Source: Pseudorhodobacter sp. E13
GTDB taxonomy: Bacteria; Pseudomonadota; Alphaproteobacteria; Rhodobacterales; Rhodobacteraceae
Assembly: GCF_003991405.1 (NCBI RefSeq)
Contig: NZ_RPEN01000156.1
Span: 186,001-250,000, forward strand
Direction of reading: 5' to 3'
DNA: 64,000 nt
Every line of letters starts with the position of its first letter. The stretch's first letter is position 1. This document shows positions 1 to 64,000 of the stretch, piece after piece. The translations under genes were made by a program, and so were the position numbers. The notes under the pieces are model-generated. The model was not told the origin of the DNA. It saw only the letters and a program-made list of their open reading frames with translations, and did not search any database.

Positions 1-1
1 A

Positions 2-295
2 GAGGAAATCTTTGGCCCGGTGCTGGCGATCTTGTCTTATGACAGCGTCGATCAAGCGGTCGCGATGGCGAATGACACGGTTTACGGGCTGGCGGCCTAT
101 GTGCAAGGCGCGTTGCCCGAGGCCCGTGCGGTGGCGCGGCGCTTGCGGGCGGGGCAGGTGAATGTGAACGGCCCGGATTGGGATACATTCGCGCCGTTTG
201 GGGGCTACAAGCAATCGGGGAACGGTCGTGAATATGCCGATTGGGGCATCCATGACTTTTGTGAGGTCAAGGCAATCGTGGGATACGGCGAATGA
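2..295 (+). CDS. Aldehyde dehydrogenase, C-terminal end (partial)
   Basis: This is the 3' end of an NAD(P)-dependent aldehyde dehydrogenase. The reading frame is open from base 2, so the start and the catalytic Cys/Glu region lie outside the window. The visible tail has the EEIFGPV motif that follows the catalytic core and the conserved [13 protein letters not shown] element near the C-terminus, both typical of the ALDH superfamily. Its stop overlaps the start of the next gene by 4 bp (ATGA), so the two are translationally coupled and probably act in one catabolic route. The aldehyde substrate cannot be told from this fragment. Confidence 0.93.
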
Positions 296-1194
296 CGCAT
301 TACGGCTATATCGGGCTTGGAAATCTGGGGGCAAATTGCGCGGCCTGTTTGCTGCGCGCGGGCATGCAGGTGACGGTGTTCGACCTGAACCCGAAACTGG
401 CGGAGCGGTTGGTGGCGATGGGTGCCACGCTGGCCCCAAGCGCCGAGGCGCTGGCGGGCGCGGTGGATCATGTGATCACCTGTTTGCCCTCTCCCGCTGT
501 GTCGGAACGGGTGTTGCGCAACATTTTGCCACAGATGAAACCGGGGGCGAGTTGGCTGGAAATGTCGACCCTTGGGCGCGAGGAAGTGCTGCGTTTGGGC
601 GCGGTGGCGGCAGAGGCGGGCGTGCGGATGATGGAGCTGCCAGTCACGGGCGGCGTGCATCTGGCGGCACAAGGCAAGATCACCATGCTGGCCGGGGGCG
701 ACAAGGATTTGTATGATCTGCATCTGCCCGCGATGCAGGCGATGGGTGACCGGATTTTCCATATGGGGCCGCTGGGGTCATCCTCGATCATCAAGGTCAT
801 TACCAATATGCTGGCCTTCATTCACCTCAAGGCCACGAGCGAGGCGTTGATGCTGGCCAAGCGTGGGGGTTTGGACCTTGCGCAGGCGCATGCGGCGATC
901 GCGGCCTCATCCGGCAATAGTTTTGTGCATGAAACCGAAGGTGCGCTGATCCTGAACGGGTCTTATGACATCGCGTTCAACATTGATCTGGCGTTGAAGG
1001 ATCTGGGGTTTGCGCTGGGCTTTGGCAAGGAATTCGGGGTGCCGCTGGATTTGGCGAGCATGACCAACCAGACTTATATCGCGGCAAAAGCGGCCTATGG
1101 CGGCGAGGCGCAATCGCCGATGATCGCCAAGCTGCTGGAGGATTTGCTGGGCACCGACCTGCGCGCCGAAGGCTTTCCGGCGCGGCTGGAGTAA
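292..1194 (+). CDS. NAD(P)-dependent dehydrogenase, 3-hydroxyisobutyrate dehydrogenase family
   Basis: A beta-hydroxyacid dehydrogenase of 300 aa, normal for the family. The N-terminal Rossmann motif GLGNLG is at residues 8-13, the substrate-binding ELPVTGGV at 115-122, and the catalytic Lys is at 168 in [10 protein letters not shown]. The family oxidises 3-hydroxyisobutyrate, tartronate semialdehyde and similar 3-hydroxyacids reversibly in the cytoplasm. It overlaps the upstream aldehyde dehydrogenase by 4 bp, a pairing seen in valine or related carboxylate catabolism. The exact substrate is not visible from sequence. Confidence 0.88.
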
Positions 1195-1228
1195 CGGCCC
1201 AGAGCGTCGCACCGAACAGACAGGCGCG

Positions 1229-1882
1229 TCAGAGGCCCGACAGAATGCGCAGCGCCTCATCACGCGGGGCGCTGAGGGGCGCGCGATCTTCGCCGGGGAA
1301 AAACCGCGCGCGGGTGGCGGTGGGCATCGGCGCGGGCTGCGCAATCACGACCTTTGGTCCGGTTTTCACGGTTTCTGCGGCCCATGACTGCGCCAGCGCG
1401 ATCTGTCCGGTTTTCGTCGCGCCATAAGCGCCAAAGAATTTCTCGCCCGTGTGGGGGTCGTCCAGAAACAGGGCGGTTCCGCCGGGGCGGGCGCGCAGCA
1501 AGGGTTCCACCATCGGGATCAGCGTGCCAGTGGCGCGCAGGTTGATGGCGACCGATTTGTCCCAATCCTTCACGTCGATATGGCCCGCCGGGGCCAAGGG
1601 GGCGGCGTGGATGGCTGCGTGGACCCAAAGGTCAACCCCGCCCCAGCGATCAAAAACCGAGCGGCACAGGTGGCGCATGGCATCATCATTGGTGATATCC
1701 ATCGGTGCCAATGTCAGCCCGCCGGGGGCATCTGCGGCCTTGGCGCGGTCGTCCACCTCTTCCAGCCCGCCGGTGGTGCGCGCCACGGCGACCACATGCC
1801 AGCCCTGCAATGCCAGTTCTTCGGCCATGGCCGCGCCAAGGCCACGCGACGCACCTGTCACGAGCGCGATTTTCTGGGTCAT
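1229..1882 (-). CDS. SDR family oxidoreductase
   Basis: A classical short-chain dehydrogenase/reductase of 217 aa. The cofactor motif TGASRGLG is at residues 9-16 and the catalytic pair is Tyr153/Lys157 in GAYGATK. The usual NNAG motif is replaced by a HAAIHAA stretch near residue 88. The protein is somewhat shorter than the usual 240-260 aa at the C-terminus. It converges on the upstream dehydrogenase with about 34 bp between the stops. Substrate unknown. Confidence 0.85.
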   Translation of the reverse strand: MTQKIALVTGASRGLGAAMAEELALQGWHVVAVARTTGGLEEVDDRAKAADAPGGLTLAPMDITNDDAMRHLCRSVFDRWGGVDLWVHAAIHAAPLAPAGHIDVKDWDKSVAINLRATGTLIPMVEPLLRARPGGTALFLDDPHTGEKFFGAYGATKTGQIALAQSWAAETVKTGPKVVIAQPAPMPTATRARFFPGEDRAPLSAPRDEALRILSGL

Positions 1883-1909
1883 GCGAAGGCTCCTTCGGGC
1901 TGTATTGCG

Positions 1910-1940
1910 CCCCTTGGGTATTTTAGCAGCAGCAAAAGGG
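1910..1940 (+). repeat. Weak copy of the dispersed GGTATTTT-type intergenic element
   Basis: The sequence CTTGGGTATTTTAGCAGCAG resembles the tail of the element family described at 36189, 63113 and elsewhere in this window, but the terminal CCAAGATGAA block is degenerate. It lies between two minus-strand genes and is oriented on the plus strand, antisense to both. Membership in the family is doubtful. Confidence 0.35.
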
Positions 1941-1952
1941 CAAGGGGCATGC

Positions 1953-2315
1953 TTATTTTGCCGCAGGCTTTGCCAACTCCCTTTGCCGCGCCCGGATGAT
2001 CTGTTCGATCAATGCCGGGGGCAGCGGGCTATCCGGGGTAAACAGCACCCCGGACCTGGAGGTTTTGAACGGCGCGCAGTTGATCTGCGGAATGATGCTG
2101 CCGGAATGAGGGTAAAGCCCAAGGTGGTGTTTGAAGGCGGCATAGCCCACAACCATCTTGCCCGCCTTGCCCGGTGCCCGAAAACCCGGCATCGCATAGG
2201 ACATACATTCGATATGGTCTGGCAGCAAAGCAGCAATCTCGGCCCGCAGGGTCAAGGCCGCATCACGAAAGGCAGGGAGCAGGGCCGCGATATAGGCAGC
2301 TACCTCTGCGCTCAT
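1953..2315 (-). CDS. DUF1801 (YdhG-like) protein
   Basis: A small soluble protein of 120 aa with the DUF1801 signature: an ECMSYAMPGF segment near residue 36, a KHHLGLYPHSG segment near 63, and a C-terminal helix. Related proteins (YdhG/frataxin-like fold) have been linked to iron handling, but the function of this one is unknown. Its ATG overlaps the purF stop by 4 bp, so it is the distal gene of a purF transcription unit. Confidence 0.82.
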   Translation of the reverse strand: MSAEVAAYIAALLPAFRDAALTLRAEIAALLPDHIECMSYAMPGFRAPGKAGKMVVGYAAFKHHLGLYPHSGSIIPQINCAPFKTSRSGVLFTPDSPLPPALIEQIIRARQRELAKPAAK

Positions 2316-3775
2316 TCAGCGGCTTTCATTTCAAAGCCTTTTTCGATCATATCCGATGGCGCGACCGGATATTCACCCGAGAAACAGGCATCGCAATATT
2401 GCGGGGATTTGTTGTCGCGGCCTTTGGCCACGCCCGCAGCCCGGTAAAGCCCGTCAAGCGAAACGAATTTGAGGCTGTCGACCCCGATCCAGTCGCGCAT
2501 CTCTTCCTCTGACATGGTCGCGGCAAGGAGTTTGGAGCGTTCAGGTGTATCGACGCCGTAAAAGCAGGGCCAAGCGGTGGGCGGCGAGGCGATGCGGAAA
2601 TGCACCTCGGCGGCGCCTGCGTCCAAAATCATATCCTTGATCTTGCGCGAGGTGGTGCCACGCACCACGGAATCGTCAACCAGAATGACCCGTTTGCCTT
2701 TGATCAGCGCACGGTTGACGTTCAGCTTCAGGCGCACGCCCATGTTGCGGATTTGCTCTGTCGGCTCAATGAAGGTGCGGCCCATATACTGGTTGCGGAT
2801 GATGCCCATCGCATAGGGGATGCCGCTTTCCTGGCTGTAGCCGATGGCCGCAGGGGTGCCGCTATCGGGCACCGGGCAGACCAGATCAGCCTCCACCGGG
2901 GCTTCGCGGGCCAGTTCCACGCCGATCTGGCGGCGGGTTTCATAGACAGAGCGGCCGCCGAGGATGGAATCAGGGCGGCTGAAATAGACATGCTCAAAGA
3001 TGCAGCCGCGCGATTTCATGCGGCGGAAGGGGAAGTGGCTTTGCACCCCGTCCTTTTCCGAAATCACGACCATTTCGCCGGGTTCAATCTCGCGCACGAA
3101 TTCCGCGCCGATGATATCCAGCGCGCAGGTTTCCGACGACAGCGCCCAGCCATCCCCCAGCTTGCCCAGCACCAAGGGCCGCACGCCCAGCGGGTCACGC
3201 ACGCCCATCAGCTTGGTGCGGGTCATCGCCACGATGGAAAACGCGCCTTCGACTTTGCGCAGCGCCTCTTCCATGCGGTCGGGGATATTGCGCCCCATCG
3301 ACCGCGCCATCAGGTGAATGATACATTCGCTGTCAGATGAGGATTGGAAAATCGACCCGCGTTCGATCAATTCGCGGCGCAGGGCGGTGGCATTGGTGAT
3401 ATTGCCGTTATGGGCAATCGCCGAGCCGCCCATCGAGAACTCGCCAAAGAAGGGCTGCACATCGCGGATGGCCGTGGCCCCTTTGGACCCGGCGGTGGAA
3501 TAGCGCACATGGCCGATGCCGATGGTGCCGGGCAGGGTGGCCATCACATCGGCTTTGGTGAAATTGTCGCGCACATAGCCAAAGCGGCGGGCGGAACAAA
3601 AGCCGGCCTCTGCCTCATAGGTGACAATGCCGCCAGCCTCTTGCCCGCGATGTTGCAGCGCATGCAGGCCAAGGGCTACGAAGCTGGACGCATCCGCCAT
3701 CCCGATCACACCGAAAACACCGCATTCTTCATGCAACTTATCGTGGTCGAACGGGTGAGCGAGGAAGGGGCGCAT
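2312..3775 (-). CDS. purF: Amidophosphoribosyltransferase
   Basis: Catalyses the first committed step of purine synthesis, PRPP plus glutamine to phosphoribosylamine. The open frame extends to 3841, but the ATG at 3775 is chosen: it has a GGAG ribosome site 7 nt upstream and places the glutaminase nucleophile at Cys18 (EECGVFG) behind a short propeptide. The PRPP loop VILVDDSVVRGTTSRK is at about residues 363-378, and C-terminal Cys residues near 458-462 fit the Fe-S-bearing subclass. At 487 aa it has a normal length. It lies between cvpA and a DUF1801 gene; cvpA-purF linkage is widespread. Confidence 0.97.
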   Translation of the reverse strand: MRPFLAHPFDHDKLHEECGVFGVIGMADASSFVALGLHALQHRGQEAGGIVTYEAEAGFCSARRFGYVRDNFTKADVMATLPGTIGIGHVRYSTAGSKGATAIRDVQPFFGEFSMGGSAIAHNGNITNATALRRELIERGSIFQSSSDSECIIHLMARSMGRNIPDRMEEALRKVEGAFSIVAMTRTKLMGVRDPLGVRPLVLGKLGDGWALSSETCALDIIGAEFVREIEPGEMVVISEKDGVQSHFPFRRMKSRGCIFEHVYFSRPDSILGGRSVYETRRQIGVELAREAPVEADLVCPVPDSGTPAAIGYSQESGIPYAMGIIRNQYMGRTFIEPTEQIRNMGVRLKLNVNRALIKGKRVILVDDSVVRGTTSRKIKDMILDAGAAEVHFRIASPPTAWPCFYGVDTPERSKLLAATMSEEEMRDWIGVDSLKFVSLDGLYRAAGVAKGRDNKSPQYCDACFSGEYPVAPSDMIEKGFEMKAAE

Positions 3776-3862
3776 TGGCAGGCTCCGAATCCGAGGGGCG
3801 TTTAATGCCCCCCGTTTAGTCTCTCTGGCGCGGCGTGTCACGCCATGATCGCGTGATTGCGA

Positions 3863-4465
3863 TCAGTTGCCGGCTGCCGGGGCAGCGGGTTCTGCTGTCA
3901 CAGGCGTTGCCGGGGCGGCGCAGCTGCTGGTCAGCGTTTCATAGCGGGCTACGATCCAGCCCGGCGCATCCGATGGGATGGTATCGTCGATATTGGTCTG
4001 GAACGAGGCGAACACCTTGGCCGAGCGGGAGTTATCCACCATCGGGATCGTGTTGGCCGCAACTGCGCGGTCATAAACGATGAAGGCCACCGCCACCAAA
4101 AGCACGCCGCGCACCACGCCGAACAAAAAGCCCAGGCCCTGATCCAGCCCGCCAAGGATGGAGCGTTGCACCATCGACGACAGCAGCGGCGAAAACAGCG
4201 CCGCGATCACCAGACCAACGGCAAAGACTGCCGCAAAGGCCGCGATGATCGACAACTCGCAGCTATCGGTCAGGAATTTGCCAACCACGGGCAGTTCCTT
4301 GACCAAAGGTTGCGCCTTGGCGGCAAACACATAGGCCAGCACCGCAGCCCCGGCCCAGCCTGCGATTGCCAGCGATTCGCGCACCAGCCCCCGGGAATAG
4401 GCGAGCACCGCCGACAACACGATGACGAGTGCGACCACACCGTCGATCAGGGTAAAGCCTTCCAT
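3863..4465 (-). CDS. cvpA: CvpA family membrane protein
   Basis: A 200-aa integral membrane protein with about four hydrophobic segments in its first 150 residues and a soluble, Ala/Pro-rich tail. It matches the colicin V production protein family, whose members sit next to purF in many bacteria and are linked to envelope homeostasis; the biochemical role is not settled. A GGGAGA ribosome site precedes the ATG at 4465. It lies between radA and purF on the same strand with short gaps, so co-transcription is likely. Confidence 0.9.
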   Translation of the reverse strand: MEGFTLIDGVVALVIVLSAVLAYSRGLVRESLAIAGWAGAAVLAYVFAAKAQPLVKELPVVGKFLTDSCELSIIAAFAAVFAVGLVIAALFSPLLSSMVQRSILGGLDQGLGFLFGVVRGVLLVAVAFIVYDRAVAANTIPMVDNSRSAKVFASFQTNIDDTIPSDAPGWIVARYETLTSSCAAPATPVTAEPAAPAAGN

Positions 4466-4486
4466 AGCAGTCTCCCTTGGGGCTTG

Positions 4487-5845
4487 TTAACCAGCCCCGA
4501 ACATTTCGCCCACGAACGCCGTCAGGTCGGGCATCTGGCGCACGGCCATACCCTCCACCCCGGCCATTTTGGACCGGGACGGCGCGATTGCCTGTGTGAA
4601 ACCAAGTTTCATCGCTTCTTTCAACCGATTTTCGGTCTGCGCGACGGGACGTAAGGCCCCAGACAGGCTGATTTCTCCGAAAAGCACCATATCTGGCGGA
4701 ATTGCAACATCCTCACGCGCGGAAAGCAGGGCCGCAGCGACGGCCAGATCGGCGGCGGGTTCGGAAACGCGCATCCCGCCCGCCACGTTCAGATAAACAT
4801 CAAGCCCCGCAAAGGGGATGCCGCAGCGCGCCTCCAGCACGGCCAGAATCGTCGAAAGCCTACCGGAATCGAGGCCGACAACCGTGCGGCGCGGGGTGCC
4901 AAGCGGCGACGGCGACACCAGCGCCTGAATCTCGGTCAGCACCGGGCGCGTGCCTTCAATTCCGGCAAAGACGGCGGAACCGGGGGCGGGTTTGTCACGG
5001 TCGGACAGGAACAGCGCCGAAGGGTTGGTGACTTGGGACAGCCCGTCACCTGTCATTTCAAACACACCGATTTCCGCCGCCGGGCCAAAGCGGTTTTTCA
5101 CCGCGCGCAGGATGCGGAAATGGTGGCCGCGCTCCCCTTCGAAATAAAGCACGGTATCAACCATATGTTCCACCACGCGGGGGCCTGCGATCTGGCCGTC
5201 CTTGGTGACATGGCCAACCAGAATGATCGCCACGCCGCGTTTCTTGGCGAATGTCACCAGCTCATGCGCGGCCGAGCGGACCTGAGAGACAGAGCCGGGC
5301 GCGCTTTCCACCGTATCCAGCCACATGGTCTGAATGGAATCGATGATGGCAAGGCCGGGGCGTTCGGCGTCCAGCGTGGTCAGGATATCGCGCAGATTGG
5401 TTTCGGCCCCCAGAAACACCGGCGCATCGGCAAGGCCAAGCCGCTGGGCGCGCATCTGCACCTGTGCGGTGGCTTCCTCGCCCGAGATATACATCGACTT
5501 CACGCCATTGCGGGCAAAAGCGGCGGCGGCTTGCAACAGCAGGGTGGATTTGCCGATGCCGGGATCGCCGCCGACAAGGATGGCCGAAGCCTCGACCAAA
5601 CCGCCGCCCAGCACGCGGTCCAACTCCTCCATTCCCGAAGTGGCGCGGGGGGGCGGGTCGGCTTGGGTGGCCAGATCGGTCAGCGCGATCACGCGGCCTT
5701 TGCCGCCCAGCGATTTCGGGCCTGCCGAAAGCGGCGCTTCTTCGATCACGGAATTCCATGCGCCACAGGAGTCGCAGCGCCCGGCCCATTTCTTATGGGC
5801 AGCGCCGCAGGAGGTGCAGGTAAAGGCGGGGGCGTTTTTTGCCAT
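4487..5845 (-). CDS. radA: DNA repair protein RadA
   Basis: A RecA-like ATPase that promotes branch migration in homologous recombination. The ATG at 5845 is used, giving 452 aa; the upstream extension of the open frame is antisense to the neighbouring membrane-protein gene. The N-terminal zinc finger has Cys10, Cys13, Cys24 and Cys27, Walker A is GGDPGIGKST at residues 92-101, and the diagnostic KNRFG motif is at 250-254. The C-terminus is the Lon-protease-like domain. First gene of a radA-cvpA-purF run. Confidence 0.97.
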   Translation of the reverse strand: MAKNAPAFTCTSCGAAHKKWAGRCDSCGAWNSVIEEAPLSAGPKSLGGKGRVIALTDLATQADPPPRATSGMEELDRVLGGGLVEASAILVGGDPGIGKSTLLLQAAAAFARNGVKSMYISGEEATAQVQMRAQRLGLADAPVFLGAETNLRDILTTLDAERPGLAIIDSIQTMWLDTVESAPGSVSQVRSAAHELVTFAKKRGVAIILVGHVTKDGQIAGPRVVEHMVDTVLYFEGERGHHFRILRAVKNRFGPAAEIGVFEMTGDGLSQVTNPSALFLSDRDKPAPGSAVFAGIEGTRPVLTEIQALVSPSPLGTPRRTVVGLDSGRLSTILAVLEARCGIPFAGLDVYLNVAGGMRVSEPAADLAVAAALLSAREDVAIPPDMVLFGEISLSGALRPVAQTENRLKEAMKLGFTQAIAPSRSKMAGVEGMAVRQMPDLTAFVGEMFGAG

Positions 5846-5898
5846 GGCTCTTGATGCAATGCCGCGCGCGGGGGTGCAAGCGCTTTGCGGGGCAGCGC

Positions 5899-6333
5899 TT
5901 AGCGTTTTGTGCCCAGAATGGAAATGGCAAGCGAGGCCAGCACGCATCCGGTAAAGAGGTATAGCCCCCAAGCGGTTTCCACACGGGCCAGCCCGATGCC
6001 TTTGACCAGAATGATGTAAAGCGCGATCAGGAAGATATCGGCCATCGCCAGTTTGCCAAGGATATGCAGCGCCGGGGCCACGCGGGGCGAAAGCAGGCGG
6101 AACTGCATCAGGGCCAGCCCGATGGTTTTCAGATAGGGGGCGAAAATGGCAAAGACTGTGACCAGCAGCGCCAAGGCCACATCCTTTTCCCACAGCGCTT
6201 GCAGCCCAGAGATGACCGAGATTTCCGACAGATCAAAAAACGGCAACAACCCCGCCCGCATCAAAGGCGCGAACCATGACAGCGGGAACAATACCAGCAG
6301 CGACAGATTGGCCGCGATCAAGAAATAACGCAC
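5899..6333 (-). CDS. Paraquat-inducible protein A (PqiA) family membrane protein
   Basis: A 144-aa membrane protein with four predicted transmembrane segments, at about residues 1-22, 50-75, 92-113 and 118-140. The spacing and the FFDLSEISVISG loop after the first helix fit the PqiA domain, which in larger proteins works with MCE-type lipid transport. Here it is a single-domain form without PqiB nearby. Function is inferred only from the family. Confidence 0.7.
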   Translation of the reverse strand: MRYFLIAANLSLLVLFPLSWFAPLMRAGLLPFFDLSEISVISGLQALWEKDVALALLVTVFAIFAPYLKTIGLALMQFRLLSPRVAPALHILGKLAMADIFLIALYIILVKGIGLARVETAWGLYLFTGCVLASLAISILGTKR

Positions 6334-6399
6334 TGTTCCGGCCTTTGTCCCGCACCCTTTGGCGCGAAACTGTGGCGGCTTTGGGGATAGGTCAAGCCT

Positions 6400-7188
6400 T
6401 TATTGCTTTTGCGGCCCGTGGCTTGGGTGGGTGGGCTGCTTTGGCAAGGTCACGATATTGGCCTCGCGCATATCGTCCACATCATAGCCGAGCATGGGCA
6501 GAATTTCCCGCAGATCATTTTCCAGCGCGCGCAGGCCTTTGGTGTTTTCACGCTCGCCCGCCTCGATATCCGACATCCAGCGCCGCAATTCATCACAGGT
6601 GGTGCGGGCCAGCGACAGGCGTTCTTGCAGGATGGTGACTTCCTCTTGCCGTTGCTTGAGGAAGGTCTTGGCGCGGTTGACGCGTTCGTCGGAATAAATG
6701 CGCGCCAGATCGCGCGACTCGCGGCTCATCTGTGCGGCGATTTCCAGCAGTTCGGGTTCCATATGCGACAAATCGGGGTGTTTGCGCAGATATTCCATGC
6801 GTTTGCGCATTTCGTCGAATTCCGACGACAGCGCAAAGACCGAGCGGCGGTCGGCGTTATGCACCACCTCATAGGCGTGGCGCACATCTTCCATCGAAAT
6901 CTGAAACGACCGGTGCGAGCGTTCCAGCCGCGACATCCGGGTGTTTGCAGGCAGGAAAAAACAGATCATCAGCAAAAGCGCGGTCAGGCCGATTTGCGCA
7001 TACATCCCCGCCTCGGGGATATATTGCCCGCCCCAACGCAGCGACAGTTCCGGCCAAGGCAGCAGGCCAAAGGCGGCGGCGATGGTGGCGGCGGTCAGCG
7101 CAACCGTTCCGCCGATGATCGCCATATGGCTGACCACCTGCATCGCGCGTTGCAATGGGTGCAGCACTGAAGCCAGCTGTTGAAACAT
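6400..7188 (-). CDS. Membrane-anchored coiled-coil protein, function unknown
   Basis: A 262-aa protein with two hydrophobic segments (about residues 20-45 and 64-82), then a long charged, mostly helical region (about 85-230) rich in Glu, Arg and Leu that looks like a coiled coil, and a short polar tail. Relatives in Rhodobacterales are sometimes named DNA repair protein without clear support; nothing here shows a nuclease or DNA-binding motif. A run of seven G about 8 nt before the ATG serves as ribosome site. Confidence 0.75.
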   Translation of the reverse strand: MFQQLASVLHPLQRAMQVVSHMAIIGGTVALTAATIAAAFGLLPWPELSLRWGGQYIPEAGMYAQIGLTALLLMICFFLPANTRMSRLERSHRSFQISMEDVRHAYEVVHNADRRSVFALSSEFDEMRKRMEYLRKHPDLSHMEPELLEIAAQMSRESRDLARIYSDERVNRAKTFLKQRQEEVTILQERLSLARTTCDELRRWMSDIEAGERENTKGLRALENDLREILPMLGYDVDDMREANIVTLPKQPTHPSHGPQKQ

Positions 7189-7239
7189 GAAAATACCCCC
7201 CCGGGCGTAACTCTTAACCTCTACCCCAGACTAATTTAT

Positions 7240-7266
7240 ATTTAAAATCAACGGGGAATTTTAAAT
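7240..7266. promoter_or_regulatory. AT-rich inverted repeat upstream of the coiled-coil membrane gene
   Basis: A perfect 9-bp inverted repeat, ATTTAAAAT (7240-7248) and ATTTTAAAT (7258-7266), with a 9-nt spacer. It sits 50-80 bp upstream of the minus-strand gene starting at 7188, in the most AT-rich patch of this part of the window. It could be a regulator site or part of an extended promoter; no regulator is implied by the neighbours. Confidence 0.4.
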
Positions 7267-7361
7267 CCAAGGGCCCCGTGACAGCAATAACGTGAATGTC
7301 TGCTGCATTGTTTCGGCAATGGAAACGCAATTCGCGCAGGGGTTGTTTTTTGGCCTGTCTG

Positions 7362-7736
7362 TCAGAGATAGCTTAAAGGCGTCAGCGTGGCCCAAAGCGC
7401 CAGCCAAAGGTTCAGGCACGCAGCGATTCCCAGATCGGCGCTGCGCCGGATGGTTGCCTCTCGCCGCATCCGCCACAGCAGGATCACGGCGGATAGCAGG
7501 CACAGGGTGGCGCCGATGAACAGGGTTTGCGTGTAGGGAAAGGCATAGCTGCCGCGCAATTGGCCCAAGCCGCTGGGCATGATGGCCAAGGCCCCGGTCA
7601 GCGCCAGCAAGGTCAGCGCCAAGGCCCGGTGCCGCCCGGCCCCCAGCCCGACAACCGCCGCCCAGGCCAAAAGCAAGACGCAAGCAATGCCTGAGGCGAT
7701 GAACCAAAGCGTCACCGCATGCCCTGCTGCCATCAT
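7362..7736 (-). CDS. Hypothetical four-helix membrane protein
   Basis: A 124-aa protein from the ATG at 7736 (GGGAGA ribosome site about 7 nt upstream); a longer frame to 7838 has no ribosome site. It has four hydrophobic segments, with an Arg/His-containing loop after the first and an RMRREATIRR loop before the last. No family recognised. It stands alone between the coiled-coil gene and alr on the same strand. Confidence 0.6.
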   Translation of the reverse strand: MMAAGHAVTLWFIASGIACVLLLAWAAVVGLGAGRHRALALTLLALTGALAIMPSGLGQLRGSYAFPYTQTLFIGATLCLLSAVILLWRMRREATIRRSADLGIAACLNLWLALWATLTPLSYL

Positions 7737-7935
7737 CGCGCTGTCTCCCTTTGCGTGTCGTGGCTGTGCGCTTTTGGGTGCTGCGCCTGCCTGTCGGTTG
7801 ATACAGACGATTTGGGGTTGGCTTTCGGCGAAGGTCAAGCGGTTCGCGATGCAGCGGCGCGGCTTGGCGGCGATCTGGGATGAAATTGACTCACCCCGGC
7901 GGACAAAGCTGCGGGCTGCGCGGGCTAGGATGGCG

Positions 7936-8991
7936 TTATGCCCGGCCCGTGCCTTCGATATAGCGGCGCATATAGCGCGCGCCCAGGCCGGTCAGGATTT
8001 CATAGCCGATGGTGTCGCCCGCTGCGGCCAGATCATCAATGGATTGATGCGGACCAAGGATATCCAGCTTGCGCGGGGCCTGTTCCAGATGCGAGACATC
8101 AACCGTGATCAGATCCATCGAAACGCGGCCAACGATGGGGCAGGGCACATCGCCTGCCCATAGCACGGCGCGGTTGCTCAGGCTGCGCAACAGCCCATCG
8201 GCATAGCCGCCTGAAACGGTGGCGATTTGGCTGGGCGCTTCGGCAACCCAGGTGCAGCCATAGCCCACAATCTCGCCAATCGCCAAATCCCGCAACTGGA
8301 TCACCGGAAGCGACAGGGCGACCGTGGGTGTCGCCTCCTCAAAGGGGAGGCCGCCGTAAAGGCCAATGCCGGGGCGGGTCAGATCAAAGTGATAGTCGCG
8401 CCCAAGCAGAATGCCGCCGGTCGCGGCCAGCGAGCGGGGCACATCGGTGCCATCGGTCAAGGCGTGAAATTCGGCAAGCTGGGCGGCGTTCATCTCATGC
8501 GCGGGGTCATCTGCGCAGGCCAGATGGCTCATCAACAGCTCGGGGCCTGCCTCCAGCACGAAGGACGCGACGGCCTCCCATTCGGCGGCTTCCATGCCAA
8601 GACGGTTCATCCCGCTATCAAGCTGGATGCCGAAAGGATGGCCGGGCAGGGCCTCAAGGTGGCGGGTGATCTGTTCGACCGAATTGAGCATTGGCGTCAG
8701 GTCAAGGTCGTTGATCATATCGGTGTCGCCCGCCATATGGCCGGAGAAAACCGAGATTTGCGGCCCCGCGCCCAGGGCTTGCCGCACGGCGGCCCCTTCT
8801 TCGGCGCAGGCCACAAAGAAGCGCCGCGCGCCTGCCTGGGCCAAGGCCCGCGCAACGCGGCCCGCGCCCAGCCCGTAGGCATTGGCCTTGACCACCGCTG
8901 CCGTCTGGCAATCGGGGGCGGACAAACGATCCAGCGCGCGCCAGTTGGCGGCGATTGCGTCGAGGTCGATGGAAAGGGTTGCTGTGGCCAT
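7936..8991 (-). CDS. alr: Alanine racemase
   Basis: PLP enzyme that interconverts L- and D-alanine for peptidoglycan. The PLP lysine is Lys35 in AVVKANAYG, the second-domain motif is SGGYADG, and [13 protein letters not shown] lies near residue 285. At 351 aa it is close to the family norm. It is followed by a small membrane gene and preceded by dnaB with a 286-bp gap. The dnaB-alr order is common in alphaproteobacteria. Confidence 0.96.
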
Positions 8992-9062
8992 GGCGTTGTT
9001 TTCACCGAGTGATGCGGCAGGTCAAGCGAAAAAGGCGAAAGCGGCAGGGAGGAGCCGCGCTA

Positions 9063-9079
9063 GGGGGCATTGAGCCCCC
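9063..9079. other. G+C-rich hairpin between dnaB and alr
   Basis: A perfect 6-bp stem, GGGGGC and GCCCCC, with a 5-nt loop (ATTGA). There is no T-run on either side, so this is not a classical intrinsic terminator. It lies in the 286-bp gap between the dnaB stop and the alr start, which also holds a copy of the dispersed element and a second hairpin. Confidence 0.45.
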
Positions 9080-9153
9080 CACGCGCGGCATTGCCATGGT
9101 TGTGTGGCAGGGGGGCAATTGTTCTGGTCCTTGGCGCCTGCGATGCTGTGAAT

Positions 9154-9184
9154 GCCTCCGGCGGATGTATTTGGGCCAAGATGA
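9154..9184 (+). repeat. Dispersed CCTCCGGCGG-ATTTGGGCCAAGATGA element
   Basis: One copy of the intergenic element family. It has the GCCTCCGGCGG head and the ATTTGGGCCAAGATGA tail, which match the pyrE-pyrC intergenic copies and the 16082 copy. It is oriented on the plus strand, antisense to both flanking genes (dnaB and alr are minus), so it does not simply end their transcripts. Confidence 0.7.
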
Positions 9185-9234
9185 TGCTGTAGCAGCCAAA
9201 ACCGGGATCGGCTTGGTGGTGGCAACGCCGCACG

Positions 9235-9255
9235 AAGGGGTCTCAATGGCCCCTT
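9235..9255 (-). terminator. Possible hairpin terminator of dnaB
   Basis: A 6-bp inverted repeat, AAGGGG and CCCCTT, with a 9-nt spacer, 23 bp beyond the dnaB stop. It lacks a U-tract, so it may be an RNA-stabilising hairpin rather than an intrinsic terminator. Confidence 0.35.
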
Positions 9256-9277
9256 TGGGCGGCACCTGCCTGACGGG

Positions 9278-10768
9278 TCAATAGCCGGTGTCGCTGCCCT
9301 CTTGCCAGGCTTTGACGAGGTTGCCGAAGCGGGTGAAGCGGCCTTCGAAGCTGAGTTCCACCGTGCCGATCGGGCCGTGGCGTTGTTTGCCGATGATGAC
9401 TTCGGCCTTGCCATGCACGCTTTCCATTACCGATTGCCATTGCGCCATTTTTTCCAGCTCATGGTCGCCGGGCTTTTCGCGTTCCTTGTAATATTCATCG
9501 CGGTAAACGAACATGACCACATCGGCGTCCTGTTCGATCGAGCCGGATTCGCGCAGGTCGCTGAGCTGCGGGCGTTTGTCTTCGCGGCTTTCGACCTGAC
9601 GCGACAGCTGGGACAAGGCGATCACCGGGATGTTGAGTTCCTTGGCAATCGCTTTCAGCCCTTGGGTGATTTCCGAGACTTCCTGCACCCGGCTTTCCTT
9701 GGACGAGCCTTTGAGCAGTTGCAGATAGTCGATGATCAGCACATCCAGCCCATGCGTCCGTTTCAGGCGCCGCGCGCGGGCTGCGACCTGTGAGATTGGC
9801 AAGGCTGGGGTGTCGTCGATATAGAGCGGGCAGGCCTCCAAGCTTTTTGCTGCCTCTACGAAGCGGCGGAATTCCTGTTCGGTCATATCGCCGCGGCGGA
9901 TCTGCTCTGAGGGCACTTCGGAGGCTTCTGACAAGATCCGCGCCGCCAGTTGTTCGGCGCTCATTTCCAGCGAGTAAAAGCCGACAACGCCGCCTTCCAC
10001 CGCGCCTTCGCCGCCATCCGGCAAGCGCCCGCGCCGATAGGCTTTGGCGACATTGAAGGCGATATTGGTGGCCAGCGAGGTTTTGCCCATCGAGGGGCGA
10101 CCTGCGAGGATCAGCAAATCCGACGGGTGCAAACCACCCAGTTTCTTGTCCAGATCAATCAGCCCGGTGGAAATGCCCGCAAGGCCGCCATCACGCTGAT
10201 AGGCGGCGTTGGCGCTGTTCACCGCTTCGGTCACAGCCTTGAGGAAGCTTTGGAAGCCGCGTTCGGCCACGCCTTGTTCCCCCAGCTTGTAAAGCCGTTG
10301 TTCAGCCTCGATGATCTGTTCTTTCGGCTCGGAGGCCACCTCGACCTTGGCCGCTTTGGCCGCAATATCACGGCCCAAACCGATCAACTCTCGCCGCACC
10401 GCAAGATCATAGAGCATCTGGGCATAATCACGCGCGGCATAGGACGAAATCGCGGCCCCCGCCAGACGCGCCAGATAAGACGGGCCGCCCAGTTCCTTCA
10501 GGCCTTCGTCATCTTCCAGAAACGCCTTCAGCGTGACGGGCGAGGCCAAAGCGTTCTTTTGAATGCGCGCGGCGGCGATTTCAAAGATGCGGCTGTGGAC
10601 GGGATCATAGAAATGCTCGGCCTTCACCAGACTGGAAATCCGGTCATAGACATCGTTATTGGTCAGGATCGCGCCAAGGAGCTGCTGTTCCGCCTCGATA
10701 TTATGCGGCAGCGATTCCGCCTCGACCTGCGCCGGAAGCGTTTGTTTGATCGGTGCGACCTCGTTCAT
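9278..10768 (-). CDS. dnaB: Replicative DNA helicase DnaB
   Basis: The hexameric 5'-3' fork helicase, 496 aa. The N-terminal DnaB domain spans roughly residues 20-125 and a linker helix leads to the RecA-like motor with Walker A GRPSMGKTS at 223-231. The Walker B region reads LIIDYLQLL, and the DnaB-specific SREDKRPQLSDLRESGSIEQ region follows. No intein is present. Two DnaA-box-like sites lie 90-120 bp upstream. Confidence 0.98.
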   Translation of the reverse strand: MNEVAPIKQTLPAQVEAESLPHNIEAEQQLLGAILTNNDVYDRISSLVKAEHFYDPVHSRIFEIAAARIQKNALASPVTLKAFLEDDEGLKELGGPSYLARLAGAAISSYAARDYAQMLYDLAVRRELIGLGRDIAAKAAKVEVASEPKEQIIEAEQRLYKLGEQGVAERGFQSFLKAVTEAVNSANAAYQRDGGLAGISTGLIDLDKKLGGLHPSDLLILAGRPSMGKTSLATNIAFNVAKAYRRGRLPDGGEGAVEGGVVGFYSLEMSAEQLAARILSEASEVPSEQIRRGDMTEQEFRRFVEAAKSLEACPLYIDDTPALPISQVAARARRLKRTHGLDVLIIDYLQLLKGSSKESRVQEVSEITQGLKAIAKELNIPVIALSQLSRQVESREDKRPQLSDLRESGSIEQDADVVMFVYRDEYYKEREKPGDHELEKMAQWQSVMESVHGKAEVIIGKQRHGPIGTVELSFEGRFTRFGNLVKAWQEGSDTGY

Positions 10769-10857
10769 TCCTCAACCCTCATCTGTCCCGCTCCGGCCCC
10801 TGCGCCAGATGCCCCCGTCTACGCCAAAACCCCTGTTGCAGGAAACCCCGGCGTCCC

Positions 10858-10936
10858 GGTGGATAACATCGGGCAGAACCCTGTGGATAAGGCGCGACGC
10901 TGTGGCGTGCGAGCCAAACCCTACCACATCTTGTGG
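10858..10936. promoter_or_regulatory. DnaA-box-like cluster upstream of dnaB
   Basis: TGTGGATAA at 10882-10890 is an exact complement of the consensus DnaA box TTATCCACA. GGTGGATAA at 10858-10866 is a one-mismatch copy in the same orientation, 24 bp away start to start. A 13-bp palindrome CCACATCTTGTGG (10924-10936) follows. The cluster lies 90-170 bp upstream of dnaB and suggests DnaA control of its promoter. The area is not AT-rich enough to look like an unwinding element. Confidence 0.55.
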
Positions 10937-11028
10937 CAAATCAAAGGCTGTTTGCCCAGATCGACGATTCTTTGCTGCTCTATCCCCAAATCCCCCAGGG
11001 AAAAATATCTGGGGATGAATTGCGGAAA

Positions 11029-11706
11029 TTATCCTTTGCGTGCGTCCTGCCAGGCGCGAGGTGCGTTCAGGAAGCTTTCCACCTCGGTCAGAGTGGCCGC
11101 ATCAAAGGCACCGCTGGCTTTCGCCTCGGCCAGAACATCCCACCATGTGCAAAGGTGGTGCAAAGCCACGCCATGATCAGCCAGTTTCTGCGTCGTGTCG
11201 GGGAAAATCCCGTAATAGAAAATCACCGCCGTATGCGCGCAGGTCGCCCCGGTTTCGCGGATCGCATCGACGAAGGATAGTTTGGAGCCGCCATCGGTGG
11301 TCAAATCCTCCACCAGCAAGACGCGCTGGCCTTCGGTCATCACGCCTTCAATGCGTGCGTTGCGGCCATAGCCCTTTGGCTTCTTGCGCACATAGGTCAT
11401 CGGCAGCGCCATCCGTTCGGCCACCAAAGCGCCGAAGGGAATGCCCGCCGTCTCTCCGCCTGCGATATTGTCGAAAGCCTCAAAGCCCGCGTTGCGCATG
11501 ACGGTGACGGTAAGAAAATCCATCAGGGTCGACCGGATGCGCGGATAGGAGATCAGCTTGCGGCAATCAATATAGGTCGGGCTGGGCAGGCCGGAGGCCA
11601 GCGTGAAAGGTTCGGCGGCATTGAAATGCACAGCCTTGATTTCCAGCAACATCCGTGCGGTCAGCCGGGCGATTTCCTCGGCGGAAGGAAAGCTTGAGGG
11701 GATCAT
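11029..11706 (-). CDS. pyrE: Orotate phosphoribosyltransferase
   Basis: Converts orotate and PRPP to OMP in pyrimidine synthesis. The PRPP loop [13 protein letters not shown] is at residues 129-141, and the conserved KKPKGYG segment near 108-114 is the active-site loop. At 225 aa it is typical of the alphaproteobacterial type. It lies downstream of pyrC on the same strand; the 105-bp gap between them carries a perfect 20-bp inverted repeat. Confidence 0.96.
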
Positions 11707-11724
11707 GAGGTTGGTCCTTTCTGC

Positions 11725-11810
11725 TTCATCTATTTGGTAAATATCCCCGCCGGAGGCTCCCGCAACTGGCCATGGATGCCTCCGGCGGGGATATTTAGAA
11801 ACAGATGAAC
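11725..11810. repeat. Two head-to-head copies of the dispersed element forming a 20-bp inverted repeat
   Basis: The arms at 11738-11757 and 11778-11797 (GCCTCCGGCGGGGATATTTA and its complement) are perfect over 20 bp, with a 20-nt spacer. Beyond the arms each side continues to an AGATGAA block, so this is two copies of the same element facing outward from a common centre. It lies between pyrC and pyrE. As RNA it would form a strong hairpin in the intercistronic region and could modulate pyrE expression. Confidence 0.75.
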
Positions 11811-11811
11811 A

Positions 11812-12852
11812 TCAGCTTTCGACATGCCAGTGCACGGGAAAGCCGGGGTTGAAGACGGTGACGGGGCCTGCTTCGGTCAGGATCTTGTCTGGCCATTGCG
11901 CAGGCGCGCCTTTGGTGAGGGTAAGCGTGGCCTCATTCACGGGGAGGCGGTAGAAGGCGGGGCCGTTGCGCGAGGCAAAGGCCTCCAGCTTGTCCAGCGC
12001 GCCGTCTTCTTCAAAGACATGGGCGAGCAAGGGCATGGTATTGGTGGCGGTAAAACAGCCCGCGCAGCCGCAGGCATGTTCTTTCAGCGCGTCCACATGC
12101 GGGGCGGAATCGGTGCCAAGAAAGAACCGCGCCGCCCCGGATGTGGCCGCTTCGCGCAGGGCCAGCCGGTGCTGTTCGCGCTTGGCCACCGGCAAGCAGT
12201 AGTAATGCGGTTTGATGCCACCTGCGAGGATGTGGTTGCGGTTGATGATCAGGTGATGGGTGGTGATTGTGGCGGCCAGATCATCGCCGCCGCTTTGGGC
12301 ATAGGCGACGCCTTGTCCGGTGGTGATATGTTCCATCACAACGCGCAAACCGGGGATCGCGCGGCGCAGCGGGTCCAGCACTGTATCAATGAACACCGCT
12401 TCGCGGTCAAAGATATCAACCTCGGGCGTTGTCACCTCGCCATGCACGCAAAGCGGCAGGCCAATCTCGGCCATTTTTTCCAGCACGCCGCGCACTTTGT
12501 CAAAATCGCGCACGCCGCCGTGGGAATTGGTGGTGGCCCCGGCGGGGTAGAGTTTTACCGCCTTCACCAAGCCCGAGGCCGCTGCGGCGGCGACATCTTG
12601 CGGGTCGGTGTCTTCGGTCAGGTAAAGCGTCATCAGCGGCTCAAACCGCATGCCTTTGGGCAGCGCTGCCATGATGCGGGCGTGATAGGCCTGCGCATCG
12701 GCATGGGTGACGACGGGTGGCACCAGATTGGGCATGATGATCGCGCGGGCGAAATGGCGGGCGGTTTCAGGCAGCACCCCTTTGAGCATCGCGCCATCGC
12801 GCAGATGCAGGTGCCAATCATCGGGGCGGGGAAGCGTGAGGCTCTGTGTCAT
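11812..12852 (-). CDS. pyrC: Dihydroorotase
   Basis: Zinc amidohydrolase that cyclises carbamoyl-aspartate in pyrimidine synthesis. The ATG at 12852 gives 346 aa, the size of the type II (E. coli-like) enzyme, and places the metal ligands in HLHLRDG at residues 14-20. KLYPAGATT supplies the carboxylated lysine; the longer frame to 12906 adds residues before the conserved [10 protein letters not shown] start. Upstream of pyrE on the same strand. Confidence 0.96.
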
Positions 12853-12957
12853 GGCGAAAAGCGCTAGCCTATCCGCCGCGCGTTTTCCAGTCTCAAAAAC
12901 TGGCAAGGCGGTGAAAATACGGCCTGCGGGTGCTGTCGGGCCTTGGCCGCGCGTGGA

Positions 12958-13902
12958 TCAAGATTTGTCCAGCGTGCCCGATTGCTCCAGCTTTTCCAGA
13001 TGGCTGCGAAAGCCAGGTGCGCGCAGCCGGTTGGTGACAGAGCGGCAGATCATCGCTTCGCGTTTGGGATGCCCTGCCTTGGCGCAGGCCCGCAGGATCC
13101 AGCGCAGATAATTGCCAAAGCTGCGCCGCTCGCGCCAAAGTTTGTTGTAGAAGGGCGCGGATAACTTGCCGTCACAGACCGCTTTCACCAATTTCGGCAA
13201 CACCCCCATGTCGGACAGGGCGGTGACCAGATGGTCGCCCAGAAACCGGGCCTTCAGGTGGGTGGCAAAGGACTTGCGGAACAGCGCCACATGCATCGCA
13301 TCCAGCTTGTTATAGGGGTCATGCAGGGTGAACACTTCGGCAGCGCCTTCGGTCATATCGGGGGCATAGCCATAACGGTCGGTGAAATTCAGGCGACGCG
13401 AGGCGGTATAACGCGTTTCCCAGCCTGCAATCTCTGGGTCCAGCGAGGCGCGCGGTTGTAGCGCCAGAACCGTGCAGCCCGGCGCGGTGACGGAAAAGGC
13501 CGCCGCCGCATAGCCGCCCATGCCAGCGCCATAAAACACCACACGGTCGTAATCGTCGAAAAAGCTTTCGTCCACCAACCGGTCGAGAAAGGCATAAACG
13601 GCCTTGTCCCGATACCATGTGTCGCCCTCGCTGATCAGGCTCAGATGTGACCAGCCGTTTTGCGTGGCTTGGCCAAAGATATGCGGCATCTTGCCCGGTT
13701 CCAGCGCGCGAATATCCTCCAGCCGGTCGAAGCTGATCACCAGCGTCGGGCCATCTTCATTGAACACGGCCCAGTGGCTTTTGCCCAAGGGTTCAAAAAA
13801 CCCCGAGTCATTGCCCATGTTTTCCAGCAAAGACAGCCAGCCCGCCCGATCCATCATCGCAGGCGTCTCGGTCTGGGTCGTCGTTTCAATCTGGTCTGTC
13901 AT
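12958..13902 (-). CDS. Alpha/beta-hydrolase-like protein lacking the nucleophile serine
   Basis: A 314-aa protein from the ATG at 13902 (the frame is open to 13989, and other Met starts are possible). From about residue 45 it aligns along its length with residues 485-735 of the fusion protein at 18723, including the flanking VVFYG-x-MGGY and the later DPY-LDA-HV segment. The nucleophile elbow that reads GASMGG there reads GAGMGG here (residues 125-130), so the expected catalytic Ser is Gly127. Relatives have been labelled PAPS reductase, which the sequence does not support. First of a block of four minus-strand genes that look like a glycan locus. Confidence 0.7.
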   Translation of the reverse strand: MTDQIETTTQTETPAMMDRAGWLSLLENMGNDSGFFEPLGKSHWAVFNEDGPTLVISFDRLEDIRALEPGKMPHIFGQATQNGWSHLSLISEGDTWYRDKAVYAFLDRLVDESFFDDYDRVVFYGAGMGGYAAAAFSVTAPGCTVLALQPRASLDPEIAGWETRYTASRRLNFTDRYGYAPDMTEGAAEVFTLHDPYNKLDAMHVALFRKSFATHLKARFLGDHLVTALSDMGVLPKLVKAVCDGKLSAPFYNKLWRERRSFGNYLRWILRACAKAGHPKREAMICRSVTNRLRAPGFRSHLEKLEQSGTLDKS

Positions 13903-14061
13903 TTCAAGTGCCGCCAATCGTGAATCTTGGACATGGGTTCCCGCGCTGGTCATATGTGCCAGTATTGCGTGGCACAAACGCGCGGACAAGGCGGCAATAA
14001 GGTGGCATCTTCGAATAATCCGGAAACAATCTGTGGGGATTGTTTGGCCTTGGTTCGAGGG

Positions 14062-15108
14062 TCAGGCGGCTCCTGTGCCCACCGCGCCTTGCCCATGCTG
14101 CCAGATCAGCCGGGCTTCGGCCTCGGTCAGGCAGCGGGCGGGGCGTGACAGCAGCAAGCGGCCAAAGAGGCTGCGCCAGTCCATATCCTGCATCAGCTCC
14201 AAGAACCGCGCCTTGCGCCAGGCAACGCCTGCCTCATGCAGGCTGCGCAAGGCGGGATCGGCCTTGAACGCTGCCAGATGCGCGGCGCGGGCCGGGGACA
14301 GCCGCTCGATCGAGCGATCTTCGACGTCACAGAAATTCCGTTCCACCCAATAGCCCATATCAAAGCTGGAGGCATCGCGATTGGCGCGGCCCCGGTCGCA
14401 TTTCACGATATAGCTTTCCATCGCCCCCAGCGCGTAATGGTTCATCTGCACCAGCCCGAAATTATCGCGCCCAAGCGGCGAGATGATGCGGTTGCGGTGA
14501 TAGTCGGGCGGCAGGGTGCGACCAGAGCCATCAACCCAAACCTGCGCGGCCATCCGCTCTGGGTCCGGGTTGCGGGGGCGGTGGACGCCCAGTTTGCGAT
14601 AGGCCCCGTCATTGCGAAACAGGGTTTTGAACATCGCCCCGCGCCACGGCCAATAGAGCAGCGCCGGCGCGGCGCGGGTGAACACCTCGGTCACCGGCCT
14701 GTCGTCAAAGCCGATCACTCCGGCATTGCCAAAAAAACGCCATGTCAGCGGAATTGCCGTGGCATGGGGCAGGGCGGCCAGCAGCGCGGGCAAAGTGCCG
14801 TCGCCAGTATGGATATTGACGAATTCATCCACATCGAAAAACAGCACCCAATCGGCGGCTTTCTTCAACGGGTGCTTGTCGGCGGCTTTCAGCGCGGCCC
14901 ATTGCGGGCCTTCGTCATGCGGTCCATCGTTGCGGATATGGGTCAGCACGCCTAATTCGGCCAAACGGTCCAGCATCAGGTCGGTGCCATCGGTGCAATC
15001 ATTTGAAAACACGAGAAAATCGGTAAAGCCACAGGCTTTGTGATGGGCCAGCCATTCCAGCAGGAAGGCGGCCTCATTCCGCACGGTCAGGATTGCGAGG
15101 AAGCGCAT
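14062..15108 (-). CDS. GT-A type glycosyltransferase (family 2/92-like)
   Basis: A 348-aa cytoplasmic glycosyltransferase from the ATG at 15108 (AAAGG upstream). It begins with the LTVRNEAAFLLEWLAHHKACG segment typical of this subfamily, then FSNDCTDGTD, and has the metal-binding FFDVDEFVNI at about residues 93-102. A C-terminal NHYALG and KCDRGRANRD region matches its two neighbours. It overlaps the upstream glycosyltransferase gene by 22 bp. Donor and acceptor are unknown. Confidence 0.85.
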   Translation of the reverse strand: MRFLAILTVRNEAAFLLEWLAHHKACGFTDFLVFSNDCTDGTDLMLDRLAELGVLTHIRNDGPHDEGPQWAALKAADKHPLKKAADWVLFFDVDEFVNIHTGDGTLPALLAALPHATAIPLTWRFFGNAGVIGFDDRPVTEVFTRAAPALLYWPWRGAMFKTLFRNDGAYRKLGVHRPRNPDPERMAAQVWVDGSGRTLPPDYHRNRIISPLGRDNFGLVQMNHYALGAMESYIVKCDRGRANRDASSFDMGYWVERNFCDVEDRSIERLSPARAAHLAAFKADPALRSLHEAGVAWRKARFLELMQDMDWRSLFGRLLLSRPARCLTEAEARLIWQHGQGAVGTGAA

Positions 15109-16070
15109 CTGGCCAACCTTTCTTCCAAAGCGGCCAAAAGCGGCGCGTAATCGGGGCGGGCTTTCAGCGCGGCGATCTTGGCACGGTGCCATTTGACGGC
15201 GCGGTCATGCAACCCGTCCAGCACCGCATCCGCCAACAAGCGCGCGCGCCAGTCGGCCACCGCCGCATCATAGCGGCGAATGGCGTCGCAGGCCACCTCG
15301 GCCACATCGAAACGGTCCCAATAGTCGATCTCCATCACCTCATTGCTGTGGTTCACCCGCCCGCGATCCCGCTTTACCAGAAAACTGTCGCGCGAACGCA
15401 GGGCGTAATGGTTCACCTGCGCCACGCTATAGTCACGCAGCGCCAGCATCGGGTTCAGCCCCGGCCCAAGCCGCAACCCGCCCGGCATTTCGCTGCGCAA
15501 GGGGCGGCCCAGATCAGGGCGGGGGACGGGGGCGTGGATGCCGATGCGATGCATGTTTTCCAAACCGCGAAACAGGGATTTGCAGTAAATCCCTTGTGGC
15601 TGGCCGGGGGCTTGCGGCTGCATCGCGCTCCGGAATTGCGCTGTCACCGGCGCATCCTCATAGTCGCGTTGGCCATCCGGCCCGAACACCCGCCACGGAA
15701 CAGAGATCACCTCCGCATCCGGCCGCCCCGCCGCCACCAATGCGCGCGCCGAACCATCACCGGTTTTCACCACCAGAAACTCATCCGCATCGCAGACATA
15801 GAGCCAATCGGCTTGCTTCACCTCATCATAGCGCTGGGCTTGTTTCAGCGCCGAACGCTGGATCGAGGTCGCGGCCCAAGGCGTTGTCGCATGATGCCGC
15901 GCCAGCCCCATTTCCTGTAACCGCAAGACCATGCGGCTGGTCGGATCGTCGCAATCATTGGTGCAGATCAGCAGATGGTCAAACCCAAGCGCCTTGTGAT
16001 GGGCCACCCATTCCAGCAAGAACGCCGCTTCGTTCTTCATCGTGGTGATGACCGTATAACCACCCATCAC
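15087..16070 (-). CDS. GT-A type glycosyltransferase, paralogue of its neighbours
   Basis: A 327-aa glycosyltransferase with TTMKNEAAFLLEWVAHHKAL at its N-terminus, CTNDCDDPTS, the DxD-type motif VCDADEFLVV near residue 95, and the C-terminal NHYALRSRDSFLVKRDRGR segment. It shares this layout with the genes at 14062 and 16174, so the three arose by duplication. A dispersed-element copy lies 12 bp upstream. Probably transfers a sugar to a surface or secreted glycan; no acceptor can be named. Confidence 0.85.
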   Translation of the reverse strand: MMGGYTVITTMKNEAAFLLEWVAHHKALGFDHLLICTNDCDDPTSRMVLRLQEMGLARHHATTPWAATSIQRSALKQAQRYDEVKQADWLYVCDADEFLVVKTGDGSARALVAAGRPDAEVISVPWRVFGPDGQRDYEDAPVTAQFRSAMQPQAPGQPQGIYCKSLFRGLENMHRIGIHAPVPRPDLGRPLRSEMPGGLRLGPGLNPMLALRDYSVAQVNHYALRSRDSFLVKRDRGRVNHSNEVMEIDYWDRFDVAEVACDAIRRYDAAVADWRARLLADAVLDGLHDRAVKWHRAKIAALKARPDYAPLLAALEERLARCASSQS

Positions 16071-16081
16071 CGCGCCCCAAT

Positions 16082-16112
16082 TTCATCTTGGCAAAAATAC
16101 CTATCCGGCATC
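16082..16112 (-). repeat. Dispersed GGTATTTTTGCCAAGATGAA element
   Basis: Read on the minus strand this contains CCGGATAGGTATTTTTGCC followed by AAGATGAA, nearly identical to the 36226 copy. It lies between the 777-aa glycosyltransferase gene (stop 16174) and the next gene (start 16070), in the sense direction of both, immediately upstream of the 16070 start. Confidence 0.7.
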
Positions 16113-16173
16113 TGCCACTTGCCCCGCAGAACAAGCGAAGCGCACACAATGCCACCGAAAATCTTGCCACCGC

Positions 16174-18507
16174 TCAATGCTCCTGCTCCCCCGTATGTTC
16201 GACGGTAAAAAAGAAATCTGGTGCGATGTCGCGTTCATGCAGGTCTTCGGGGATCACGGCAGGGCCTGCGGAAAACACGGCAGAGCCGAAATGCTGCTGC
16301 ATCCGGCACAGCCGCTCCATCCGCGGGCCTGTCAGTTCGGCATAGAAATTCTGGTAATTCTCGGTTTCCATCAGTTCCGCGATCTTGTCGTGGTGGCAGC
16401 GCACCGAATAGGCATGGGCCGCCGCGATATCGGGGTCCGCCATCAGCCGGTCATACTCGGCTTGCAGGGCGGGGATCATGCGCTGGATGCTGCGATCTTC
16501 CTCCAGATTATGGTTCATGCGGAACCAGTAATTCAGCCCTTGGTCGCGGTCGACATGGTTCACCCGCCCCCGGTCGCGCTTGACCAGAAAACTCTCGGCA
16601 GAGCGCACGGCATAATGGTTCAGGCTGACCCAATCATAGCCATAGGTTTCCAGCGTCGAGCGCCAGCCATTGCGGAACATGGTGCGGGGCAGGGGCTTGC
16701 CCGAGCCGTTCAACCATTTCACCTGGTCCCACAGATCGGGGATCAAGCCTTTGGGCCGGTGCACGCCCAGCTTTTTGTATATGTCGATATTGCGGAACAG
16801 GGTCTTGAAGCCCCAGGCCTGATGCGGTTTGCGGATCACCTCGGGCGCGCAGCGGGTGAATTGATCCAGCAGGAACCGATCTTCATAGCCATGCACCTCG
16901 GCATTGCCGAACAGCCGCCATGTCAGGCTGATCATATTCGCCTCGCCCATCGCCTTATACAGCGCGTCCAAGGTGCCATCGCCGATCTTGATGTTGATGA
17001 ATTCATCCACATCCATGCAGATGCCCCAACCGCAGTTCTGCATCACGGGTTCGGATTCCGCCGCCTGCAAGGCCGCGTGCTGCGGTTTCAGATCGCCGCC
17101 CGGCACGAAAGGGTTGGCGCGGTGCTGCACGATGCCCTTTTCCTGCAACATATCCAGCATCGTATCGGTGCCATCGGTGCAATCATTGGTGTAGATCAGG
17201 AAATCATCCACTCCGATGGCCCGGTGATAGGCCAGCCATTCCAGAATGAACGGGCCTTCGTTCTTCATCGTGGTCACAATCGCGGTGCGCCCGCCCTTGA
17301 TCGCGGCTTTCGGCGCGGCTTTGGGCTTGGATACCGGCGCGCGCACGGGTTTGTGGTCAAAGGCCTCTGCCGCCAAGGCCAGCAGCGCGTCATCTTCCAC
17401 CAGCGAGGTTTTCGGCGCCAGTTCAGAGGCGTTGCGCCCTGGCACCTTGATCGCCATCGCGCGGTAAAACGGCAAGGCGGACATCGGGTCGGGGTTGGTA
17501 TAGGCCACGCGCAACATGCGCCATGTGTTCACCAGCCCGGCCTGTTGCGGGGCCACCCCCCAGCGCAGCATCGGCTTGCCAATATCAAACGGCATGCAGA
17601 TATGATCGCCAAACCGCGCCTCTTGGTTGTTGCGCACGCGCCACGGATAGCTGCGCCGCCCTGCCAGCAGGATAACGCCTTTCTTTTCCGCGACGCAGCG
17701 GTCAAAGGCCCCTGTCGCACCTTCGGGCACCGGGGCCAGAATATCGGGCACATCCAGCGTCAGCACCGCGCGGGCGGCAGACAGAAAGCGCCATTTCATC
17801 ACCTCATAGATCAACCCTTCGCCCAAGGGGCTGCGCCATGGGTCGGGGCCGGGCACCTCCATCCGGTCCTTGCCGGGGGCATCGGGGGCCAGATAGGGGT
17901 GGTTTTCCGGCCCCAGCGTGGGCTTGCCCAAAGGCAGCGGGCAATCCAGCAGCACCACGCGCATATCGCAATCGCCCAGATCTTTGGCCAATGTGCGCGA
18001 CAGTTTGGCCGCCCATTGATCCGGCTCTGTGCCCGGCAGGCGGTTGACGATCAGCGCCCCCGTGGCCCCATGGTGGCGCGCGTGATAGCGCAGCCATTCC
18101 GCGATCTGGGCGGGGCTTTCCTCGGTCCGGAAGCCAAACAGGCAATTGCGCCCGGCCAAATACGCGGGCTCTGCCATGGTCACGGCCACCTCCAGCGCCG
18201 GGGCGTCGTGGCGGGCCAGCCGCACCACGTCGGGCGTTTGGCGCGGGGCTGCAACCGCGATGAAGGCCGAGCCGGAGACATCGCGCAAATCCAAGGGCAA
18301 GGCGCAATCAGGCCCGCCATCGGGGGCGAATTGGTCGATCCTCGTGCCATTGCCAAAGAACACATGCACCCGGTCATCCGCCACGCGGATACACTCCAGC
18401 AAGCGGCCAAGGCCATCACCGGCCAATGCCATCGCTCCCAATTGGCGGTGGATCAGCCTGTCTGCCGTTGGCGCGCTATCCCGCCCGGATCTGGGACCTT
18501 TGCCCAT
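16174..18507 (-). CDS. Tandem-domain glycosyltransferase with a degenerate N-terminal copy
   Basis: A 777-aa protein. The C-terminal half (about residues 405-720) is a GT-A domain with TTMKNEGPFILEWLAYHRAIG, TNDCTDGTD and CMDVDEFINI (DVDEF at 499-503). The N-terminal half (about 110-350) follows the same plan: AEWLRYHARHHGATGALIVN near 136 and TLDVPDILAP with DVPDI at 252-256, followed by a comparable YPWR segment. So it looks like a duplicated domain that has lost the acidic DxDE motif. A Lys/Pro/Ala-rich linker (385-404) joins the halves. Only the C-terminal domain is likely to be catalytic. Start supported by GCGGGG about 8 nt upstream. Confidence 0.8.
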   Translation of the reverse strand: MGKGPRSGRDSAPTADRLIHRQLGAMALAGDGLGRLLECIRVADDRVHVFFGNGTRIDQFAPDGGPDCALPLDLRDVSGSAFIAVAAPRQTPDVVRLARHDAPALEVAVTMAEPAYLAGRNCLFGFRTEESPAQIAEWLRYHARHHGATGALIVNRLPGTEPDQWAAKLSRTLAKDLGDCDMRVVLLDCPLPLGKPTLGPENHPYLAPDAPGKDRMEVPGPDPWRSPLGEGLIYEVMKWRFLSAARAVLTLDVPDILAPVPEGATGAFDRCVAEKKGVILLAGRRSYPWRVRNNQEARFGDHICMPFDIGKPMLRWGVAPQQAGLVNTWRMLRVAYTNPDPMSALPFYRAMAIKVPGRNASELAPKTSLVEDDALLALAAEAFDHKPVRAPVSKPKAAPKAAIKGGRTAIVTTMKNEGPFILEWLAYHRAIGVDDFLIYTNDCTDGTDTMLDMLQEKGIVQHRANPFVPGGDLKPQHAALQAAESEPVMQNCGWGICMDVDEFINIKIGDGTLDALYKAMGEANMISLTWRLFGNAEVHGYEDRFLLDQFTRCAPEVIRKPHQAWGFKTLFRNIDIYKKLGVHRPKGLIPDLWDQVKWLNGSGKPLPRTMFRNGWRSTLETYGYDWVSLNHYAVRSAESFLVKRDRGRVNHVDRDQGLNYWFRMNHNLEEDRSIQRMIPALQAEYDRLMADPDIAAAHAYSVRCHHDKIAELMETENYQNFYAELTGPRMERLCRMQQHFGSAVFSAGPAVIPEDLHERDIAPDFFFTVEHTGEQEH

Positions 18508-18722
18508 AACTTACCCCGCTCACCCCTCACTCAAGGCGGTCTGTTGCCACCCTTTCCGCTTTGGCAATATCACAGCCAAAGCCACAGGGCCAAGCAAAGG
18601 ATGCCAAGATTTTGCATCATCCCTTTGCAAATCACCATTATTTCGTCAGATTGTTTCGCTATAAGCACCAATAAGACGTCACACGCAGGCAAATCCGCGA
18701 AAGAGCAGCAAGGCAGCAACAT
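18508..18722. promoter_or_regulatory. Divergent control region of the glycan-type locus, with inverted repeats
   Basis: A 215-bp region between two divergent genes. An 8-bp perfect inverted repeat, GCTTTGGC (18558-18565) and GCCAAAGC (18575-18582), has a 9-nt spacer. A second pair, GCAAAGG and CCTTTGC, follows between about 18595 and 18630. The second half is AT-richer than its surroundings and holds a TATAAG hexamer upstream of the plus-strand gene. These could be operator sites coordinating both directions; no regulator gene is adjacent. Confidence 0.45.
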
Positions 18723-20945
18723 ATGGCACGGACACGGGAGGTGGGGACGCTATGGATCGGTGGCAGCCTGAGCTGGATGGAACAGCTTTGCCTGAAAAGC
18801 TTTGTCGATCAGGGCCAGAAGATCACGCTGTTTGCCTATGAAGATATTCCCAATGTCCCCGAAGGCGTGATCCGCCGCGACGGGCGAGAGATCCTCGATA
18901 CCGATGATTTCATCAAATATGAAAAGAAAGATAGCTTCGCGCTGTTTGCCGATTATTTCCGCATCCACATGATCGCGCAGAACCCCGGCATGATCTGGGT
19001 GGATACCGATGTCTATTGCCACCGCCCGATGGCCTATGACAGCGATTATGTGATGGGGTTTGAACTGCCGGGCGGGCGACGGGTGAATAACGCGGTGCTG
19101 GGCCTGCCGGTGGGCAGCGCGGTTCTGGCCGATATGCTGCACTTCATGGAAGACCGCCACGCCATCCCACCCTTTCTGAAGCAAAGCCAGCAAGACGAAT
19201 ACCGCGCCGCCGCCGCCGCCGGGACGCCGGTGCATGTCAGCCAGCAGCCTTGGGGCGTCTGGGGGCCGCTGATGGTGACGCATTTCGTGCATAAGCACGG
19301 CTTGCTGGGGCAGGTGCAGCCCTTGGAGGCGTTTTACCCGATCCCCTTCCCGGACCGGCTGATGTTCCTGCGCCGCAGTGCAGTGGTGCAGGGCTTGTTG
19401 TCTGACAAGACCACGGCGCTGCATCTTTGGGCCTCGAACAAGCGCGAATTGGGGCTGCGCCATGGTGGCCTGCCGCCTGCCAATACCTATCTGGCCGATT
19501 TGCTGCGCCGCCATGATATTCACCCCGAAACCGCGCCGATCAAAGGCCGGGGGCGACGGGTGTTTGATGCGGGCTTGCTGGAACAGGTGCCGCTGGAACA
19601 GGCCAGCCGCATTGCCGATATCGGCGGCAATGCGCAATCGGTGGCACTGGCGGCATGGGGCAAATGGCGCTGCGCGATTGATCTGATTGATATCGACCAC
19701 AAGGGCCGCTGGCCGGAAACCCCGTCAGATTGGGTCGCCCCTTACCGCCAGTTTCTGACTGAGAACGGCGTGCCCTTTGACCAGATCCATGTGATCGCCA
19801 AACCCGAGGATTTGCGCCCCGCAGAATTGGTGGCAAACCTCACCGGATTTGGCGATGTCAATAAAATCGGCCCGTTGGGCGGGCTGCTGGATGCGGGGCT
19901 GGCCCCTGGTGGCATGGTTTTGTCGGATATCCGCAAAGGCTCTGGCGGCTATCCTTTCCTGAAAAAGCGCGGCACGATTACCCTGCTGACCAATCGCAAC
20001 GATGGCGGGATAGAGGTGCATCGCGTCTTGTTGGCCGCCGATGGCACGCTGGGCGCAGTTGCGCAGGCCGAACCGCCCCCCCCCGAAGAAAGCTGGGCCG
20101 AGATTGCCACGCGCTTGGCCGGCAAGGACGGGTTTTACCGTGAAAGCGATGAGCATGGCATGATGTTCATCAAACGCTCTGACACGCTGGTGGTGACTTT
20201 CGACAACCTCGATATCGCGATGGAAAAGCGCGAGGATAAACGGCCTTGGGGCTTTGCCTTCATCGAAAAACAGGGTTGGTCGATGCTGGGGGTTACGGCG
20301 GCGGGCTGGACATGGTTTCGCGACCCTTGGGTCTATGCCCAGTTTGACGCGCTAAAGAAAAAGGGATTTTTCAAGACATTCAAACGCGTGGTGTTCTATG
20401 GCGCCTCGATGGGCGGCTATGGCGCCTGCGCCTTTGCGGCGGCCTGCCCGGGGGCGGATGTGGTGGCCATTTCGCCGCAATCGACGCTGGATAAATCACT
20501 TGTGCCGTTTGAGACACGTTACAAAACCGCATGGGACCGGGATTTTTCCGGCCCCTATGGCGATGCGGCAAAGGTTTCGGCCAAGGCAGGGCGGGTGACG
20601 CTGATCTATGATCCGTATGAGCCGCTGGACGCGGGCCATGTGGACCGTTTTGCGGCCAAAAACGTGGTGAAGCTGCGCGCGCCTTTGCTGGGGCACAGGT
20701 TGGGGTCCAGCTTGCAGCAGATGGGGATTTTGTCGCCCATCGTGCTGGCGGCCTTGAACGGCTCGCTGACAGAGGCCGAATTTTACCAAAAGCTGCGGGC
20801 GCGCAAGACGTTCAACCGCTATCAAAAAGAGCTGTTCAAACGCGCGATGGACAAGGGCCACCCGGAACTGGCCCGCCGCATGGGCCGTTGGGTGCTGACC
20901 CGCGGCGACAACCGCCATATCCGCAAAGCTATGGAGAAAATGTAG
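18723..20945 (+). CDS. Three-domain fusion: DxD glycosyltransferase, Rossmann-like and alpha/beta hydrolase
   Basis: A 740-aa protein. Residues 5-260 resemble the DxD sugar-transferase fold (GT32-like): FADYFRIHMI then WVDTDVY with Asp94/Asp96. Residues 285-445 look like a Rossmann-type, methyltransferase-like domain (ADIGGNAQSVALA near 298). Residues 480-740 form an alpha/beta-hydrolase-like domain with an intact nucleophile elbow GASMGG (Ser562) and DPYEPLDAGHV further on; this part is paralogous to the protein at 12958. It is transcribed away from the tandem glycosyltransferases and shares their control region. A role in making and modifying a surface glycan is inference. Confidence 0.75.
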   Translation: MARTREVGTLWIGGSLSWMEQLCLKSFVDQGQKITLFAYEDIPNVPEGVIRRDGREILDTDDFIKYEKKDSFALFADYFRIHMIAQNPGMIWVDTDVYCHRPMAYDSDYVMGFELPGGRRVNNAVLGLPVGSAVLADMLHFMEDRHAIPPFLKQSQQDEYRAAAAAGTPVHVSQQPWGVWGPLMVTHFVHKHGLLGQVQPLEAFYPIPFPDRLMFLRRSAVVQGLLSDKTTALHLWASNKRELGLRHGGLPPANTYLADLLRRHDIHPETAPIKGRGRRVFDAGLLEQVPLEQASRIADIGGNAQSVALAAWGKWRCAIDLIDIDHKGRWPETPSDWVAPYRQFLTENGVPFDQIHVIAKPEDLRPAELVANLTGFGDVNKIGPLGGLLDAGLAPGGMVLSDIRKGSGGYPFLKKRGTITLLTNRNDGGIEVHRVLLAADGTLGAVAQAEPPPPEESWAEIATRLAGKDGFYRESDEHGMMFIKRSDTLVVTFDNLDIAMEKREDKRPWGFAFIEKQGWSMLGVTAAGWTWFRDPWVYAQFDALKKKGFFKTFKRVVFYGASMGGYGACAFAAACPGADVVAISPQSTLDKSLVPFETRYKTAWDRDFSGPYGDAAKVSAKAGRVTLIYDPYEPLDAGHVDRFAAKNVVKLRAPLLGHRLGSSLQQMGILSPIVLAALNGSLTEAEFYQKLRARKTFNRYQKELFKRAMDKGHPELARRMGRWVLTRGDNRHIRKAMEKM

Positions 20946-21547
20946 GGATAACAGCGGCTAAATGCTGGGCGGGTTCAGGGGCACTATCGTGCCACTTTGG
21001 TAAAAAGGTCGCGCGGCTGTTATCGCAGGCGTTCTGTTTGTGTCGCGTCAGAATGAAGCCGGGTTTTGCTGGCGGTCTGGTGTGGTGCTGACGGTTGCCG
21101 AAGTAATGAGCCTTCTGGGCAAAGCCTTTTCGCCGCGTTGATTGACGATTTACAAAGTGGCCTGCGTCACGATGACGACCATATGTTCAGGTTTTCCTCT
21201 GGGAAAAATAACAGGGCAGCGGTGGTTGACGGCTGGCAACCGCGCACATGCCGGGCGCAATGGGCTGCCGATGCTGGCCAGTGGTCAGCGCGATGCCCCG
21301 GGCAAACCAGGAAGTGTTGGGGGCAGGCCGATACGATGATTGCAGCAAAGAAAACTACCCCATTCAGCCGAAGACGACCCTGTTGGTATTGACGCGAGAA
21401 CCGATGATGGACGCCCTGTTTTATGTGATCTGGAGTGACTGATGCGATGGCCGCGCGCAGTCCTGAAGGGTTTTGACTTGGTTCGCCCCGTAGTCAGAAA
21501 GTAAGCCGGGATAGGCATTTTTCATGCGGCAGGGGAACGGGGGGCAC
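20946..21547. other. Gene-poor stretch, no supported gene
   Basis: About 600 bp with only short frames in all directions, none with a convincing ribosome site, domain or codon pattern. Base composition is less GC-rich than nearby genes. It may be the remains of decayed accessory DNA, since the next small ORF carries a nonsense codon. No tRNA, hairpin terminator with T-run or repeat array was recognised here. Confidence 0.6.
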
Positions 21548-21632
21548 TCCCGCCATTCGTTGCCTTTTGCCTTGCGGCAAAAAGCGCCTCAAGGTTGGAC
21601 CGGGCCGCGCCCCTTGAAAGAGGCGCGGCGGT
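21548..21632. repeat. Dispersed structured repeat, family B, copy 1
   Basis: About 85 bp that reappear at 48009-48089 with few differences. It holds an inner hairpin TTTTGCC-TTGC-GGCAAAA and a terminal hairpin GCCGCGCC/GGCGCGGC. The loops differ from the other copy (TTGC versus TGCC; a long versus short terminal loop), but both stems are kept. Between the hairpins lies a conserved GCGCCTCAAGGTTGG block. Confidence 0.8.
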
Positions 21633-21661
21633 TGTGCCTTTGGGATGGGGCCCGACCGGGA

Positions 21662-21940
21662 CTAACTGCTGAGCATCTTGAGAAGCTTGATGCTGGCCAC
21701 GGTTTCTTTCTCGACGCCTTGGAAATTCGTTGTCATCACCTTGAATTTACCCATCAATTCCTGCACTGCGCGCTGCATCTCCTTTTTCTTGTCAGGGTCT
21801 TTTTCCGCCCCGGCCTCGGCAAAGGCGATCTTGATGATATTCGACACCTCTTTCAGATTCTTCTTGTTCTCGGCGCTGATCTTCTTGCCAACGCTTTCCA
21901 GTGCCTTGGTTGCATCGGCAATCCAGTCTTTCTAGGCCAT
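21662..21940 (-). pseudogene. Small helical protein gene with an in-frame amber codon at position 3
   Basis: From the ATG at 21940, preceded by a strong GGAGG site 5 nt away, the frame reads Met-Ala-TAG and then stays open for 89 more codons to the TAG at 21662. The encoded product would be a charged, helical protein of about 92 aa beginning KDWIADATKALESVGKK after the stop. The TAG is at 21932-21934. A downstream GTG at 21847 could restart translation but has no good ribosome site. The gene may be inactivated by a point mutation, be misread, or depend on readthrough. Family unknown. Confidence 0.65.
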
Positions 21941-22107
21941 AATGTCCTCCACAAATATATGCTGCAAATCGGATAAGCCTGTGCCTGCGCCCTGAGTCTG
22001 TCAATCGCGAAGGTGCGGCGCCCGCAGGCGGTGGCGCAGCATTGTGATGACTTGTTTCGGCAAGCGATATTTGCTGTGATGGGCCATGTTTTCAGAAAGG
22101 TCTTATC

Positions 22108-22584
22108 ATGTTGAAATCTGTTTTTGCGCCCGTTCTTGCCTTCATACTCGCCATGGCCTTAACCCTTGGGGCAGCCATGGCCGAGACGCTATATGTCAAG
22201 CAAACCAATGACGGCTATCTGAACCTGCGCAGCGGGCCGGGGGTGGGGTTTGATATCCTGCAACGCATGTATCCCGGCGATCAGGTGGAGGTGCTGGAGG
22301 TCAGTGGCACATGGGCCCGCGTGCGCCATGAAGGCGGCCGGATGGGCTGGACCTCGGGCAAGTTTCTGGAGGCGCGGCTGGCGTTTGGGCAAATGCTGAC
22401 GGTGGTGCAAACTTCGGATGGCTATCTGAACCTGCGCAGCGGGCCGGGCTCTGACTATGACATCATTCGCCGCATCTATCCCGGCGACCGGGTGCGGCTG
22501 CTCGATGCGCAAGGCGCATGGCGACGGGTGGAACTGGTAAACGGGGTGGTCGGCTGGGCGCATGGGCGCTATCTGGCGCGCTGA
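22108..22584 (+). CDS. Secreted protein with two bacterial SH3 domains
   Basis: A 158-aa protein with a signal peptide (about residues 1-25, ending GAAMAE). Two SH3b repeats follow, at about 28-87 and 92-155, each with DGYLNLRSGPG, a YPGD segment and a VGWxxGxYL or similar end, so it arose by internal duplication. SH3b domains typically bind cell-wall or peptide targets in the periplasm. No catalytic domain is attached. It stands alone; a hairpin repeat follows 7 bp after the stop. Confidence 0.8.
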   Translation: MLKSVFAPVLAFILAMALTLGAAMAETLYVKQTNDGYLNLRSGPGVGFDILQRMYPGDQVEVLEVSGTWARVRHEGGRMGWTSGKFLEARLAFGQMLTVVQTSDGYLNLRSGPGSDYDIIRRIYPGDRVRLLDAQGAWRRVELVNGVVGWAHGRYLAR

Positions 22585-22590
22585 CAGGGC

Positions 22591-22613
22591 GTAGGGTGGG
22601 CAATCTGCCCACC
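22591..22613. repeat. GTAGGGTGGG hairpin repeat, copy 1
   Basis: GTAGGGTGGGC-AATCT-GCCCACC forms a 7-bp perfect stem with a 5-nt loop, 7 bp after the stop of the SH3 gene. A second copy with a different loop lies after gatB at 59915. Short repeats of this GTAGGGTGGG type are known as REP-like elements in several bacteria; no linked transposase is seen here. Confidence 0.6.
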
Positions 22614-22650
22614 GCACCTGCTATGGCCCCTTGGGCGGGGCGATTGGGGG

Positions 22651-23868
22651 TCAGAAGAACGCCTGCAACCCCGTGACCGCCCGGCCCAAAATCAGGGCAT
22701 GGACATCATGCGTCCCTTCATAGGTGTTCACCGTCTCAAGGTTCACCATATGGCGCATGATCTGGTAATCTTCCTGAATACCATTGCCGCCATGCATATC
22801 GCGGGCATGGCGGGCGATCTCCAGCGCCTTGCCGCAATTGTTCCGCTTGACGATCGAGATCATCTCAGGTGCCGCATTCGCCTCATCCAACAGCCGGCCC
22901 ACACGCAAGGAAGCCTGCATGCCCAGCGAAATATCCGTCATCATATTGGCCAGTTTCAACTGATAAAGCTGGGTCTGGGCCAAAGGCTTATTGAACTGCT
23001 TGCGGTCAAGCCCATATTGCCGTGCGGCATGCATACAAAACTCCGCCGCCCCCAGAACCCCCCATGAAATGCCATAGCGCGCGCGGTTGAGGCAGCCAAA
23101 CGGCCCCTTCAACCCCTCTACATGCGGCAGCAAGGCATCCTCGCCCACTTCCACATCCTTCATCACAATCTCGCCGGTGATAGAGGCGCGCAGCGACAGC
23201 TTGCCGCCGATTTTCGGCGCGCTCAGCCCCTTCATGCCCTTATCCAGCACAAAGCCGCGGATCTTGCCACCATGCGCCTCCGATTTGGCCCAGACCACGA
23301 AGACATCCGCAATCGGCGCGTTCGAAATCCACATCTTCGCGCCGTTCAGCACATAGCCATTCGCGGTTTTCTTGGCGGTGGTTTTCATCCCTGCGGGGTC
23401 CGAGCCTGCATCCGGTTCGGTCAGGCCGAAACAGCCGATAAATTCACCCGAGGCCAGCTTGGGCAGGTATTTCCGGCGCTGCTCTTCCGATCCATAGGCA
23501 TAAATCGGATACATCACCAAGGACGATTGCACCGACATCATCGACCGATACCCTGAATCGACGCGCTCCACCTCGCGCGCGATCAAACCATAGGCCACAT
23601 AAGACGCACCAATCCCGCCGTATTCTTCCGGCACAGTCACGCCCAGCAGGCCCATTTCCCCCATCTCGCGGAAAATGCCGGGGTCTGTGCTTTCCTCGCG
23701 ATAGGCTTGTGTCACGCGGGGTTGCAGCTTTTCCTGCGCATAGGCGCGTGCGCCGTCGCGCAGCATCCGCTCCTCCTCGGTCAACTGGTCGTCAAGGCGG
23801 AAGGGGTCTTCCCAGTCGAAACGGCCCAGATCGGGGGCGTCTTTGGCTTTCAGCTTCGGCTTGTCCAT
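22651..23868 (-). CDS. gcdH: Glutaryl-CoA dehydrogenase
   Basis: FAD-dependent acyl-CoA dehydrogenase that dehydrogenates and decarboxylates glutaryl-CoA to crotonyl-CoA in lysine/tryptophan breakdown. At 405 aa it has the [19 protein letters not shown] segment near residue 155, and the catalytic Glu lies in [10 protein letters not shown] near the C-terminus, as in this subfamily. The [19 protein letters not shown]-terminus is characteristic. A LysR regulator is transcribed divergently from a 107-bp shared region, the usual arrangement for this gene. Confidence 0.93.
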
Positions 23869-23945
23869 GGCAGGGCTCCGTTTCTATCTGTCTGGCGTCT
23901 GGATAGCGGTAAAACGGCATCCGTTCAAATGAATAAGCTTTGCAA

Positions 23946-23968
23946 GTTTATGAGGAATGCGCATAAAC
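23946..23968. promoter_or_regulatory. Palindrome likely bound by the adjacent LysR regulator
   Basis: GTTTATG (23946-23952) and CATAAAC (23962-23968) form a perfect 7-bp inverted repeat with a 9-nt spacer, and the pair contains the T-N11-A type layout of LysR sites. It ends 7 bp before the lysR ATG at 23976 and lies about 80-100 bp from the gcdH start. That position suits autorepression of the regulator and activation of gcdH. Confidence 0.6.
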
Positions 23969-23975
23969 TCGCCCC

Positions 23976-24899
23976 ATGCGTCACGCCTATACCCCCACCT
24001 TGCCCGAACTTCAGGCCTTTGTCCAAGCCGCCAGAACCGGCACCGCCACGCGGGCCGCCCAAGCGCTGGGCCTGACGCAAAGCGCGATCAGCCGCGCCCT
24101 GACCACGCTGGAGGCGCGATTGGGTGTGGCGCTGTTCCACCGCATCCGCCAACGCCTTGTGCTGTCGGATGCCGGACGCGCGCTTTTGCCCGAGGCCGAG
24201 CGGATGCTGGCCGATCTGGATCGCGCGGCGCTGACGGTGATGTCTTTTGGCGGCCACCGCGATGTGCTGCGTCTGGCGGTGCTGCCCACCTTTGCCGCGC
24301 TGTCACTGATCCCGCGGCTGTCGGGCTTTGCCGCCCTTGCGCCGCAGGTCACGCTGGATATGACAGCCACACTCACCCCACTGGATTTTGACCGCGACCC
24401 CCGCGATGCCGCGATCATCCGCGCCCAATCGCCCCTGCGCGGCGCGCGGATGGACCATCTGGCCGAAGAGCGTCTGGTCGTCGTCGCCGCCCCCGGCCTG
24501 CTGCCCGACGCGCATGTGCTGGAAGATGGCGAACTGGCCAAACTGCCCTTGTTGCAACAAGCCACCCGCCCCAACCTCTGGCTGGATTGGTTCCTGAACG
24601 CGGGGCTGGACCCGATCACCATTCTGCGCGGCGCCCGGTTCGAACAATTCGGCATGGTGCTGGCGGCGGCGCGCGCAGGGCTTGGGGTGGCGCTGGTGCC
24701 CGATGTGTTTGCCGCACCCGATCTTGCCAGCGGCGCGCTGCGCCTTGCCTCGGCCCGCTCCATGACAACCGATACGCCCTATGTGCTGTCCTACCCCGAC
24801 CGCAGCCTCGACATCCTCGCCTTCCGCCACTTCCGCGACTGGATGCTCGGCCCCGCAGCCCCCCCTCCCTTAGTCGCAGACATGCGGCCTATGGCTTGA
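23976..24899 (+). CDS. LysR family transcriptional regulator, probable gcdH regulator
   Basis: A 307-aa LysR protein. The N-terminal winged helix-turn-helix (about residues 8-65) contains TRAAQALGLTQSAISRAL, and the C-terminal half is the periplasmic-binding-protein-like effector domain. It is divergent from gcdH, an arrangement consistent with glutaryl-CoA pathway control (GcdR-like). The effector is unknown. A 7-bp inverted repeat overlaps its leader. Confidence 0.9.
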   Translation: MRHAYTPTLPELQAFVQAARTGTATRAAQALGLTQSAISRALTTLEARLGVALFHRIRQRLVLSDAGRALLPEAERMLADLDRAALTVMSFGGHRDVLRLAVLPTFAALSLIPRLSGFAALAPQVTLDMTATLTPLDFDRDPRDAAIIRAQSPLRGARMDHLAEERLVVVAAPGLLPDAHVLEDGELAKLPLLQQATRPNLWLDWFLNAGLDPITILRGARFEQFGMVLAAARAGLGVALVPDVFAAPDLASGALRLASARSMTTDTPYVLSYPDRSLDILAFRHFRDWMLGPAAPPPLVADMRPMA

Positions 24900-24947
24900 C
24901 CGGGGGCAGCCGGATTGCTTTGGTGGGGCCAAGGGCAGGGGGATCAG

Positions 24948-25859
24948 GTGACAGCCATACCAACAAGCATTGACGCAACCGAACAGATGCTGGCCGATCA
25001 CGGCTATATCAGCGCTCGCGCGCTTTCCACCGTGGTGTTTCTGGCGCTGAAACTGGGCCGCCCGCTGCTGCTGGAAGGCGAGGCCGGCGTGGGCAAGACC
25101 GAAATCGCCAAAGTCATCGCCACCGCCCTTGGCCGCCGGCTGATCCGCCTGCAATGCTACGAAGGGCTGGATGCCGCCCAAGCCGTGGCCGATTGGAACT
25201 TCGCCGCCCAGATGATCGCAATCCGCACCGCCGAGGCCAGCGGCACCACCGACCGCGACGCCCTGCGCGCCGAGCTTTTCACCCAAGACTACCTGATCGA
25301 ACGCCCGCTTCTGGCCGCCATGCGCCCGCAACCCGGCGGCGCCCCCGTCCTGCTGATTGATGAACTCGACCGCACCGATGAACCCTTCGAGGCTTTCCTG
25401 CTGGAGGCGCTCTCTGATTTCCAGGTCACCATCCCCGAACTCGGCACCATCCGTGCCGCCGAAGCCCCTATCGTCATCGTCACCTCCAACCGCACGCGCG
25501 AAGTGCATGACGCGCTCAAACGCCGCTGCCTCTATCATTGGGTCGATTACCCCGATGCCGCCCGCGAACTCGCCATCCTCAAGGCCCGCGCGCCCGAGGC
25601 GAGCCAAAGCCTCAGCACCGAAATCGTGGCCTTCGTTCAACGCCTGCGCGGCGAGGATCTGTTCAAAAAACCCGGCGTGGCCGAAACCATCGACTGGGCC
25701 AAATGCCTGCTGGCCCTTGATGCCATCACCCTGACCCCGGAAGTGATCTCCGACACGCTGGGCGCGATCCTGAAATATCAAGACGATATCCAGAAAATCC
25801 AAGGCTCCGAGGCCCGAAAACTGCTCGATGAGATCCGCAAGGAACCGCTGCTGAAATGA
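24948..25859 (+). CDS. MoxR-type AAA+ ATPase (CoxD-like)
   Basis: A 303-aa ATPase from the GTG at 24948, chosen because a GGGGG ribosome site precedes it; the frame is open to 24915. Walker A is EGEAGVGKTE and Walker B is LLIDELDRTDEPFEAFLLEAL, and an SNRTREVHDALKRRC sensor region follows. With the VWA gene downstream it forms the MoxR/VWA pair that matures metal cofactors in enzymes such as CO dehydrogenase (CoxD/CoxE). It begins a plus-strand operon of four genes. Confidence 0.85.
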   Translation: MTAIPTSIDATEQMLADHGYISARALSTVVFLALKLGRPLLLEGEAGVGKTEIAKVIATALGRRLIRLQCYEGLDAAQAVADWNFAAQMIAIRTAEASGTTDRDALRAELFTQDYLIERPLLAAMRPQPGGAPVLLIDELDRTDEPFEAFLLEALSDFQVTIPELGTIRAAEAPIVIVTSNRTREVHDALKRRCLYHWVDYPDAARELAILKARAPEASQSLSTEIVAFVQRLRGEDLFKKPGVAETIDWAKCLLALDAITLTPEVISDTLGAILKYQDDIQKIQGSEARKLLDEIRKEPLLK

Positions 25860-25862
25860 CCC

Positions 25863-25917
25863 CGCTTTCTTTTCGGTAAAAATATCCTGCGGGGGTCCGG
25901 GGGTGCAAAACCCCCGG
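25863..25917 (-). repeat. Dispersed element, copy with CCGGGGG hairpin, antisense to its operon
   Basis: On the minus strand: a perfect 7-bp stem (CCGGGGG / CCCCCGG, loop TTTTGCA) followed by ACCCCCGCAGGATATTTTT and then ACCGAAAAGAAAGC. This matches the copy at 63113 closely. It sits between two plus-strand genes of one operon, so it points against transcription. That argues against a simple 3'-end role. Confidence 0.75.
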
Positions 25918-25942
25918 CGCTTGCCAAGAACGCGAAAGCCCG

Positions 25943-27196
25943 ATGCAATACCCACCGCTCTCCCTTCCCGATGATGGCAAACTGGTGCAAAACATCGCCC
26001 ATTTTGCCCGTGCCCTGCGCAAGGCGGGCCTGCCCATCGGGTCGGGGCAAGTGGTCGAGGCGGTGCGCGCGGTCGCGGTGGCAGGCTTCACCCGCCAGCA
26101 CGATTTTTACTGGGTGCTGAACGCCTGTTTCGTGCGCCGCCCCGAACATCGCGTGGTCTTTCATCAGGTGTTCCGGCTGTTCTGGCGCGATCCGCGCTAT
26201 CTGGAACATATGATGTCGCTGATGCTGCCCGCCATTCGCGGCGTCCAGGACGAACACGCCGCCACCCCATCCGAAAAACGCGCGGCCGAGGCGCTGCTGG
26301 ATGGCATGCTCCCCGATCCGCCTGCGGCCGAAAGCCCGCCCTCCGAAACCCGCATCGACATTGATGCCTCACACACGCTATCGGCGCGTGAACGCCTGCG
26401 CAGCCTTGATTTCGAACAGATGACCGTGGCCGAGGTGGCCGAGGCCAAGCGCATGCTCGCCCGTCTGCGCCTGCCCGTCCAACCTTTGCGCACGCGTCGC
26501 CCGCAAGCTGCCAGTCTTGGCCAAGGCATTGATGCCCGTGCCACCCTGCGCGCCGCCCTGCGCCGGGGCGGAGAAGTGGCGCGGCTGGCCCGCACCACGC
26601 CCCGCACGCGTTGGCCCAATCTGGTGGTGATCTGCGATATCTCGGGCTCCATGGCGCAATATTCGCGGCTGGTGCTGCATTTCATCCATGCGGTTGCCAA
26701 TGCGCGCGGCCAAGGCTGGGCGCGGGTGCATGGCTTCACCTTTGGCACGCGGCTGACCAATATCACCCGGCATCTGGCAACCCGCGATGTCGATGCCGCT
26801 CTTGCCGCCGCAGGCGCGCAGGCGCAGGATTGGTCGGGCGGCACGCGCATCGGCTCTTGCCTTGCCACTTTCAACCGCGACTGGTCGCGCCGTGTGCTGG
26901 GGCAGGGGGCGGTGGTCTTGCTGATCACCGACGGGCTGGACCGCGACGACACCCGCGATCTGGCCCGGCAGATGGAACGGCTGCATCTGTCCTGCCGCCG
27001 CCTGATCTGGCTGAACCCCTTGTTGCGCTGGGATGGGTTTGCCCCGCGCGCCGGTGGCATTCGTGCCATGCTGCCCCATGTCGACAGTTTTCGCGCGGGC
27101 CATTCCATTGCCTCGCTGGAGGCGCTGGGCGCGGCCATTTCCGACGCCGGGGACAGTGGTGAAAAAGCGCGGCTGATGGCGATGCTGCACGCATAA
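25943..27196 (+). CDS. VWA domain protein (CoxE-like)
   Basis: A 417-aa protein whose C-terminal half is a von Willebrand A domain with the metal-site motif DISGSMAQYS at about residues 231-240. The N-terminal half carries the CoxE-type helical region. Such proteins partner with the MoxR-type ATPase and act in metal-cofactor insertion. It is the second gene of the operon, 83 bp after the ATPase gene, with an antisense dispersed element in the gap. Confidence 0.85.
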   Translation: MQYPPLSLPDDGKLVQNIAHFARALRKAGLPIGSGQVVEAVRAVAVAGFTRQHDFYWVLNACFVRRPEHRVVFHQVFRLFWRDPRYLEHMMSLMLPAIRGVQDEHAATPSEKRAAEALLDGMLPDPPAAESPPSETRIDIDASHTLSARERLRSLDFEQMTVAEVAEAKRMLARLRLPVQPLRTRRPQAASLGQGIDARATLRAALRRGGEVARLARTTPRTRWPNLVVICDISGSMAQYSRLVLHFIHAVANARGQGWARVHGFTFGTRLTNITRHLATRDVDAALAAAGAQAQDWSGGTRIGSCLATFNRDWSRRVLGQGAVVLLITDGLDRDDTRDLARQMERLHLSCRRLIWLNPLLRWDGFAPRAGGIRAMLPHVDSFRAGHSIASLEALGAAISDAGDSGEKARLMAMLHA

Positions 27197-27252
27197 TCGC
27201 CGCGACCGCGTGGCGGATTTGGGCTAGACTGAAACAAGGATGGAGGGCCGCG

Positions 27253-28251
27253 ATGACAGACACAAGCTTTGACACGATCCCCGAGATTGCGCTGGACTGG
27301 CATCGCGCGGGCAAAGCGGCGGCGCTGGCCACGGTGGTGGAAACCTGGGGCTCTGCCCCGCGCCCGGTGGGCAGCCAATTGGTCATTGCGGGCGATGGCG
27401 CGATGATGGGCTCTGTCTCGGGGGGCTGCGTGGAATCGGCGGTGGTGCATGAGGCACTGGCCGCGCTGGGCAGTGGCACGCCTCGCTTGCTCCGCTTCGG
27501 TGTCGCGGATGAAGAGGCGTTTGCCGTGGGTCTGGCCTGTGGTGGCACGATCCGGGTGCTGGTGGAACCAATCGGCACGGGTGCGCAGGCGCTTGCGCCT
27601 GACCTTTTGGCCGAACTGGTTGCCGCCCGTGCCGCGCGCCGCGCCGTGGCGCTGCTGACGCATCTGGAAACCTACACCCGCCGCCTGACCGCAGGCCCCG
27701 GCGACCCTTTGGCCGAGGCGATTGCCACCCGGATGCGCGCCGACCGTTCCGGGCTGGAGGAGGATGGCTGGTTCATCGGTATCCACAACCCACCCTTGCG
27801 CATGATGATCGTGGGGGCCGTGCACATTGCCCAAGCGCTGGTGCCGATGGCGCGGGCCTGTGGCTATGACCCGGTGATCATTGATCCGCGCGGGGCCTTT
27901 GGCTCTGCCGCGCGCTTTCCGGGTGAAACCATCCTGGAGGATTGGCCGGACGAGGCGATGGCCGCCCTTGCCCCCGATGCCCGCAGCGCCATTGTCACCC
28001 TGACCCATGACAGCAAGCTGGATGATCCTGCGCTGATGGCGGCGCTGGGCTCGGATGCTTTCTACATCGGCAGTCTTGGCTCCAGCCGCACCCATGCCAA
28101 ACGGCTGGACCGTCTGGCAGCGGCAGGCGTCCCGCCCGCACAGATCGCCCGTATCCATGCGCCGGTCGGGTTGAACATCGGGGCCAAATCTCCGGCGGAA
28201 ATTGCGGTGTCGATCATGGCACAGATCACCCAAAGCCTCCGGCAAGGCTGA
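27253..28251 (+). CDS. XdhC family protein (molybdenum cofactor insertion)
   Basis: A 332-aa protein. The N-terminal XdhC region has VETWGSAPRPVGSQ near residue 27 and GSVSGGCVES near 55. The C-terminal Rossmann XdhC_C domain has YIGSLGSSRTHAKRLDRL near 275 and GLNIGAKSPAEIAVSIMA at the end. XdhC proteins bind and sulfurate the molybdenum cofactor for xanthine dehydrogenase-family enzymes, which includes CO dehydrogenase. Its stop and the next start share TGATG. Confidence 0.9.
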   Translation: MTDTSFDTIPEIALDWHRAGKAAALATVVETWGSAPRPVGSQLVIAGDGAMMGSVSGGCVESAVVHEALAALGSGTPRLLRFGVADEEAFAVGLACGGTIRVLVEPIGTGAQALAPDLLAELVAARAARRAVALLTHLETYTRRLTAGPGDPLAEAIATRMRADRSGLEEDGWFIGIHNPPLRMMIVGAVHIAQALVPMARACGYDPVIIDPRGAFGSAARFPGETILEDWPDEAMAALAPDARSAIVTLTHDSKLDDPALMAALGSDAFYIGSLGSSRTHAKRLDRLAAAGVPPAQIARIHAPVGLNIGAKSPAEIAVSIMAQITQSLRQG

Positions 28252-29249
28252 TGGAATTCGGAGAGGTTCCCACAGATCAGGCAGCAGGGGCGATTCTGGC
28301 CCATTCCGAGGCGCTGCCCGGTGGTGGCCGTTTGCGCAAAGGCATTCCCTTGGGCCCCGAGGAGATTGCCCGCCTGCATGCGGCGGGCATCACATCCGTT
28401 ACCGTGGCGCGGCTTGGCCCGGATGACCTGCATGAGGATGCCGCCGCCATGGCCGTGGCCCGCGCCTTGGTGCCAGACCCCGAGGCGGCAGGGCTGGAGC
28501 TGCGCGCCATGCGCACCGGGCGGGTGAATATTCTGGCCAAGGGGCCGGGGGTCGTGCGGCTGAACGCCAAGCGTATCCACCAGATGAACGCCGCCGAGCC
28601 GATGATCACCCTTGCCACCGTGCCGCCTTGGCAGCGGATGGAGGCAGGCGGTATGGTTGGCACCATCAAGATCATCGCTTACGCCGTGCCGCAACAGGGC
28701 CTTGCGCGGGCCTGCGCGCTGGGGGCGGATGCGATTTCGCTGCGCCCGCCGGTCTTGCGCCGTGCAGTTCTGATCCAGACTTCGGTCGGAGAGGAGGATG
28801 GCGTCAAAGGCCACCGCGTCACCGAGGCGCGGCTGTCGCGCTTGGGCGTCACGCTGGCCCCCTGCCAGATCGTGCCGCATCGGGTGGCAGAGCTGTCGCA
28901 GGCCTTGCGGGCGGCCAAGGCGGCTGATCTGATCCTGATCCTCACCGGCTCTGCCACATCGGATATCCGCGATACCGCGCCGGAAGCTTTGCGCGAAGCA
29001 GGCGGGCGCGTGCTGCATTTCGGCATGCCGGTTGATCCGGGGAACCTGCTGTTCATCGGCAAGCTGGGCCGGGTGCCGGTGATCGGCCTGCCGGGCTGTG
29101 CCAAATCCCCGGCGCTGAATGGCGCGGATTGGGTGATGGAGCGGATCATCTGCGGCGTGCCCGTCACGCCCCGCAGCATCGCCGCCATGGGGGTGGGCGG
29201 CCTGTTGAAGGAAATTCCAACCCGGCCCAGACCCCGCGAAGGCACATGA
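28251..29249 (+). CDS. Molybdopterin-binding protein (MoaB/MoeA-type fold)
   Basis: A 332-aa protein overlapping xdhC by one base. The C-terminal half contains the molybdopterin-binding fold, with LILTGSATSDIRDTAPEAL near residue 225 and FGMPVDPGNLLFIG further on. The N-terminal half is the helper region found in these stand-alone proteins. It probably supplies or hands on molybdopterin to the enzyme matured by the rest of the operon. The molybdoenzyme itself is not in the window. Confidence 0.85.
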   Translation: MEFGEVPTDQAAGAILAHSEALPGGGRLRKGIPLGPEEIARLHAAGITSVTVARLGPDDLHEDAAAMAVARALVPDPEAAGLELRAMRTGRVNILAKGPGVVRLNAKRIHQMNAAEPMITLATVPPWQRMEAGGMVGTIKIIAYAVPQQGLARACALGADAISLRPPVLRRAVLIQTSVGEEDGVKGHRVTEARLSRLGVTLAPCQIVPHRVAELSQALRAAKAADLILILTGSATSDIRDTAPEALREAGGRVLHFGMPVDPGNLLFIGKLGRVPVIGLPGCAKSPALNGADWVMERIICGVPVTPRSIAAMGVGGLLKEIPTRPRPREGT

Positions 29250-29275
29250 AAAAAGGGGCCGCGCCGCGACCCCTT
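29249..29275 (-). terminator. Intrinsic terminator of infC
   Basis: On the minus strand a G+C-rich stem AAGGGG/CCCCTT with an extended, nearly perfect inner part is followed by six U residues (plus-strand A-run at 29249-29254). It lies 41 bp past the infC stop and starts at the stop codon of the convergent molybdopterin gene. Confidence 0.75.
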
Positions 29276-29315
29276 GATGACCTTGCCTTGAAGTGTGGCG
29301 TCTTGATGCGCGGGC

Positions 29316-29861
29316 TTATTTCGGCCCGATCATCATCACCATCTGACGACCTTCCAGCTTCGGAAAGCTTTCCAGCTTGCCAGCCTCATTGGCGATCACA
29401 TCATCCGCCACGCGGTTCAGCAATTCCAGACCAAGCTGCTGGTGGGCCATTTCCCGGCCCCGAAAGCGCAGCGTCACCTTGACCTTGTCGCCTTCGCCCA
29501 GAAACTTCAGCACAGACCGCATCTTGACATCATAGTCATGCTTGTCGGTGCCGGGACGGAACTTGATTTCCTTGATTTCAATGATGTGCTGCTTTTTGCG
29601 GGCCTCGGCCTCACGCTTTTGCTGCTCATATTTGAATTTGCCGAAGTCCATGATCTTGCAGACCGGCGGCTCCGCATTCGGCGAGATTTCAACCAGGTCG
29701 AGCCCGGCCTCCTCGGCCATGGCCATCGCGCGGGCTGGTGTTACAACACCAACGTTTTCGCCATCCGCGCCAATCAGGCGGATTTCGGGGCTGCGGATGC
29801 GGTCATTCACACGGGGGCCCGTATCGCGTTGCGGCGGGGCGTTGTGGGGTCTGCGGGCTAT
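29316..29861 (-). CDS. infC: Translation initiation factor IF-3, apparent AUA start
   Basis: IF-3 selects initiator tRNA and start codons on the 30S subunit. The conserved N-domain begins [15 protein letters not shown], and the linker and C-domain follow with [22 protein letters not shown] at 29810 would be the nearest canonical start, but it has no ribosome site and truncates the N-terminus. The in-frame ATA at 29861 lies 7 nt after AGGAAG and gives 181 aa beginning [15 protein letters not shown], the usual family N-terminus. A rare start is the known autoregulatory device of infC (AUU in E. coli). Confidence 0.9.
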
Positions 29862-29914
29862 GGTTTGCTTCCTTCTTTCATTGATATCGGTGCGGGGCAG
29901 CGCCCAGCCCGCGT

Positions 29915-29943
29915 AAAATAGACCTCTGGGCCGGGTTGTTCAA
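29915..29943 (-). promoter_or_regulatory. Sigma-70-type promoter of infC
   Basis: On the minus strand: -35 TTGAAC (29938-29943), a 17-nt spacer, and -10 TATTTT (29915-29920). A start a few bases further would leave a leader of about 45-50 nt before the AUA codon. Confidence 0.55.
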
Positions 29944-30004
29944 CACCTTTCGGTAGAATCCCGCCCGATCGGCTGCTGCGGTGCAGCAAAGTCTTTTCAA
30001 ATCA

Positions 30005-30024
30005 GACAGTTTCTGTCATGACAG
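30005..30024. promoter_or_regulatory. Overlapping palindromes upstream of the Ala-rich gene
   Basis: GACAGTTTCTGTC (30005-30017) and the perfect 12-bp CTGTCATGACAG (30013-30024) share a CTGTC arm. They lie 43-62 bp upstream of the plus-strand gene at 30067 and could be an operator. The binding factor is unknown. Confidence 0.45.
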
Positions 30025-30066
30025 CGCCGCAACCGTCAGTGCAGACGGGTATGGGAGACGTAAAAC

Positions 30067-30735
30067 ATGAATAAATCTGTTCTTTTGGGCGCTGCCCTGA
30101 TCGTGGCCGCAGGCCTTGGCTATTACCAGTTCAGCTATGTGCCCGCGCAACAGGCTGCACAAGAAGCGGCGATGCAGGCCGAAAAAGCGGCTGCTGAAGC
30201 GGCTGCCAAAGCCGAGGAAGAAGCGAAAGCCGCTGAAGCCGCTGCTGCGGAAGCTGCTGCCAAAGCCGAAGAAGAGGCAAAAGCCGCTGCCGAGGCTGCT
30301 GCAAAGGCCGCTGAAGAAGCTGCTGCCAAAGCCGCAGAGGAATTGAAAGCCGCCGAGGAGGCCGCAAAAGCGGCTGCCGAAGAAGTGACCGAGACTGTCG
30401 AGGAAGGCGCTGCCGCTGCTGAAGCTGCTGCCGCCGAAGCCGCTGCTGCTGCCGAAGCCGAAGCAAAGGCCGCTGCCGAAGCCGCCGAGAAAGCCGCCGC
30501 TGATGCCGCAGCGCAAGCCACGGATGCAGCCAATGCCGCCGCCGATGCGATGGACCCGTCCGCGCTGTTGGATGCCGCCAATTTCGACGCCGAAAAGGTG
30601 AATGCCATGATCGACGGCGCGACCCTGGACGACACCACCAAAGCCACGCTGAAATCGGTTGTGGACGCTGCTGCCAGCAACCCGCTGTTGCTGCAAGGCG
30701 CTTTGGATCAGGTGAAAGCGGCGCTTGGCCTCTGA
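30067..30735 (+). CDS. Membrane-anchored alanine-rich helical protein
   Basis: A 222-aa protein that is roughly half alanine. Residues 4-22 form a hydrophobic anchor, residues 30-165 are an Ala/Glu/Lys-rich single-helix or coiled-coil region built from EAAAKAEEEAK-like units, and residues 170-222 form a small C-terminal domain with two predicted helices. The layout recalls the TolA spacer, with a periplasmic C-terminal head. Divergent from infC, with a strong bidirectional terminator downstream. Function unknown. Confidence 0.75.
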   Translation: MNKSVLLGAALIVAAGLGYYQFSYVPAQQAAQEAAMQAEKAAAEAAAKAEEEAKAAEAAAAEAAAKAEEEAKAAAEAAAKAAEEAAAKAAEELKAAEEAAKAAAEEVTETVEEGAAAAEAAAAEAAAAAEAEAKAAAEAAEKAAADAAAQATDAANAAADAMDPSALLDAANFDAEKVNAMIDGATLDDTTKATLKSVVDAAASNPLLLQGALDQVKAALGL

Positions 30736-30755
30736 TCGCCTGCGGGACTGAAAAC

Positions 30756-30787
30756 AAAAGCCGCGCAAGGGTTTGCGCGGCTTTTTT
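30756..30787. terminator. Strong bidirectional intrinsic terminator
   Basis: A perfect 13-bp stem, AAAAGCCGCGCAA and TTGCGCGGCTTTT, with a 4-nt loop and T-runs on both strands. It lies between the convergent Ala-rich gene (stop 30735) and the fpr gene (stop 30811) and can end transcripts from both. Confidence 0.93.
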
Positions 30788-30810
30788 CATGCGGTGATGT
30801 GACTGAAAAC

Positions 30811-31641
30811 TCAGATGCCGTCGCCGACAAAGGCCTTTTCGACCACATATTCCTTCGGCTCGGAATTGGCGCCTTCACGCAGGCCGAACCCTTCCAGCAC
30901 CGCTTTTACATCAATGTTGAAATCCAGCGACCCGCAGACCATCGCGCGATCTTCCGCAGGGTTCATCGGGGGCAGGCCCAGATCGGCAAACACCTTGCCC
31001 GAGGTCAGGTTGTCGGTGATCCGGCCCATATGCGCCGTGTCTTCGCGGGTGGTGGTGGGATAGTAATGCAGCTTGCCCTCCACCATTTCGCCGATCAGTT
31101 CATCATTTTTCAGGTCCTCGACCAATTGGCGGCCATATTCCAGCTCATCCGCCGTCCGGCAGGTGTGCATCATGATGACAGAGTCGTATTTCTCATAGGT
31201 TTCGGGGTCACGCATCAGGCTGGCAAAAGGCGCGATTCCGGTGCCGGTGGCAAGAAACCAGACCCGCTTACCCGGCAACAGCGCATCATGCACCAGCGTG
31301 CCAACGGGTTTTGGCCGCAGGATGATCTCATCGCCCACATTGATATGTTGCAGCTTGCTGGTCAGCGGGCCATCCGGCACCTTGATGGAATAAAACTCCA
31401 ACTCCTCATCCCAATTGGGCGAGGCGATGGAATAGGCGCGCAGCAAGGGTTTGCCATTGTCGCCCATCAAACCGATCATCACAAACTCGCCCGAGCGGAA
31501 GCGCAAGGACTGCGGCCGCGTCACGCGGAAGGAAAACAGACGGTCTGTCCAATGTTTCACGGCGGTCACCACCTGCGCATCGGGCAGATGGGGCTTGGCG
31601 GCTTTCACGGGGGCTTCGGTCACTGTCAGGCTTTCGGTCAT
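30811..31641 (-). CDS. fpr: Ferredoxin--NADP+ reductase
   Basis: FAD enzyme that transfers electrons between NADPH and ferredoxin or flavodoxin. It has the FAD-binding RAYSIASPNWDEELEFYSIK segment near residue 75 and the NADP-binding FLATGTGIAPFASLMRD near 140, with the extended C-terminus EKAFVGDGI seen in the bacterial subclass. It has 276 aa. It follows the cys operon on the same strand with a 65-bp gap and could feed electrons to the ferredoxin-type sulfite reductase. Confidence 0.93.
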   Translation of the reverse strand: MTESLTVTEAPVKAAKPHLPDAQVVTAVKHWTDRLFSFRVTRPQSLRFRSGEFVMIGLMGDNGKPLLRAYSIASPNWDEELEFYSIKVPDGPLTSKLQHINVGDEIILRPKPVGTLVHDALLPGKRVWFLATGTGIAPFASLMRDPETYEKYDSVIMMHTCRTADELEYGRQLVEDLKNDELIGEMVEGKLHYYPTTTREDTAHMGRITDNLTSGKVFADLGLPPMNPAEDRAMVCGSLDFNIDVKAVLEGFGLREGANSEPKEYVVEKAFVGDGI

Positions 31642-31706
31642 GTCATTTCATCCGGCTATAGGCCGGTATCCTTTGTCTAGCTTTGATCTATGTCAGAGGG
31701 AAGCGG

Positions 31707-32117
31707 TCAACCGGCCCGCAGGCGCGACTGATGGTCATGGGCCTGCCAGTTGGCGCGGGCCAGCCATTGCTCGGCGGGTTGGCGGGTGGCAAGATCGTCG
31801 CTGATCTCGACCTCGTCAAAGCCCACGCGGCGGGCCATGGCATATTGGTCCGCCAGCACATGCCCGCGCGCGCGCAGCCGCCCCTTGAACCCCATCATCC
31901 GCAAACGGCGCGCCAGCGTAAAGCCGCGCCCATCAGCAAAGCTGGGGAAATCAATCCGGATCAGGCGCAGGTCGGCCAGATAGGGCACCAAAGCGGTCGG
32001 ATCATCGGTATTGGCAAGATCCAGCGCGCCTTCGTGAAAGGGCAGTTGCGCCAGCGAGGTGAAAGCGGGGATCGGGGTTTCGGTGTGAAAGCCTGTATCG
32101 GTGACGATAACGCTCAT
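31707..32117 (-). CDS. DUF934 protein of the sulfate-assimilation operon
   Basis: A 136-aa protein from the ATG at 32117, which has AGGAGG 6 nt upstream and overlaps the cysH stop by 4 bp (the open frame runs on to 32339 antisense to nothing useful). The RIDFPSFADGRGFTLARRLR segment is the DUF934 hallmark. DUF934 proteins accompany cysI and cysH in alpha- and betaproteobacteria and probably support sulfite reduction; the biochemical role is not known. Confidence 0.85.
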   Translation of the reverse strand: MSVIVTDTGFHTETPIPAFTSLAQLPFHEGALDLANTDDPTALVPYLADLRLIRIDFPSFADGRGFTLARRLRMMGFKGRLRARGHVLADQYAMARRVGFDEVEISDDLATRQPAEQWLARANWQAHDHQSRLRAG

Positions 32118-32863
32118 GCGGCGTCCTCCTGTGTTTTGCGCACCATTTTGCCATTGATGAAATGGATGCCGCATTCGGTTTTTTCCGTGCCGCGCCAACG
32201 CCCTGCGCGCGGGTCTTCGCCGGGTTGAACCGGGCTTGTGCACGGCGCGCAGCCAATGCTGGGATAGCCCTGCGCCACAAGCGGATGGCGCGGCAGGCGA
32301 TTGTTGACGATGTAATCTTCCAGATCGTCGCGGGTCCAATGCGCCAGCGGATTGATTTTCAGCCGTGCGTCGCCATCGGCCTCAAAGAATTCCACCTCGG
32401 CGCGGGTGCCGGATTGATAGCGTTTGCGCCCGGTGATCCAGGCATCAAAGCCCGCAAGCGCGGTTTCCAGCACCTCGGTCTTGCGCAGGGCGCAGCAGGC
32501 GTCAGTGTTCGATTTATGCAAATCGCCTTGCGGATCACGCGCGGAAACCGCCGCCTGACTGGCGGTCAATGTTCGAATATCCGTCAGATACAGCTTTTCG
32601 GCCAGCACCTGCTGATAGGCCAGAGTTTCGGCAAACAGCATTTGCGTGTCGATGAACAACACCGGCGTATGCGGCGAGATCACCGACAGCAGATGCAGCA
32701 ACACCACCGATTCCGCGCCAAAGCTGGACACCAGCGCCACACGCCCCACATCGCGGTCGCGCAGCGCATGTTCCAGCACCGCCGTTGCCCCATGATGGCG
32801 GTAGCGGGCGTTCAGCCCGGCCACACGCTCGGCCATCGGGGCGAAACGACCATCAAGCGGCAT
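32114..32863 (-). CDS. cysH: Adenylylsulfate (APS) reductase, assimilatory
   Basis: Reduces activated sulfate to sulfite with thioredoxin. The start at 32863 has GAGGG 7 nt upstream; the frame is open further but would run into cysI. At 249 aa it has two Cys pairs, CCALRK and GCAPCTSPV, that bind the [4Fe-4S] cluster of the APS-type enzyme and are absent from PAPS-only enzymes, plus the KTECGIH catalytic tail. It overlaps cysI by 11 bp and DUF934 by 4 bp. Confidence 0.93.
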   Translation of the reverse strand: MPLDGRFAPMAERVAGLNARYRHHGATAVLEHALRDRDVGRVALVSSFGAESVVLLHLLSVISPHTPVLFIDTQMLFAETLAYQQVLAEKLYLTDIRTLTASQAAVSARDPQGDLHKSNTDACCALRKTEVLETALAGFDAWITGRKRYQSGTRAEVEFFEADGDARLKINPLAHWTRDDLEDYIVNNRLPRHPLVAQGYPSIGCAPCTSPVQPGEDPRAGRWRGTEKTECGIHFINGKMVRKTQEDAA

Positions 32864-34523
32864 CGCGTTTGCCCTCATCGGGGTAAAGTGCGGCTTTGAA
32901 CGGGGCAAGGCCAAGACGGCGATAGGCCTGAAGGAAGGTTTCCGCCGGGCTTTGACGCTGTTCCAGATAGGCCGCGATGATGCGTTCAATCGCAGGCACA
33001 ATTTCATCATAGGCGAAACCGGGGCCCGCGCGTTCACCGATCACAGCGGTTTCCGACCCATCGCCGCCCAGCGTGATCTGGTAGTTTTCCACGCCTGCGC
33101 GGTCCAGCCCCAAAATCCCGATATGGCCGACATGGTGATGCCCGCAGGCATTGATGCAGCCCGAGATCTTGATCTTCAGCGGCCCGATGTCATGCTCCAG
33201 CTTCAATGCGTCAAAGCGGGTGGCGATCTGCTGGGCCACCGGGATCGACCGGGCCGTCGCCAGCGCGCAATAATCCATGCCGGGGCAGGCGATGATATCC
33301 GAGATCAACCCGACATTCGCCGTCTCCAGCCCCGATCCGCGCAGGGCGGCGTGCAGGGCAGGCAGGTCCGACAGATGCACATGCGGCAGGATGACGTTCT
33401 GCTCATGGCTGATGCGGATTTCGGAATGGCCAAAGCGTTCGGCCAGATCGGCAATCAGGCGCATCTGGGCCGAGGTGGCATCGCCCGGTGTCGCGCCATG
33501 CGCCTTCAGGCTGATGGTAACGATGCGGTAGTCGGGGTGCTTATGCGCGGCCAGATTGGTATCGGCCCAAGACCGGAACAGCGGGTCGGCCTTGTAAAAC
33601 GCCGCATAGGCGCTGGTATCGGCCTGGCGCAATTCGGGCGTGCTGAAGGCGGCGGTGATCTGATCCAGAAGCGCCTGATCATTGCCACCAAACAGCGGGC
33701 GCAATTCGTCAAACCGTTCTTCGATCAGGCGGGAAAGTTCTTCTTTTCCCGTCTCATGCAGGGTGATCTTGATCCGCGCCTTATACTTGTTATCGCGGCG
33801 GCCCAGCATGTTGTAGACCGACAGAACCGCCTCCACATAGGGCAGCAAATCCGCCTTGGGCAAAAAGTCACGCACCGTGGTGCCGACCAGCGGCGTGCGG
33901 CCAAGGCCGCCGCCAACGATCACTTCGAACCCCGGCTCGCCCGCGTCATTGCGCACCATGCGCAGCCCGATGTCATGCGCGCGGGTGACAGCGCGGTCGG
34001 TCGACGACCCGGTGATCGCGATTTTGAACTTGCGCGGCAGGAACTGGAATTCCGGGTGGTCGGTGGACCATTGGCGCAAAAGCTCGGCAATCGGGCGGGG
34101 GTCTTCGATTTCATCGGCGGCGGCCCCGGCGAAATGATCGGCGGTCACATTGCGGATGGTGTTGCCAGAGGTCTGGATCGCATGCATGCCCACATCGGCC
34201 AGATCCGACAGGATCGCCGGAATATCCACCAGCTTTGGCCAGTTGAACTGAATGTTCTGGCGCGTGGTGAAATGGCCATAGCCCTTGTCATAGGTATCGG
34301 CAATCTGCGCCAGGGTCCGCATCTGTTGCGGGTTGATGCTGCCATAGGGAATGGCCACGCGCAGCATATAGGCGTGGAGTTGCAGATAAACCCCGTTCAT
34401 CAGGCGCAGCGGGCGAAACTCATCCTCGGTCAGCGAGCCATCAATCCGCCGCGCCACTTGCGCTGCGAATTGGGCGGTGCGGGTGCGGACGAAATCCGCG
34501 TCGAAATCGGTGTAATTATACAT
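32853..34523 (-). CDS. cysI: Ferredoxin-type sulfite reductase hemoprotein
   Basis: Reduces sulfite to sulfide using a siroheme and [4Fe-4S] cluster. The ATG at 34523 gives 556 aa; longer frames lie in the DUF2849 gene. The cluster ligands are in CPGMDYC and GCINACGHHHVGHIG in the C-terminal half. Two ferrite-like repeats precede them. It overlaps DUF2849 by 8 bp. Neighbours supply siroheme (cobA/cysG type) and the activated sulfur donor. Confidence 0.93.
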   Translation of the reverse strand: MYNYTDFDADFVRTRTAQFAAQVARRIDGSLTEDEFRPLRLMNGVYLQLHAYMLRVAIPYGSINPQQMRTLAQIADTYDKGYGHFTTRQNIQFNWPKLVDIPAILSDLADVGMHAIQTSGNTIRNVTADHFAGAAADEIEDPRPIAELLRQWSTDHPEFQFLPRKFKIAITGSSTDRAVTRAHDIGLRMVRNDAGEPGFEVIVGGGLGRTPLVGTTVRDFLPKADLLPYVEAVLSVYNMLGRRDNKYKARIKITLHETGKEELSRLIEERFDELRPLFGGNDQALLDQITAAFSTPELRQADTSAYAAFYKADPLFRSWADTNLAAHKHPDYRIVTISLKAHGATPGDATSAQMRLIADLAERFGHSEIRISHEQNVILPHVHLSDLPALHAALRGSGLETANVGLISDIIACPGMDYCALATARSIPVAQQIATRFDALKLEHDIGPLKIKISGCINACGHHHVGHIGILGLDRAGVENYQITLGGDGSETAVIGERAGPGFAYDEIVPAIERIIAAYLEQRQSPAETFLQAYRRLGLAPFKAALYPDEGKRDAA

Positions 34524-34821
34524 GTGCGCGCTCCACTTGCTTGCCATGGGCGTAGTTGGACGGGCCGCGGGTGCGGAAAGCCTCGCGGAAATGCACAGGC
34601 TCTGGCCCATGGGCACCGCGCTTGGCATCGGCGAGATAGGCACCAACGGCGTTTTTGGTCCGTTGCGCATCCAGCAGGCGCAACTGAGCGTGGGCTTCAT
34701 CCTCGATCAGTTCGGCGGCGGCATGGTCGCGGGACCATTGATCATCGGCGGTCAGGTAAATCACATCGCCGATCAGCAGATCATTGGCGGTGATAACTTT
34801 GGGGGTGAATGCGCGGCTCAT
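34516..34821 (-). CDS. DUF2849 protein of the sulfate-assimilation operon
   Basis: A 101-aa soluble protein with the LIGDVIYLTADDQWSRDHA segment that marks DUF2849. These proteins almost always lie just upstream of cysI in alphaproteobacteria, as here, with overlaps of 4 bp to cobA and 8 bp to cysI. No enzymatic motif is visible; a helper role in sulfite reduction is likely. Confidence 0.85.
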   Translation of the reverse strand: MSRAFTPKVITANDLLIGDVIYLTADDQWSRDHAAAELIEDEAHAQLRLLDAQRTKNAVGAYLADAKRGAHGPEPVHFREAFRTRGPSNYAHGKQVERAHV

Positions 34822-35579
34822 GCGTGCGCCTCCTGCAATTGGGGAAGGGAAAGGGCAGCGGCACGCGGTGCCAGCCCGTAAAGAAGAACGGCGGGGCCGG
34901 TGGCATGGGCCACGGCTTGCGGCAGATCGGCCAGCGTTGCCGCGATGATCTGTTGATCGGGGCGCGAGATATTGGCCACCACGCTGACAGGCGTGTCAGC
35001 CGCCGCACCATGCATCAAAAGGCGACCTTGCAGGAAACGTGCGGATTTCTTGCCCATGTAGATCGCGGCGACTTCGCCGGGCCGGGAGATGCCTTGCCAG
35101 TCCTGTTCGGCAAAACCTGCCATATCATGCCCGGTAACAATGCGCAGCGCGCGGTTGCGGCCCCGGCGGGTCAGGGATTGGCCGATTTCGGCGGCGGCCA
35201 CGGCAGCGCTGGTCAACCCCGGCAGGATGGTAAAGCCAAAGCCTGCGGCCTCCAGCGCCTCCATCTCCTCATCCAGCCGCCCGAAAATCCCGCAATCGCC
35301 GCCTTTCAGCCGCACAATCCGGCGCCCGGTTTGCGCATGGGCCACAAGGGCTGCGTTGATATCGGCTTGCGCGGCAGAGGGGCCGAAACCTTCTTTGCCA
35401 ACATCGACGCGCTGCGCGCTTGCGGGGATCAGGGCCAGCACCTCTGGCCCGACCAGACGGTCATGGATCACCACATCGGCCTGTTGCAGGGCCTGATACG
35501 CGCCCAAGGTCAGATGTGCAGCCGCCCCCGGGCCCGCGCCGACGAAGGTGACAGTATAGGATGTGGCTGCGTTTTGCAT
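34818..35579 (-). CDS. cobA: Uroporphyrinogen-III C-methyltransferase
   Basis: SAM-dependent enzyme that makes precorrin-2, the precursor of siroheme and cobalamin. VGAGPG near residue 12 and VIHDRLVGPEVLAL begin the tetrapyrrole methylase fold, and RLKGGDCGIFGRL lies near 97. At 253 aa it is a stand-alone methylase, without the dehydrogenase/chelatase domain of CysG. As first gene of the cys operon it most likely serves siroheme for the adjacent sulfite reductase. Confidence 0.92.
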   Translation of the reverse strand: MQNAATSYTVTFVGAGPGAAAHLTLGAYQALQQADVVIHDRLVGPEVLALIPASAQRVDVGKEGFGPSAAQADINAALVAHAQTGRRIVRLKGGDCGIFGRLDEEMEALEAAGFGFTILPGLTSAAVAAAEIGQSLTRRGRNRALRIVTGHDMAGFAEQDWQGISRPGEVAAIYMGKKSARFLQGRLLMHGAAADTPVSVVANISRPDQQIIAATLADLPQAVAHATGPAVLLYGLAPRAAALSLPQLQEAHA

Positions 35580-35716
35580 CGGGGCCTCATTGGTTTCTTG
35601 GCCTCAATATAGGATATTTTCCCATGCATCCGCCATATCCCCTTGCAGATAAGGAAGATTGTTCTAATGCTGTCGGCGAATGAATGCGTTGTTCCGGAAT
35701 GAAGGGGAAAACAGGA

Positions 35717-36178
35717 ATGGCAGCCCGATTGGATGAGATGGACCGAAAAATCCTTGCGGAGTTGCAAGCGGATGCGGCCCAAAGTCTGGATGAGATTGCC
35801 CGCAAGACCGGGTCTTCCAAGACCCCGGTGTGGAATCGTATCAAGCGGATGAAAGAGGATGGGGTGATAACCCGGCAAACGGTGTTGCTGGATGCCGAGG
35901 CGCTGGGGCTGGAGGCGTGTTTCTTCGTGCTGATCCGCACCTCAGAGCATGAGGCCGACTGGCAGGCCAAATTTCTGCGCGCCTTGCAGGAGCGGCCCGA
36001 AGTGCTGGAGGCGCATCGGCTGGCGGGGGATATCGACTATATCCTGAAAGTGCGGGTCAGGAACGCGCGGGCCTATGACATCTTTTATCAGGCGCTGATT
36101 TCCGAGGTGCGGATTTTCAACGTAACCGCCTTGTTGTCGATGGAAGAGATCAAATCGACGACCGTCTTGCCCTTGTAG
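35717..36178 (+). CDS. Lrp/AsnC family transcriptional regulator
   Basis: A 153-aa regulator from the ATG at 35717. It has the N-terminal helix-turn-helix (LDEMDRKILAELQADAAQS, then ARKTGSSKTPVWNRIKRMKED) and the RAM ligand-binding domain. It is transcribed divergently from the cys operon through a 137-bp gap, so control of sulfate assimilation is likely; the effector is unknown. The earlier frame start at 35684 lacks a ribosome site. Confidence 0.9.
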   Translation: MAARLDEMDRKILAELQADAAQSLDEIARKTGSSKTPVWNRIKRMKEDGVITRQTVLLDAEALGLEACFFVLIRTSEHEADWQAKFLRALQERPEVLEAHRLAGDIDYILKVRVRNARAYDIFYQALISEVRIFNVTALLSMEEIKSTTVLPL

Positions 36179-36188
36179 GGCGGCGGCA

Positions 36189-36261
36189 GGGGGGCTGTTT
36201 GCCCCCCTCTTTGCCTTGAGGCAAATTCACCCCCCAAAGGTATTTTTGCCAAGATGAAGAG
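36189..36261 (+). repeat. Dispersed element with two hairpins, full-length copy
   Basis: Hairpin 1 GGGGGGC-TGTTT-GCCCCCC, hairpin 2 TTTGCC-TTGA-GGCAAA, then TTCACCCCCCAAAGGTATTT and TTGCCAAGATGAAGAG. It lies 10 bp after the lrp stop and just before the convergent P450 stop, so it may also terminate transcription, although its T-run is not directly after the stem. Confidence 0.8.
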
Positions 36262-36266
36262 GCAGG

Positions 36267-37439
36267 TCAGGCCGCGACCATGAGCTTTTCCAGCCCGTGG
36301 AAATGGTAAAGATCGGCGTAGGTCGGCGGCGCTGTCAGGTGCAGATTGGGCTGGCGGTCGAACAGGATGGGCAGCGCGATTTGCAGTTCCAGCCGGGCCA
36401 AAGGCGCGCCGATGCAGAAATGCAGGCCCGCGCCGAAGCTGAGATTGGCTTTTGCCGGGCGCTGGGGGGTGAACTGGTTGGGGCTGTCAAAGGCTTGTGG
36501 GTCGCGGTTGGCAGCGGCAAGCAGCAGCGCCACCTCGGAGCCTTTGGGCAGCAGATGGCCCATCACCTCGACATCCTCATAGGCGTAGCGGGTGAACATA
36601 TGCAGCGGGGGATCGAAGCGGATCAGCTCTTCGATCAGCGCATCTTTTGGCGCGCTGTGGATCGGGGTTTGGGTTTCCAGCAGGGTTTTGACGCCATTGC
36701 CGATGCTATGCACCGTGGCCTCATGCCCGGCATTCAAGAGCAGGATGCAGGTGGAGATCATCTCATCGGTGGAGAGTTTCTGGCCGTCTTCTTCGGCGGC
36801 GATCAGATGGGTGATCAGGTCATCGGCGGGGCGGCTGCGGCGCGCGTCGATATAGCGGCGCATAAAGTCGGTAAAGTCGCGGCTGGCCTCGGCGGCGGCG
36901 TCCTCAATCGCGCGGCTGCGGTTTGCGATATACATTTTCACCATCGCATTGGACCAGCGCAGCAGGTCGCTGCCCATGGTTTCGGGCACGCCCAGCAGGC
37001 GGGCGATGATGGTCACGGGCAGGCGCTGGCCGAAGTGTTCCAGCAGGTTGAAGGGGCCATCAGGCAGGGTGTCGATCAGGTCATGCGAAAGCTGGGTGAT
37101 GTCGGGGGTCAGCGCGTTGATGCGGCGTGAGGTGAAGGCGCGCAGCACGAGGCTGCGCAGCCGTGTATGGCGCGGCGGTTCCAGTTCCAGCATGGAATGC
37201 GCCTCGATCGCGTAGAAAGGCGCGGTATGCGGGGCGATTTCGGGGCGCTGATCGGCGGGGATTTCACGGCCAAAGCGGCGGTCACGCAGAATCGCATTCA
37301 CCGCCGCATAGGAGGTGGTGCAGGTTTTGCCATAGTCCTGCCATTGGAAAAACGGGCCTTCCGCGCGGGCGCGGTCATAGAACGCATAGGGGTTTTGCAC
37401 GAAATCCGGATCGCGGGGCGATTGCGCAAGGGTCAGCAT
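36267..37439 (-). CDS. Cytochrome P450
   Basis: A 390-aa bacterial P450. The I-helix motif is LLNAGHEAT near residue 238, the K-helix ExxR reads EELIR, and the heme-thiolate site is FGAGLHFCIGAPLARLE near the C-terminus with the axial Cys. No membrane anchor, so it is soluble and needs a redoxin partner; none is adjacent. It starts 6 bp after the tpiA stop on the same strand and has no clear ribosome site of its own, so it may be translated by coupling. Substrate unknown. Confidence 0.93.
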   Translation of the reverse strand: MLTLAQSPRDPDFVQNPYAFYDRARAEGPFFQWQDYGKTCTTSYAAVNAILRDRRFGREIPADQRPEIAPHTAPFYAIEAHSMLELEPPRHTRLRSLVLRAFTSRRINALTPDITQLSHDLIDTLPDGPFNLLEHFGQRLPVTIIARLLGVPETMGSDLLRWSNAMVKMYIANRSRAIEDAAAEASRDFTDFMRRYIDARRSRPADDLITHLIAAEEDGQKLSTDEMISTCILLLNAGHEATVHSIGNGVKTLLETQTPIHSAPKDALIEELIRFDPPLHMFTRYAYEDVEVMGHLLPKGSEVALLLAAANRDPQAFDSPNQFTPQRPAKANLSFGAGLHFCIGAPLARLELQIALPILFDRQPNLHLTAPPTYADLYHFHGLEKLMVAA

Positions 37440-37445
37440 AGCGGA

Positions 37446-38195
37446 TCAGGAAGCCGCGAGTGCTGCGACGATGGGGCCAAAATCGCTGGCCTTCAGGCTG
37501 GCCCCGCCCACTAGCGCGCCGTTGACATGCGGCACGGCAAAGATATCGGCGGCGTTTGACGCCTTGACCGAGCCGCCATAGAGCAGGCGCATGGCCTTGG
37601 CCACCTCTCCGAAGCGGGTGGTCAGGGTGGTGCGGATGAAGGCATGCACCTCGGCCACCTCGTCCAGCGTGGGGGTGCGCCCGGTGCCAATGGCCCAGAC
37701 TGGTTCGTAGGCGATGACAAGGCTGTCGGCCGCGCCTGTCATTTGCGCAGGAAGCGAGCCTGCAAGCTGGGTGCCGATCACGTCCAGCGTGCGGCCTGCA
37801 TCGCGCTGGGCTTCGGTTTCACCGACGCAGACAATCGCGGTCAACCCGGCGGCAAGGGCAGCGGTGGCTTTGGCGCGCACGGCGATATCGGTTTCCCCGT
37901 GATCGGCGCGGCGTTCGGAATGGCCAAGGATCACATGGGTTGCGCCCGCGTCTTTCAGCATGTCGGCGGAAATATCGCCCGTATGTGCGCCTGCGGTTTT
38001 GGCGTGGCAATCCTGCCCGCCGACCATCAGCGCCGAGCCTGCCGCAATATCGGCCATGCGTGCCAGCAAGGTGGCGGGCGGGCAGAGCAGCATCTCGCAT
38101 CCCGGTTTGGCCTGTGCCGCGATCAAGGCGCTTACCTCGGCCAGTTCCGCCGATGTGCCATTCATCTTCCAGTTTCCGGCTGCCAGTTTGCGCAT
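37446..38195 (-). CDS. tpiA: Triosephosphate isomerase
   Basis: Glycolytic isomerase of dihydroxyacetone phosphate and glyceraldehyde 3-phosphate. The catalytic residues are visible in NWKMNG (Lys, near residue 11), GHSERR (His, near 94) and [11 protein letters not shown] (Glu, near 166), and the phosphate loop GGSVKASN lies near 208. 249 aa. Followed by the P450 gene, an uncommon neighbour, with 6 bp between them. Confidence 0.97.
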
Positions 38196-38274
38196 CTTTC
38201 ATCCTCCGATTGCTTTGGCAATTTGGTAGCGGAACCAGATGCCTTTGGAAATGGCCTTCGCAAAAGGCAAACAG

Positions 38275-39834
38275 TCAGACCAGCCGGATTTCCACCAGCC
38301 TCGGCCCCGGCTTGGTGATGGTATCGCGCAGCGCCTCTGGGTCCGGTGCGATGCAGGCATAGGGCAGGCTGCAAGCGGCGGCAAAGGCCTCCAGCCCCAA
38401 GGGGGTGGGGGTGCAGCCGATCACTTCGGTATTGGCATCGCGCATGGCGGCGGCAATTTCGCCATAGCCTGCGTTGTTCCAGACCAGAAAGGTCACCTCC
38501 AGCCGTTCCTCGGCTGCAACGCGCAATTCGGCAGGGGAAAACTGCAAACCGCCATCCCCGATCAGGCAAAAGACACGGGCGCGCGGGGCGGCGAGGGCGG
38601 CCCCGATGGCGGCACCGGGGGCAAAGCCCAAAGCGCCGTATCCGGTGGCCGCATTGAACCAGCCGCCCGCGCGGTCATGGTCATAAAGCAGGTTTCCGGC
38701 ATAGACGGGTTGCGTGCTGTCCCCCACCACAATCGCGCCCGGCACCGCATCGCGCAGCGCGGCAAGAAAGGCGATCTGGTCGGGCATATCCTGCGACAGC
38801 CCTGCAATTTCCTGCGCGGCCGCCGCCATCGTCGCCGCCGCACGGTCGGCCCCATCGCCGCTGCGGGGGGCAAGGCGGGCCAGCAAACCGTCACAAGCTG
38901 CCGCTGCATCGGCGCGAATGGCCAGCGTGCAGGGGTGGCGGGCCAATTGCTGCGCGCAGATATCCACGCGGATCATGCCCGGGCAGTGCGGCACGCCGCC
39001 GCGCAGATACATATCGTAATCGGTGGGGCCAAATTCGGTGCCAATCGCCAGCACCTGATCCGATGCGGCAATCAGCGCGCGCACGGCATCAAGGCTGGGC
39101 GAGGCGGCCACCCCCAGCGGATGCCCCGCCATCAGCCCGCGCGCGTTGACGGTTTGCACCACCGGGGCATCCAGCGCCTCGGCCAAGGCGCGGATATTGG
39201 CCGCGCGCGCGCCACCACCCGCCAAGATCACCGGGCGGGCGGCGCGGGCCAGCATTGCCGCCGCGCGGTCCAGCAGTTCTGTATCCGGCAGGGCAGGCGG
39301 AATACGCAGCACGGCGCTGCTTTCCACCGCTTCCATCCCCATCACATCGGTCGGCACCTCGATATGCACGGGTCCGGGCCGCCCGCCAAGCATCGCGGCG
39401 AAGGCAAGGTTCAGGCAGCGGTCCAGCACCTCTGGCCCCGTGACCTGAAAGCTGGGGCATAACGCGCGCACCATAGCGGCCTGATCGGGCAATTCATGCA
39501 ACATCCCCAGCCCTTGGCCCAGGCTGGCGCGGCGGTTGACGCCGGAAATCACCAGCATCGGCACCGAATCCGCCTTTGCCTGCGCCATCGCCGTCAGCGC
39601 ATTGGTCAGGCCCGGCCCGGTGATGACAAAAGCCACCCCCGGCTTGCCGGACACACGGGCATAGCCATCGGCCATGAAGCCCGCGCCTTGTTCGTGCCGG
39701 GGTGTGATGTGGCGGATGCCAGACCCCGACAGCCCGCGATAGAGTTCAATCGTATGCACGCCGGGAATGCCGAACACCACCTTCACCCCCCGCGCGACCA
39801 ATCCTTCGGTCAAGGCTTGCCCAACGGTTTTCAT
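38275..39834 (-). CDS. TPP-dependent decarboxylase, 5-guanidino-2-oxopentanoate decarboxylase-like
   Basis: A ThDP enzyme of 519 aa from the ATG at 39834. The catalytic Glu is in RHEQGAGFMADGYAR near residue 50, and the ThDP/Mg motif GDGGLQFSPAELRVA with NNAGYGE lies in the C-terminal domain. Sequence is closest by eye to the AruI-type 2-ketoarginine decarboxylases; acetolactate-synthase-like alternatives share the same fold. It overlaps an aminotransferase gene by 4 bp, which fits the arginine transaminase route (AruH then AruI). Confidence 0.8.
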   Translation of the reverse strand: MKTVGQALTEGLVARGVKVVFGIPGVHTIELYRGLSGSGIRHITPRHEQGAGFMADGYARVSGKPGVAFVITGPGLTNALTAMAQAKADSVPMLVISGVNRRASLGQGLGMLHELPDQAAMVRALCPSFQVTGPEVLDRCLNLAFAAMLGGRPGPVHIEVPTDVMGMEAVESSAVLRIPPALPDTELLDRAAAMLARAARPVILAGGGARAANIRALAEALDAPVVQTVNARGLMAGHPLGVAASPSLDAVRALIAASDQVLAIGTEFGPTDYDMYLRGGVPHCPGMIRVDICAQQLARHPCTLAIRADAAAACDGLLARLAPRSGDGADRAAATMAAAAQEIAGLSQDMPDQIAFLAALRDAVPGAIVVGDSTQPVYAGNLLYDHDRAGGWFNAATGYGALGFAPGAAIGAALAAPRARVFCLIGDGGLQFSPAELRVAAEERLEVTFLVWNNAGYGEIAAAMRDANTEVIGCTPTPLGLEAFAAACSLPYACIAPDPEALRDTITKPGPRLVEIRLV

Positions 39835-41009
39835 GCGCGATACCCCTTTGCAAAATCCGCAATCCGGCGGCAGGCTTCCTCGATCACCGCATCCGGCTGG
39901 GTCAGGCTCAGGCGCAGCCAAGACCGCAGCGCCACCCCAAAAGACGCGCCGGGCATCACCGCCACGCCTTCGCGTTCTAGCAGGGCCATGGCAAACCGCT
40001 CACCATCCGCCGCCACCGCGCCCACATCGACCAGCGCGAACATGCCCGCATCGGGCCTGTGCACGCGCAGCCCTGCCACCCCGTCCAACCGCGCGCGCAC
40101 CAGATCGGCGCGGCGCGCGAACCGCGTGACCATACCCGCCGCCACGGGCGAGCCATCGGCAATCGCCTGCGCCGTCATATCCGCGATAAAGGGCTGGTTG
40201 CCGAACAGCATGGTTTCCGACAGCGGCAACAAACGTTCCATGAACGCCGCAGGCCCCACGCACCAGCCCGACCGGAACCCCGGCGCCGCATGACTTTTAG
40301 AGATGGAGGAGGCGACGATCACCCGATCCGCCAGATCCGGCAGGTCCAAGGGCGAGGCAAAGGCCACACCGTCAAACACCAGATCCTCATAAACCTCATC
40401 ACACAGAATCCACAGATCATGCTGTTTCGCCAGCGCCCCAATGGCGGCGAAATCATCGCGGGTCAGCACGGCCCCGGTGGGGTTATGCGGTGAATTCAGA
40501 AAGAGAACGCGGGTTTTGGGGGTGATGCGGTCGGCGATATCCTCGGCCCGGATGCGGAAACCGGCATTGGCCAGCAAAGGCACCGGCACCATCACCGCAC
40601 CCGTGGCCGCGATCAGCCCTTCATAGGTGGCATACATCGGGTCGCCCACCAACACCTCATCGCCGGGGTTCAAAAGCCCCATCAGCACCGCATAAAGCGT
40701 TGTCTGTGTGCCGGGGAAACACATGATCTGATCGGGTGAAATCACGCGCCCGCGTCGGGTGCTGTAGCGCGCGGCAAGGGCGCGCAGCAGCCCCGGCTCT
40801 CCCTGACCGTTGGAATAGCCGGTGCGGCCTGCCTGCATGGATTGCGCGGCAAGGGCCATCAATTCGGGCGGCGTGGGGACATCCGGCTCTCCGATGGTCA
40901 GTTCGATGACCTCGGTGCCTGCCGCCTTCATCGCACGGGCGCGGGTATGCACGGCCCATTTCGCGCCCCCAAGCCCAGCAAGGCGCTCTGTCACGGCGGC
41001 ATATCTCAT
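39831..41009 (-). CDS. Pyridoxal-phosphate aminotransferase, arginine-pathway candidate
   Basis: A class I/II aminotransferase of 392 aa from the ATG at 41009. The PLP lysine is in SSISKSHAAPGFRSGW, and FLNSPHNPTGAVL and DEVYEDLVFDG are the other fold markers. It overlaps the decarboxylase gene by 4 bp downstream and the TetR gene by 4 bp upstream. Transaminating arginine to 2-ketoarginine is the inferred role from context only. Confidence 0.85.
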   Translation of the reverse strand: MRYAAVTERLAGLGGAKWAVHTRARAMKAAGTEVIELTIGEPDVPTPPELMALAAQSMQAGRTGYSNGQGEPGLLRALAARYSTRRGRVISPDQIMCFPGTQTTLYAVLMGLLNPGDEVLVGDPMYATYEGLIAATGAVMVPVPLLANAGFRIRAEDIADRITPKTRVLFLNSPHNPTGAVLTRDDFAAIGALAKQHDLWILCDEVYEDLVFDGVAFASPLDLPDLADRVIVASSISKSHAAPGFRSGWCVGPAAFMERLLPLSETMLFGNQPFIADMTAQAIADGSPVAAGMVTRFARRADLVRARLDGVAGLRVHRPDAGMFALVDVGAVAADGERFAMALLEREGVAVMPGASFGVALRSWLRLSLTQPDAVIEEACRRIADFAKGYRA

Positions 41010-41653
41010 GCTGTGTTCCCTTCTTGCGGCAGATGCGCCGCCAAATCCAACCCCAGTATCGCGCCGACCGAGGCCAGCCCGATCCGCTCCAACTCCCCCG
41101 GCGCAAAGGCATCGGGCAGGGCAGAGCCTTCCAGCCACAGCCCGTCAATCACCGCATTGCAGGCAATGGCATCGGCGCGCAGGCGGGCGGCATCGGCCTT
41201 GCGCGGCAGGTCCGCGATCAGGCCCTGCAACAGGTCGCGGTAATGCAGATAGCTGGCCTCATGCGCCGCGCGCATATCCGCATCGCGCCGCATCTGATGC
41301 AGAAACCCCGCCCACAGGCCCATCGCCGCCGGGTCCACCACCGGCGGCCGCAGGCTGGAGGTGACAAACACCGCCAGCCGCGCCTCGGGGCGGGCAGGGG
41401 CCTCTGCCACCACCTTCAGGCTGGCCTCGGTCATGGCATCCATCACCGCCGAATAGGCCGCGCGGGTCAGCGCCTCTTTGGTGGCGAAATAATGCCGGAT
41501 CAATCCCGGCGTCACCCCGGCCCGGTCCGCAATCGCGCGCACGGTGGCCACCGCAGGCCCGCCTTCGGAAATCAGCGCCACCGCCGCCGCGATCAGATCG
41601 GCGCGGCGCGTATCCTCATCTTGCCGGCTGAATTTGCGACGATCTCCGGTCAT
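41006..41653 (-). CDS. TetR family transcriptional regulator
   Basis: A 215-aa TetR protein from the ATG at 41653 (AAGGA 5 nt upstream). The helix-turn-helix (about residues 20-60) includes VRAIADRAGVTPGLIRHYFATKEAL. The larger C-terminal part is a ligand-binding domain resembling BetI. It is the first gene of a minus-strand operon and divergent from an ABC transporter; a 10-bp perfect inverted repeat lies in the 87-bp gap. Confidence 0.9.
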   Translation of the reverse strand: MTGDRRKFSRQDEDTRRADLIAAAVALISEGGPAVATVRAIADRAGVTPGLIRHYFATKEALTRAAYSAVMDAMTEASLKVVAEAPARPEARLAVFVTSSLRPPVVDPAAMGLWAGFLHQMRRDADMRAAHEASYLHYRDLLQGLIADLPRKADAARLRADAIACNAVIDGLWLEGSALPDAFAPGELERIGLASVGAILGLDLAAHLPQEGNTA

Positions 41654-41672
41654 GGTTTCCTTTTCGGGGGCT

Positions 41673-41700
41673 GCGTAATTATACGCTTGCATAATTACGC
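41673..41700. promoter_or_regulatory. Probable TetR operator
   Basis: GCGTAATTAT (41673-41682) and ATAATTACGC (41691-41700) form a perfect 10-bp inverted repeat with an 8-nt spacer. The minus-strand reading contains TATAAT, so the site overlaps the tetR promoter -10. It lies 41 bp from the ABC transporter start, so both directions could be repressed. Confidence 0.75.
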
Positions 41701-41740
41701 TTTGACGGGCTTACTGCAATGAAGAAATGATGATGGGCCG

Positions 41741-42529
41741 ATGACAACACTGGCAACACAAATCGTCTCGACCGCGCAGCCGGAAGCGATCCGTATCGAA
41801 GGCTTGCACAAATCCTTTGGCACGCTGGAGGTGCTGAAAGGCGTGAACCTGACCGCGCGTCAAGGCGATGTGGTGGCGATCATCGGCGGCTCTGGCTCTG
41901 GCAAATCCACCATGCTGCGCTGCATCAACTTTCTGGAAACGCCGACCTCGGGCCGCATCGTGATCGGCGGCGAGGAGGTGGCGCTGCGCCCCGATGGCAC
42001 CCCCGCCAACCGCAAACAGATCGAACATCTGCGCCAAAGCCTTGGCATGGTGTTCCAGCAGTTCAACCTGTGGAGCCATAAGACCGTGCTGGAAAACCTG
42101 ATCGAGGTGCCGGTGCATGTGCTGGGCACCCCGAAAGCCCAAGCGATTGACCGCGCGCGGGCGCTTTTGGCGCGTGTCGGGCTGGCCGAAAAGGCCGATG
42201 TCTATCCCGCTTTCATGTCGGGCGGCCAACAGCAACGCGCCGCCATCGCGCGGGCCTTGGCGATTGAGCCGCGCGCGATGCTGTTTGATGAACCCACCTC
42301 GGCGTTGGACCCGGAACTGGTGGGCGAGGTGCTGGGCGTGATCCGCGATCTTGCCGCCGAAGGCCGCACCATGATTCTGGTCACGCATGAGATGAAATTC
42401 GCCCGCGAAGTCGCCAGCCATGTGATCTACCTGCACAATGGCGTGATCGAGGAAGAAGGCCCGCCCGAAACCCTGTTCGGCAACCCGCAATCCGACCGCC
42501 TGAAACAGTTTCTGCAAACCGTGGGCTAA
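41741..42529 (+). CDS. Polar amino acid ABC transporter, ATP-binding protein
   Basis: A 262-aa ATPase with Walker A GGSGSGKST (about residues 48-56), the Q-loop, the signature SGGQQQRAAIARAL and Walker B MLFDEPTSAL. It is of the HisP/GlnQ type. It begins a four-gene plus-strand operon with a binding protein and two permeases. Basic amino acids, possibly arginine, are the likely substrate given the divergent arginine-transaminase genes. Confidence 0.95.
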   Translation: MTTLATQIVSTAQPEAIRIEGLHKSFGTLEVLKGVNLTARQGDVVAIIGGSGSGKSTMLRCINFLETPTSGRIVIGGEEVALRPDGTPANRKQIEHLRQSLGMVFQQFNLWSHKTVLENLIEVPVHVLGTPKAQAIDRARALLARVGLAEKADVYPAFMSGGQQQRAAIARALAIEPRAMLFDEPTSALDPELVGEVLGVIRDLAAEGRTMILVTHEMKFAREVASHVIYLHNGVIEEEGPPETLFGNPQSDRLKQFLQTVG

Positions 42530-42586
42530 GGCCCGCATAATACCGGGAAAACCCGGAAAAACCGACCAACAACAAAGGGAAGCACC

Positions 42587-43348
42587 ATGAAGAAGTTCTT
42601 GCTGACAACACTCGCCACCTTGGCCCTTGGCACTGCCGCAATGGCCGAGCCTGTGAAAGTGGGCATTGCCGCCGAACCCTATCCGCCCTTTGCCGCGCCT
42701 GACGCTGCTGGGAATTGGGTGGGCTGGGAAGTCGACCTGATCGGCGCGGTCTGTGCTGCGGCGGAAATGGAATGTGTGATAACCCCGGTGGCATGGGATG
42801 GCATCATCCCCTCACTGACCTCGGGGCAGATTGATGCCATCATGGCCTCGATGTCGATCACCGAAGACCGCATGCAAACGATTGATTTTTCGAATAAATA
42901 CTACAACACACCAACCGTGATCGTCGCGGCCAAAGGGTCGGGCATCGTGCCTACCGCCGAAGGGCTGGCAGGCAAGATCCTTGGGGTGCAGGTGTCGACT
43001 GTGCATCAGGATTACGCCCAGACCCATTTTTCGGGCGCGGAAATCAAGCTGTATCAAACCCAGGATGAGGCGAACCAAGACCTTGTCGCTGGCCGGATTG
43101 ATGCGACCCAAGCCGACAGTATCGCGCTGGATGATTTCCTGAAATCCGATGCCGGGGCCTGCTGTGAAAACGTGGGCGCGGTGGCGGATGACCCGGCAAT
43201 CCTTGGGCTGGGCGTTGGTGTCGGCCTGCGCAAGGGCGACGAGGCTTTGAAAGCCAAGTTCAACGAAGCCATCGCCAAGATCATTGCCGATGGCACCTAT
43301 GACAAAGTCTCTGCGCCCTATTTCGCCTCGTCGATCTACGGCGGCTGA
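42587..43348 (+). CDS. Polar amino acid ABC transporter, substrate-binding protein
   Basis: A 253-aa periplasmic binding protein with a signal peptide (about residues 1-22, ending AMAEP). The bilobed SBP_bac_3 fold has VGIAAEPYPPFA at its start and MASMSITEDRMQTIDFSNKY near residue 87. Ends in a C-terminal DKVSAPYFASSIYGG. Arginine/lysine/ornithine-type binding is likely but not proven. Confidence 0.95.
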   Translation: MKKFLLTTLATLALGTAAMAEPVKVGIAAEPYPPFAAPDAAGNWVGWEVDLIGAVCAAAEMECVITPVAWDGIIPSLTSGQIDAIMASMSITEDRMQTIDFSNKYYNTPTVIVAAKGSGIVPTAEGLAGKILGVQVSTVHQDYAQTHFSGAEIKLYQTQDEANQDLVAGRIDATQADSIALDDFLKSDAGACCENVGAVADDPAILGLGVGVGLRKGDEALKAKFNEAIAKIIADGTYDKVSAPYFASSIYGG

Positions 43349-43351
43349 TCC

Positions 43352-44095
43352 ATGCTGGAAGCGCTGGTCGAGGCGTTTCCAACCCTCAGCCTGCTGGCAT
43401 GGGAGCCGCCGGGCTGGGGGGCCAACCTTATCCGCGGTCTGGTCAATTCGATCCAGATCGCGCTGGGGGCCTATGCGCTTGGGCTGCTGATCGGCACGGC
43501 GGGGGCCTTTGGCAAATTGCATGGCGGCCCGGTGACGCGTGATCTGCTGGCGATTTACACCACCGTTGTGCGCGCCGTGCCGGAACTGGTGCTGATCCTG
43601 ATCCTCTATTTCGCCGTCACCGACCTTGTGAACCAAGGGCTGGTGGCGATGGGCTATGCGCGGGTGCAAATTTCGGGCGTGGCGGCGGGGATTGCGGTGC
43701 TGGGCGTGGTGCAAGGCGCCTATTCGGTGGAGGTGATCCGCGGTGCCATTCTGGCCGTGCCTGCGGGCCAGTTAGAGGCGGCAAAGGCCATGGGCATGCC
43801 GCCGATGAAAGCCGCTTTGCGCATCACGCTGCCCCTGATGCTGGCCAATGCCATACCGGGGCTGGCGAACCTGTGGCTGATTGCCACCAAGGATACCGCA
43901 CTGCTGGCGATTGTGGGCTTTGCCGAACTGACCTTGCAGACGCGGCAGGCGGCATCGTCGACCAAGGCGTTCTTGACCTTCTTTCTGGCGGCGGGGGTGC
44001 TTTACCTGTGCATCACGCTGCTGTCGGGCGTGGTGTTCGGCAGGATTGAGAAATGGGCCCGGCGCGGCCAGCGCGGCAGCGGGGCGGGGCAATGA
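43352..44095 (+). CDS. Polar amino acid ABC transporter, permease 1
   Basis: A 247-aa inner-membrane permease with five hydrophobic segments and the EAA loop EAAKAMGMPPMKAALRITLP near residue 145. It follows the binding protein by 3 bp and overlaps permease 2 by 4 bp (ATGA). Confidence 0.95.
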   Translation: MLEALVEAFPTLSLLAWEPPGWGANLIRGLVNSIQIALGAYALGLLIGTAGAFGKLHGGPVTRDLLAIYTTVVRAVPELVLILILYFAVTDLVNQGLVAMGYARVQISGVAAGIAVLGVVQGAYSVEVIRGAILAVPAGQLEAAKAMGMPPMKAALRITLPLMLANAIPGLANLWLIATKDTALLAIVGFAELTLQTRQAASSTKAFLTFFLAAGVLYLCITLLSGVVFGRIEKWARRGQRGSGAGQ

Positions 44096-44877
44096 GCGTG
44101 CAGGCACAGCCCCGGTTCTGGCAGCGGCATCGCATTGTCATGGCGGCCCTTGCGGCGCTGGGCGTGTTGCTTTGCGCGGTCTATCTGCGCTGGGATTGGT
44201 TGCCGAAATACCTGCCGCTGATCGGAGAGGGCATCTGGCGCACGATCTGGCTGTTGGCGGTGACATCGGTGCTGGGGTTCTTGCTGGCGATTCCGCTGGG
44301 ATTGGCGCAGGCGGCGGGGCCGTGGTATCTGGCAGCGCCTGCGCGGGCCTTTTGCACCATCATTCGCGGCACGCCGCTGCTGTTGCAACTGTGGTTGCTG
44401 TATTACGGGTTGGGGTCGTTGTTTCCGCAATTCCCGGCGATCCGGCAGTCAGAGCTGTGGCCCTATCTGCGCCAGGCCTGGCCCTATGCGGTGGTGGCGC
44501 TGACGATCAGCTTTGCAGGCTATGAGGGCGAGGTGATGCGCGGCGCTTTCAAAGGCGTGCCGGGCGGGCAGTTGGAAGCCGCCCGCGCCATGGGCATGCC
44601 GCGCCTGACGATTCTGCGGCGGATCTGGTTGCCTTTGGCGATCCAGCGGGCCTTGCCGACCTTGGGCGGGGAAAGCGTGTTACAATTGAAGGCGACGCCA
44701 CTGGTGGCGACGATTACGGTGGTGGATATATACGCGGTGGCCAGCCGGGTGCGGCAGGACACGTTTATCGTCTATGAGCCGCTGCTGTTGCTGGCGCTGG
44801 TTTATATGATCATCACCGGGATGATCGTATTGGCGTTTCGTTGGTTTGAAAACCGGGTGCCCAGCCGGGTGGCGTGA
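44092..44877 (+). CDS. Polar amino acid ABC transporter, permease 2
   Basis: A 261-aa permease from the ATG at 44092. Five hydrophobic segments and the EAA loop EAARAMGMPRLTILRRIWLP near residue 160. Last gene of the transporter operon; no intrinsic terminator is obvious directly after it, but two hairpins and a dispersed element follow at 44984. Confidence 0.95.
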   Translation: MSVQAQPRFWQRHRIVMAALAALGVLLCAVYLRWDWLPKYLPLIGEGIWRTIWLLAVTSVLGFLLAIPLGLAQAAGPWYLAAPARAFCTIIRGTPLLLQLWLLYYGLGSLFPQFPAIRQSELWPYLRQAWPYAVVALTISFAGYEGEVMRGAFKGVPGGQLEAARAMGMPRLTILRRIWLPLAIQRALPTLGGESVLQLKATPLVATITVVDIYAVASRVRQDTFIVYEPLLLLALVYMIITGMIVLAFRWFENRVPSRVA

Positions 44878-44983
44878 GCCTGATTCGCGTGTGATTTAAG
44901 ATGCCTATCAGACACGCAAAGCACTGAGGGACGGATCCAGCGGAATGCTGCGCATGCGCCCAATCTTTGCGCTGCGCGCGGGC

Positions 44984-45056
44984 GGGGGCGCTGCCCCCAA
45001 GCGGCTTTGGCATGGCCAAAACCGCTTTCCCCCGGGATATTTTTGAATAGGTGAAA
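44984..45056 (+). repeat. Dispersed element with two hairpins
   Basis: Hairpin 1 GGGGGC-GCT-GCCCCC (44984-44998). Hairpin 2 has a 13-bp stem with one mismatch (44999-45027), loop ATG. The tail is TCCCCCGGGATATTTTTGA followed by ATAGGTGAAAG. It lies between the transporter operon and the convergent DUF6455 gene. Confidence 0.75.
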
Positions 45057-45063
45057 GCGGGGA

Positions 45064-45336
45064 TCAGGGCGCTTTCGGCAAGGTTTTGCTGAGAAAGGTC
45101 AGCAAACGGGTGTTGACGCAAAAATGGGGCGGGGCGTCCAGCTTTCCGCTTTGCGCGGCGAGATAGGATTGGCATTTCGCGGGATTGGGGCAGGCGCTGC
45201 AATTCTGTTCCATCTGCGCGGCGACTTTTGCGGGTATCAGGCCGCGCCCGACCATTTCAGGTAGCGGCAGGCCCAGCTTTTCGGTCAGCTCTGACAGGAG
45301 TTTGGTGGTTGTGGGGCAGGGGGCTGTATTGGTCAT
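45064..45336 (-). CDS. DUF6455 family cysteine-rich protein
   Basis: A 90-aa protein with four conserved Cys, in QNCSACPNPAKCQSYL (residues 44-59) and PPHFCVN (near 69-75), the DUF6455 pattern. It may bind a metal. The family occurs mainly in Rhodobacterales and has no known function. It stands alone between the transporter operon and a CDF gene. Confidence 0.75.
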   Translation of the reverse strand: MTNTAPCPTTTKLLSELTEKLGLPLPEMVGRGLIPAKVAAQMEQNCSACPNPAKCQSYLAAQSGKLDAPPHFCVNTRLLTFLSKTLPKAP

Positions 45337-45420
45337 CCGGCATCTCCGTCTTGGCAGAGGCAGGATTGCAGCTTTGGGTTAAGCCCGTGTTAGCGGTTGC
45401 GCGGAAATCTGTGGCAGTGG

Positions 45421-46302
45421 TTAACGCTTGGCGACATCTTTGTGAATGATCACATCGGCTTGGGGATAGGCCAGCAGTATGGTGCGGCGCAGCCCGGCGC
45501 CGATGTCATGCGCCTCTCGCAAGCTCAGATCACCGTCGAGTTCGATATGCAGATGCACAAAGACCTTGCTGCCAGCCATGCGCGTCTTGAGGTCGTGAAA
45601 GCCATGGACGCCGGGCCAGTTGCGGGCCAGCGTGGCGATGCCTTCGATGATTTCGGGATCGGCGGTGCGGTCCATCAGCGCGTCCCAGGCGCTGCGGCCG
45701 ATTTTCAGCGCACCGATGGCCAGCATTCCGGCGGCGGCCAAGGCCATCACGCTGTCAATCTGAATCAGGCCAAAGCGGCTGGACGCCCAGAGCGAAGCAA
45801 TCGCGCCGAGATTGGGCAGCAGGTCGCCGAGGTAATGCAGGCGGTCGGCTTTGACGACCTTGTTGCCGGTGCGGCGCGCCACGCGGGTTTGCCAGCCGAT
45901 CAGCGCCAGTGTCAGCAGGATGGACAGCACCATCGCGACGATACCGCTGCCCTCTGCCGTCAGCCGTTCGGGTTGTGCCGTGATCAGGCGGCGGACTGCG
46001 GCCCAGGTGATGACGCCTGCCGAAATCAGGATGAACAGGGACTGGCCAAGGGCGGCCAAGTCTTCGGCAGAACTATGGCCAAAGACGTGGTCTTCATCCG
46101 GGGGGCGGGCGGCATAGAAAATCGCGGCCATCGCCCCCAGCGACACCATCAGATCCATGGCGCTATCGGCCAATGAGGCCGCAACCGACAGCGCGCCGGT
46201 TTCCCCCAAGGCCCAAAGCTTCAGCGCGACCAGAAGGCCCGCCACGATCACCGAGGCCAGCCCTGCCGAGAGGTTCATCTTTGTGGCCGATTGTATGGTC
46301 AT
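45421..46302 (-). CDS. Cation diffusion facilitator transporter (FieF-like)
   Basis: A 293-aa inner-membrane metal/proton antiporter. Six membrane segments, the metal-site residues in SLADSAMDLMVSLGAMAA near residue 42 and HVFGHSSAEDLAALGQ near 72, and a C-terminal cytoplasmic domain (about 205-290) with the SKVFVHLHIELDGDLSL motif. Exports divalent metals such as Fe2+ or Zn2+; the ion is not resolvable. Confidence 0.93.
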   Translation of the reverse strand: MTIQSATKMNLSAGLASVIVAGLLVALKLWALGETGALSVAASLADSAMDLMVSLGAMAAIFYAARPPDEDHVFGHSSAEDLAALGQSLFILISAGVITWAAVRRLITAQPERLTAEGSGIVAMVLSILLTLALIGWQTRVARRTGNKVVKADRLHYLGDLLPNLGAIASLWASSRFGLIQIDSVMALAAAGMLAIGALKIGRSAWDALMDRTADPEIIEGIATLARNWPGVHGFHDLKTRMAGSKVFVHLHIELDGDLSLREAHDIGAGLRRTILLAYPQADVIIHKDVAKR

Positions 46303-46335
46303 ATCAGCCCCTTTGCTTTGCTGCCGCCCTTGCGC

Positions 46336-46857
46336 CTATTCAAAGGTTTCGACCGGGTCCACCCCCCAAAGCGCGTTTTTCGGGGCCCAGCCCTTTTCAC
46401 CTTCTATCGTCACGCGGCACCAATCAACCCGGCATTCCAGCAGCCGCGCGATCACCCCGGCTTCGGCGCGCAGGGTGATGGGTGCATCGGGCAGGGGGGT
46501 GCTGCGCAGGTCCAGCAGCGCGTCCGTCACCAGAACCGAGCGGCTGCCCGACAGCAGCGAATAATGCACCCAGCCGCCCAAACCATCGACATCCTCCACC
46601 CGGCGCCAGTTTTCATATTCCGCCGTCACCCGCAGCGGCATGCCTGCCCGGCTGAACACCCAGTCGATGCGATGGGTCAGGCCGGGGCCGCGCCGGGCAT
46701 TGCCCTCATTGGTTTTCAACGTGACATAGCGGGGCAAGGGCAGGTTGGTGACCGCGCCGCGTTCTGGCTCGGCTGCGGTTTGCGCGGCCGCCATGCCTGC
46801 CCAGCCCAAACCCATCACCAGCGCCAAACCTGCCGCAAAACCCATACCAAACCGCAT
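46336..46857 (-). CDS. Secreted SH3-domain protein
   Basis: A 173-aa protein from the ATG at 46857, with a signal peptide (about residues 1-25, ending GMAAAQ). Two SH3-like modules follow: LKTNEGNARRGPGLTHRIDW with EYENWRRVED, then LLDLRSTPLPDAP and a CRVDWCRV segment with two Cys. The longer frame is antisense to the next gene. Likely periplasmic; SH3 modules suggest binding to wall or protein targets. Confidence 0.8.
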   Translation of the reverse strand: MRFGMGFAAGLALVMGLGWAGMAAAQTAAEPERGAVTNLPLPRYVTLKTNEGNARRGPGLTHRIDWVFSRAGMPLRVTAEYENWRRVEDVDGLGGWVHYSLLSGSRSVLVTDALLDLRSTPLPDAPITLRAEAGVIARLLECRVDWCRVTIEGEKGWAPKNALWGVDPVETFE

Positions 46858-47010
46858 TCCACTATCCGCCCGTTTTTCGCGGCCCGCCCGGTTCCGGGAC
46901 CTTTTGCCGCTTGTTTGCCCAACTATCATCATCCGGGGCTTGTGCCGCGCCCCGCTTCCCTGCACTTTGCCATTAACGCGGAAGATTTGAAAGTGAATCG
47001 GGGAGTTTTC

Positions 47011-47997
47011 ATGCCTGCATCTCGTCTGAGTGTTGTTGTCACGCGACGCTTGCCAGAAACCGTTGAAACCCGGATGAAAGAATTGTTCGACGTAGAGCTG
47101 CGCGACCCGGATACGCGGATGACCCGAGAGGAGTTGGGTGCGGCGATGCGGCGGGCCGATGTTCTGGTGCCCTGCGTCACCGACCAGATCGACGCGAACC
47201 TGTTGGCGCAGGCGGGCGACAAGCTGAAGCTGATCGCGAATTACGGCGCAGGGATTGACCATATTGATGTGGCCTCGGCCCGCCAGCGCGGCATTCTGGT
47301 GTCCAATACCCCCGGCGTGGTGACGGATGACACCGCCGATATGACGCTGGCACTGATCTTGTCGGTGACGCGGAAAATCCCTGAAGGGCTGGCCGAAATG
47401 CAGGCGGGCAAGTGGCAGGGCTGGGCCCCGATGGCGCATCTGGGCGGGCGCATCGGCGGGCGGCGTCTTGGCATTCTGGGCATGGGGCGCATCGGGCAGG
47501 CCGTGGCCCGGCGCGCGGCGGCCTTTGGCATGCAAATCCATTACCACAACCGCAAACGCCTGCGCCCGGAGGTGGAGGAAGCGCTGGATGCCACCTATTG
47601 GGAAAGCCTCGATCAGATGGTCAGCCGGATGGATATCATCTCTATCAACTGCCCGCATACGCCCTCGACCTTTCATCTGATGAACGCGCGGCGGTTGAAG
47701 CTGCTGAAGCCGACAGCGGTGATCGTGAACACCTCGCGCGGTGAGGTGATCGACGAAAATGCCCTGACGCGCGGGCTGCGCGCGGGTGAGATTGCCGGTG
47801 CGGGGCTGGATGTGTTCGAACATGGGCATGAGGTAAACCCGCGGTTGCGCGAGCTTCCCAATGTGGTGCTGTTGCCGCATATGGGCTCTGCCACTGTCGA
47901 AGGCCGCGCCGAGATGGGTGAGAAGGTTATCATCAACATCAAAACCTTTGCCGATGGCCACCGCCCGCCAGATCAGGTTGTGCCGGGGATGCTGTAA
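47011..47997 (+). CDS. D-2-hydroxyacid dehydrogenase (glyoxylate/hydroxypyruvate reductase type)
   Basis: A 328-aa NAD(P)-dependent dehydrogenase. The Rossmann motif LGILGMGRIGQAVARR is near residue 155, NCPHTPSTFHLMNARRL near 217, and the active-site Arg/Glu/His set includes NTSRGEVIDE near 245 and LPHMGSATVEGR near 290. Family members reduce glyoxylate or hydroxypyruvate. The start at 47011 follows GGGGAG. It overlaps the next gene on neither side; a structured repeat starts just after the stop. Confidence 0.9.
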   Translation: MPASRLSVVVTRRLPETVETRMKELFDVELRDPDTRMTREELGAAMRRADVLVPCVTDQIDANLLAQAGDKLKLIANYGAGIDHIDVASARQRGILVSNTPGVVTDDTADMTLALILSVTRKIPEGLAEMQAGKWQGWAPMAHLGGRIGGRRLGILGMGRIGQAVARRAAAFGMQIHYHNRKRLRPEVEEALDATYWESLDQMVSRMDIISINCPHTPSTFHLMNARRLKLLKPTAVIVNTSRGEVIDENALTRGLRAGEIAGAGLDVFEHGHEVNPRLRELPNVVLLPHMGSATVEGRAEMGEKVIINIKTFADGHRPPDQVVPGML

Positions 47998-48008
47998 GGC
48001 GGGGGTCC

Positions 48009-48089
48009 TCCCGCCATTCGTTGCCTTTTGCCTGCCGGCAAAAAGCGCCTCAAGGTTGGGCCGGGCCGCGCCCCAGGGGGCGCGGCGGT
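48009..48089. repeat. Dispersed structured repeat, family B, copy 2
   Basis: About 81 bp that match the 21548 copy over most of their length. It has TTTTGCC-TGCC-GGCAAAA and a terminal GCCGCGCCCC/GGGGCGCGGC stem with a very short loop, whereas the other copy has a longer loop and fewer stem bases. It follows the D-2-hydroxyacid dehydrogenase stop, preceded by a GGCGGG/CCCGCC hairpin at 47998-48015. Confidence 0.8.
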
Positions 48090-48501
48090 CGGCTTGCAGA
48101 GGGTGCTGTGGGGCGGCGGTGACGTAAGGTTAGGGGGACGCCCGATGCACCGGGCAGAGCGGTGGGCCGTGCTGATACCGACAAGGCGCAGCATTTGTGA
48201 TGGGTCTGCCGGGCTTTTCGGCGGGGCGGGCACCTTTTCGCTTTGGCGTTGGCGGATGCTGCGATTGACGTCAGGCCGTCTTCTGCCGCGCAGACTTTGC
48301 CCCTTGGGCGGTCTTTGCAAGGATAATTGCCGACCTGCGGAGGTCTCACCCTTTTTGGCGCGGGCAGCGTTCCATCCTGCCATGACGGCGGCAAAGCGAA
48401 TGGCTTGCGGCGGCGCGGCTGGGTCATTTGGGCAGAACTGGAAAGGGGTATGGCAGCCATTCAGACAACTGATCGGCCGATCCTGAGTCCGGTCTGGGAA
48501 A
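48090..48501. other. Gene-poor stretch before tRNA-Cys
   Basis: About 410 bp with only overlapping short frames and no supported gene. I see no terminator with T-run, no tandem repeat and no further copy of the dispersed elements. It is downstream of tRNA-Cys (minus strand) and of the dehydrogenase (plus strand). Confidence 0.55.
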
Positions 48502-48575
48502 TGGAGGCGGGTACCGGAATCGAACCGGTCTTCATGGATTTGCAATCCAGTGCATAGCCTGCCTGCCCACCCGCC
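48502..48575 (-). tRNA. tRNA-Cys (anticodon GCA)
   Basis: A 74-nt tRNA on the minus strand. The acceptor arms GGCGGGT and ACCCGCC pair fully, the discriminator base is T, and CCA is encoded. The anticodon loop reads TTGCAAA with anticodon GCA, and the T-arm CCGGT-TCGATTC-CGGT is intact (one wobble-tolerant end). Stem and loop lengths are normal. Confidence 0.95.
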
Positions 48576-48684
48576 TCGGTGAGGCTTTGATTAGTCACCA
48601 GCGCGCTTGGCGTCAAGGCCAAAGCGGCAGTTTGGGCGGGGTTTCGCATGGCTGTGCTGCCCTGCGCCCCCGCCTGCGCGCCGG

Positions 48685-49323
48685 TCAATCGCGGAAAAAC
48701 CGGCTGTCCTTGATCTGATCCCAGGCCCAGACCACCTCTTGCAAGCGTTCTTCATCCGACCGGTCGCCGCCGTTCATATCGGGGTGCAGGTCTTTGACAA
48801 GGCTTTTATATTGCTTGCGAATCTCGGGCTTGGTCCAGGTGTCGCGCGCGTCCAGAATCTCCAAAGCCTTGCGCTCGGTCGAGGGCAGTTTGCGGGTGGC
48901 GGCGGCCGGATTGATCTTGCCGGGGTTCTGCGTCGCCTTCTCGCCCAGAATTTCCATCGGGTCATTGACCCCAAGCCGCGACCAGACACGGCCCTCATCG
49001 GGGCGCTTGTTGAACGGTTTGGTTTCACGGCCCCAAACGCGATCCTTGTCCAGAAAGGCCTCGAACTCTTCTTCGGTGTTGCCTTGAAAGAAATTCCACT
49101 TCAGGTTGTATTCGCGCACATGGTCTTTGCAGAACCACAGGAATTCATCCAGCAGGTCGGGGTTCTTGGGCGCGCGATAGAGGCCCGGCTCTTGGCAGCC
49201 TGCCGCCTCGCAGATTTTGGTGGAGGTTTCGAACGCGCCAGACATACCGCGCCGCCCGGTCTTGCGCTTCTTCTTGTCGGAAGAAACGCGCATGTCGAAT
49301 TCAAACGGGGGACGTGATGCCAT
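48685..49323 (-). CDS. J-domain protein
   Basis: A 212-aa protein from the ATG at 49323. The J domain is at the C-terminus (about residues 145-212), with KQYKSLVKDLHPDMNGGDRS carrying the HPD motif that stimulates Hsp70. The N-terminal part is specific to this family: a basic start, then CEAAGCQEPGLYRAPKNP with Cys residues. It opens divergently from bolA, with 73 bp between the starts. Confidence 0.85.
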   Translation of the reverse strand: MASRPPFEFDMRVSSDKKKRKTGRRGMSGAFETSTKICEAAGCQEPGLYRAPKNPDLLDEFLWFCKDHVREYNLKWNFFQGNTEEEFEAFLDKDRVWGRETKPFNKRPDEGRVWSRLGVNDPMEILGEKATQNPGKINPAAATRKLPSTERKALEILDARDTWTKPEIRKQYKSLVKDLHPDMNGGDRSDEERLQEVVWAWDQIKDSRFFRD

Positions 49324-49396
49324 GGTGCTTGCCTTTCCGAGTCGGAGGCGAGAGTTTAGAGCATTGGTCGGGGGAGTGAAGGGGGTTGACAGAAAT

Positions 49397-49651
49397 ATGA
49401 GCGTTGCAAATGACATAAAGCGCAAGCTTGAGGCGGCGTTTGCACCAGATCGGCTGGAGGTGGTGAATGACAGCCATCGCCACGCGGGCCATGCGGGGGA
49501 CGATGGCTCGGGGGAGTCGCATTTCAACGTGATGATCCGCGCCAGCGCTTTTGCCGATATGAACCGCATTGCGCGGCACCGTGCTGTCCATGCCGCCTTG
49601 GGGCCAGAGCTGTTGGGCCGCATTCACGCGCTGGCGCTGGATATCGGCTAA
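49397..49651 (+). CDS. bolA: BolA family protein
   Basis: An 84-aa BolA-type protein with the helix-turn-like core SHFNVMIRASAFADMNRIAR and a conserved His (SHRHAGH near residue 26). BolA proteins partner with monothiol glutaredoxins in Fe-S handling and stress response. Start at 49397. Divergent from the J-domain gene. A dispersed element on the opposite strand follows after 33 bp. Confidence 0.88.
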   Translation: MSVANDIKRKLEAAFAPDRLEVVNDSHRHAGHAGDDGSGESHFNVMIRASAFADMNRIARHRAVHAALGPELLGRIHALALDIG

Positions 49652-49684
49652 GTGCCGCGCAGGAGCGCCTCCCGCGCGGCCTGT

Positions 49685-49712
49685 TTCATCTTGGCTCAAA
49701 TACCTGAATCCG
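49685..49712 (-). repeat. Dispersed element, short copy
   Basis: On the minus strand: GGATTCAGGTATTTGAGCC followed by AAGATGAA. Lacks the upstream hairpins. It lies between the convergent bolA and glcG-like genes. Confidence 0.65.
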
Positions 49713-49743
49713 ACCTGTCACCAAAGGGTCAGCGGTGGCCGAG

Positions 49744-50169
49744 TCAGCCTTCGGCCTGCAACCCGGCAGCCTCGATCCCGGCAAGCGCTGCGATCAGGTC
49801 ATTGTCCGATGTATCGCCCGTCACGCCAACGGCACCCAGCAAAACGCCCTTGGCATCGCGCAGCAAGACGCCGCCTTTCACCGGCACGAATTTGCCATCA
49901 AACGCCCCGTTCATCGCATCGACAAACACCGCCTGCGCCTCGCCACGGGCCTGAATGGCGCTGCCGCCCAACCCCAGCATGATGCAGCCATAGGCCTTGC
50001 CGCGCGCAATCTCGAACCGCCCCGCGCTTGCCCCGTCAGAGCGTTCAAAGGCCAGCACATGGCCGCCCGCATCCAGCACCACAACCGACAGGGGTTTGAA
50101 CCCCGCTTCGGCCCCTTTGGCCAGCGTGCCTTTGATGATTGCCCGCGCCTTGCGCAAATTCAATACCAT
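49744..50169 (-). CDS. GlcG/HbpS family protein
   Basis: A 141-aa protein of the GlcG/HbpS fold (DUF336), with VVVLDAGGHVLAFERSDGA near residue 27 and GVLLRDAKGVLLGAVGVTGD near 95. Such proteins can bind heme or cobalamin, and the family often lies next to glycolate-pathway genes. It follows malate synthase G by 3 bp and is probably co-transcribed. Confidence 0.88.
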   Translation of the reverse strand: MVLNLRKARAIIKGTLAKGAEAGFKPLSVVVLDAGGHVLAFERSDGASAGRFEIARGKAYGCIMLGLGGSAIQARGEAQAVFVDAMNGAFDGKFVPVKGGVLLRDAKGVLLGAVGVTGDTSDNDLIAALAGIEAAGLQAEG

Positions 50170-50172
50170 GTC

Positions 50173-52326
50173 TTACCCCTGTGCCTTCAGTTCCAGACGC
50201 CGCGCATGCAGCACCGGTTCGGTATAGCCCGAAGGCTGCTCAATCCCTTTGAACACCAGATCGCAGGCCGCCTTGAAGGCGATGCCGTCAAAGCCCGGCG
50301 CCATCGGGCGATAGGCCGGATCGCCTGCGTTCTGGCGGTCCACCACGGCGGCCATCTTTTGCATCGCGGCCATCACCTGCGCCTCGGACACCACGCCATG
50401 ATGCAACCAGTTCGCCAGCGCCTGGCTGGAAATCCGGCAGGTCGCGCGGTCTTCCATCAGGCCGACATCATGAATATCCGGCACTTTGGAACAGCCGACG
50501 CCCTGATCCACCCAGCGCACCACATAGCCAAGGATGCCTTGGGCGTTGTTCTCGATCTCCTCGGCGATCTCGGCGTCCGACCAGTTCACCCCAGCGGCCA
50601 GCGGGATCGTCAGCAGCGCATCAAGGCTGGCGCGGGGGCCGCCTTTGGCAAGCGCCTCCTGCACCTCGGCCACGTTGACCTTGTGGTAATGGGTGGCGTG
50701 CAAGGTGGCCGCGGTGGGCGAGGGCACCCAAGCGCAATTCGCCCCGGCTTTCGGATGGCCGATCTTGGCTTCCAGCATCTCGGCCATGCGGTCAGGCATC
50801 GCCCACATGCCTTTGCCGATCTGGGCGCGACCGCGCAAACCGCAGGCCAGCCCGATATCGACATTGCGCGCCTCATAGGCCGAAATCCATGCGGCGTGTT
50901 TCATCTCGCCCTTGCGCACCATCGGCCCCGCTTCCATCGAGGTGTGAATCTCATCGCCGGTGCGGTCAAGGAAACCGGTGTTGATGAAGGCAACGCGATG
51001 CTTGGCGGCGCGGATACATTCCTTCAGATTGGCACTGGTGCGGCGTTCCTCATCCATGATGCCCAGCTTGACGGTGTTCTGCGGCAGCCCCAGAACCGCC
51101 TCGGCGCGGGTAAAAATCTCATCGGCAAACCCCACTTCGGCGGGGCCGTGCATCTTTGGCTTCACCACATAGACCGAGCCGTGATGCGAGTTGCGGTTGC
51201 CGCTGGTTTTCCGCAAGTCATGCATCGCACAAAGCAAGGTGACAAAGGCGTCCATGATGCCTTCGGGCACCTCGTTGCCGTCGCGGTCATGGATGGCGGG
51301 GTTGGTCATCAGGTGGCCGACATTGCGCACCAGCATCAAGGACCGGGCTTTGCCCTGCATCTCCCGACCGTCGGGGGTGGTGTAGGTGTAATCATCATAG
51401 AGCTTGCGGGTGATGGTTTTGCCACCCTTGGTCAGCTCCTCGGTCAGATCGCCTTTCATCAGGCCCAGCCAGTTGGAATAGGCCAGCACCTTATCCTCGG
51501 CATCCACCGCCGCCACGCTATCCTCGCAATCCATGATCGCAGACAGCGCCGCCTCAAGGTTGATCGAGGCGATTTTGGCGGGGTCGGTCTTGCCGATGTA
51601 ATGATCGTCATTCAGCAGGATTTCGATCTTCAAGCCGTTGTTTTCAAACAGCACAAAGCGCCAATCGCCTTGCGTGCCATAACCGATGTATTGCGCGGGA
51701 TTGGCAAGGCTGACCGCGCCTTTGGCACTGGTCAGGTGCAGGCTGGACCCGGCTTCAATCCCCGTCAGGTCGGCCCATTTCGCACCGGCCAGCGGCACCG
51801 CGCCATCCATGAAGCCCTTGGCCCAAGCCACCACACGCGCCCCGCGCGCCGGGTCATAACCGCTGCCCGAAGGCAGATCGCCCATCGCATCGGTGCCGTA
51901 AAGCGCATCATACAGGCTGCCCCAGCGCGCATTGGCAGCGTTCAGCGCAAAGCGCGCGTTCATCACCGGCACCACAAGCTGCGGCCCTGCGATGGCGGCG
52001 ATTTCCGGGTCGACATTGGTGGTTTCAACTTCGAAATCCGGGCCTTCGGGTTCCAGATAGCCGATCTCGGTCAAAAAGGCGCGATAGGCGGCGGGGTCGA
52101 TCGCCTTTCCTTTGTGGGCCACATGCCAAGCCGAGATTTTGGCCTGCAATTCCGCCCGTTTGGCCAGAAAGGCGCGGTTTTTTGGGGCCAGATCATGGAT
52201 CGCATCGGCAAGGCCGCCCCAGAACGTCGCAGCCGGAACACCGGTGCCGGGAAGGGCCTGATTTTCGACGAAATCGACCAAACGCGTATCGACCTGAAGT
52301 CCGTTCTTTTCTGCTTTTTGCGACAT
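50173..52326 (-). CDS. glcB: Malate synthase G
   Basis: Condenses glyoxylate and acetyl-CoA to malate in the glyoxylate and glycolate routes. The ATG at 52326 (GGGAGG 8 nt upstream) gives 717 aa, the size of the G isoform. [16 protein letters not shown] carries the metal/acid residues near residue 270, and [21 protein letters not shown] lies in the TIM barrel; the large alpha/beta insert between them is the G-type feature. Followed by a GlcG-like gene. Confidence 0.95.
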
Positions 52327-52418
52327 GATTTGCGCCTCCCTTGCGATCACCGCCTCACAACTAGGCTGGATTGGTCGCGTAATCAACAAAATTGGTCTGA
52401 TTTTTTATCCAGTTTGGG

Positions 52419-52607
52419 CTAATCTCTTTCAGGATTTTCCGAAGAATGGGCTGCGGCTTTCGCAGATTTCCGGGAACCCCGGCAGCGGTCAGAGCAATAT
52501 TTGACCTCATCCCACACTTTTGCCCAAGCTTTGCGCCATGTGAAGGGCCGCCCGCAGGTGGCGCAGGTCTTTTGTGGCAGGTTTTGTTTTTGCACCCCGC
52601 GCGGCAT
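52419..52607 (-). CDS. DUF2256 zinc-ribbon-like protein
   Basis: A 62-aa protein from the ATG at 52607; its start overlaps the photolyase stop by one base (TGATG). [19 protein letters not shown] and [10 protein letters not shown] hold four Cys, the DUF2256 pattern and a probable metal site. DUF2256 genes often accompany cryptochrome/photolyase genes, as here. No function known. Confidence 0.82.
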
Positions 52608-54130
52608 CACAGATCCAGACAAAGCTGGCCCAGCGGGGCGGGGCGGGGGCGGCGCAGGCTTGGCCTGCGGTCATTCACGAACAGCGGGTTTTGCGCGGGG
52701 CTGGCATGGCGTTCGATCAGCAGGGCCTCCTCCTCGGCAAAGCGGTCGGTCTGGCGCAAGGCCCCGATACGGGCGCGGGCCTCGCGCGCGGCATGGGTCA
52801 CATCAACCACCGGTTCAGGGTAGCGGCGCCCTAGAATGCCCTGCGCGCCCGGCCATTTCCACGGCATCTGCAAAAACCCGTCCGGCACATGGGCCAGTTC
52901 GGGCACCCAGCGCCGGGTGAAGGCCCCGGTGGGGTCTTGCTCCAATCCTTGTTTGATCGGGTTATAAACCCGCAGCCGGTTGATCCCGGTCATCCCCGCT
53001 TGCATCTGGATTTGGGGCCAGTGGATGCCGGGGTCATAATCGGTAAAGCGCCGCGCCAGATGCTGCCCCACCGCGCGCCAATCCAGCCACAGATGATAGG
53101 TCGCAACCGAGGTCAGCATGGCCCGCGCGCGAAAATTGATCCAACCGGTAGAGGCGAGGTAGCGCATGCAGGCATCCAGATAGGGCAGGCCGGTCTGGCC
53201 CATGCGCCACGCGTCAAACAGCGGGCCATCGCTGCTGCGCCCCGGCAAATCCCCGGCGGCTTTGTGCAGGGCTTGGCGTTCCATCCGGGGGGCATCTTCC
53301 AGCTTTTGGGTGAAATGCGCGCGCCACGCGATGCGGCTTTGGAAAGAGCGCAGGTTCGCCGCCCAATCCGCACCGGGCCGCGCGGCCAGTTGTGCGGCGG
53401 CTGCCTGTTCCACCTCCCGCGCGGAAAGCGCCCCCACCGCCAGATAGGGCGACAGGCGCGAGCAGGCACGCTCGGCGCTGAGGGGGGCAGACATGGCGCG
53501 GCGATAAGCCTGCCCGCGTGTGGCCAGAAAACTGTCCAGCAGCGCCAAGCCCTGCGCGCGCCCACCCGTCTGGCGATGCGGGCAGTCATCCGCCGCCAGC
53601 CGCAAGGCCCGCGCGCTGGGGATCACGCCGGGTTCTATCCCTGCGACCATGCGCAAGCCCAATGGCGCGGGCAGGGCCGGGGTTTCGGCATAGGCGGCGC
53701 GGTCTGCATCCCACCCCGCGCGCCCGCGCCTGCCACGCCGGACGCCGTTGCCGGGCAGCTCTTGCCACACAATCCCCGCCGATCTGGCCCAAGCCGCAAC
53801 CTGCTTGTCGCGCGCAAAGGTCCATTCATTCCCCACCTCTTGCAAGCTGATGATCTGGCTTATGTCATTTTGTTTGCACAGGCGCGACAGCACCTCCACC
53901 GCGCCGCCCACGCGCACCACCAAAGGGGCACCAAGCCGCGCCAGATCGCGGCGCAACCCGGCCAGCGTTTCGGCCAGAAACTCCCATTGCCGGGCCGACG
54001 CATCGGGCAGCGCCCAATAGTCCGGCTCTGCGATATACAGCGGCAAAACCGCGCCCGACCCTGCACCAAGGGTCAGGGCGGGGTGATCTTCGACCCGCAG
54101 GTCGCGCTTATACCAAATGAGAACATTCAT
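52607..54130 (-). CDS. Deoxyribodipyrimidine photolyase / cryptochrome family protein
   Basis: A 507-aa flavoprotein from the ATG at 54130. The N-terminal alpha/beta domain begins [17 protein letters not shown], and the helical FAD domain has [13 protein letters not shown], then [13 protein letters not shown] and [20 protein letters not shown] near residues 340-415. It follows the blue-light-dependent DNA repair or photoreceptor plan; residues alone do not decide between CPD repair and signalling. Coupled to DUF2256. Confidence 0.88.
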
Positions 54131-54261
54131 GGAACATATATCTAGCGGCCTGCCGGGATTCGTAAAGCCCCTATTGTGCCGATTGCTGTGCCAATCCCTG
54201 TGGTTGAACCCGCCACAGCGCGGCGCTAACGTGGCGGCGCAACAGCAATAAAGGCCATGAC

Positions 54262-56814
54262 ATGAGCGAGACTTCCCCCAAAGCCATCCTTCTGGCCGAT
54301 TATGCGCCCTATCCCTTTGTGGTGGACCATGTGGCGCTGCATTTCGCCTTGAACCCGACCCAGACGCGGGTGAAGGCCAAACTGTCCCTTGCGCCCAATC
54401 CGGCGGCACCATCGGGGCAGGATATGCGGCTGGACGGGGAAAAGCTGATCCTGAAATCCTTGGCGCTGAACGGCACGCCGCTGGACCTGACCCCGGATGA
54501 CACCGGGCTGACGATCCCTGCCGCGCTGATCCCCGCAGGCCCGTTCACACTGGAAACCGAGGTAGAGATTTCGCCGCAAACCAACACCTCGCTGGATGGG
54601 CTTTATATGTCGGGGGGGATGTATTGCACGCAATGCGAGGCGCAGGGCTTTCGCAAGATCACCTTCTACCCCGACCGCCCCGATGTGATGGCGCGGTTTG
54701 ACGTCACGATGGACACGGATATGCCGGTGCAACTGTCGAACGGCAACCCGACCGGGCCGGGCGCGTGGCATGACCCGTGGCCGAAACCGGCCTATCTGTT
54801 CGCGCTGGTCGCGGGCAATCTGGTGGCCTATTCCGACCGCTTTACCACGATGTCGGGCCGCGAGGTGGCGCTGAATATTTATGTTCGTCCGGGGGATGAG
54901 GGAAAATGCGCCTATGCGATGGACAGCCTGATCCGGTCGATGAAATGGGATGAGGAGGTCTATGGCCGCGAATATGATCTTGATATCTTCAACATCGTCG
55001 CGGTGGATGATTTCAACATGGGGGCGATGGAAAACAAGGGCCTCAACATCTTCAACTCCAAGCTGGTGCTGGCCACACCCGAAACCGCCACCGATGATGA
55101 TTACGCGCGGATAGAGGCGGTGATAGCGCATGAATATTTCCACAACTGGACGGGCAATCGCATCACCTGCCGCGACTGGTTCCAGCTGTGCCTGAAAGAA
55201 GGGCTGACGGTGTATCGCGATCAGCAGTTTTCGGGCGATATGCGCAGCCATGCGGTAAAGCGGATTGAGGATGTGCTGACGCTGCGCGCGCGCCAGTTCC
55301 GCGAAGATGGCGGGCCGCTGGCACATGCCGTGCGGCCTGACAGCTATGTAGAGATCAACAATTTCTACACCGCGACGATTTATGAAAAAGGCGCGGAAGT
55401 GATCGGGATGCTGAAGGCGCTGGTGGGCGAGGCGGGCTATAAGGCCGCGCTGGACCTCTATTTTGATCGCCATGATGGCGATGCGGCGACGATCGAGGAT
55501 TGGCTTCAGGTGTTTGAGGATGCCACGGGCCGCGATCTGACCCAGTTCAAACATTGGTATACCCAAGCCGGCACCCCGCGCGTCACAGTGACGGATGACT
55601 TTAAGAATGGCACCTATACCCTTCATCTGGAACAGAAAAACCCGCCCACACCGGGCCAGCCGCACAAAGACCCCAAGGTGATTCCGGTGGCGGTGGGCTT
55701 GCTGAACCCCAATGGCGATGAGGTGGTGCCGACGCGGGTGCTGGAGCTGACGCAGGCGCGGCAAAGCTTTGTGTTCGAAGGGCTTGCCAGCCGCCCGGTG
55801 CCGTCGATTCTGCGCGGGTTTTCGGCCCCGGTGGTGCTGGAGCGCGACAGCAGCGCCACGGAACGCGCCTTTCTGCTGGCACATGACACCGACCCGTTCA
55901 ACAAATGGGAAGCAGGCCGCGCCTTGGCCAAAGAGGTGCTGATCGCCAAGATCACGCGCGGGGCGGCAACCCCGCCGGATTGGTTGGCGGCAGTGGAAAC
56001 CGTGACCTTTGACGACAGCCTTGACCCTGCCTTCCGCGCCCTGACGCTGCGCTTGCCGGGCGAGGATGACATCGCCCAAACCCTGCATGCCGCAGGCCAT
56101 GTGCCTGACCCGGCGGCCATTCATGCCGCACGGCAAGCGATGCTGGACGATCTGGCGCAAGCGCTCCGCGCGCGGTTGCCCGCGCTTGTCGCTGCGTTGG
56201 CGACCCCCGGTCCGTTTGATCCCGGCGCTGTTGCGGCGGGGCGGCGTGCCTTGCGGCTGGGCGCGCTGGCGCTGCTGTCGCGGCTGGATGCGGGCGTGGC
56301 GGCGCGTGCGGCCTATGACAGCGCCAATTCAATGACCGAGCAGATGGGCGCTTTGGCGGTGCTGCTGGATATCGGGCAAGGGGCGGACCAGAGTGCGGCC
56401 TTCCGCCGTCAATGGCAGGCGGACCGGTTGGTGATGGACAAATGGTTCGCGCTGCAAGTCAGCTATGCCGCGCCCGAGGCCACTGCCGCCATCACGCGGG
56501 CGCTGACCGAGGACAAGGATTTCGACTGGAAGAACCCCAACCGGTTCCGCGCCGTCATCGCCTCACTTTCCGGCAATCACGCGGGGTTTCACCATGCCAG
56601 CGGCGACAGTTACCGCCTGCTGGCCGATTGGCTGATCCGGCTGGACCCGGTGAACCCGCAAACCGCCGCCCGCATGTCCAGCGCCTTTGAAACCTGGCCG
56701 CGCTATGACGCCGACCGCCAAGCCTTGATCCGGGCGGAACTGGCGCGGATACAGGCGACCAAGGGCCTTAGCCGCAATCTGGGCGAAATGGTGGGGCGGA
56801 TGCTGGGGGCCTGA
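54262..56814 (+). CDS. pepN: Aminopeptidase N
   Basis: Zinc M1 metallopeptidase that removes N-terminal residues from peptides in the cytoplasm. The exopeptidase motif GAMENKGLN is near residue 255 and the zinc motif HEYFHNWTGNR near 291, with the second Glu about 19 residues further on (CLKEGLTVYRD). At 850 aa it is the size of the E. coli-type enzyme. An intrinsic terminator follows. Confidence 0.97.
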   Translation: MSETSPKAILLADYAPYPFVVDHVALHFALNPTQTRVKAKLSLAPNPAAPSGQDMRLDGEKLILKSLALNGTPLDLTPDDTGLTIPAALIPAGPFTLETEVEISPQTNTSLDGLYMSGGMYCTQCEAQGFRKITFYPDRPDVMARFDVTMDTDMPVQLSNGNPTGPGAWHDPWPKPAYLFALVAGNLVAYSDRFTTMSGREVALNIYVRPGDEGKCAYAMDSLIRSMKWDEEVYGREYDLDIFNIVAVDDFNMGAMENKGLNIFNSKLVLATPETATDDDYARIEAVIAHEYFHNWTGNRITCRDWFQLCLKEGLTVYRDQQFSGDMRSHAVKRIEDVLTLRARQFREDGGPLAHAVRPDSYVEINNFYTATIYEKGAEVIGMLKALVGEAGYKAALDLYFDRHDGDAATIEDWLQVFEDATGRDLTQFKHWYTQAGTPRVTVTDDFKNGTYTLHLEQKNPPTPGQPHKDPKVIPVAVGLLNPNGDEVVPTRVLELTQARQSFVFEGLASRPVPSILRGFSAPVVLERDSSATERAFLLAHDTDPFNKWEAGRALAKEVLIAKITRGAATPPDWLAAVETVTFDDSLDPAFRALTLRLPGEDDIAQTLHAAGHVPDPAAIHAARQAMLDDLAQALRARLPALVAALATPGPFDPGAVAAGRRALRLGALALLSRLDAGVAARAAYDSANSMTEQMGALAVLLDIGQGADQSAAFRRQWQADRLVMDKWFALQVSYAAPEATAAITRALTEDKDFDWKNPNRFRAVIASLSGNHAGFHHASGDSYRLLADWLIRLDPVNPQTAARMSSAFETWPRYDADRQALIRAELARIQATKGLSRNLGEMVGRMLGA

Positions 56815-56824
56815 GCCCGGCAAA

Positions 56825-56851
56825 GGGGGGCAGGGCGGCCCCCCATTTTTT
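56825..56851 (+). terminator. Intrinsic terminator of pepN
   Basis: Stem GGGGGGC/GCCCCCC with a 6-nt loop, then A and six T (56846-56851), 10 bp after the pepN stop. Confidence 0.85.
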
Positions 56852-56914
56852 ACTTGGGTTTTGTGCAGGCTCGGGCAATAAACGGTATCCGGTGCATTGG
56901 TTGGAGTGTTTTTG

Positions 56915-57445
56915 ATGCCATTTATTCTGGGGCTTTTGGGCCTGATTGCCGCCGCCTATTTCTGGGCAAACCGCGCCCGCAATGCCGCCCATATGACCAA
57001 TGATCTGGCGGGCATGGCGTCAGACGTGATGGCCGCCGCGCGGCGTTTTGGGTTTAGCCGCAAGCTGAACCTGCATCCGGTGGAATCGATTGATGACCCC
57101 AAACTTGCCACCGCCGCCTGTGGCCTTGCCTTTCTGGAACTCGACGGGCTGCCTTCAGCGGAACAGCATGAAGCGCTGACGCGGTCTGTGCAAAGCCACC
57201 TCGATCTGGACCATGCCAAAGCGCAGGAATCGCTGATCCTTGGTCGCTGGCTTTTGTCGGAATCCGGGGGCGCTGCGTCTGGCTTTACACGGGTGCTTCG
57301 GCGTCTGGTCAAGCTTCAGGGCCGCGATGCGCTGGAGCCGTTGATGGCCGTGTTGAACGACACCGCGCAATCGGGGCACACGGGCCTGTCGATCAAACAA
57401 AAAGAGGCGCTGGAGGAGGTGACGCAGGCCTTTCGCTTGCGCTAG
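56915..57445 (+). CDS. Hypothetical membrane-anchored protein
   Basis: A 176-aa protein from the ATG at 56915 (GGAG 9 nt upstream). One hydrophobic N-terminal segment (residues 2-18) is followed by a soluble helical domain without Cys. No family was recognised. It lies between pepN and an acyltransferase gene on the same strand. Confidence 0.7.
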   Translation: MPFILGLLGLIAAAYFWANRARNAAHMTNDLAGMASDVMAAARRFGFSRKLNLHPVESIDDPKLATAACGLAFLELDGLPSAEQHEALTRSVQSHLDLDHAKAQESLILGRWLLSESGGAASGFTRVLRRLVKLQGRDALEPLMAVLNDTAQSGHTGLSIKQKEALEEVTQAFRLR

Positions 57446-57488
57446 CACCGTCACACTGCCGTAACGGAATCGCGGCAAAGATGCGGCT

Positions 57489-58361
57489 ATGAAACACCGC
57501 ATCGCCCCTTTGATGACCGAACGCGCGGCTTGGCTGTCCAAGCCCGCCTTCGCCCCCGCCCGCCGTCTGATGGAACGCCTGCTGCGCTTTCCCGAAACGC
57601 TGACATGGGCCGAGATTTGCCGCGACCTGCCTGCCGACCGGGTCATGTCGGTGATGGCCGCGCTGATCGCCTGCAACACCCGCGTCACGGGGCTGGAACA
57701 TATCCCCCGCATAGGCCCCGCGCTGATCGTGGCAAACCACCCCACGGGCATCGCGGATGGCATCATCCTGCACCACCTGCTGGCGCCGATCCGCCGCGAC
57801 CTGTTCTTTTTTGCCAATGCCGATATCCTGCGGGTCTTGCCGCAAATGGCCCCGATGATCGCCCCGGTCGAATGGCGGCCCGACAAGCGCTGCCACAGCA
57901 AGGCCCGCGCCACGATGGTATTTACCCGCGCGGCGATTACGGCGGGGCGGCTGGGCGTCATCTTCCCTTCGGGCCGCTTGGCCAAACGCCGTGGGCTTCA
58001 CCTGCATGAACGCCCTTGGATGGCCTCTGCCGCGCAGCTGGCGCGCAAACATGACCTGCCGGTGATCCCGGTCAACATCCGCGCCCGCAACTCTACGCTG
58101 TTCTACTTGCTGGACCGGATTCACCCCAGCCTGCGCGATATCACCCTGTTCCACGAGGTGCTGAACAAAGCCGACCAACCCTTCCGGCTGACGGTGGGCC
58201 GCGCCATCCCCGCCGCGCATCTGCCCCAAGGGGCCGAGGCCGCGACCCAATTCCTGCGCGACGCAACCCTTGGCATGGGGGGCACAGCCCGCCCCACACT
58301 TGGCCTGTTGGAAACCCGCCGCCCGCCAATCTGGCTTGAACCCGTGGCACCGCTGCCGTAA
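57489..58361 (+). CDS. Lysophospholipid acyltransferase-type protein
   Basis: A 290-aa protein of the glycerolipid acyltransferase (PlsC-like) fold. VANHPTGIADGIILHHLLAP near residue 81 holds the catalytic His and Asp, although the spacing is HX5D rather than the usual HX4D. FPSGRLAKRRG near 158 corresponds to the second conserved block, and VIPVNIRARN to the third. A membrane-associated phospholipid or ornithine-lipid acyltransferase is possible; the acyl acceptor is not known. Confidence 0.78.
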   Translation: MKHRIAPLMTERAAWLSKPAFAPARRLMERLLRFPETLTWAEICRDLPADRVMSVMAALIACNTRVTGLEHIPRIGPALIVANHPTGIADGIILHHLLAPIRRDLFFFANADILRVLPQMAPMIAPVEWRPDKRCHSKARATMVFTRAAITAGRLGVIFPSGRLAKRRGLHLHERPWMASAAQLARKHDLPVIPVNIRARNSTLFYLLDRIHPSLRDITLFHEVLNKADQPFRLTVGRAIPAAHLPQGAEAATQFLRDATLGMGGTARPTLGLLETRRPPIWLEPVAPLP

Positions 58362-58391
58362 ACAGTCCCCAAGCCAATAAAGGGACGCGCA

Positions 58392-59903
58392 ATGCTCGAT
58401 CTGACCTATGAGAACCCGAAGCCGAAGGTGATTGCCGGGGCAAAGCATGATTGGGAACTTGTGATCGGGATGGAAATCCATGCGCAGGTCTCCTCTAACG
58501 CCAAGCTGTTTTCCGGGGCCTCCACCCAAGTCGGCGCGGAACCCAATTCCAACGTCGCCTTCGTGGATGCCGCGATGCCCGGAATGTTGCCGGTTATCAA
58601 TGACTTCTGCGTTGAACAAGCGGTGCGCTCGGGCCTTGGGCTGAAGGCGCAGATCAACCTGCGCTCCGCCTTTGACCGCAAGAATTACTTCTATCCCGAC
58701 CTGCCGCAGGGCTATCAGATCAGCCAACTTTACCACCCCATCGTGGGCGAAGGCGAAGTGCTGGTAGAACTGGCCCCCGGCATTGCCCGGCTTGTGCGCG
58801 TCGAACGCATCCACCTTGAACAGGACGCGGGCAAATCCATTCACGATATGGACCCGACGATGTCTTTCGTCGATTTCAACCGCACTGGCGTGGCGCTGAT
58901 GGAAATCGTCTCCCGCCCCGATATCCGCTCGGCCGAAGAAGCCACCGCCTATGTCACCAAACTGCGCCAGATCCTGCGCTATCTGGGCACTTGCGATGGC
59001 AATATGCAAAACGGCAACCTGCGCGCCGATGTCAACGTCTCTGTCTGCCGCCCCGGCCAGTATGAGAAATATCAGGCCACGCAGGATTTCAGCCATCTTG
59101 GCACCCGCTGCGAAATCAAGAACATGAACTCCATGCGCTTCATGACGCAAGCCATTGATTTTGAAGCCCGCCGCCAGATCGCTATTCTAGAGGACGGCGG
59201 CGAGGTGCATCAGGAAACCCGGCTTTACGACCCGGACAAGGGCGAAACCCGGTCGATGCGCAGCAAAGAAGAGGCGCATGACTACCGCTATTTCCCATGC
59301 CCCGACCTGCTGCCGCTGGAAATCGAACAGGCGTGGGTGGATGAGATTGCCGCCTCCATGCCCGAACTGCCCGATGCCAAAAAAGCGCGTTTCATGGCGG
59401 ATTTCGGTCTGACCGATTATGATGCCAATGTGCTGACCGCCGATCTGGATAGCGCGGGCTTCTTTGAATCCGTGGCCAAGGGTCGCGATGGCAAGATCGC
59501 CGCGAACTGGGTCATCAACGAACTCTTTGGCCGCTTGAACAAGGAAAGCCTGACCATCGCCGACACGCCGATGTCAGCCGACCAACTGGGCGGCATCATT
59601 GACCTGATCACCAGCGGCGAGATTTCGGGCAAGATGGCCAAGGATCTGTTCGAACTGGTCTGGACCAAAGGCGGCAATCCCGCCGAAGTTGCTGCGGCCA
59701 ATGGCATGAAGCAAGTCACCGATACCGGCGCGATTGAGGCGGCGGTGGATGAAATTATCGCCGCCAACCCCGCGCAGGTGGAAAAGGCGCAGGCCAACCC
59801 GAAACTGGCGGGCTGGTTCGTGGGCCAGGTCATCAAGGCCACAGGGGGCAAGGCAGCACCTGCGATGGTGCAGCAATTGGTGGCGCAGAAACTGGGGCTG
59901 TAA
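58392..59903 (+). CDS. gatB: Asp-tRNA(Asn)/Glu-tRNA(Gln) amidotransferase subunit B
   Basis: The catalytic kinase-like subunit of GatCAB, which converts misacylated Glu-tRNA(Gln) or Asp-tRNA(Asn). 503 aa. GMEIHAQ near residue 26 and [16 protein letters not shown] near 96, then [19 protein letters not shown] near 277 and [15 protein letters not shown] are hallmarks; the C-terminal YqeY-like tRNA-binding domain ends the protein. A GTAGGGTGGG hairpin repeat follows. Confidence 0.97.
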
Positions 59904-59914
59904 GGGCCGCAGGG

Positions 59915-59935
59915 GTAGGGTGGGTGTAACCCACC
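59915..59935. repeat. GTAGGGTGGG hairpin repeat, copy 2
   Basis: GTAGGGTGGGT-GTA-ACCCACC, a 7-bp perfect stem with a 3-nt loop, 12 bp after the gatB stop. It shares the GTAGGGTGGG head with the copy at 22591 but has a different loop and a T-A closing pair instead of C-G. Confidence 0.6.
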
Positions 59936-59963
59936 GCTCCTTGTCACCGATCACGATTTCAGG

Positions 59964-59995
59964 GGGCCGCGCTCACGACAATGTGGGCGCGGCCC
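59964..59995 (+). terminator. Long hairpin downstream of gatB
   Basis: GGGCCGCGC(T)CAC-GACAAT-GTG(G)GCGCGGCCC gives a 13-bp stem with one G-U pair and a 6-nt loop. The downstream sequence is TCTCGACTTTT, a weak T-run. Probably ends the gatB transcript. Confidence 0.65.
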
Positions 59996-60032
59996 TCTCG
60001 ACTTTTGGCGGGGGCTGGCCGATGCAAGGGGT

Positions 60033-60371
60033 ATGAGTTTGCGCGCCGCCCTCTCCGTTCTGTTGATGGTTCTGATCCTGCCATGGGGCGCTTATGGCGC
60101 GGGCCATGCAGGCAGCGACCTGCGCACAGCACAGGGCGCGCAAACGGTCGCGGCCACAATCAGCGATGCCAAAGGCGCCGAGATCAAGGCCCGCAGCGCT
60201 TGCCGGATCGCGGTTCTGCCCGGATCACCCTGTAACCCGGACCCTGTGCTGCCCCCCGGCCTTGCGCCCTTGACGCGCAGCGCCAGCGCCAGTGTGGCTG
60301 TGCCCTTGTCCGATTGGCACAGCCAAGGCCGCAGCCTTGCCCCGCCCCGTGCGCCTCCGCGCTTGATCTGA
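60033..60371 (+). CDS. Small secreted hypothetical protein
   Basis: A 112-aa protein with AGGGG just before the ATG. The first 22 residues look like a signal peptide (ending GAYGAGHA), and two Cys (CRIA and SPCNPD) lie near residues 57 and 67. The tail is Pro/Ala/Ser-rich. No family recognised. Confidence 0.55.
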   Translation: MSLRAALSVLLMVLILPWGAYGAGHAGSDLRTAQGAQTVAATISDAKGAEIKARSACRIAVLPGSPCNPDPVLPPGLAPLTRSASASVAVPLSDWHSQGRSLAPPRAPPRLI

Positions 60372-60431
60372 CCGGGTCGTCTGGTGCGCCACCGTTGCGC
60401 GCCGCCTCTGTCCGTTCATCAAGGAAATCCA

Positions 60432-61121
60432 ATGCTTAGCAGACGCAGCTTTACCGCGCTTGGCGCGGTGGCGGGCCTTTCGGCCTGTATCAAAACCCCT
60501 GTCACCCCCGAACCGCCGCCCGCACCGGCCTATCCGCCCTTGCCTGCCTTTTATGGCGCGGTTCAGGATGAGCCGTTCCCCATTCCCGCCGTGCCCGAAG
60601 GCATCATCGCGCCGGAATACTGGCGGCAAGAGGTGGCAAACCCTTGGCCCGACCAGCCGCGCGGCAGCATCTTTGTCGATCCCGATGCCGCGCTTTTGCA
60701 TTTCGTCGAAAGCCCGGCGGTGGCGATGCGCTATGGCGTCAGTGTGGGGGCGGCGGGCTTTGCTTGGGATGGCACGGCGCGGCTGCAATTCAGTCGCAAA
60801 TGGCCGCGTTGGAACGTGCCGGACGAGATGATTGCGCGCAGGCCCGAACTCGCCCCCTATTCGGTCGCCAATGGCGGGATGGATGCAGGGCCGGGTAACC
60901 CGTTGGGCGCGCGGGCGCTCTATCTGTTTCAGAACGGGGTCGATACGCTTTACCGCATCCATGGCGATGCCAGTGCGCGCGAATTGGGCCGCGCGGTGTC
61001 TTCGGGCTGTATCCGGATGCTCAACCAAGATGCGATTGATCTGTATGACCGCTCTGTTCACGGTGCCTCGGTCACGGTGTTGCCCTCGCTCAAAGGTGAT
61101 GGTCTGGCGCAGGTTTACTAG
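60432..61121 (+). CDS. L,D-transpeptidase family lipoprotein
   Basis: A 229-aa protein from the ATG at 60432 (AAGGA upstream). An RRSF start and a hydrophobic stretch lead to the lipobox-like GLSAC (Cys at about residue 20). The YkuD domain covers about residues 75-225; its active site IHGDASARELGRAVSSGCIR has His and Cys in the usual HXX14-17SxGCxR arrangement. It can crosslink peptidoglycan or attach proteins to it in the periplasm. Confidence 0.9.
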   Translation: MLSRRSFTALGAVAGLSACIKTPVTPEPPPAPAYPPLPAFYGAVQDEPFPIPAVPEGIIAPEYWRQEVANPWPDQPRGSIFVDPDAALLHFVESPAVAMRYGVSVGAAGFAWDGTARLQFSRKWPRWNVPDEMIARRPELAPYSVANGGMDAGPGNPLGARALYLFQNGVDTLYRIHGDASARELGRAVSSGCIRMLNQDAIDLYDRSVHGASVTVLPSLKGDGLAQVY

Positions 61122-61302
61122 GGCTGGCGGTGCGGAAAAGGCCGTTCTGACCTCTTAACATCAGGTTAAAATTTGAACAGATGTTAAGGTATATCAGTGG
61201 CTTGCGGTGCATTTCGCGCGCGATTCACGCAGCGGAATCGCACCCCTTTCCCCGCAGCGTCCAATCGGCTAGGGTCTGCCTCGTGTCGATCCCGGAGGCT
61301 GC

Positions 61303-61716
61303 ATGAAACACTACGAATATCAGGTCGTTCCCGCCCCCAAAAAGGGCGAGAAAGCCAAGGGGGCCAAAACCGCCGCCGAGAAATTTGCCGTGGCCCTGAC
61401 CAATCTGATGAACCGGATGGGGGCCGAAGGCTGGGACTATATTCGTGCCGATACGCTGCCCTGCGAAGAACGCGTAGGGTTGACCGGCAGCAAAACCACC
61501 TTCCAGAACATGCTGGTATTCCGCCGAGAGATGTTCATCGAGGCGGTGGATATGCTGGAGCCGGAAACCGCGCACAAGACCATCCCGCCCAAGCGGCGCG
61601 AGCCGACCCTGTCGCCGATCCCGGCAGAGCTGTTTGCCGACCCCGAACCCAGTGAGGTGGAGCCGGTTGCGGTGATGCCGATCAAGGCCAAGCCGGAAAA
61701 GATCAGCGCCGAGTAA
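61303..61716 (+). CDS. DUF4177 protein
   Basis: A 137-aa soluble protein. KHYEYQVVPAPKKGEKAKG at the N-terminus and NRMGAEGWDYIRADTLPCEER near residue 38 match DUF4177, a small fold found in many Rhodobacterales. The last third is Pro/Glu-rich and disordered. Function unknown. Confidence 0.78.
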   Translation: MKHYEYQVVPAPKKGEKAKGAKTAAEKFAVALTNLMNRMGAEGWDYIRADTLPCEERVGLTGSKTTFQNMLVFRREMFIEAVDMLEPETAHKTIPPKRREPTLSPIPAELFADPEPSEVEPVAVMPIKAKPEKISAE

Positions 61717-61731
61717 GCCGCGCGCGGCGGG

Positions 61732-62838
61732 TCAGCCCCGTGCTGCCTGCAAGGCTTTGGGCAAGGCTTGGGCAAACACCGCCAGCGCGGCGGCATCGCC
61801 CAGACTGACGCGAATGCAGCGATCCATCGGGGCCACGCCGGGCATCCGCACAAACACCCCTTCGCGGCCAAGCGCCTGCAAGACACGGCGGGCAAAATCG
61901 CCGTCCTGCCCGCAATCAAGGCAGATGAAATTGGTCGCCGAAGGCAGCGGCTGCAAGCCATTGGCCAGCCCCACCGCGCCAAAACTGTCGCGGGCCGCGA
62001 TGACCTGCGCGCGCACCTGCGCCAGCCAGTCCTGATCGGCCAGCGCCGCCAAAGCCCCGGCCTGTGCGATGCGCCCCACCCCGAAATGGTTGCGGACCTT
62101 GTTGAAGGCTTGCACCAACCCCGGTGCGGCGATGCCATAGCCCACCCGCAAGCCCGCCATGCCATAGCCTTTGGAAAAGGTGCGAAAGCGGATCACGCGC
62201 GGATCATCGGCAGGAATGTCGGCTGCGGTGCCGTCGGGGGCAAGATCGATATAGGCTTCATCGAGGATCAGCAGGCAGCCATCCGGCAAGGCGTCGATCA
62301 TCGCGGTGATGCGCGCGGCGGGCAGGTGGCTGCCCATCGGGTTGTCGGGATTTGCCAGATAAATCAGCTTTGCGCCAAGCTCGGAGGCGCGGGCGACGAG
62401 TGCCTCCGGGTCTTCATGGTCGGCTTTATAGGGCACTTTGTTCAAAGCGCCGCCAAAGCCTGTGACATGGAAGTTGAAGGTGGGATAAGCCCCGTCAGAG
62501 GTGACAACAGCATCCCCCGGCCCGATGAGAAGCCGCACGAGATACCCCAGCAAGCCGTCAATACCTTCGCCAACCACGATGTTGTCGGGGCGCGTGCCGT
62601 GATGGGCAGCAAGGGCTGTGCGCAGGTCGTGCAGTTCCGGGTCGCCATACATCCAGACATCGCGCGCCGCTGCCGCCATTGCGGCAATCGCGCGGGGGGA
62701 GGGGCCGAACATGCTTTCATTCGCGCCCAGCCGTGCGGCGAAGGGGTGGCCGATGGCGCGTTCCTGGGTTTCGGGGCCCACAAACGGGACGGTTGCGGGC
62801 AGGCTGGCGGCCAGTGGCGTATATTGCGGTGTTTTCAT
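61732..62838 (-). CDS. HisC-like class I/II aminotransferase
   Basis: A 368-aa PLP aminotransferase from the ATG at 62838; a TTG at 62874 is possible but lacks a ribosome site. NESMFGPSPRAIAAM near residue 42, NPDNPMGSHLP near 157 and the PLP lysine in TFSKGYGMAGLRVGYG near 220 fit the histidinol-phosphate aminotransferase family. It stands alone, so its substrate, histidinol phosphate or an aromatic amino acid, is not settled. Confidence 0.85.
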   Translation of the reverse strand: MKTPQYTPLAASLPATVPFVGPETQERAIGHPFAARLGANESMFGPSPRAIAAMAAAARDVWMYGDPELHDLRTALAAHHGTRPDNIVVGEGIDGLLGYLVRLLIGPGDAVVTSDGAYPTFNFHVTGFGGALNKVPYKADHEDPEALVARASELGAKLIYLANPDNPMGSHLPAARITAMIDALPDGCLLILDEAYIDLAPDGTAADIPADDPRVIRFRTFSKGYGMAGLRVGYGIAAPGLVQAFNKVRNHFGVGRIAQAGALAALADQDWLAQVRAQVIAARDSFGAVGLANGLQPLPSATNFICLDCGQDGDFARRVLQALGREGVFVRMPGVAPMDRCIRVSLGDAAALAVFAQALPKALQAARG

Positions 62839-62932
62839 AGGGGCGAGATAGCCAGAAATTCCCCCCTTCGGCAAGGCTTGTCACAGCGGGGCAAGCGCCC
62901 ATCTTGAGCGGGCATTGCACGGAGGGCAGCAC

Positions 62933-63100
62933 ATGGCAAAAGGCATTTCCCGGCGCGGGTTTCTGGCAACGGCTGCGGCGGCGGGGTCGGTGAAACTGTT
63001 GCCGCAGGTGGTGGGGAAAATGGGGGGCAAGCGGGTGCTGACGCTGGTCTGGGACAAGAGCATCGGTGCGATGCGCGCCATTGACAGGCTGGTGCCTTAG
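62933..63100 (+). CDS. Tiny protein with a Tat-like N-terminus
   Basis: A 55-aa ORF with GGAGGG 8 nt before the ATG. The N-terminus AKGISRRGFLATAAAAGSV matches the SRRxFL twin-arginine pattern with a short hydrophobic stretch. The remaining 30 residues are basic and contain no Cys. It lies between a divergent aminotransferase and the convergent valS. The size is unusual for a Tat substrate; it may be a remnant or a genuine small protein. Confidence 0.6.
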   Translation: MAKGISRRGFLATAAAAGSVKLLPQVVGKMGGKRVLTLVWDKSIGAMRAIDRLVP

Positions 63101-63112
63101 GCAAGCCGGGGG

Positions 63113-63184
63113 GAGGGGGCGCTCGCGCCCCCTCTGGCCCTTAAGGGCCATTCACCCCCGAGGATATTTGGGCCGAAAAGAAAG
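63113..63184 (+). repeat. Dispersed element with two hairpins, full-length copy
   Basis: Hairpin 1 GAGGGGGCGC-TC-GCGCCCCCTC (10 bp), hairpin 2 TGGCCC-TTAA-GGGCCA, then TTCACCCCCGAGGATATTTG and GGCCGAAAAGAAAG. Stem sequences differ from the 36189 copy while the arrangement is the same. It lies between the small Tat-motif gene and the convergent valS. Confidence 0.8.
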
Positions 63185-63190
63185 CAGGCT

Positions 63191-64000
63191 TTAGCCGATT
63201 TCACCCAGACGGGTGAGGGCGGCGTTCAGCTTGGCGATTTCTTCTTCGCCCAAGGCCAGCTTTTCGCGGGTATCTTCGACCACTTCGGGCTTGGCGCTTT
63301 CGACGAATTTGGGGTTGTTCAGCCGTCCGCGCAGCCCGCCCATATCCTTTTCCAGCTTTTCCAAGGCTTTGGAGAGGCGGGCCTTTTCTTCGGCCACGTC
63401 GATCAGCCCTTCGAGCGGGATGGCGAAAGTGGCACCTTCGGCGGCAACGGTGATGGCCCCTTTGGGCACCTCTGCGGCCTCGGTCGCGGTTTCAATGCGG
63501 GCGAGGCGGAAGATCAGCGCCTCATTCGCGGCGAAGGCGGCTTTGGCCTGTGTGTCCAGCCCGACCATCAGCAGATCGACCTTGAGGCCCGCAGGCACAT
63601 GCATTTGCGCGCGGGCGGAGCGGATATCGTCGATCAGCCCGGTGACCCAGTTCATTTCGCGCATGGCGTCAGCGTCGATCAGGTCTTCGCCATAGGTCGG
63701 CCAATCGGCATGGACCAAAGGTTTGGCGCGGGTGCCGGTGGTGGACCAGAGTTCTTCGGTGATGAAGGGCATGATGGGGTGCAGCAGGATCATGCATTGA
63801 TCCAGCACCCAAGCCATGGTTTTGCGGGTTTCCTCTGCCTCATCGCCGTCAAACAGGGGTTTGGCGAATTCGACATACCAATCACAGACCTTGCCCCAGA
63901 CAAAGGCGTAAAGCGCGTTGGCGGCATCGTTGAATTTGTAATCGGTGAGAGCGGCGTCCACCTCGGCGCGGGTTTTGGCGGCCTCGGAGATGATCCAGCG
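63191..64000 (-). CDS. valS: Valine--tRNA ligase, C-terminal part (partial)
   Basis: The last 269 codons of valyl-tRNA synthetase; the frame is open to the right edge of the window, so the catalytic domain and the start are missing. The anticodon-binding domain contains [18 protein letters not shown] and [14 protein letters not shown], and the C-terminal coiled-coil arm (last 65 residues) has [20 protein letters not shown]. Ends at 63191. Confidence 0.95.

Follow-up and report, generated by a model that had tools for sequence, protein, structure and literature searches.

What do the five open reading frames between positions 12,958 and 20,945 of a 64,000-nucleotide stretch of Pseudorhodobacter sp. 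E13 DNA (here called the window) produce together? An initial annotation held that they jointly make or trim one surface or secreted polymer. The genes do form one cluster and co-occur in relatives, while the polymer itself is something that we infer. In our reading, the cluster probably assembles a sugar of the cell surface and modifies it chemically.

Organization of the locus

An open-reading-frame check found all five frames at the coordinates originally assigned to them. On the minus strand lie a 343-residue hydrolase-like frame with a TTG start (12958..13989), whose true start is likely later, and two glycosyltransferase frames of 376 residues (14062..15192) and 327 residues (15087..16070). 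The start of the 14062 frame runs 106 bases into its 15087 neighbor, so its true start may be further in. A 777-residue protein, which we call the hub, is encoded at 16174..18507 on the same strand. A 215-base region (18508..18722) separates it from the divergent plus-strand gene for a 740-residue protein, which ends with a stop codon at 20943-20945.

The next gene downstream of 12958 is a conserved neighbor outside the proposed function, which we take from its sequence to be pyrC (dihydroorotase; 11812..12906, minus strand); beyond it lie what are presumably pyrE (11029-11706) and dnaB (9278-10768). Reading the frames between 8000 and 26000 of the window, we recognized no polymerase, flippase or export gene. 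Hydropathy gave no evident signal peptide or membrane span in the cluster proteins, the 19-residue maxima being 0.82-1.57.

The intergenic region had been proposed as a shared control region. Its divergent layout is common, since 49 of 65 DXD genes are adjacent and divergent to the hub among the best 80 of 565 loci, and a 30-base non-coding block (18624..18653, plus strand) is conserved in 13 of these 80, as judged against a control in which each of the 80 segments was shuffled once in two-base blocks. However, the block faces the 740-residue side only, and a sigma-70 and terminator scan of the region found nothing. The proposal of shared control is thereby supported in part; the block is possibly the promoter of the 740-residue gene.

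GT92 glycosyltransferases and the hub

The 14062 and 15087 products and residues 415-516 of the hub all score above the Pfam cut-offs of PF13704 and PF01697/GT92. Pairwise, the 14062 product is 43% identical to the hub over 326 aligned positions and 35% identical to the 15087 product over 333. The view that three GT-A genes of one lineage lie here therefore holds for the two smaller proteins and the C-terminal half of the hub, but the N-terminal half is tied to GT92 only weakly by sequence (hhalign pairwise E 0.015, probability 3%). Its link comes mainly from a GT-A-like predicted fold, which follows strand-rich residues 18-108 in the modeled structure and carries D-x-x-D where DxD is expected.

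The C-terminal half has the motif DVDEF, with D499, D501 and E502 kept in 38 of 38 rows, and matches the GT92 enzyme GalS1 (8d3t) with a structural Z of 17.5. Family cut-offs, fold match and conserved DxD all liken it to GalS1. GalS1, however, is a plant galactan synthase, and the hub carries a second, degenerate-looking GT-A-like half. The chondroitin polymerase K4CP and LARGE1 also have two GT-A-like halves per chain, and Foldseek matches cover both halves of the hub; their whole-chain fit to it is nevertheless poor (rmsd 17-25 A), and the N-terminal half of the hub lacks a normal DxD.

Hubs of about 800 residues elsewhere in the family carry a different N-terminal domain. That this domain is a sulfotransferase, an idea suggested by a motif, was unsupported by a PDB profile search and by Pfam (20 members). 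Sulfotransfer_3 was absent from the genome of the window, a result that bears on that genome alone.

A three-domain fusion with a predicted catalytic triad

The 740-residue protein was modeled by AlphaFold with a pLDDT of 90. Predicted structure and structural comparisons agreed with its first description as a three-domain protein: a DxD GT-A glycosyltransferase domain of allotype A (WVDTDV; residues 1-280, 18723..19562, plus strand), a very variable SAM-methyltransferase-like module (residues 286-455, 19578..20087, plus strand) and an alpha/beta-hydrolase-fold domain (residues 456-740, 20088..20942, plus strand). In a 149-genome sample of the family, near-full-length matches at 51-73% identity occur in at least seven other genomes among the matches listed, so the gene is not a chance open reading frame; the match in genome G046 has an in-frame stop between two parts. 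A phage origin was rejected, a single weak match (27% over 34% of the protein) appearing in 50,697 phage records.

The middle domain matches TleD (Z 13.9 over 155 residues, 3.0 A), which gives it a Rossmann-like methyltransferase fold. Its SAM motif I is reduced, with A298 in 29, D299 in 33 and G302 in 31 of 34 rows, and is not a full GxGxG.

In the model of the C-terminal domain, S562 sits between a strand (555-561) and a helix (563-574), D630 follows strand 624-629 and H658 follows strand 648-652. Ser562, Asp630 and His658 plausibly form a catalytic triad, the Asp being assigned by position. In 58 of 58 hydrolase domains that are linked to a methyltransferase, neither the Ser nor the His is missing. 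In VIA-align the best structural matches were Gap2 (Z 14.9) and CsaC (Z 14.2), over 203 residues each; Foldseek placed a putative hydrolase first and Gap2 second. Profile and sequence searches connected the domain to none of Asp2, CsaC and XcbB/CpsF, the last of these (NF033892) scoring 10.3 bits, below its curated cut-off of 125.

Asp2 has the triad S362/D452/H482 and works with intracellular glycosyltransferases, according to the published account (PMC5578698). With Asp2/Gap2 (6oyc_B) our domain shares the alpha/beta-hydrolase fold, the Ser-Asp-His triad and glycosyltransferase partners, yet no sequence kinship was detected, and our domain shares its chain with a glycosyltransferase and a methyltransferase fold and has a dead paralogue. 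CsaC (6yuo), the capsule O-acetyltransferase of Neisseria meningitidis serogroup A, has the triad S114, H228 and D198 (PMC7501274) and the same fold. CsaC, however, stands alone in a capsule locus with a polymerase, whereas our domain is one of three in its protein and no export genes were recognized in its cluster.

Could the domain instead be a true esterase that strips acyl groups by editing or trimming, in a locus that makes or remodels a polymer? The Ser-Asp-His triad would suit it, and most hydrolase rows in both Foldseek and VIA-align are esterases. Because esterases fall within about 1.5-2 Z of the best match, and MPT51/FbpC1 reaches Z 13.4, the comparison does not separate a transferase from a hydrolase; the domain may equally be an O-acyltransferase or a trimming hydrolase, the predicted fold alone being indecisive. 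The two best VIA-align matches, however, are acetyltransferase-type proteins, and a cytosolic esterase within the fusion would need a pre-acylated substrate, whereas no other acyltransferase was recognized in the cluster. We consider this esterase reading unlikely.

The rank of Gap2 also raises the prospect that GT92 enzymes modify one or a few cytosolic proteins whose sugars the Asp2-like domain acylates, as in the accessory Sec/serine-rich-repeat adhesin pathway. That system has Asp2 acetylating GlcNAc on the adhesin GspB during accessory Sec export (PMC5578698), and the proteins of our cluster likewise look cytosolic. Yet no candidate acceptor protein was recognized in the cluster, the conserved neighbor is pyrC rather than a secretion gene, and CsaC, which ties with Gap2, acts on a polysaccharide. 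Protein glycosylation is therefore an improbable function, and we prefer glycan assembly and decoration.

A hydrolase paralogue without Ser and His

The 12958 product and the C-terminal domain of the 740-residue protein are paralogues (35% over 285 residues, E 6e-48), as the initial annotation had proposed, but its reading of both as enzymes is not supported for 12958. There Gly replaces the nucleophile and the catalytic His is absent, leaving out what an active alpha/beta-hydrolase requires; judged from these residues, the protein is a predicted pseudoenzyme. A sequence search at E 1 matched no solved structure to this domain.

Across 177 related domains, Ser and His occur together in 78, are both missing from 99 and are never found singly. 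All 99 members of the 12958 group lack both, and in a quick tree this group forms one side of a single branch (SH-aLRT 100). The pattern reflects one ancient split, and so counts as one evolutionary event rather than 177. Within the dead group, dN is 0.20-0.23 against a dS of 1.1-1.5 that is near saturation. If our reading is true, the locus provides a natural case of a pseudoenzyme retained beside its active paralogue.

Conservation of the core and of the fused enzyme

In 75 of 94 genomes a dead-form match shares the strand of pyrC and lies upstream of it by no more than 2.5 kb, and 13 more have it within 12 kb; in a few genomes, G021 for example, the best match may be the active domain. The 94 remain from 109 genomes after 12 with pyrC on another contig were set aside and three had no pyrC match at the cut-off. 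This computed synteny rests on the 109-genome count, 40 further regions having mostly been picked for neighboring GT92 and hydrolase matches. The GT92 genes and the dead hydrolase thus constitute a family-wide core, to which the 740-residue gene is accessory.

The cluster is also kept together in relatives, which belong to a large bacterial family from aquatic habitats. Among the matches listed, the hub occurs in all 12 genomes that carry the methyltransferase-hydrolase module (matched at 49% identity or more) and in 21 of 137 others, giving a Fisher p of 2e-9 that ignores shared ancestry; the 33 hub genomes take in the partial hubs of G019, G061 and G133. This 149-genome count is an independent check on the 80-locus counts, which presuppose a hub and favor near relatives, the loci being the best 80 of 565 matches to the 777-residue profile. 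In well-flanked loci among those 80, the hub stands without the other modules in 4 of 57 and no DXD gene is present in 12 of 57. The full set is therefore not obligatory.

Such gaps might mean that no single pathway is involved, the GT92 and dead-hydrolase core having its own task and the 740-residue gene being an unrelated neighbor at a shared insertion site. The DXD-less loci and the differing distributions of core and accessory genes are what such a reading would predict. It is harder to reconcile with the paralogy that links the 12958 product to the hydrolase domain of the 740-residue protein, with the fusion of DXD, GT92 and hydrolase modules to one another in other genomes, or with a 12-of-12 co-occurrence, even one uncorrected for ancestry. 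We regard unrelated neighbors as very doubtful. A role in anti-phage defense was rejected, as the five proteins had no PADLOC match at E 0.01.

Repeated change of allotype

Two allotypes with about 40% identity exist for the glycosyltransferase-methyltransferase part of the 740-residue protein, whose hydrolase domain remains conserved. On a hub tree of 57 rows, the allotypes, scored as sequence types, changed nine times, at least six of these being forced by well-supported branches; a second hub tree of the same rows gave seven changes. A single clade for the allotypes was rejected on the hub tree (p-AU 1.4e-8). Labels of fused versus separate genes changed nine times on a hub tree of 59 rows. 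These are quick trees, with rows from the best 80 of 565 loci. The 57-row tree leaves out L067 and L121, which have two DXD forms (the fused copy of L121 having part of one), and L069 and L120, which have another type.

Capsule and O-antigen loci that switch serotype hold variable decoration genes amid conserved parts and exchange them among close relatives. The allotype change seen here is serotype-like switching: a variable decoration part lies between conserved parts and is swapped among close relatives. It differs in that two domains of one polypeptide are exchanged while the third stays constant.

A model for glycan assembly and decoration

Our preferred reading, in which our confidence is evenly balanced, is that the cluster encodes a cytosolic machine with which Rhodobacteraceae assemble and decorate a surface glycan that other genes export. 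The hub, 15087 and 14062 proteins, with the dead 12958 product, would assemble a short glycan on a carrier whose synthesis and export depend on genes outside the cluster. Since we recognized no gene for a flippase, polymerase or exporter at the locus, a lipid-linked acceptor, LPS-core-like or other, would be compatible with this scheme. The dead hydrolase might persist as a subunit without catalytic activity, its task being to hold either the acceptor or a partner enzyme. In the 740-residue protein, the DxD domain would add a sugar, the SAM fold probably a methyl group and the Ser-Asp-His domain an acyl group, by the acyl-enzyme mechanism that CsaC and Asp2 use. A switch of allotype in the sugar-plus-methyl part, whether through recombination or because one of two copies is lost, would vary the outer group between strains. 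The initial annotation is borne out in two respects: the genes co-occur in relatives, and the domains are predicted to fold as glycosyltransferases and an alpha/beta-hydrolase.

More tentatively, and with clearly more doubt than we attach to the machine itself, we suggest an undescribed family-wide system in which an ancient, dead O-acyltransferase-like protein would be the constant scaffold of the GT92 core beside pyrC and the fused enzyme the variable part; swaps of its first two domains, on a third that stays the same, would switch the surface type, with phages or gene transfer agents probably exerting the selection. A shallow literature search, which does not establish absence from print, found no paper on this cluster. 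For the capsule receptor of RcGTA, with which the cluster may or may not be connected, one account names rcc01081-01086, rcc01932 and the wza/wzb/wzc genes (PMC10218006). If our reading is right, a testable surface-glycan pathway for a whole bacterial family lies behind 'hypothetical protein' labels, with serotype-like switching achieved by domain exchange inside one enzyme. In Rhodobacter capsulatus, a species used in laboratories, loci L090 and L107 contain the hub together with a GT92 gene and a hydrolase-like gene standing alone, and some relatives bear the annotation 'phosphoadenosine phosphosulfate reductase'.

A family-wide core beside pyrC

The four minus-strand genes that start at window positions 12958, 14062, 15087 and 16174 read towards pyrC, pyrE and dnaB, housekeeping names that we assigned by reading the sequences. 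A Pfam profile search placed 14062, 15087 and the C-terminal half of 16174, which encodes the 777-aa hub, among the GT92 (PF13704) glycosyltransferases. In a family sample of 149 genomes, one per genus, 109 matched the 12958-type profile at E 1e-45 or better, and 94 of these carried the match and pyrC on one contig. In 75 of the 94, the 12958-type gene shared its strand with pyrC and lay upstream of it at a distance of no more than 2.5 kb; in 13 it was further off but within 12 kb and in the same orientation, and in 6 it was elsewhere. In 40 regions read for gene order, mostly picked for GT92 and hydrolase matches close together, the usual order was GT92, a protein of about 800 aa with a C-terminal GT92 domain, GT92, hydrolase-like gene, pyrC, pyrE and dnaB, with pyrC inside 32 regions. 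Across a class-wide sample the hydrolase domain was rare (9 of 289 genomes); four of the nine belonged to the same family, and the five outside it gave weak matches (E 1e-12 to 9e-4). On synteny, gene order and distribution, 12958-16174 is thus one version of a core shared across the family, distinguished by a hub whose N-terminal half is its own.

In the hub model (pLDDT 88), the C-terminal half resembled the plant GT92 enzyme GalS1 (Z 17.5). The N-terminal half was GT-A-like, with a middling score against EXTL2 (Z 8.4, residues 117-351), and D252-x-x-D255 replaced DxD, D252 being present in 35 of 38 aligned rows and D255 in all 38. The 40 regions (L135-L174) contained 34 long-form hubs. Of the hubs read from other members of the family, most begin with another conserved domain, about 450 aa long (L165, 11203-13569, and 33 similar ones in L135-L174), for which a search with 20 members returned no significant common Pfam family and no PDB match.

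A hydrolase-like protein without the catalytic Ser and His

The initial annotation had counted the 12958 product among the catalytic modules. Aligned with the paralogous C-terminal domain of the divergent 740-aa protein, it has Gly in place of the nucleophile Ser and lacks the catalytic His, which does not support its reading as a hydrolase enzyme. Among 177 distinct domains (138 from the window and L031-L130, the remainder from 40 further loci), 78 had both residues, 99 had neither and none had one alone. D630 was conserved in the two groups alike, with at least 93% of the full set carrying it. The dead domains occupy one side of a single branch (SH-aLRT 100), and the split on Ser and His is therefore one ancient event. 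Their signature, Ala/Asp/Pro/Met at 740-aa positions 587/597/616/618, held in 99-100% of the 99; the window's 12958 deviates at 597, with Glu. In the 40 regions, 38 of 39 hydrolase domains were dead, and dN/dS of the dead hydrolase was low against close relatives. These sequence comparisons indicate a protein kept for something other than Ser-His chemistry.

The 740-aa protein

The 740-aa gene (18723-20945, plus strand) diverges from 16174 across 215 bases. Its product gave no Pfam match over the cut-off (best, Esterase, E 0.039), and we therefore interpreted it from structure and relatives. In an AlphaFold2 model (mean pLDDT 90; alignment of 46 sequences), residues 1-236 resembled DxD GT-A enzymes (YeGT, Z 13.5, 184 residues, 3.4 A) and residues 242-445 SAM methyltransferases (TleD, Z 13.9, 155 residues, 3.0 A). 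Residues 460-683 matched Gap2 of the Gap123 complex (Z 14.9, 203 residues, 3.6 A), which we take to be the counterpart of Asp2, and CsaC (Z 14.2, 203 residues, 4.2 A); MPT51 (Z 13.4) and numerous esterases scored just below. In the model, S562, D630 and H658 occupy the positions expected of an alpha/beta-hydrolase triad. According to PMC7501274, CsaC O-acetylates capsule via S114/D198/H228 and an acetyl-enzyme intermediate; according to PMC5578698, Asp2 acetylates the sugars of an adhesin, with S362/D452/H482. The modelled fold is compatible with both activities, and the C-terminal domain may be a transferase or an esterase. The genes and domains first described are present as noted, on GT92 profile matches and the predicted folds of the 740-aa protein.

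By its distribution, the 740-aa gene is an accessory. Module counts were taken from the 57 loci, among the best 80 of 565 fetched with the hub, that had at least 7 kb on each side. The DxD glycosyltransferase (DXD) domain was present in 45, a methyltransferase-like module in 38, a further GT92 in 44 and a stand-alone hydrolase-like gene in 45; the fused three-domain gene occurred in 24, all three modules without that fusion in 13, and none of these modules in 4. Among the matches listed, the methyltransferase-hydrolase module was found in 12 of the 149 family genomes, every time on the hub contig and no more than a few kb from the hub, and the hub in 21 of the remaining 137. The same modules fused in one place and separate in another are classic evidence of joint function, and since these occur both ways, joint function is indicated here.

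Other arrangements were also seen. In locus L046 (G064:C442, 2538-7766) a single 1742-aa ORF joins three DXD domains to one GT92 and one hydrolase-like domain, and L044 and L045 have shorter versions (1049 and 1408 aa). On a Thioclava sp. FTW29 plasmid (L131, 14953-15885) a hydrolase-domain relative adjoins a formylglycine-generating-enzyme-like gene, with a sulfatase-like gene near; we saw no basis for its label, phosphoadenosine phosphosulfate reductase. Another, on a Paracoccus saliphilus plasmid (L133, 11926-12819), is surrounded by sulfotransferase genes, cysN/cysD and two glf genes, along with genes for ABC and sugar transporters; this setting is closer to that of a classical polysaccharide locus.

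Switching of the sugar-plus-methyl part

The DXD domains fell into allotype A (fused, n=35), allotype B (a separate gene, n=25) and other types (n=3). Of 37 fused domains, 33 had the motif WVDTDV, and all 26 separate domains had WADTDA; mean identity was 40% between fused and separate domains, against 67% and 66% within them. The nearest hub loci to the window, among the best 80 of 565, were from Pseudorhodobacter. Compared with L051 of Pseudorhodobacter wandonensis, which has allotype B, the allotype-A window was 89% identical in the hub GT92 domain and 90% in the active hydrolase domain; in 40-residue steps, identity was 28-55% over residues 1-440 and 85-98% from 481 on. Against L112 (B) it was 75-95% from residue 481 on. 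The hub tree required 9 allotype changes, at least 6 of them forced by well-supported branches, or 7 in another quick tree, and allotype B as one clade was rejected (p-AU 1.4e-8). On these alignments and trees, the sugar-plus-methyl part varies against a constant background, much like surface antigens. Recombination may bring about the switching, or one of two copies may be lost. A Gemmobacter MAG (L067, 5517-9749) has both forms: along with a fused gene of allotype A, it carries two separate DXD genes in tandem.

A 30-base block (18624-18653) was kept in 13 of the best 80 of 565 hub loci at up to 8 mismatches (0 of 80 shuffled segments), in every case on the same strand as the DXD gene that diverges from the hub, and may be that gene's promoter. 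The shared control region proposed initially is supported in part by this block, which points only to the 740-aa side; a sigma-70 and terminator scan found nothing.

A possible product

We propose that the cytosolic GT92 enzymes would assemble a short glycan on a carrier that genes elsewhere supply and export, and that the dead hydrolase would act as a holding subunit. The accessory 740-aa enzyme would cap the glycan by adding a sugar and two smaller groups, one methyl and one acyl. Simple hydropathy gave no evident signal peptides or membrane spans (the 740-aa maximum, 1.57, is near the usual limit), and no export genes were recognised on reading the ORFs of window positions 8000-26000. These results, the family-wide conservation and the outer-step switching fit a product that resembles a core oligosaccharide with variable decoration. 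The proposal that the genes jointly make or trim one polymer was right in outline and wrong about one enzyme, 12958, which lacks Ser and His; the more interesting points are those on which it says nothing.

In the interval that separates the cluster from an acyl-CoA-dehydrogenase-like gene, 22108-22584 encodes a small protein with two similar, presumably SH3-like repeats, each containing GYLNLRSGPG.
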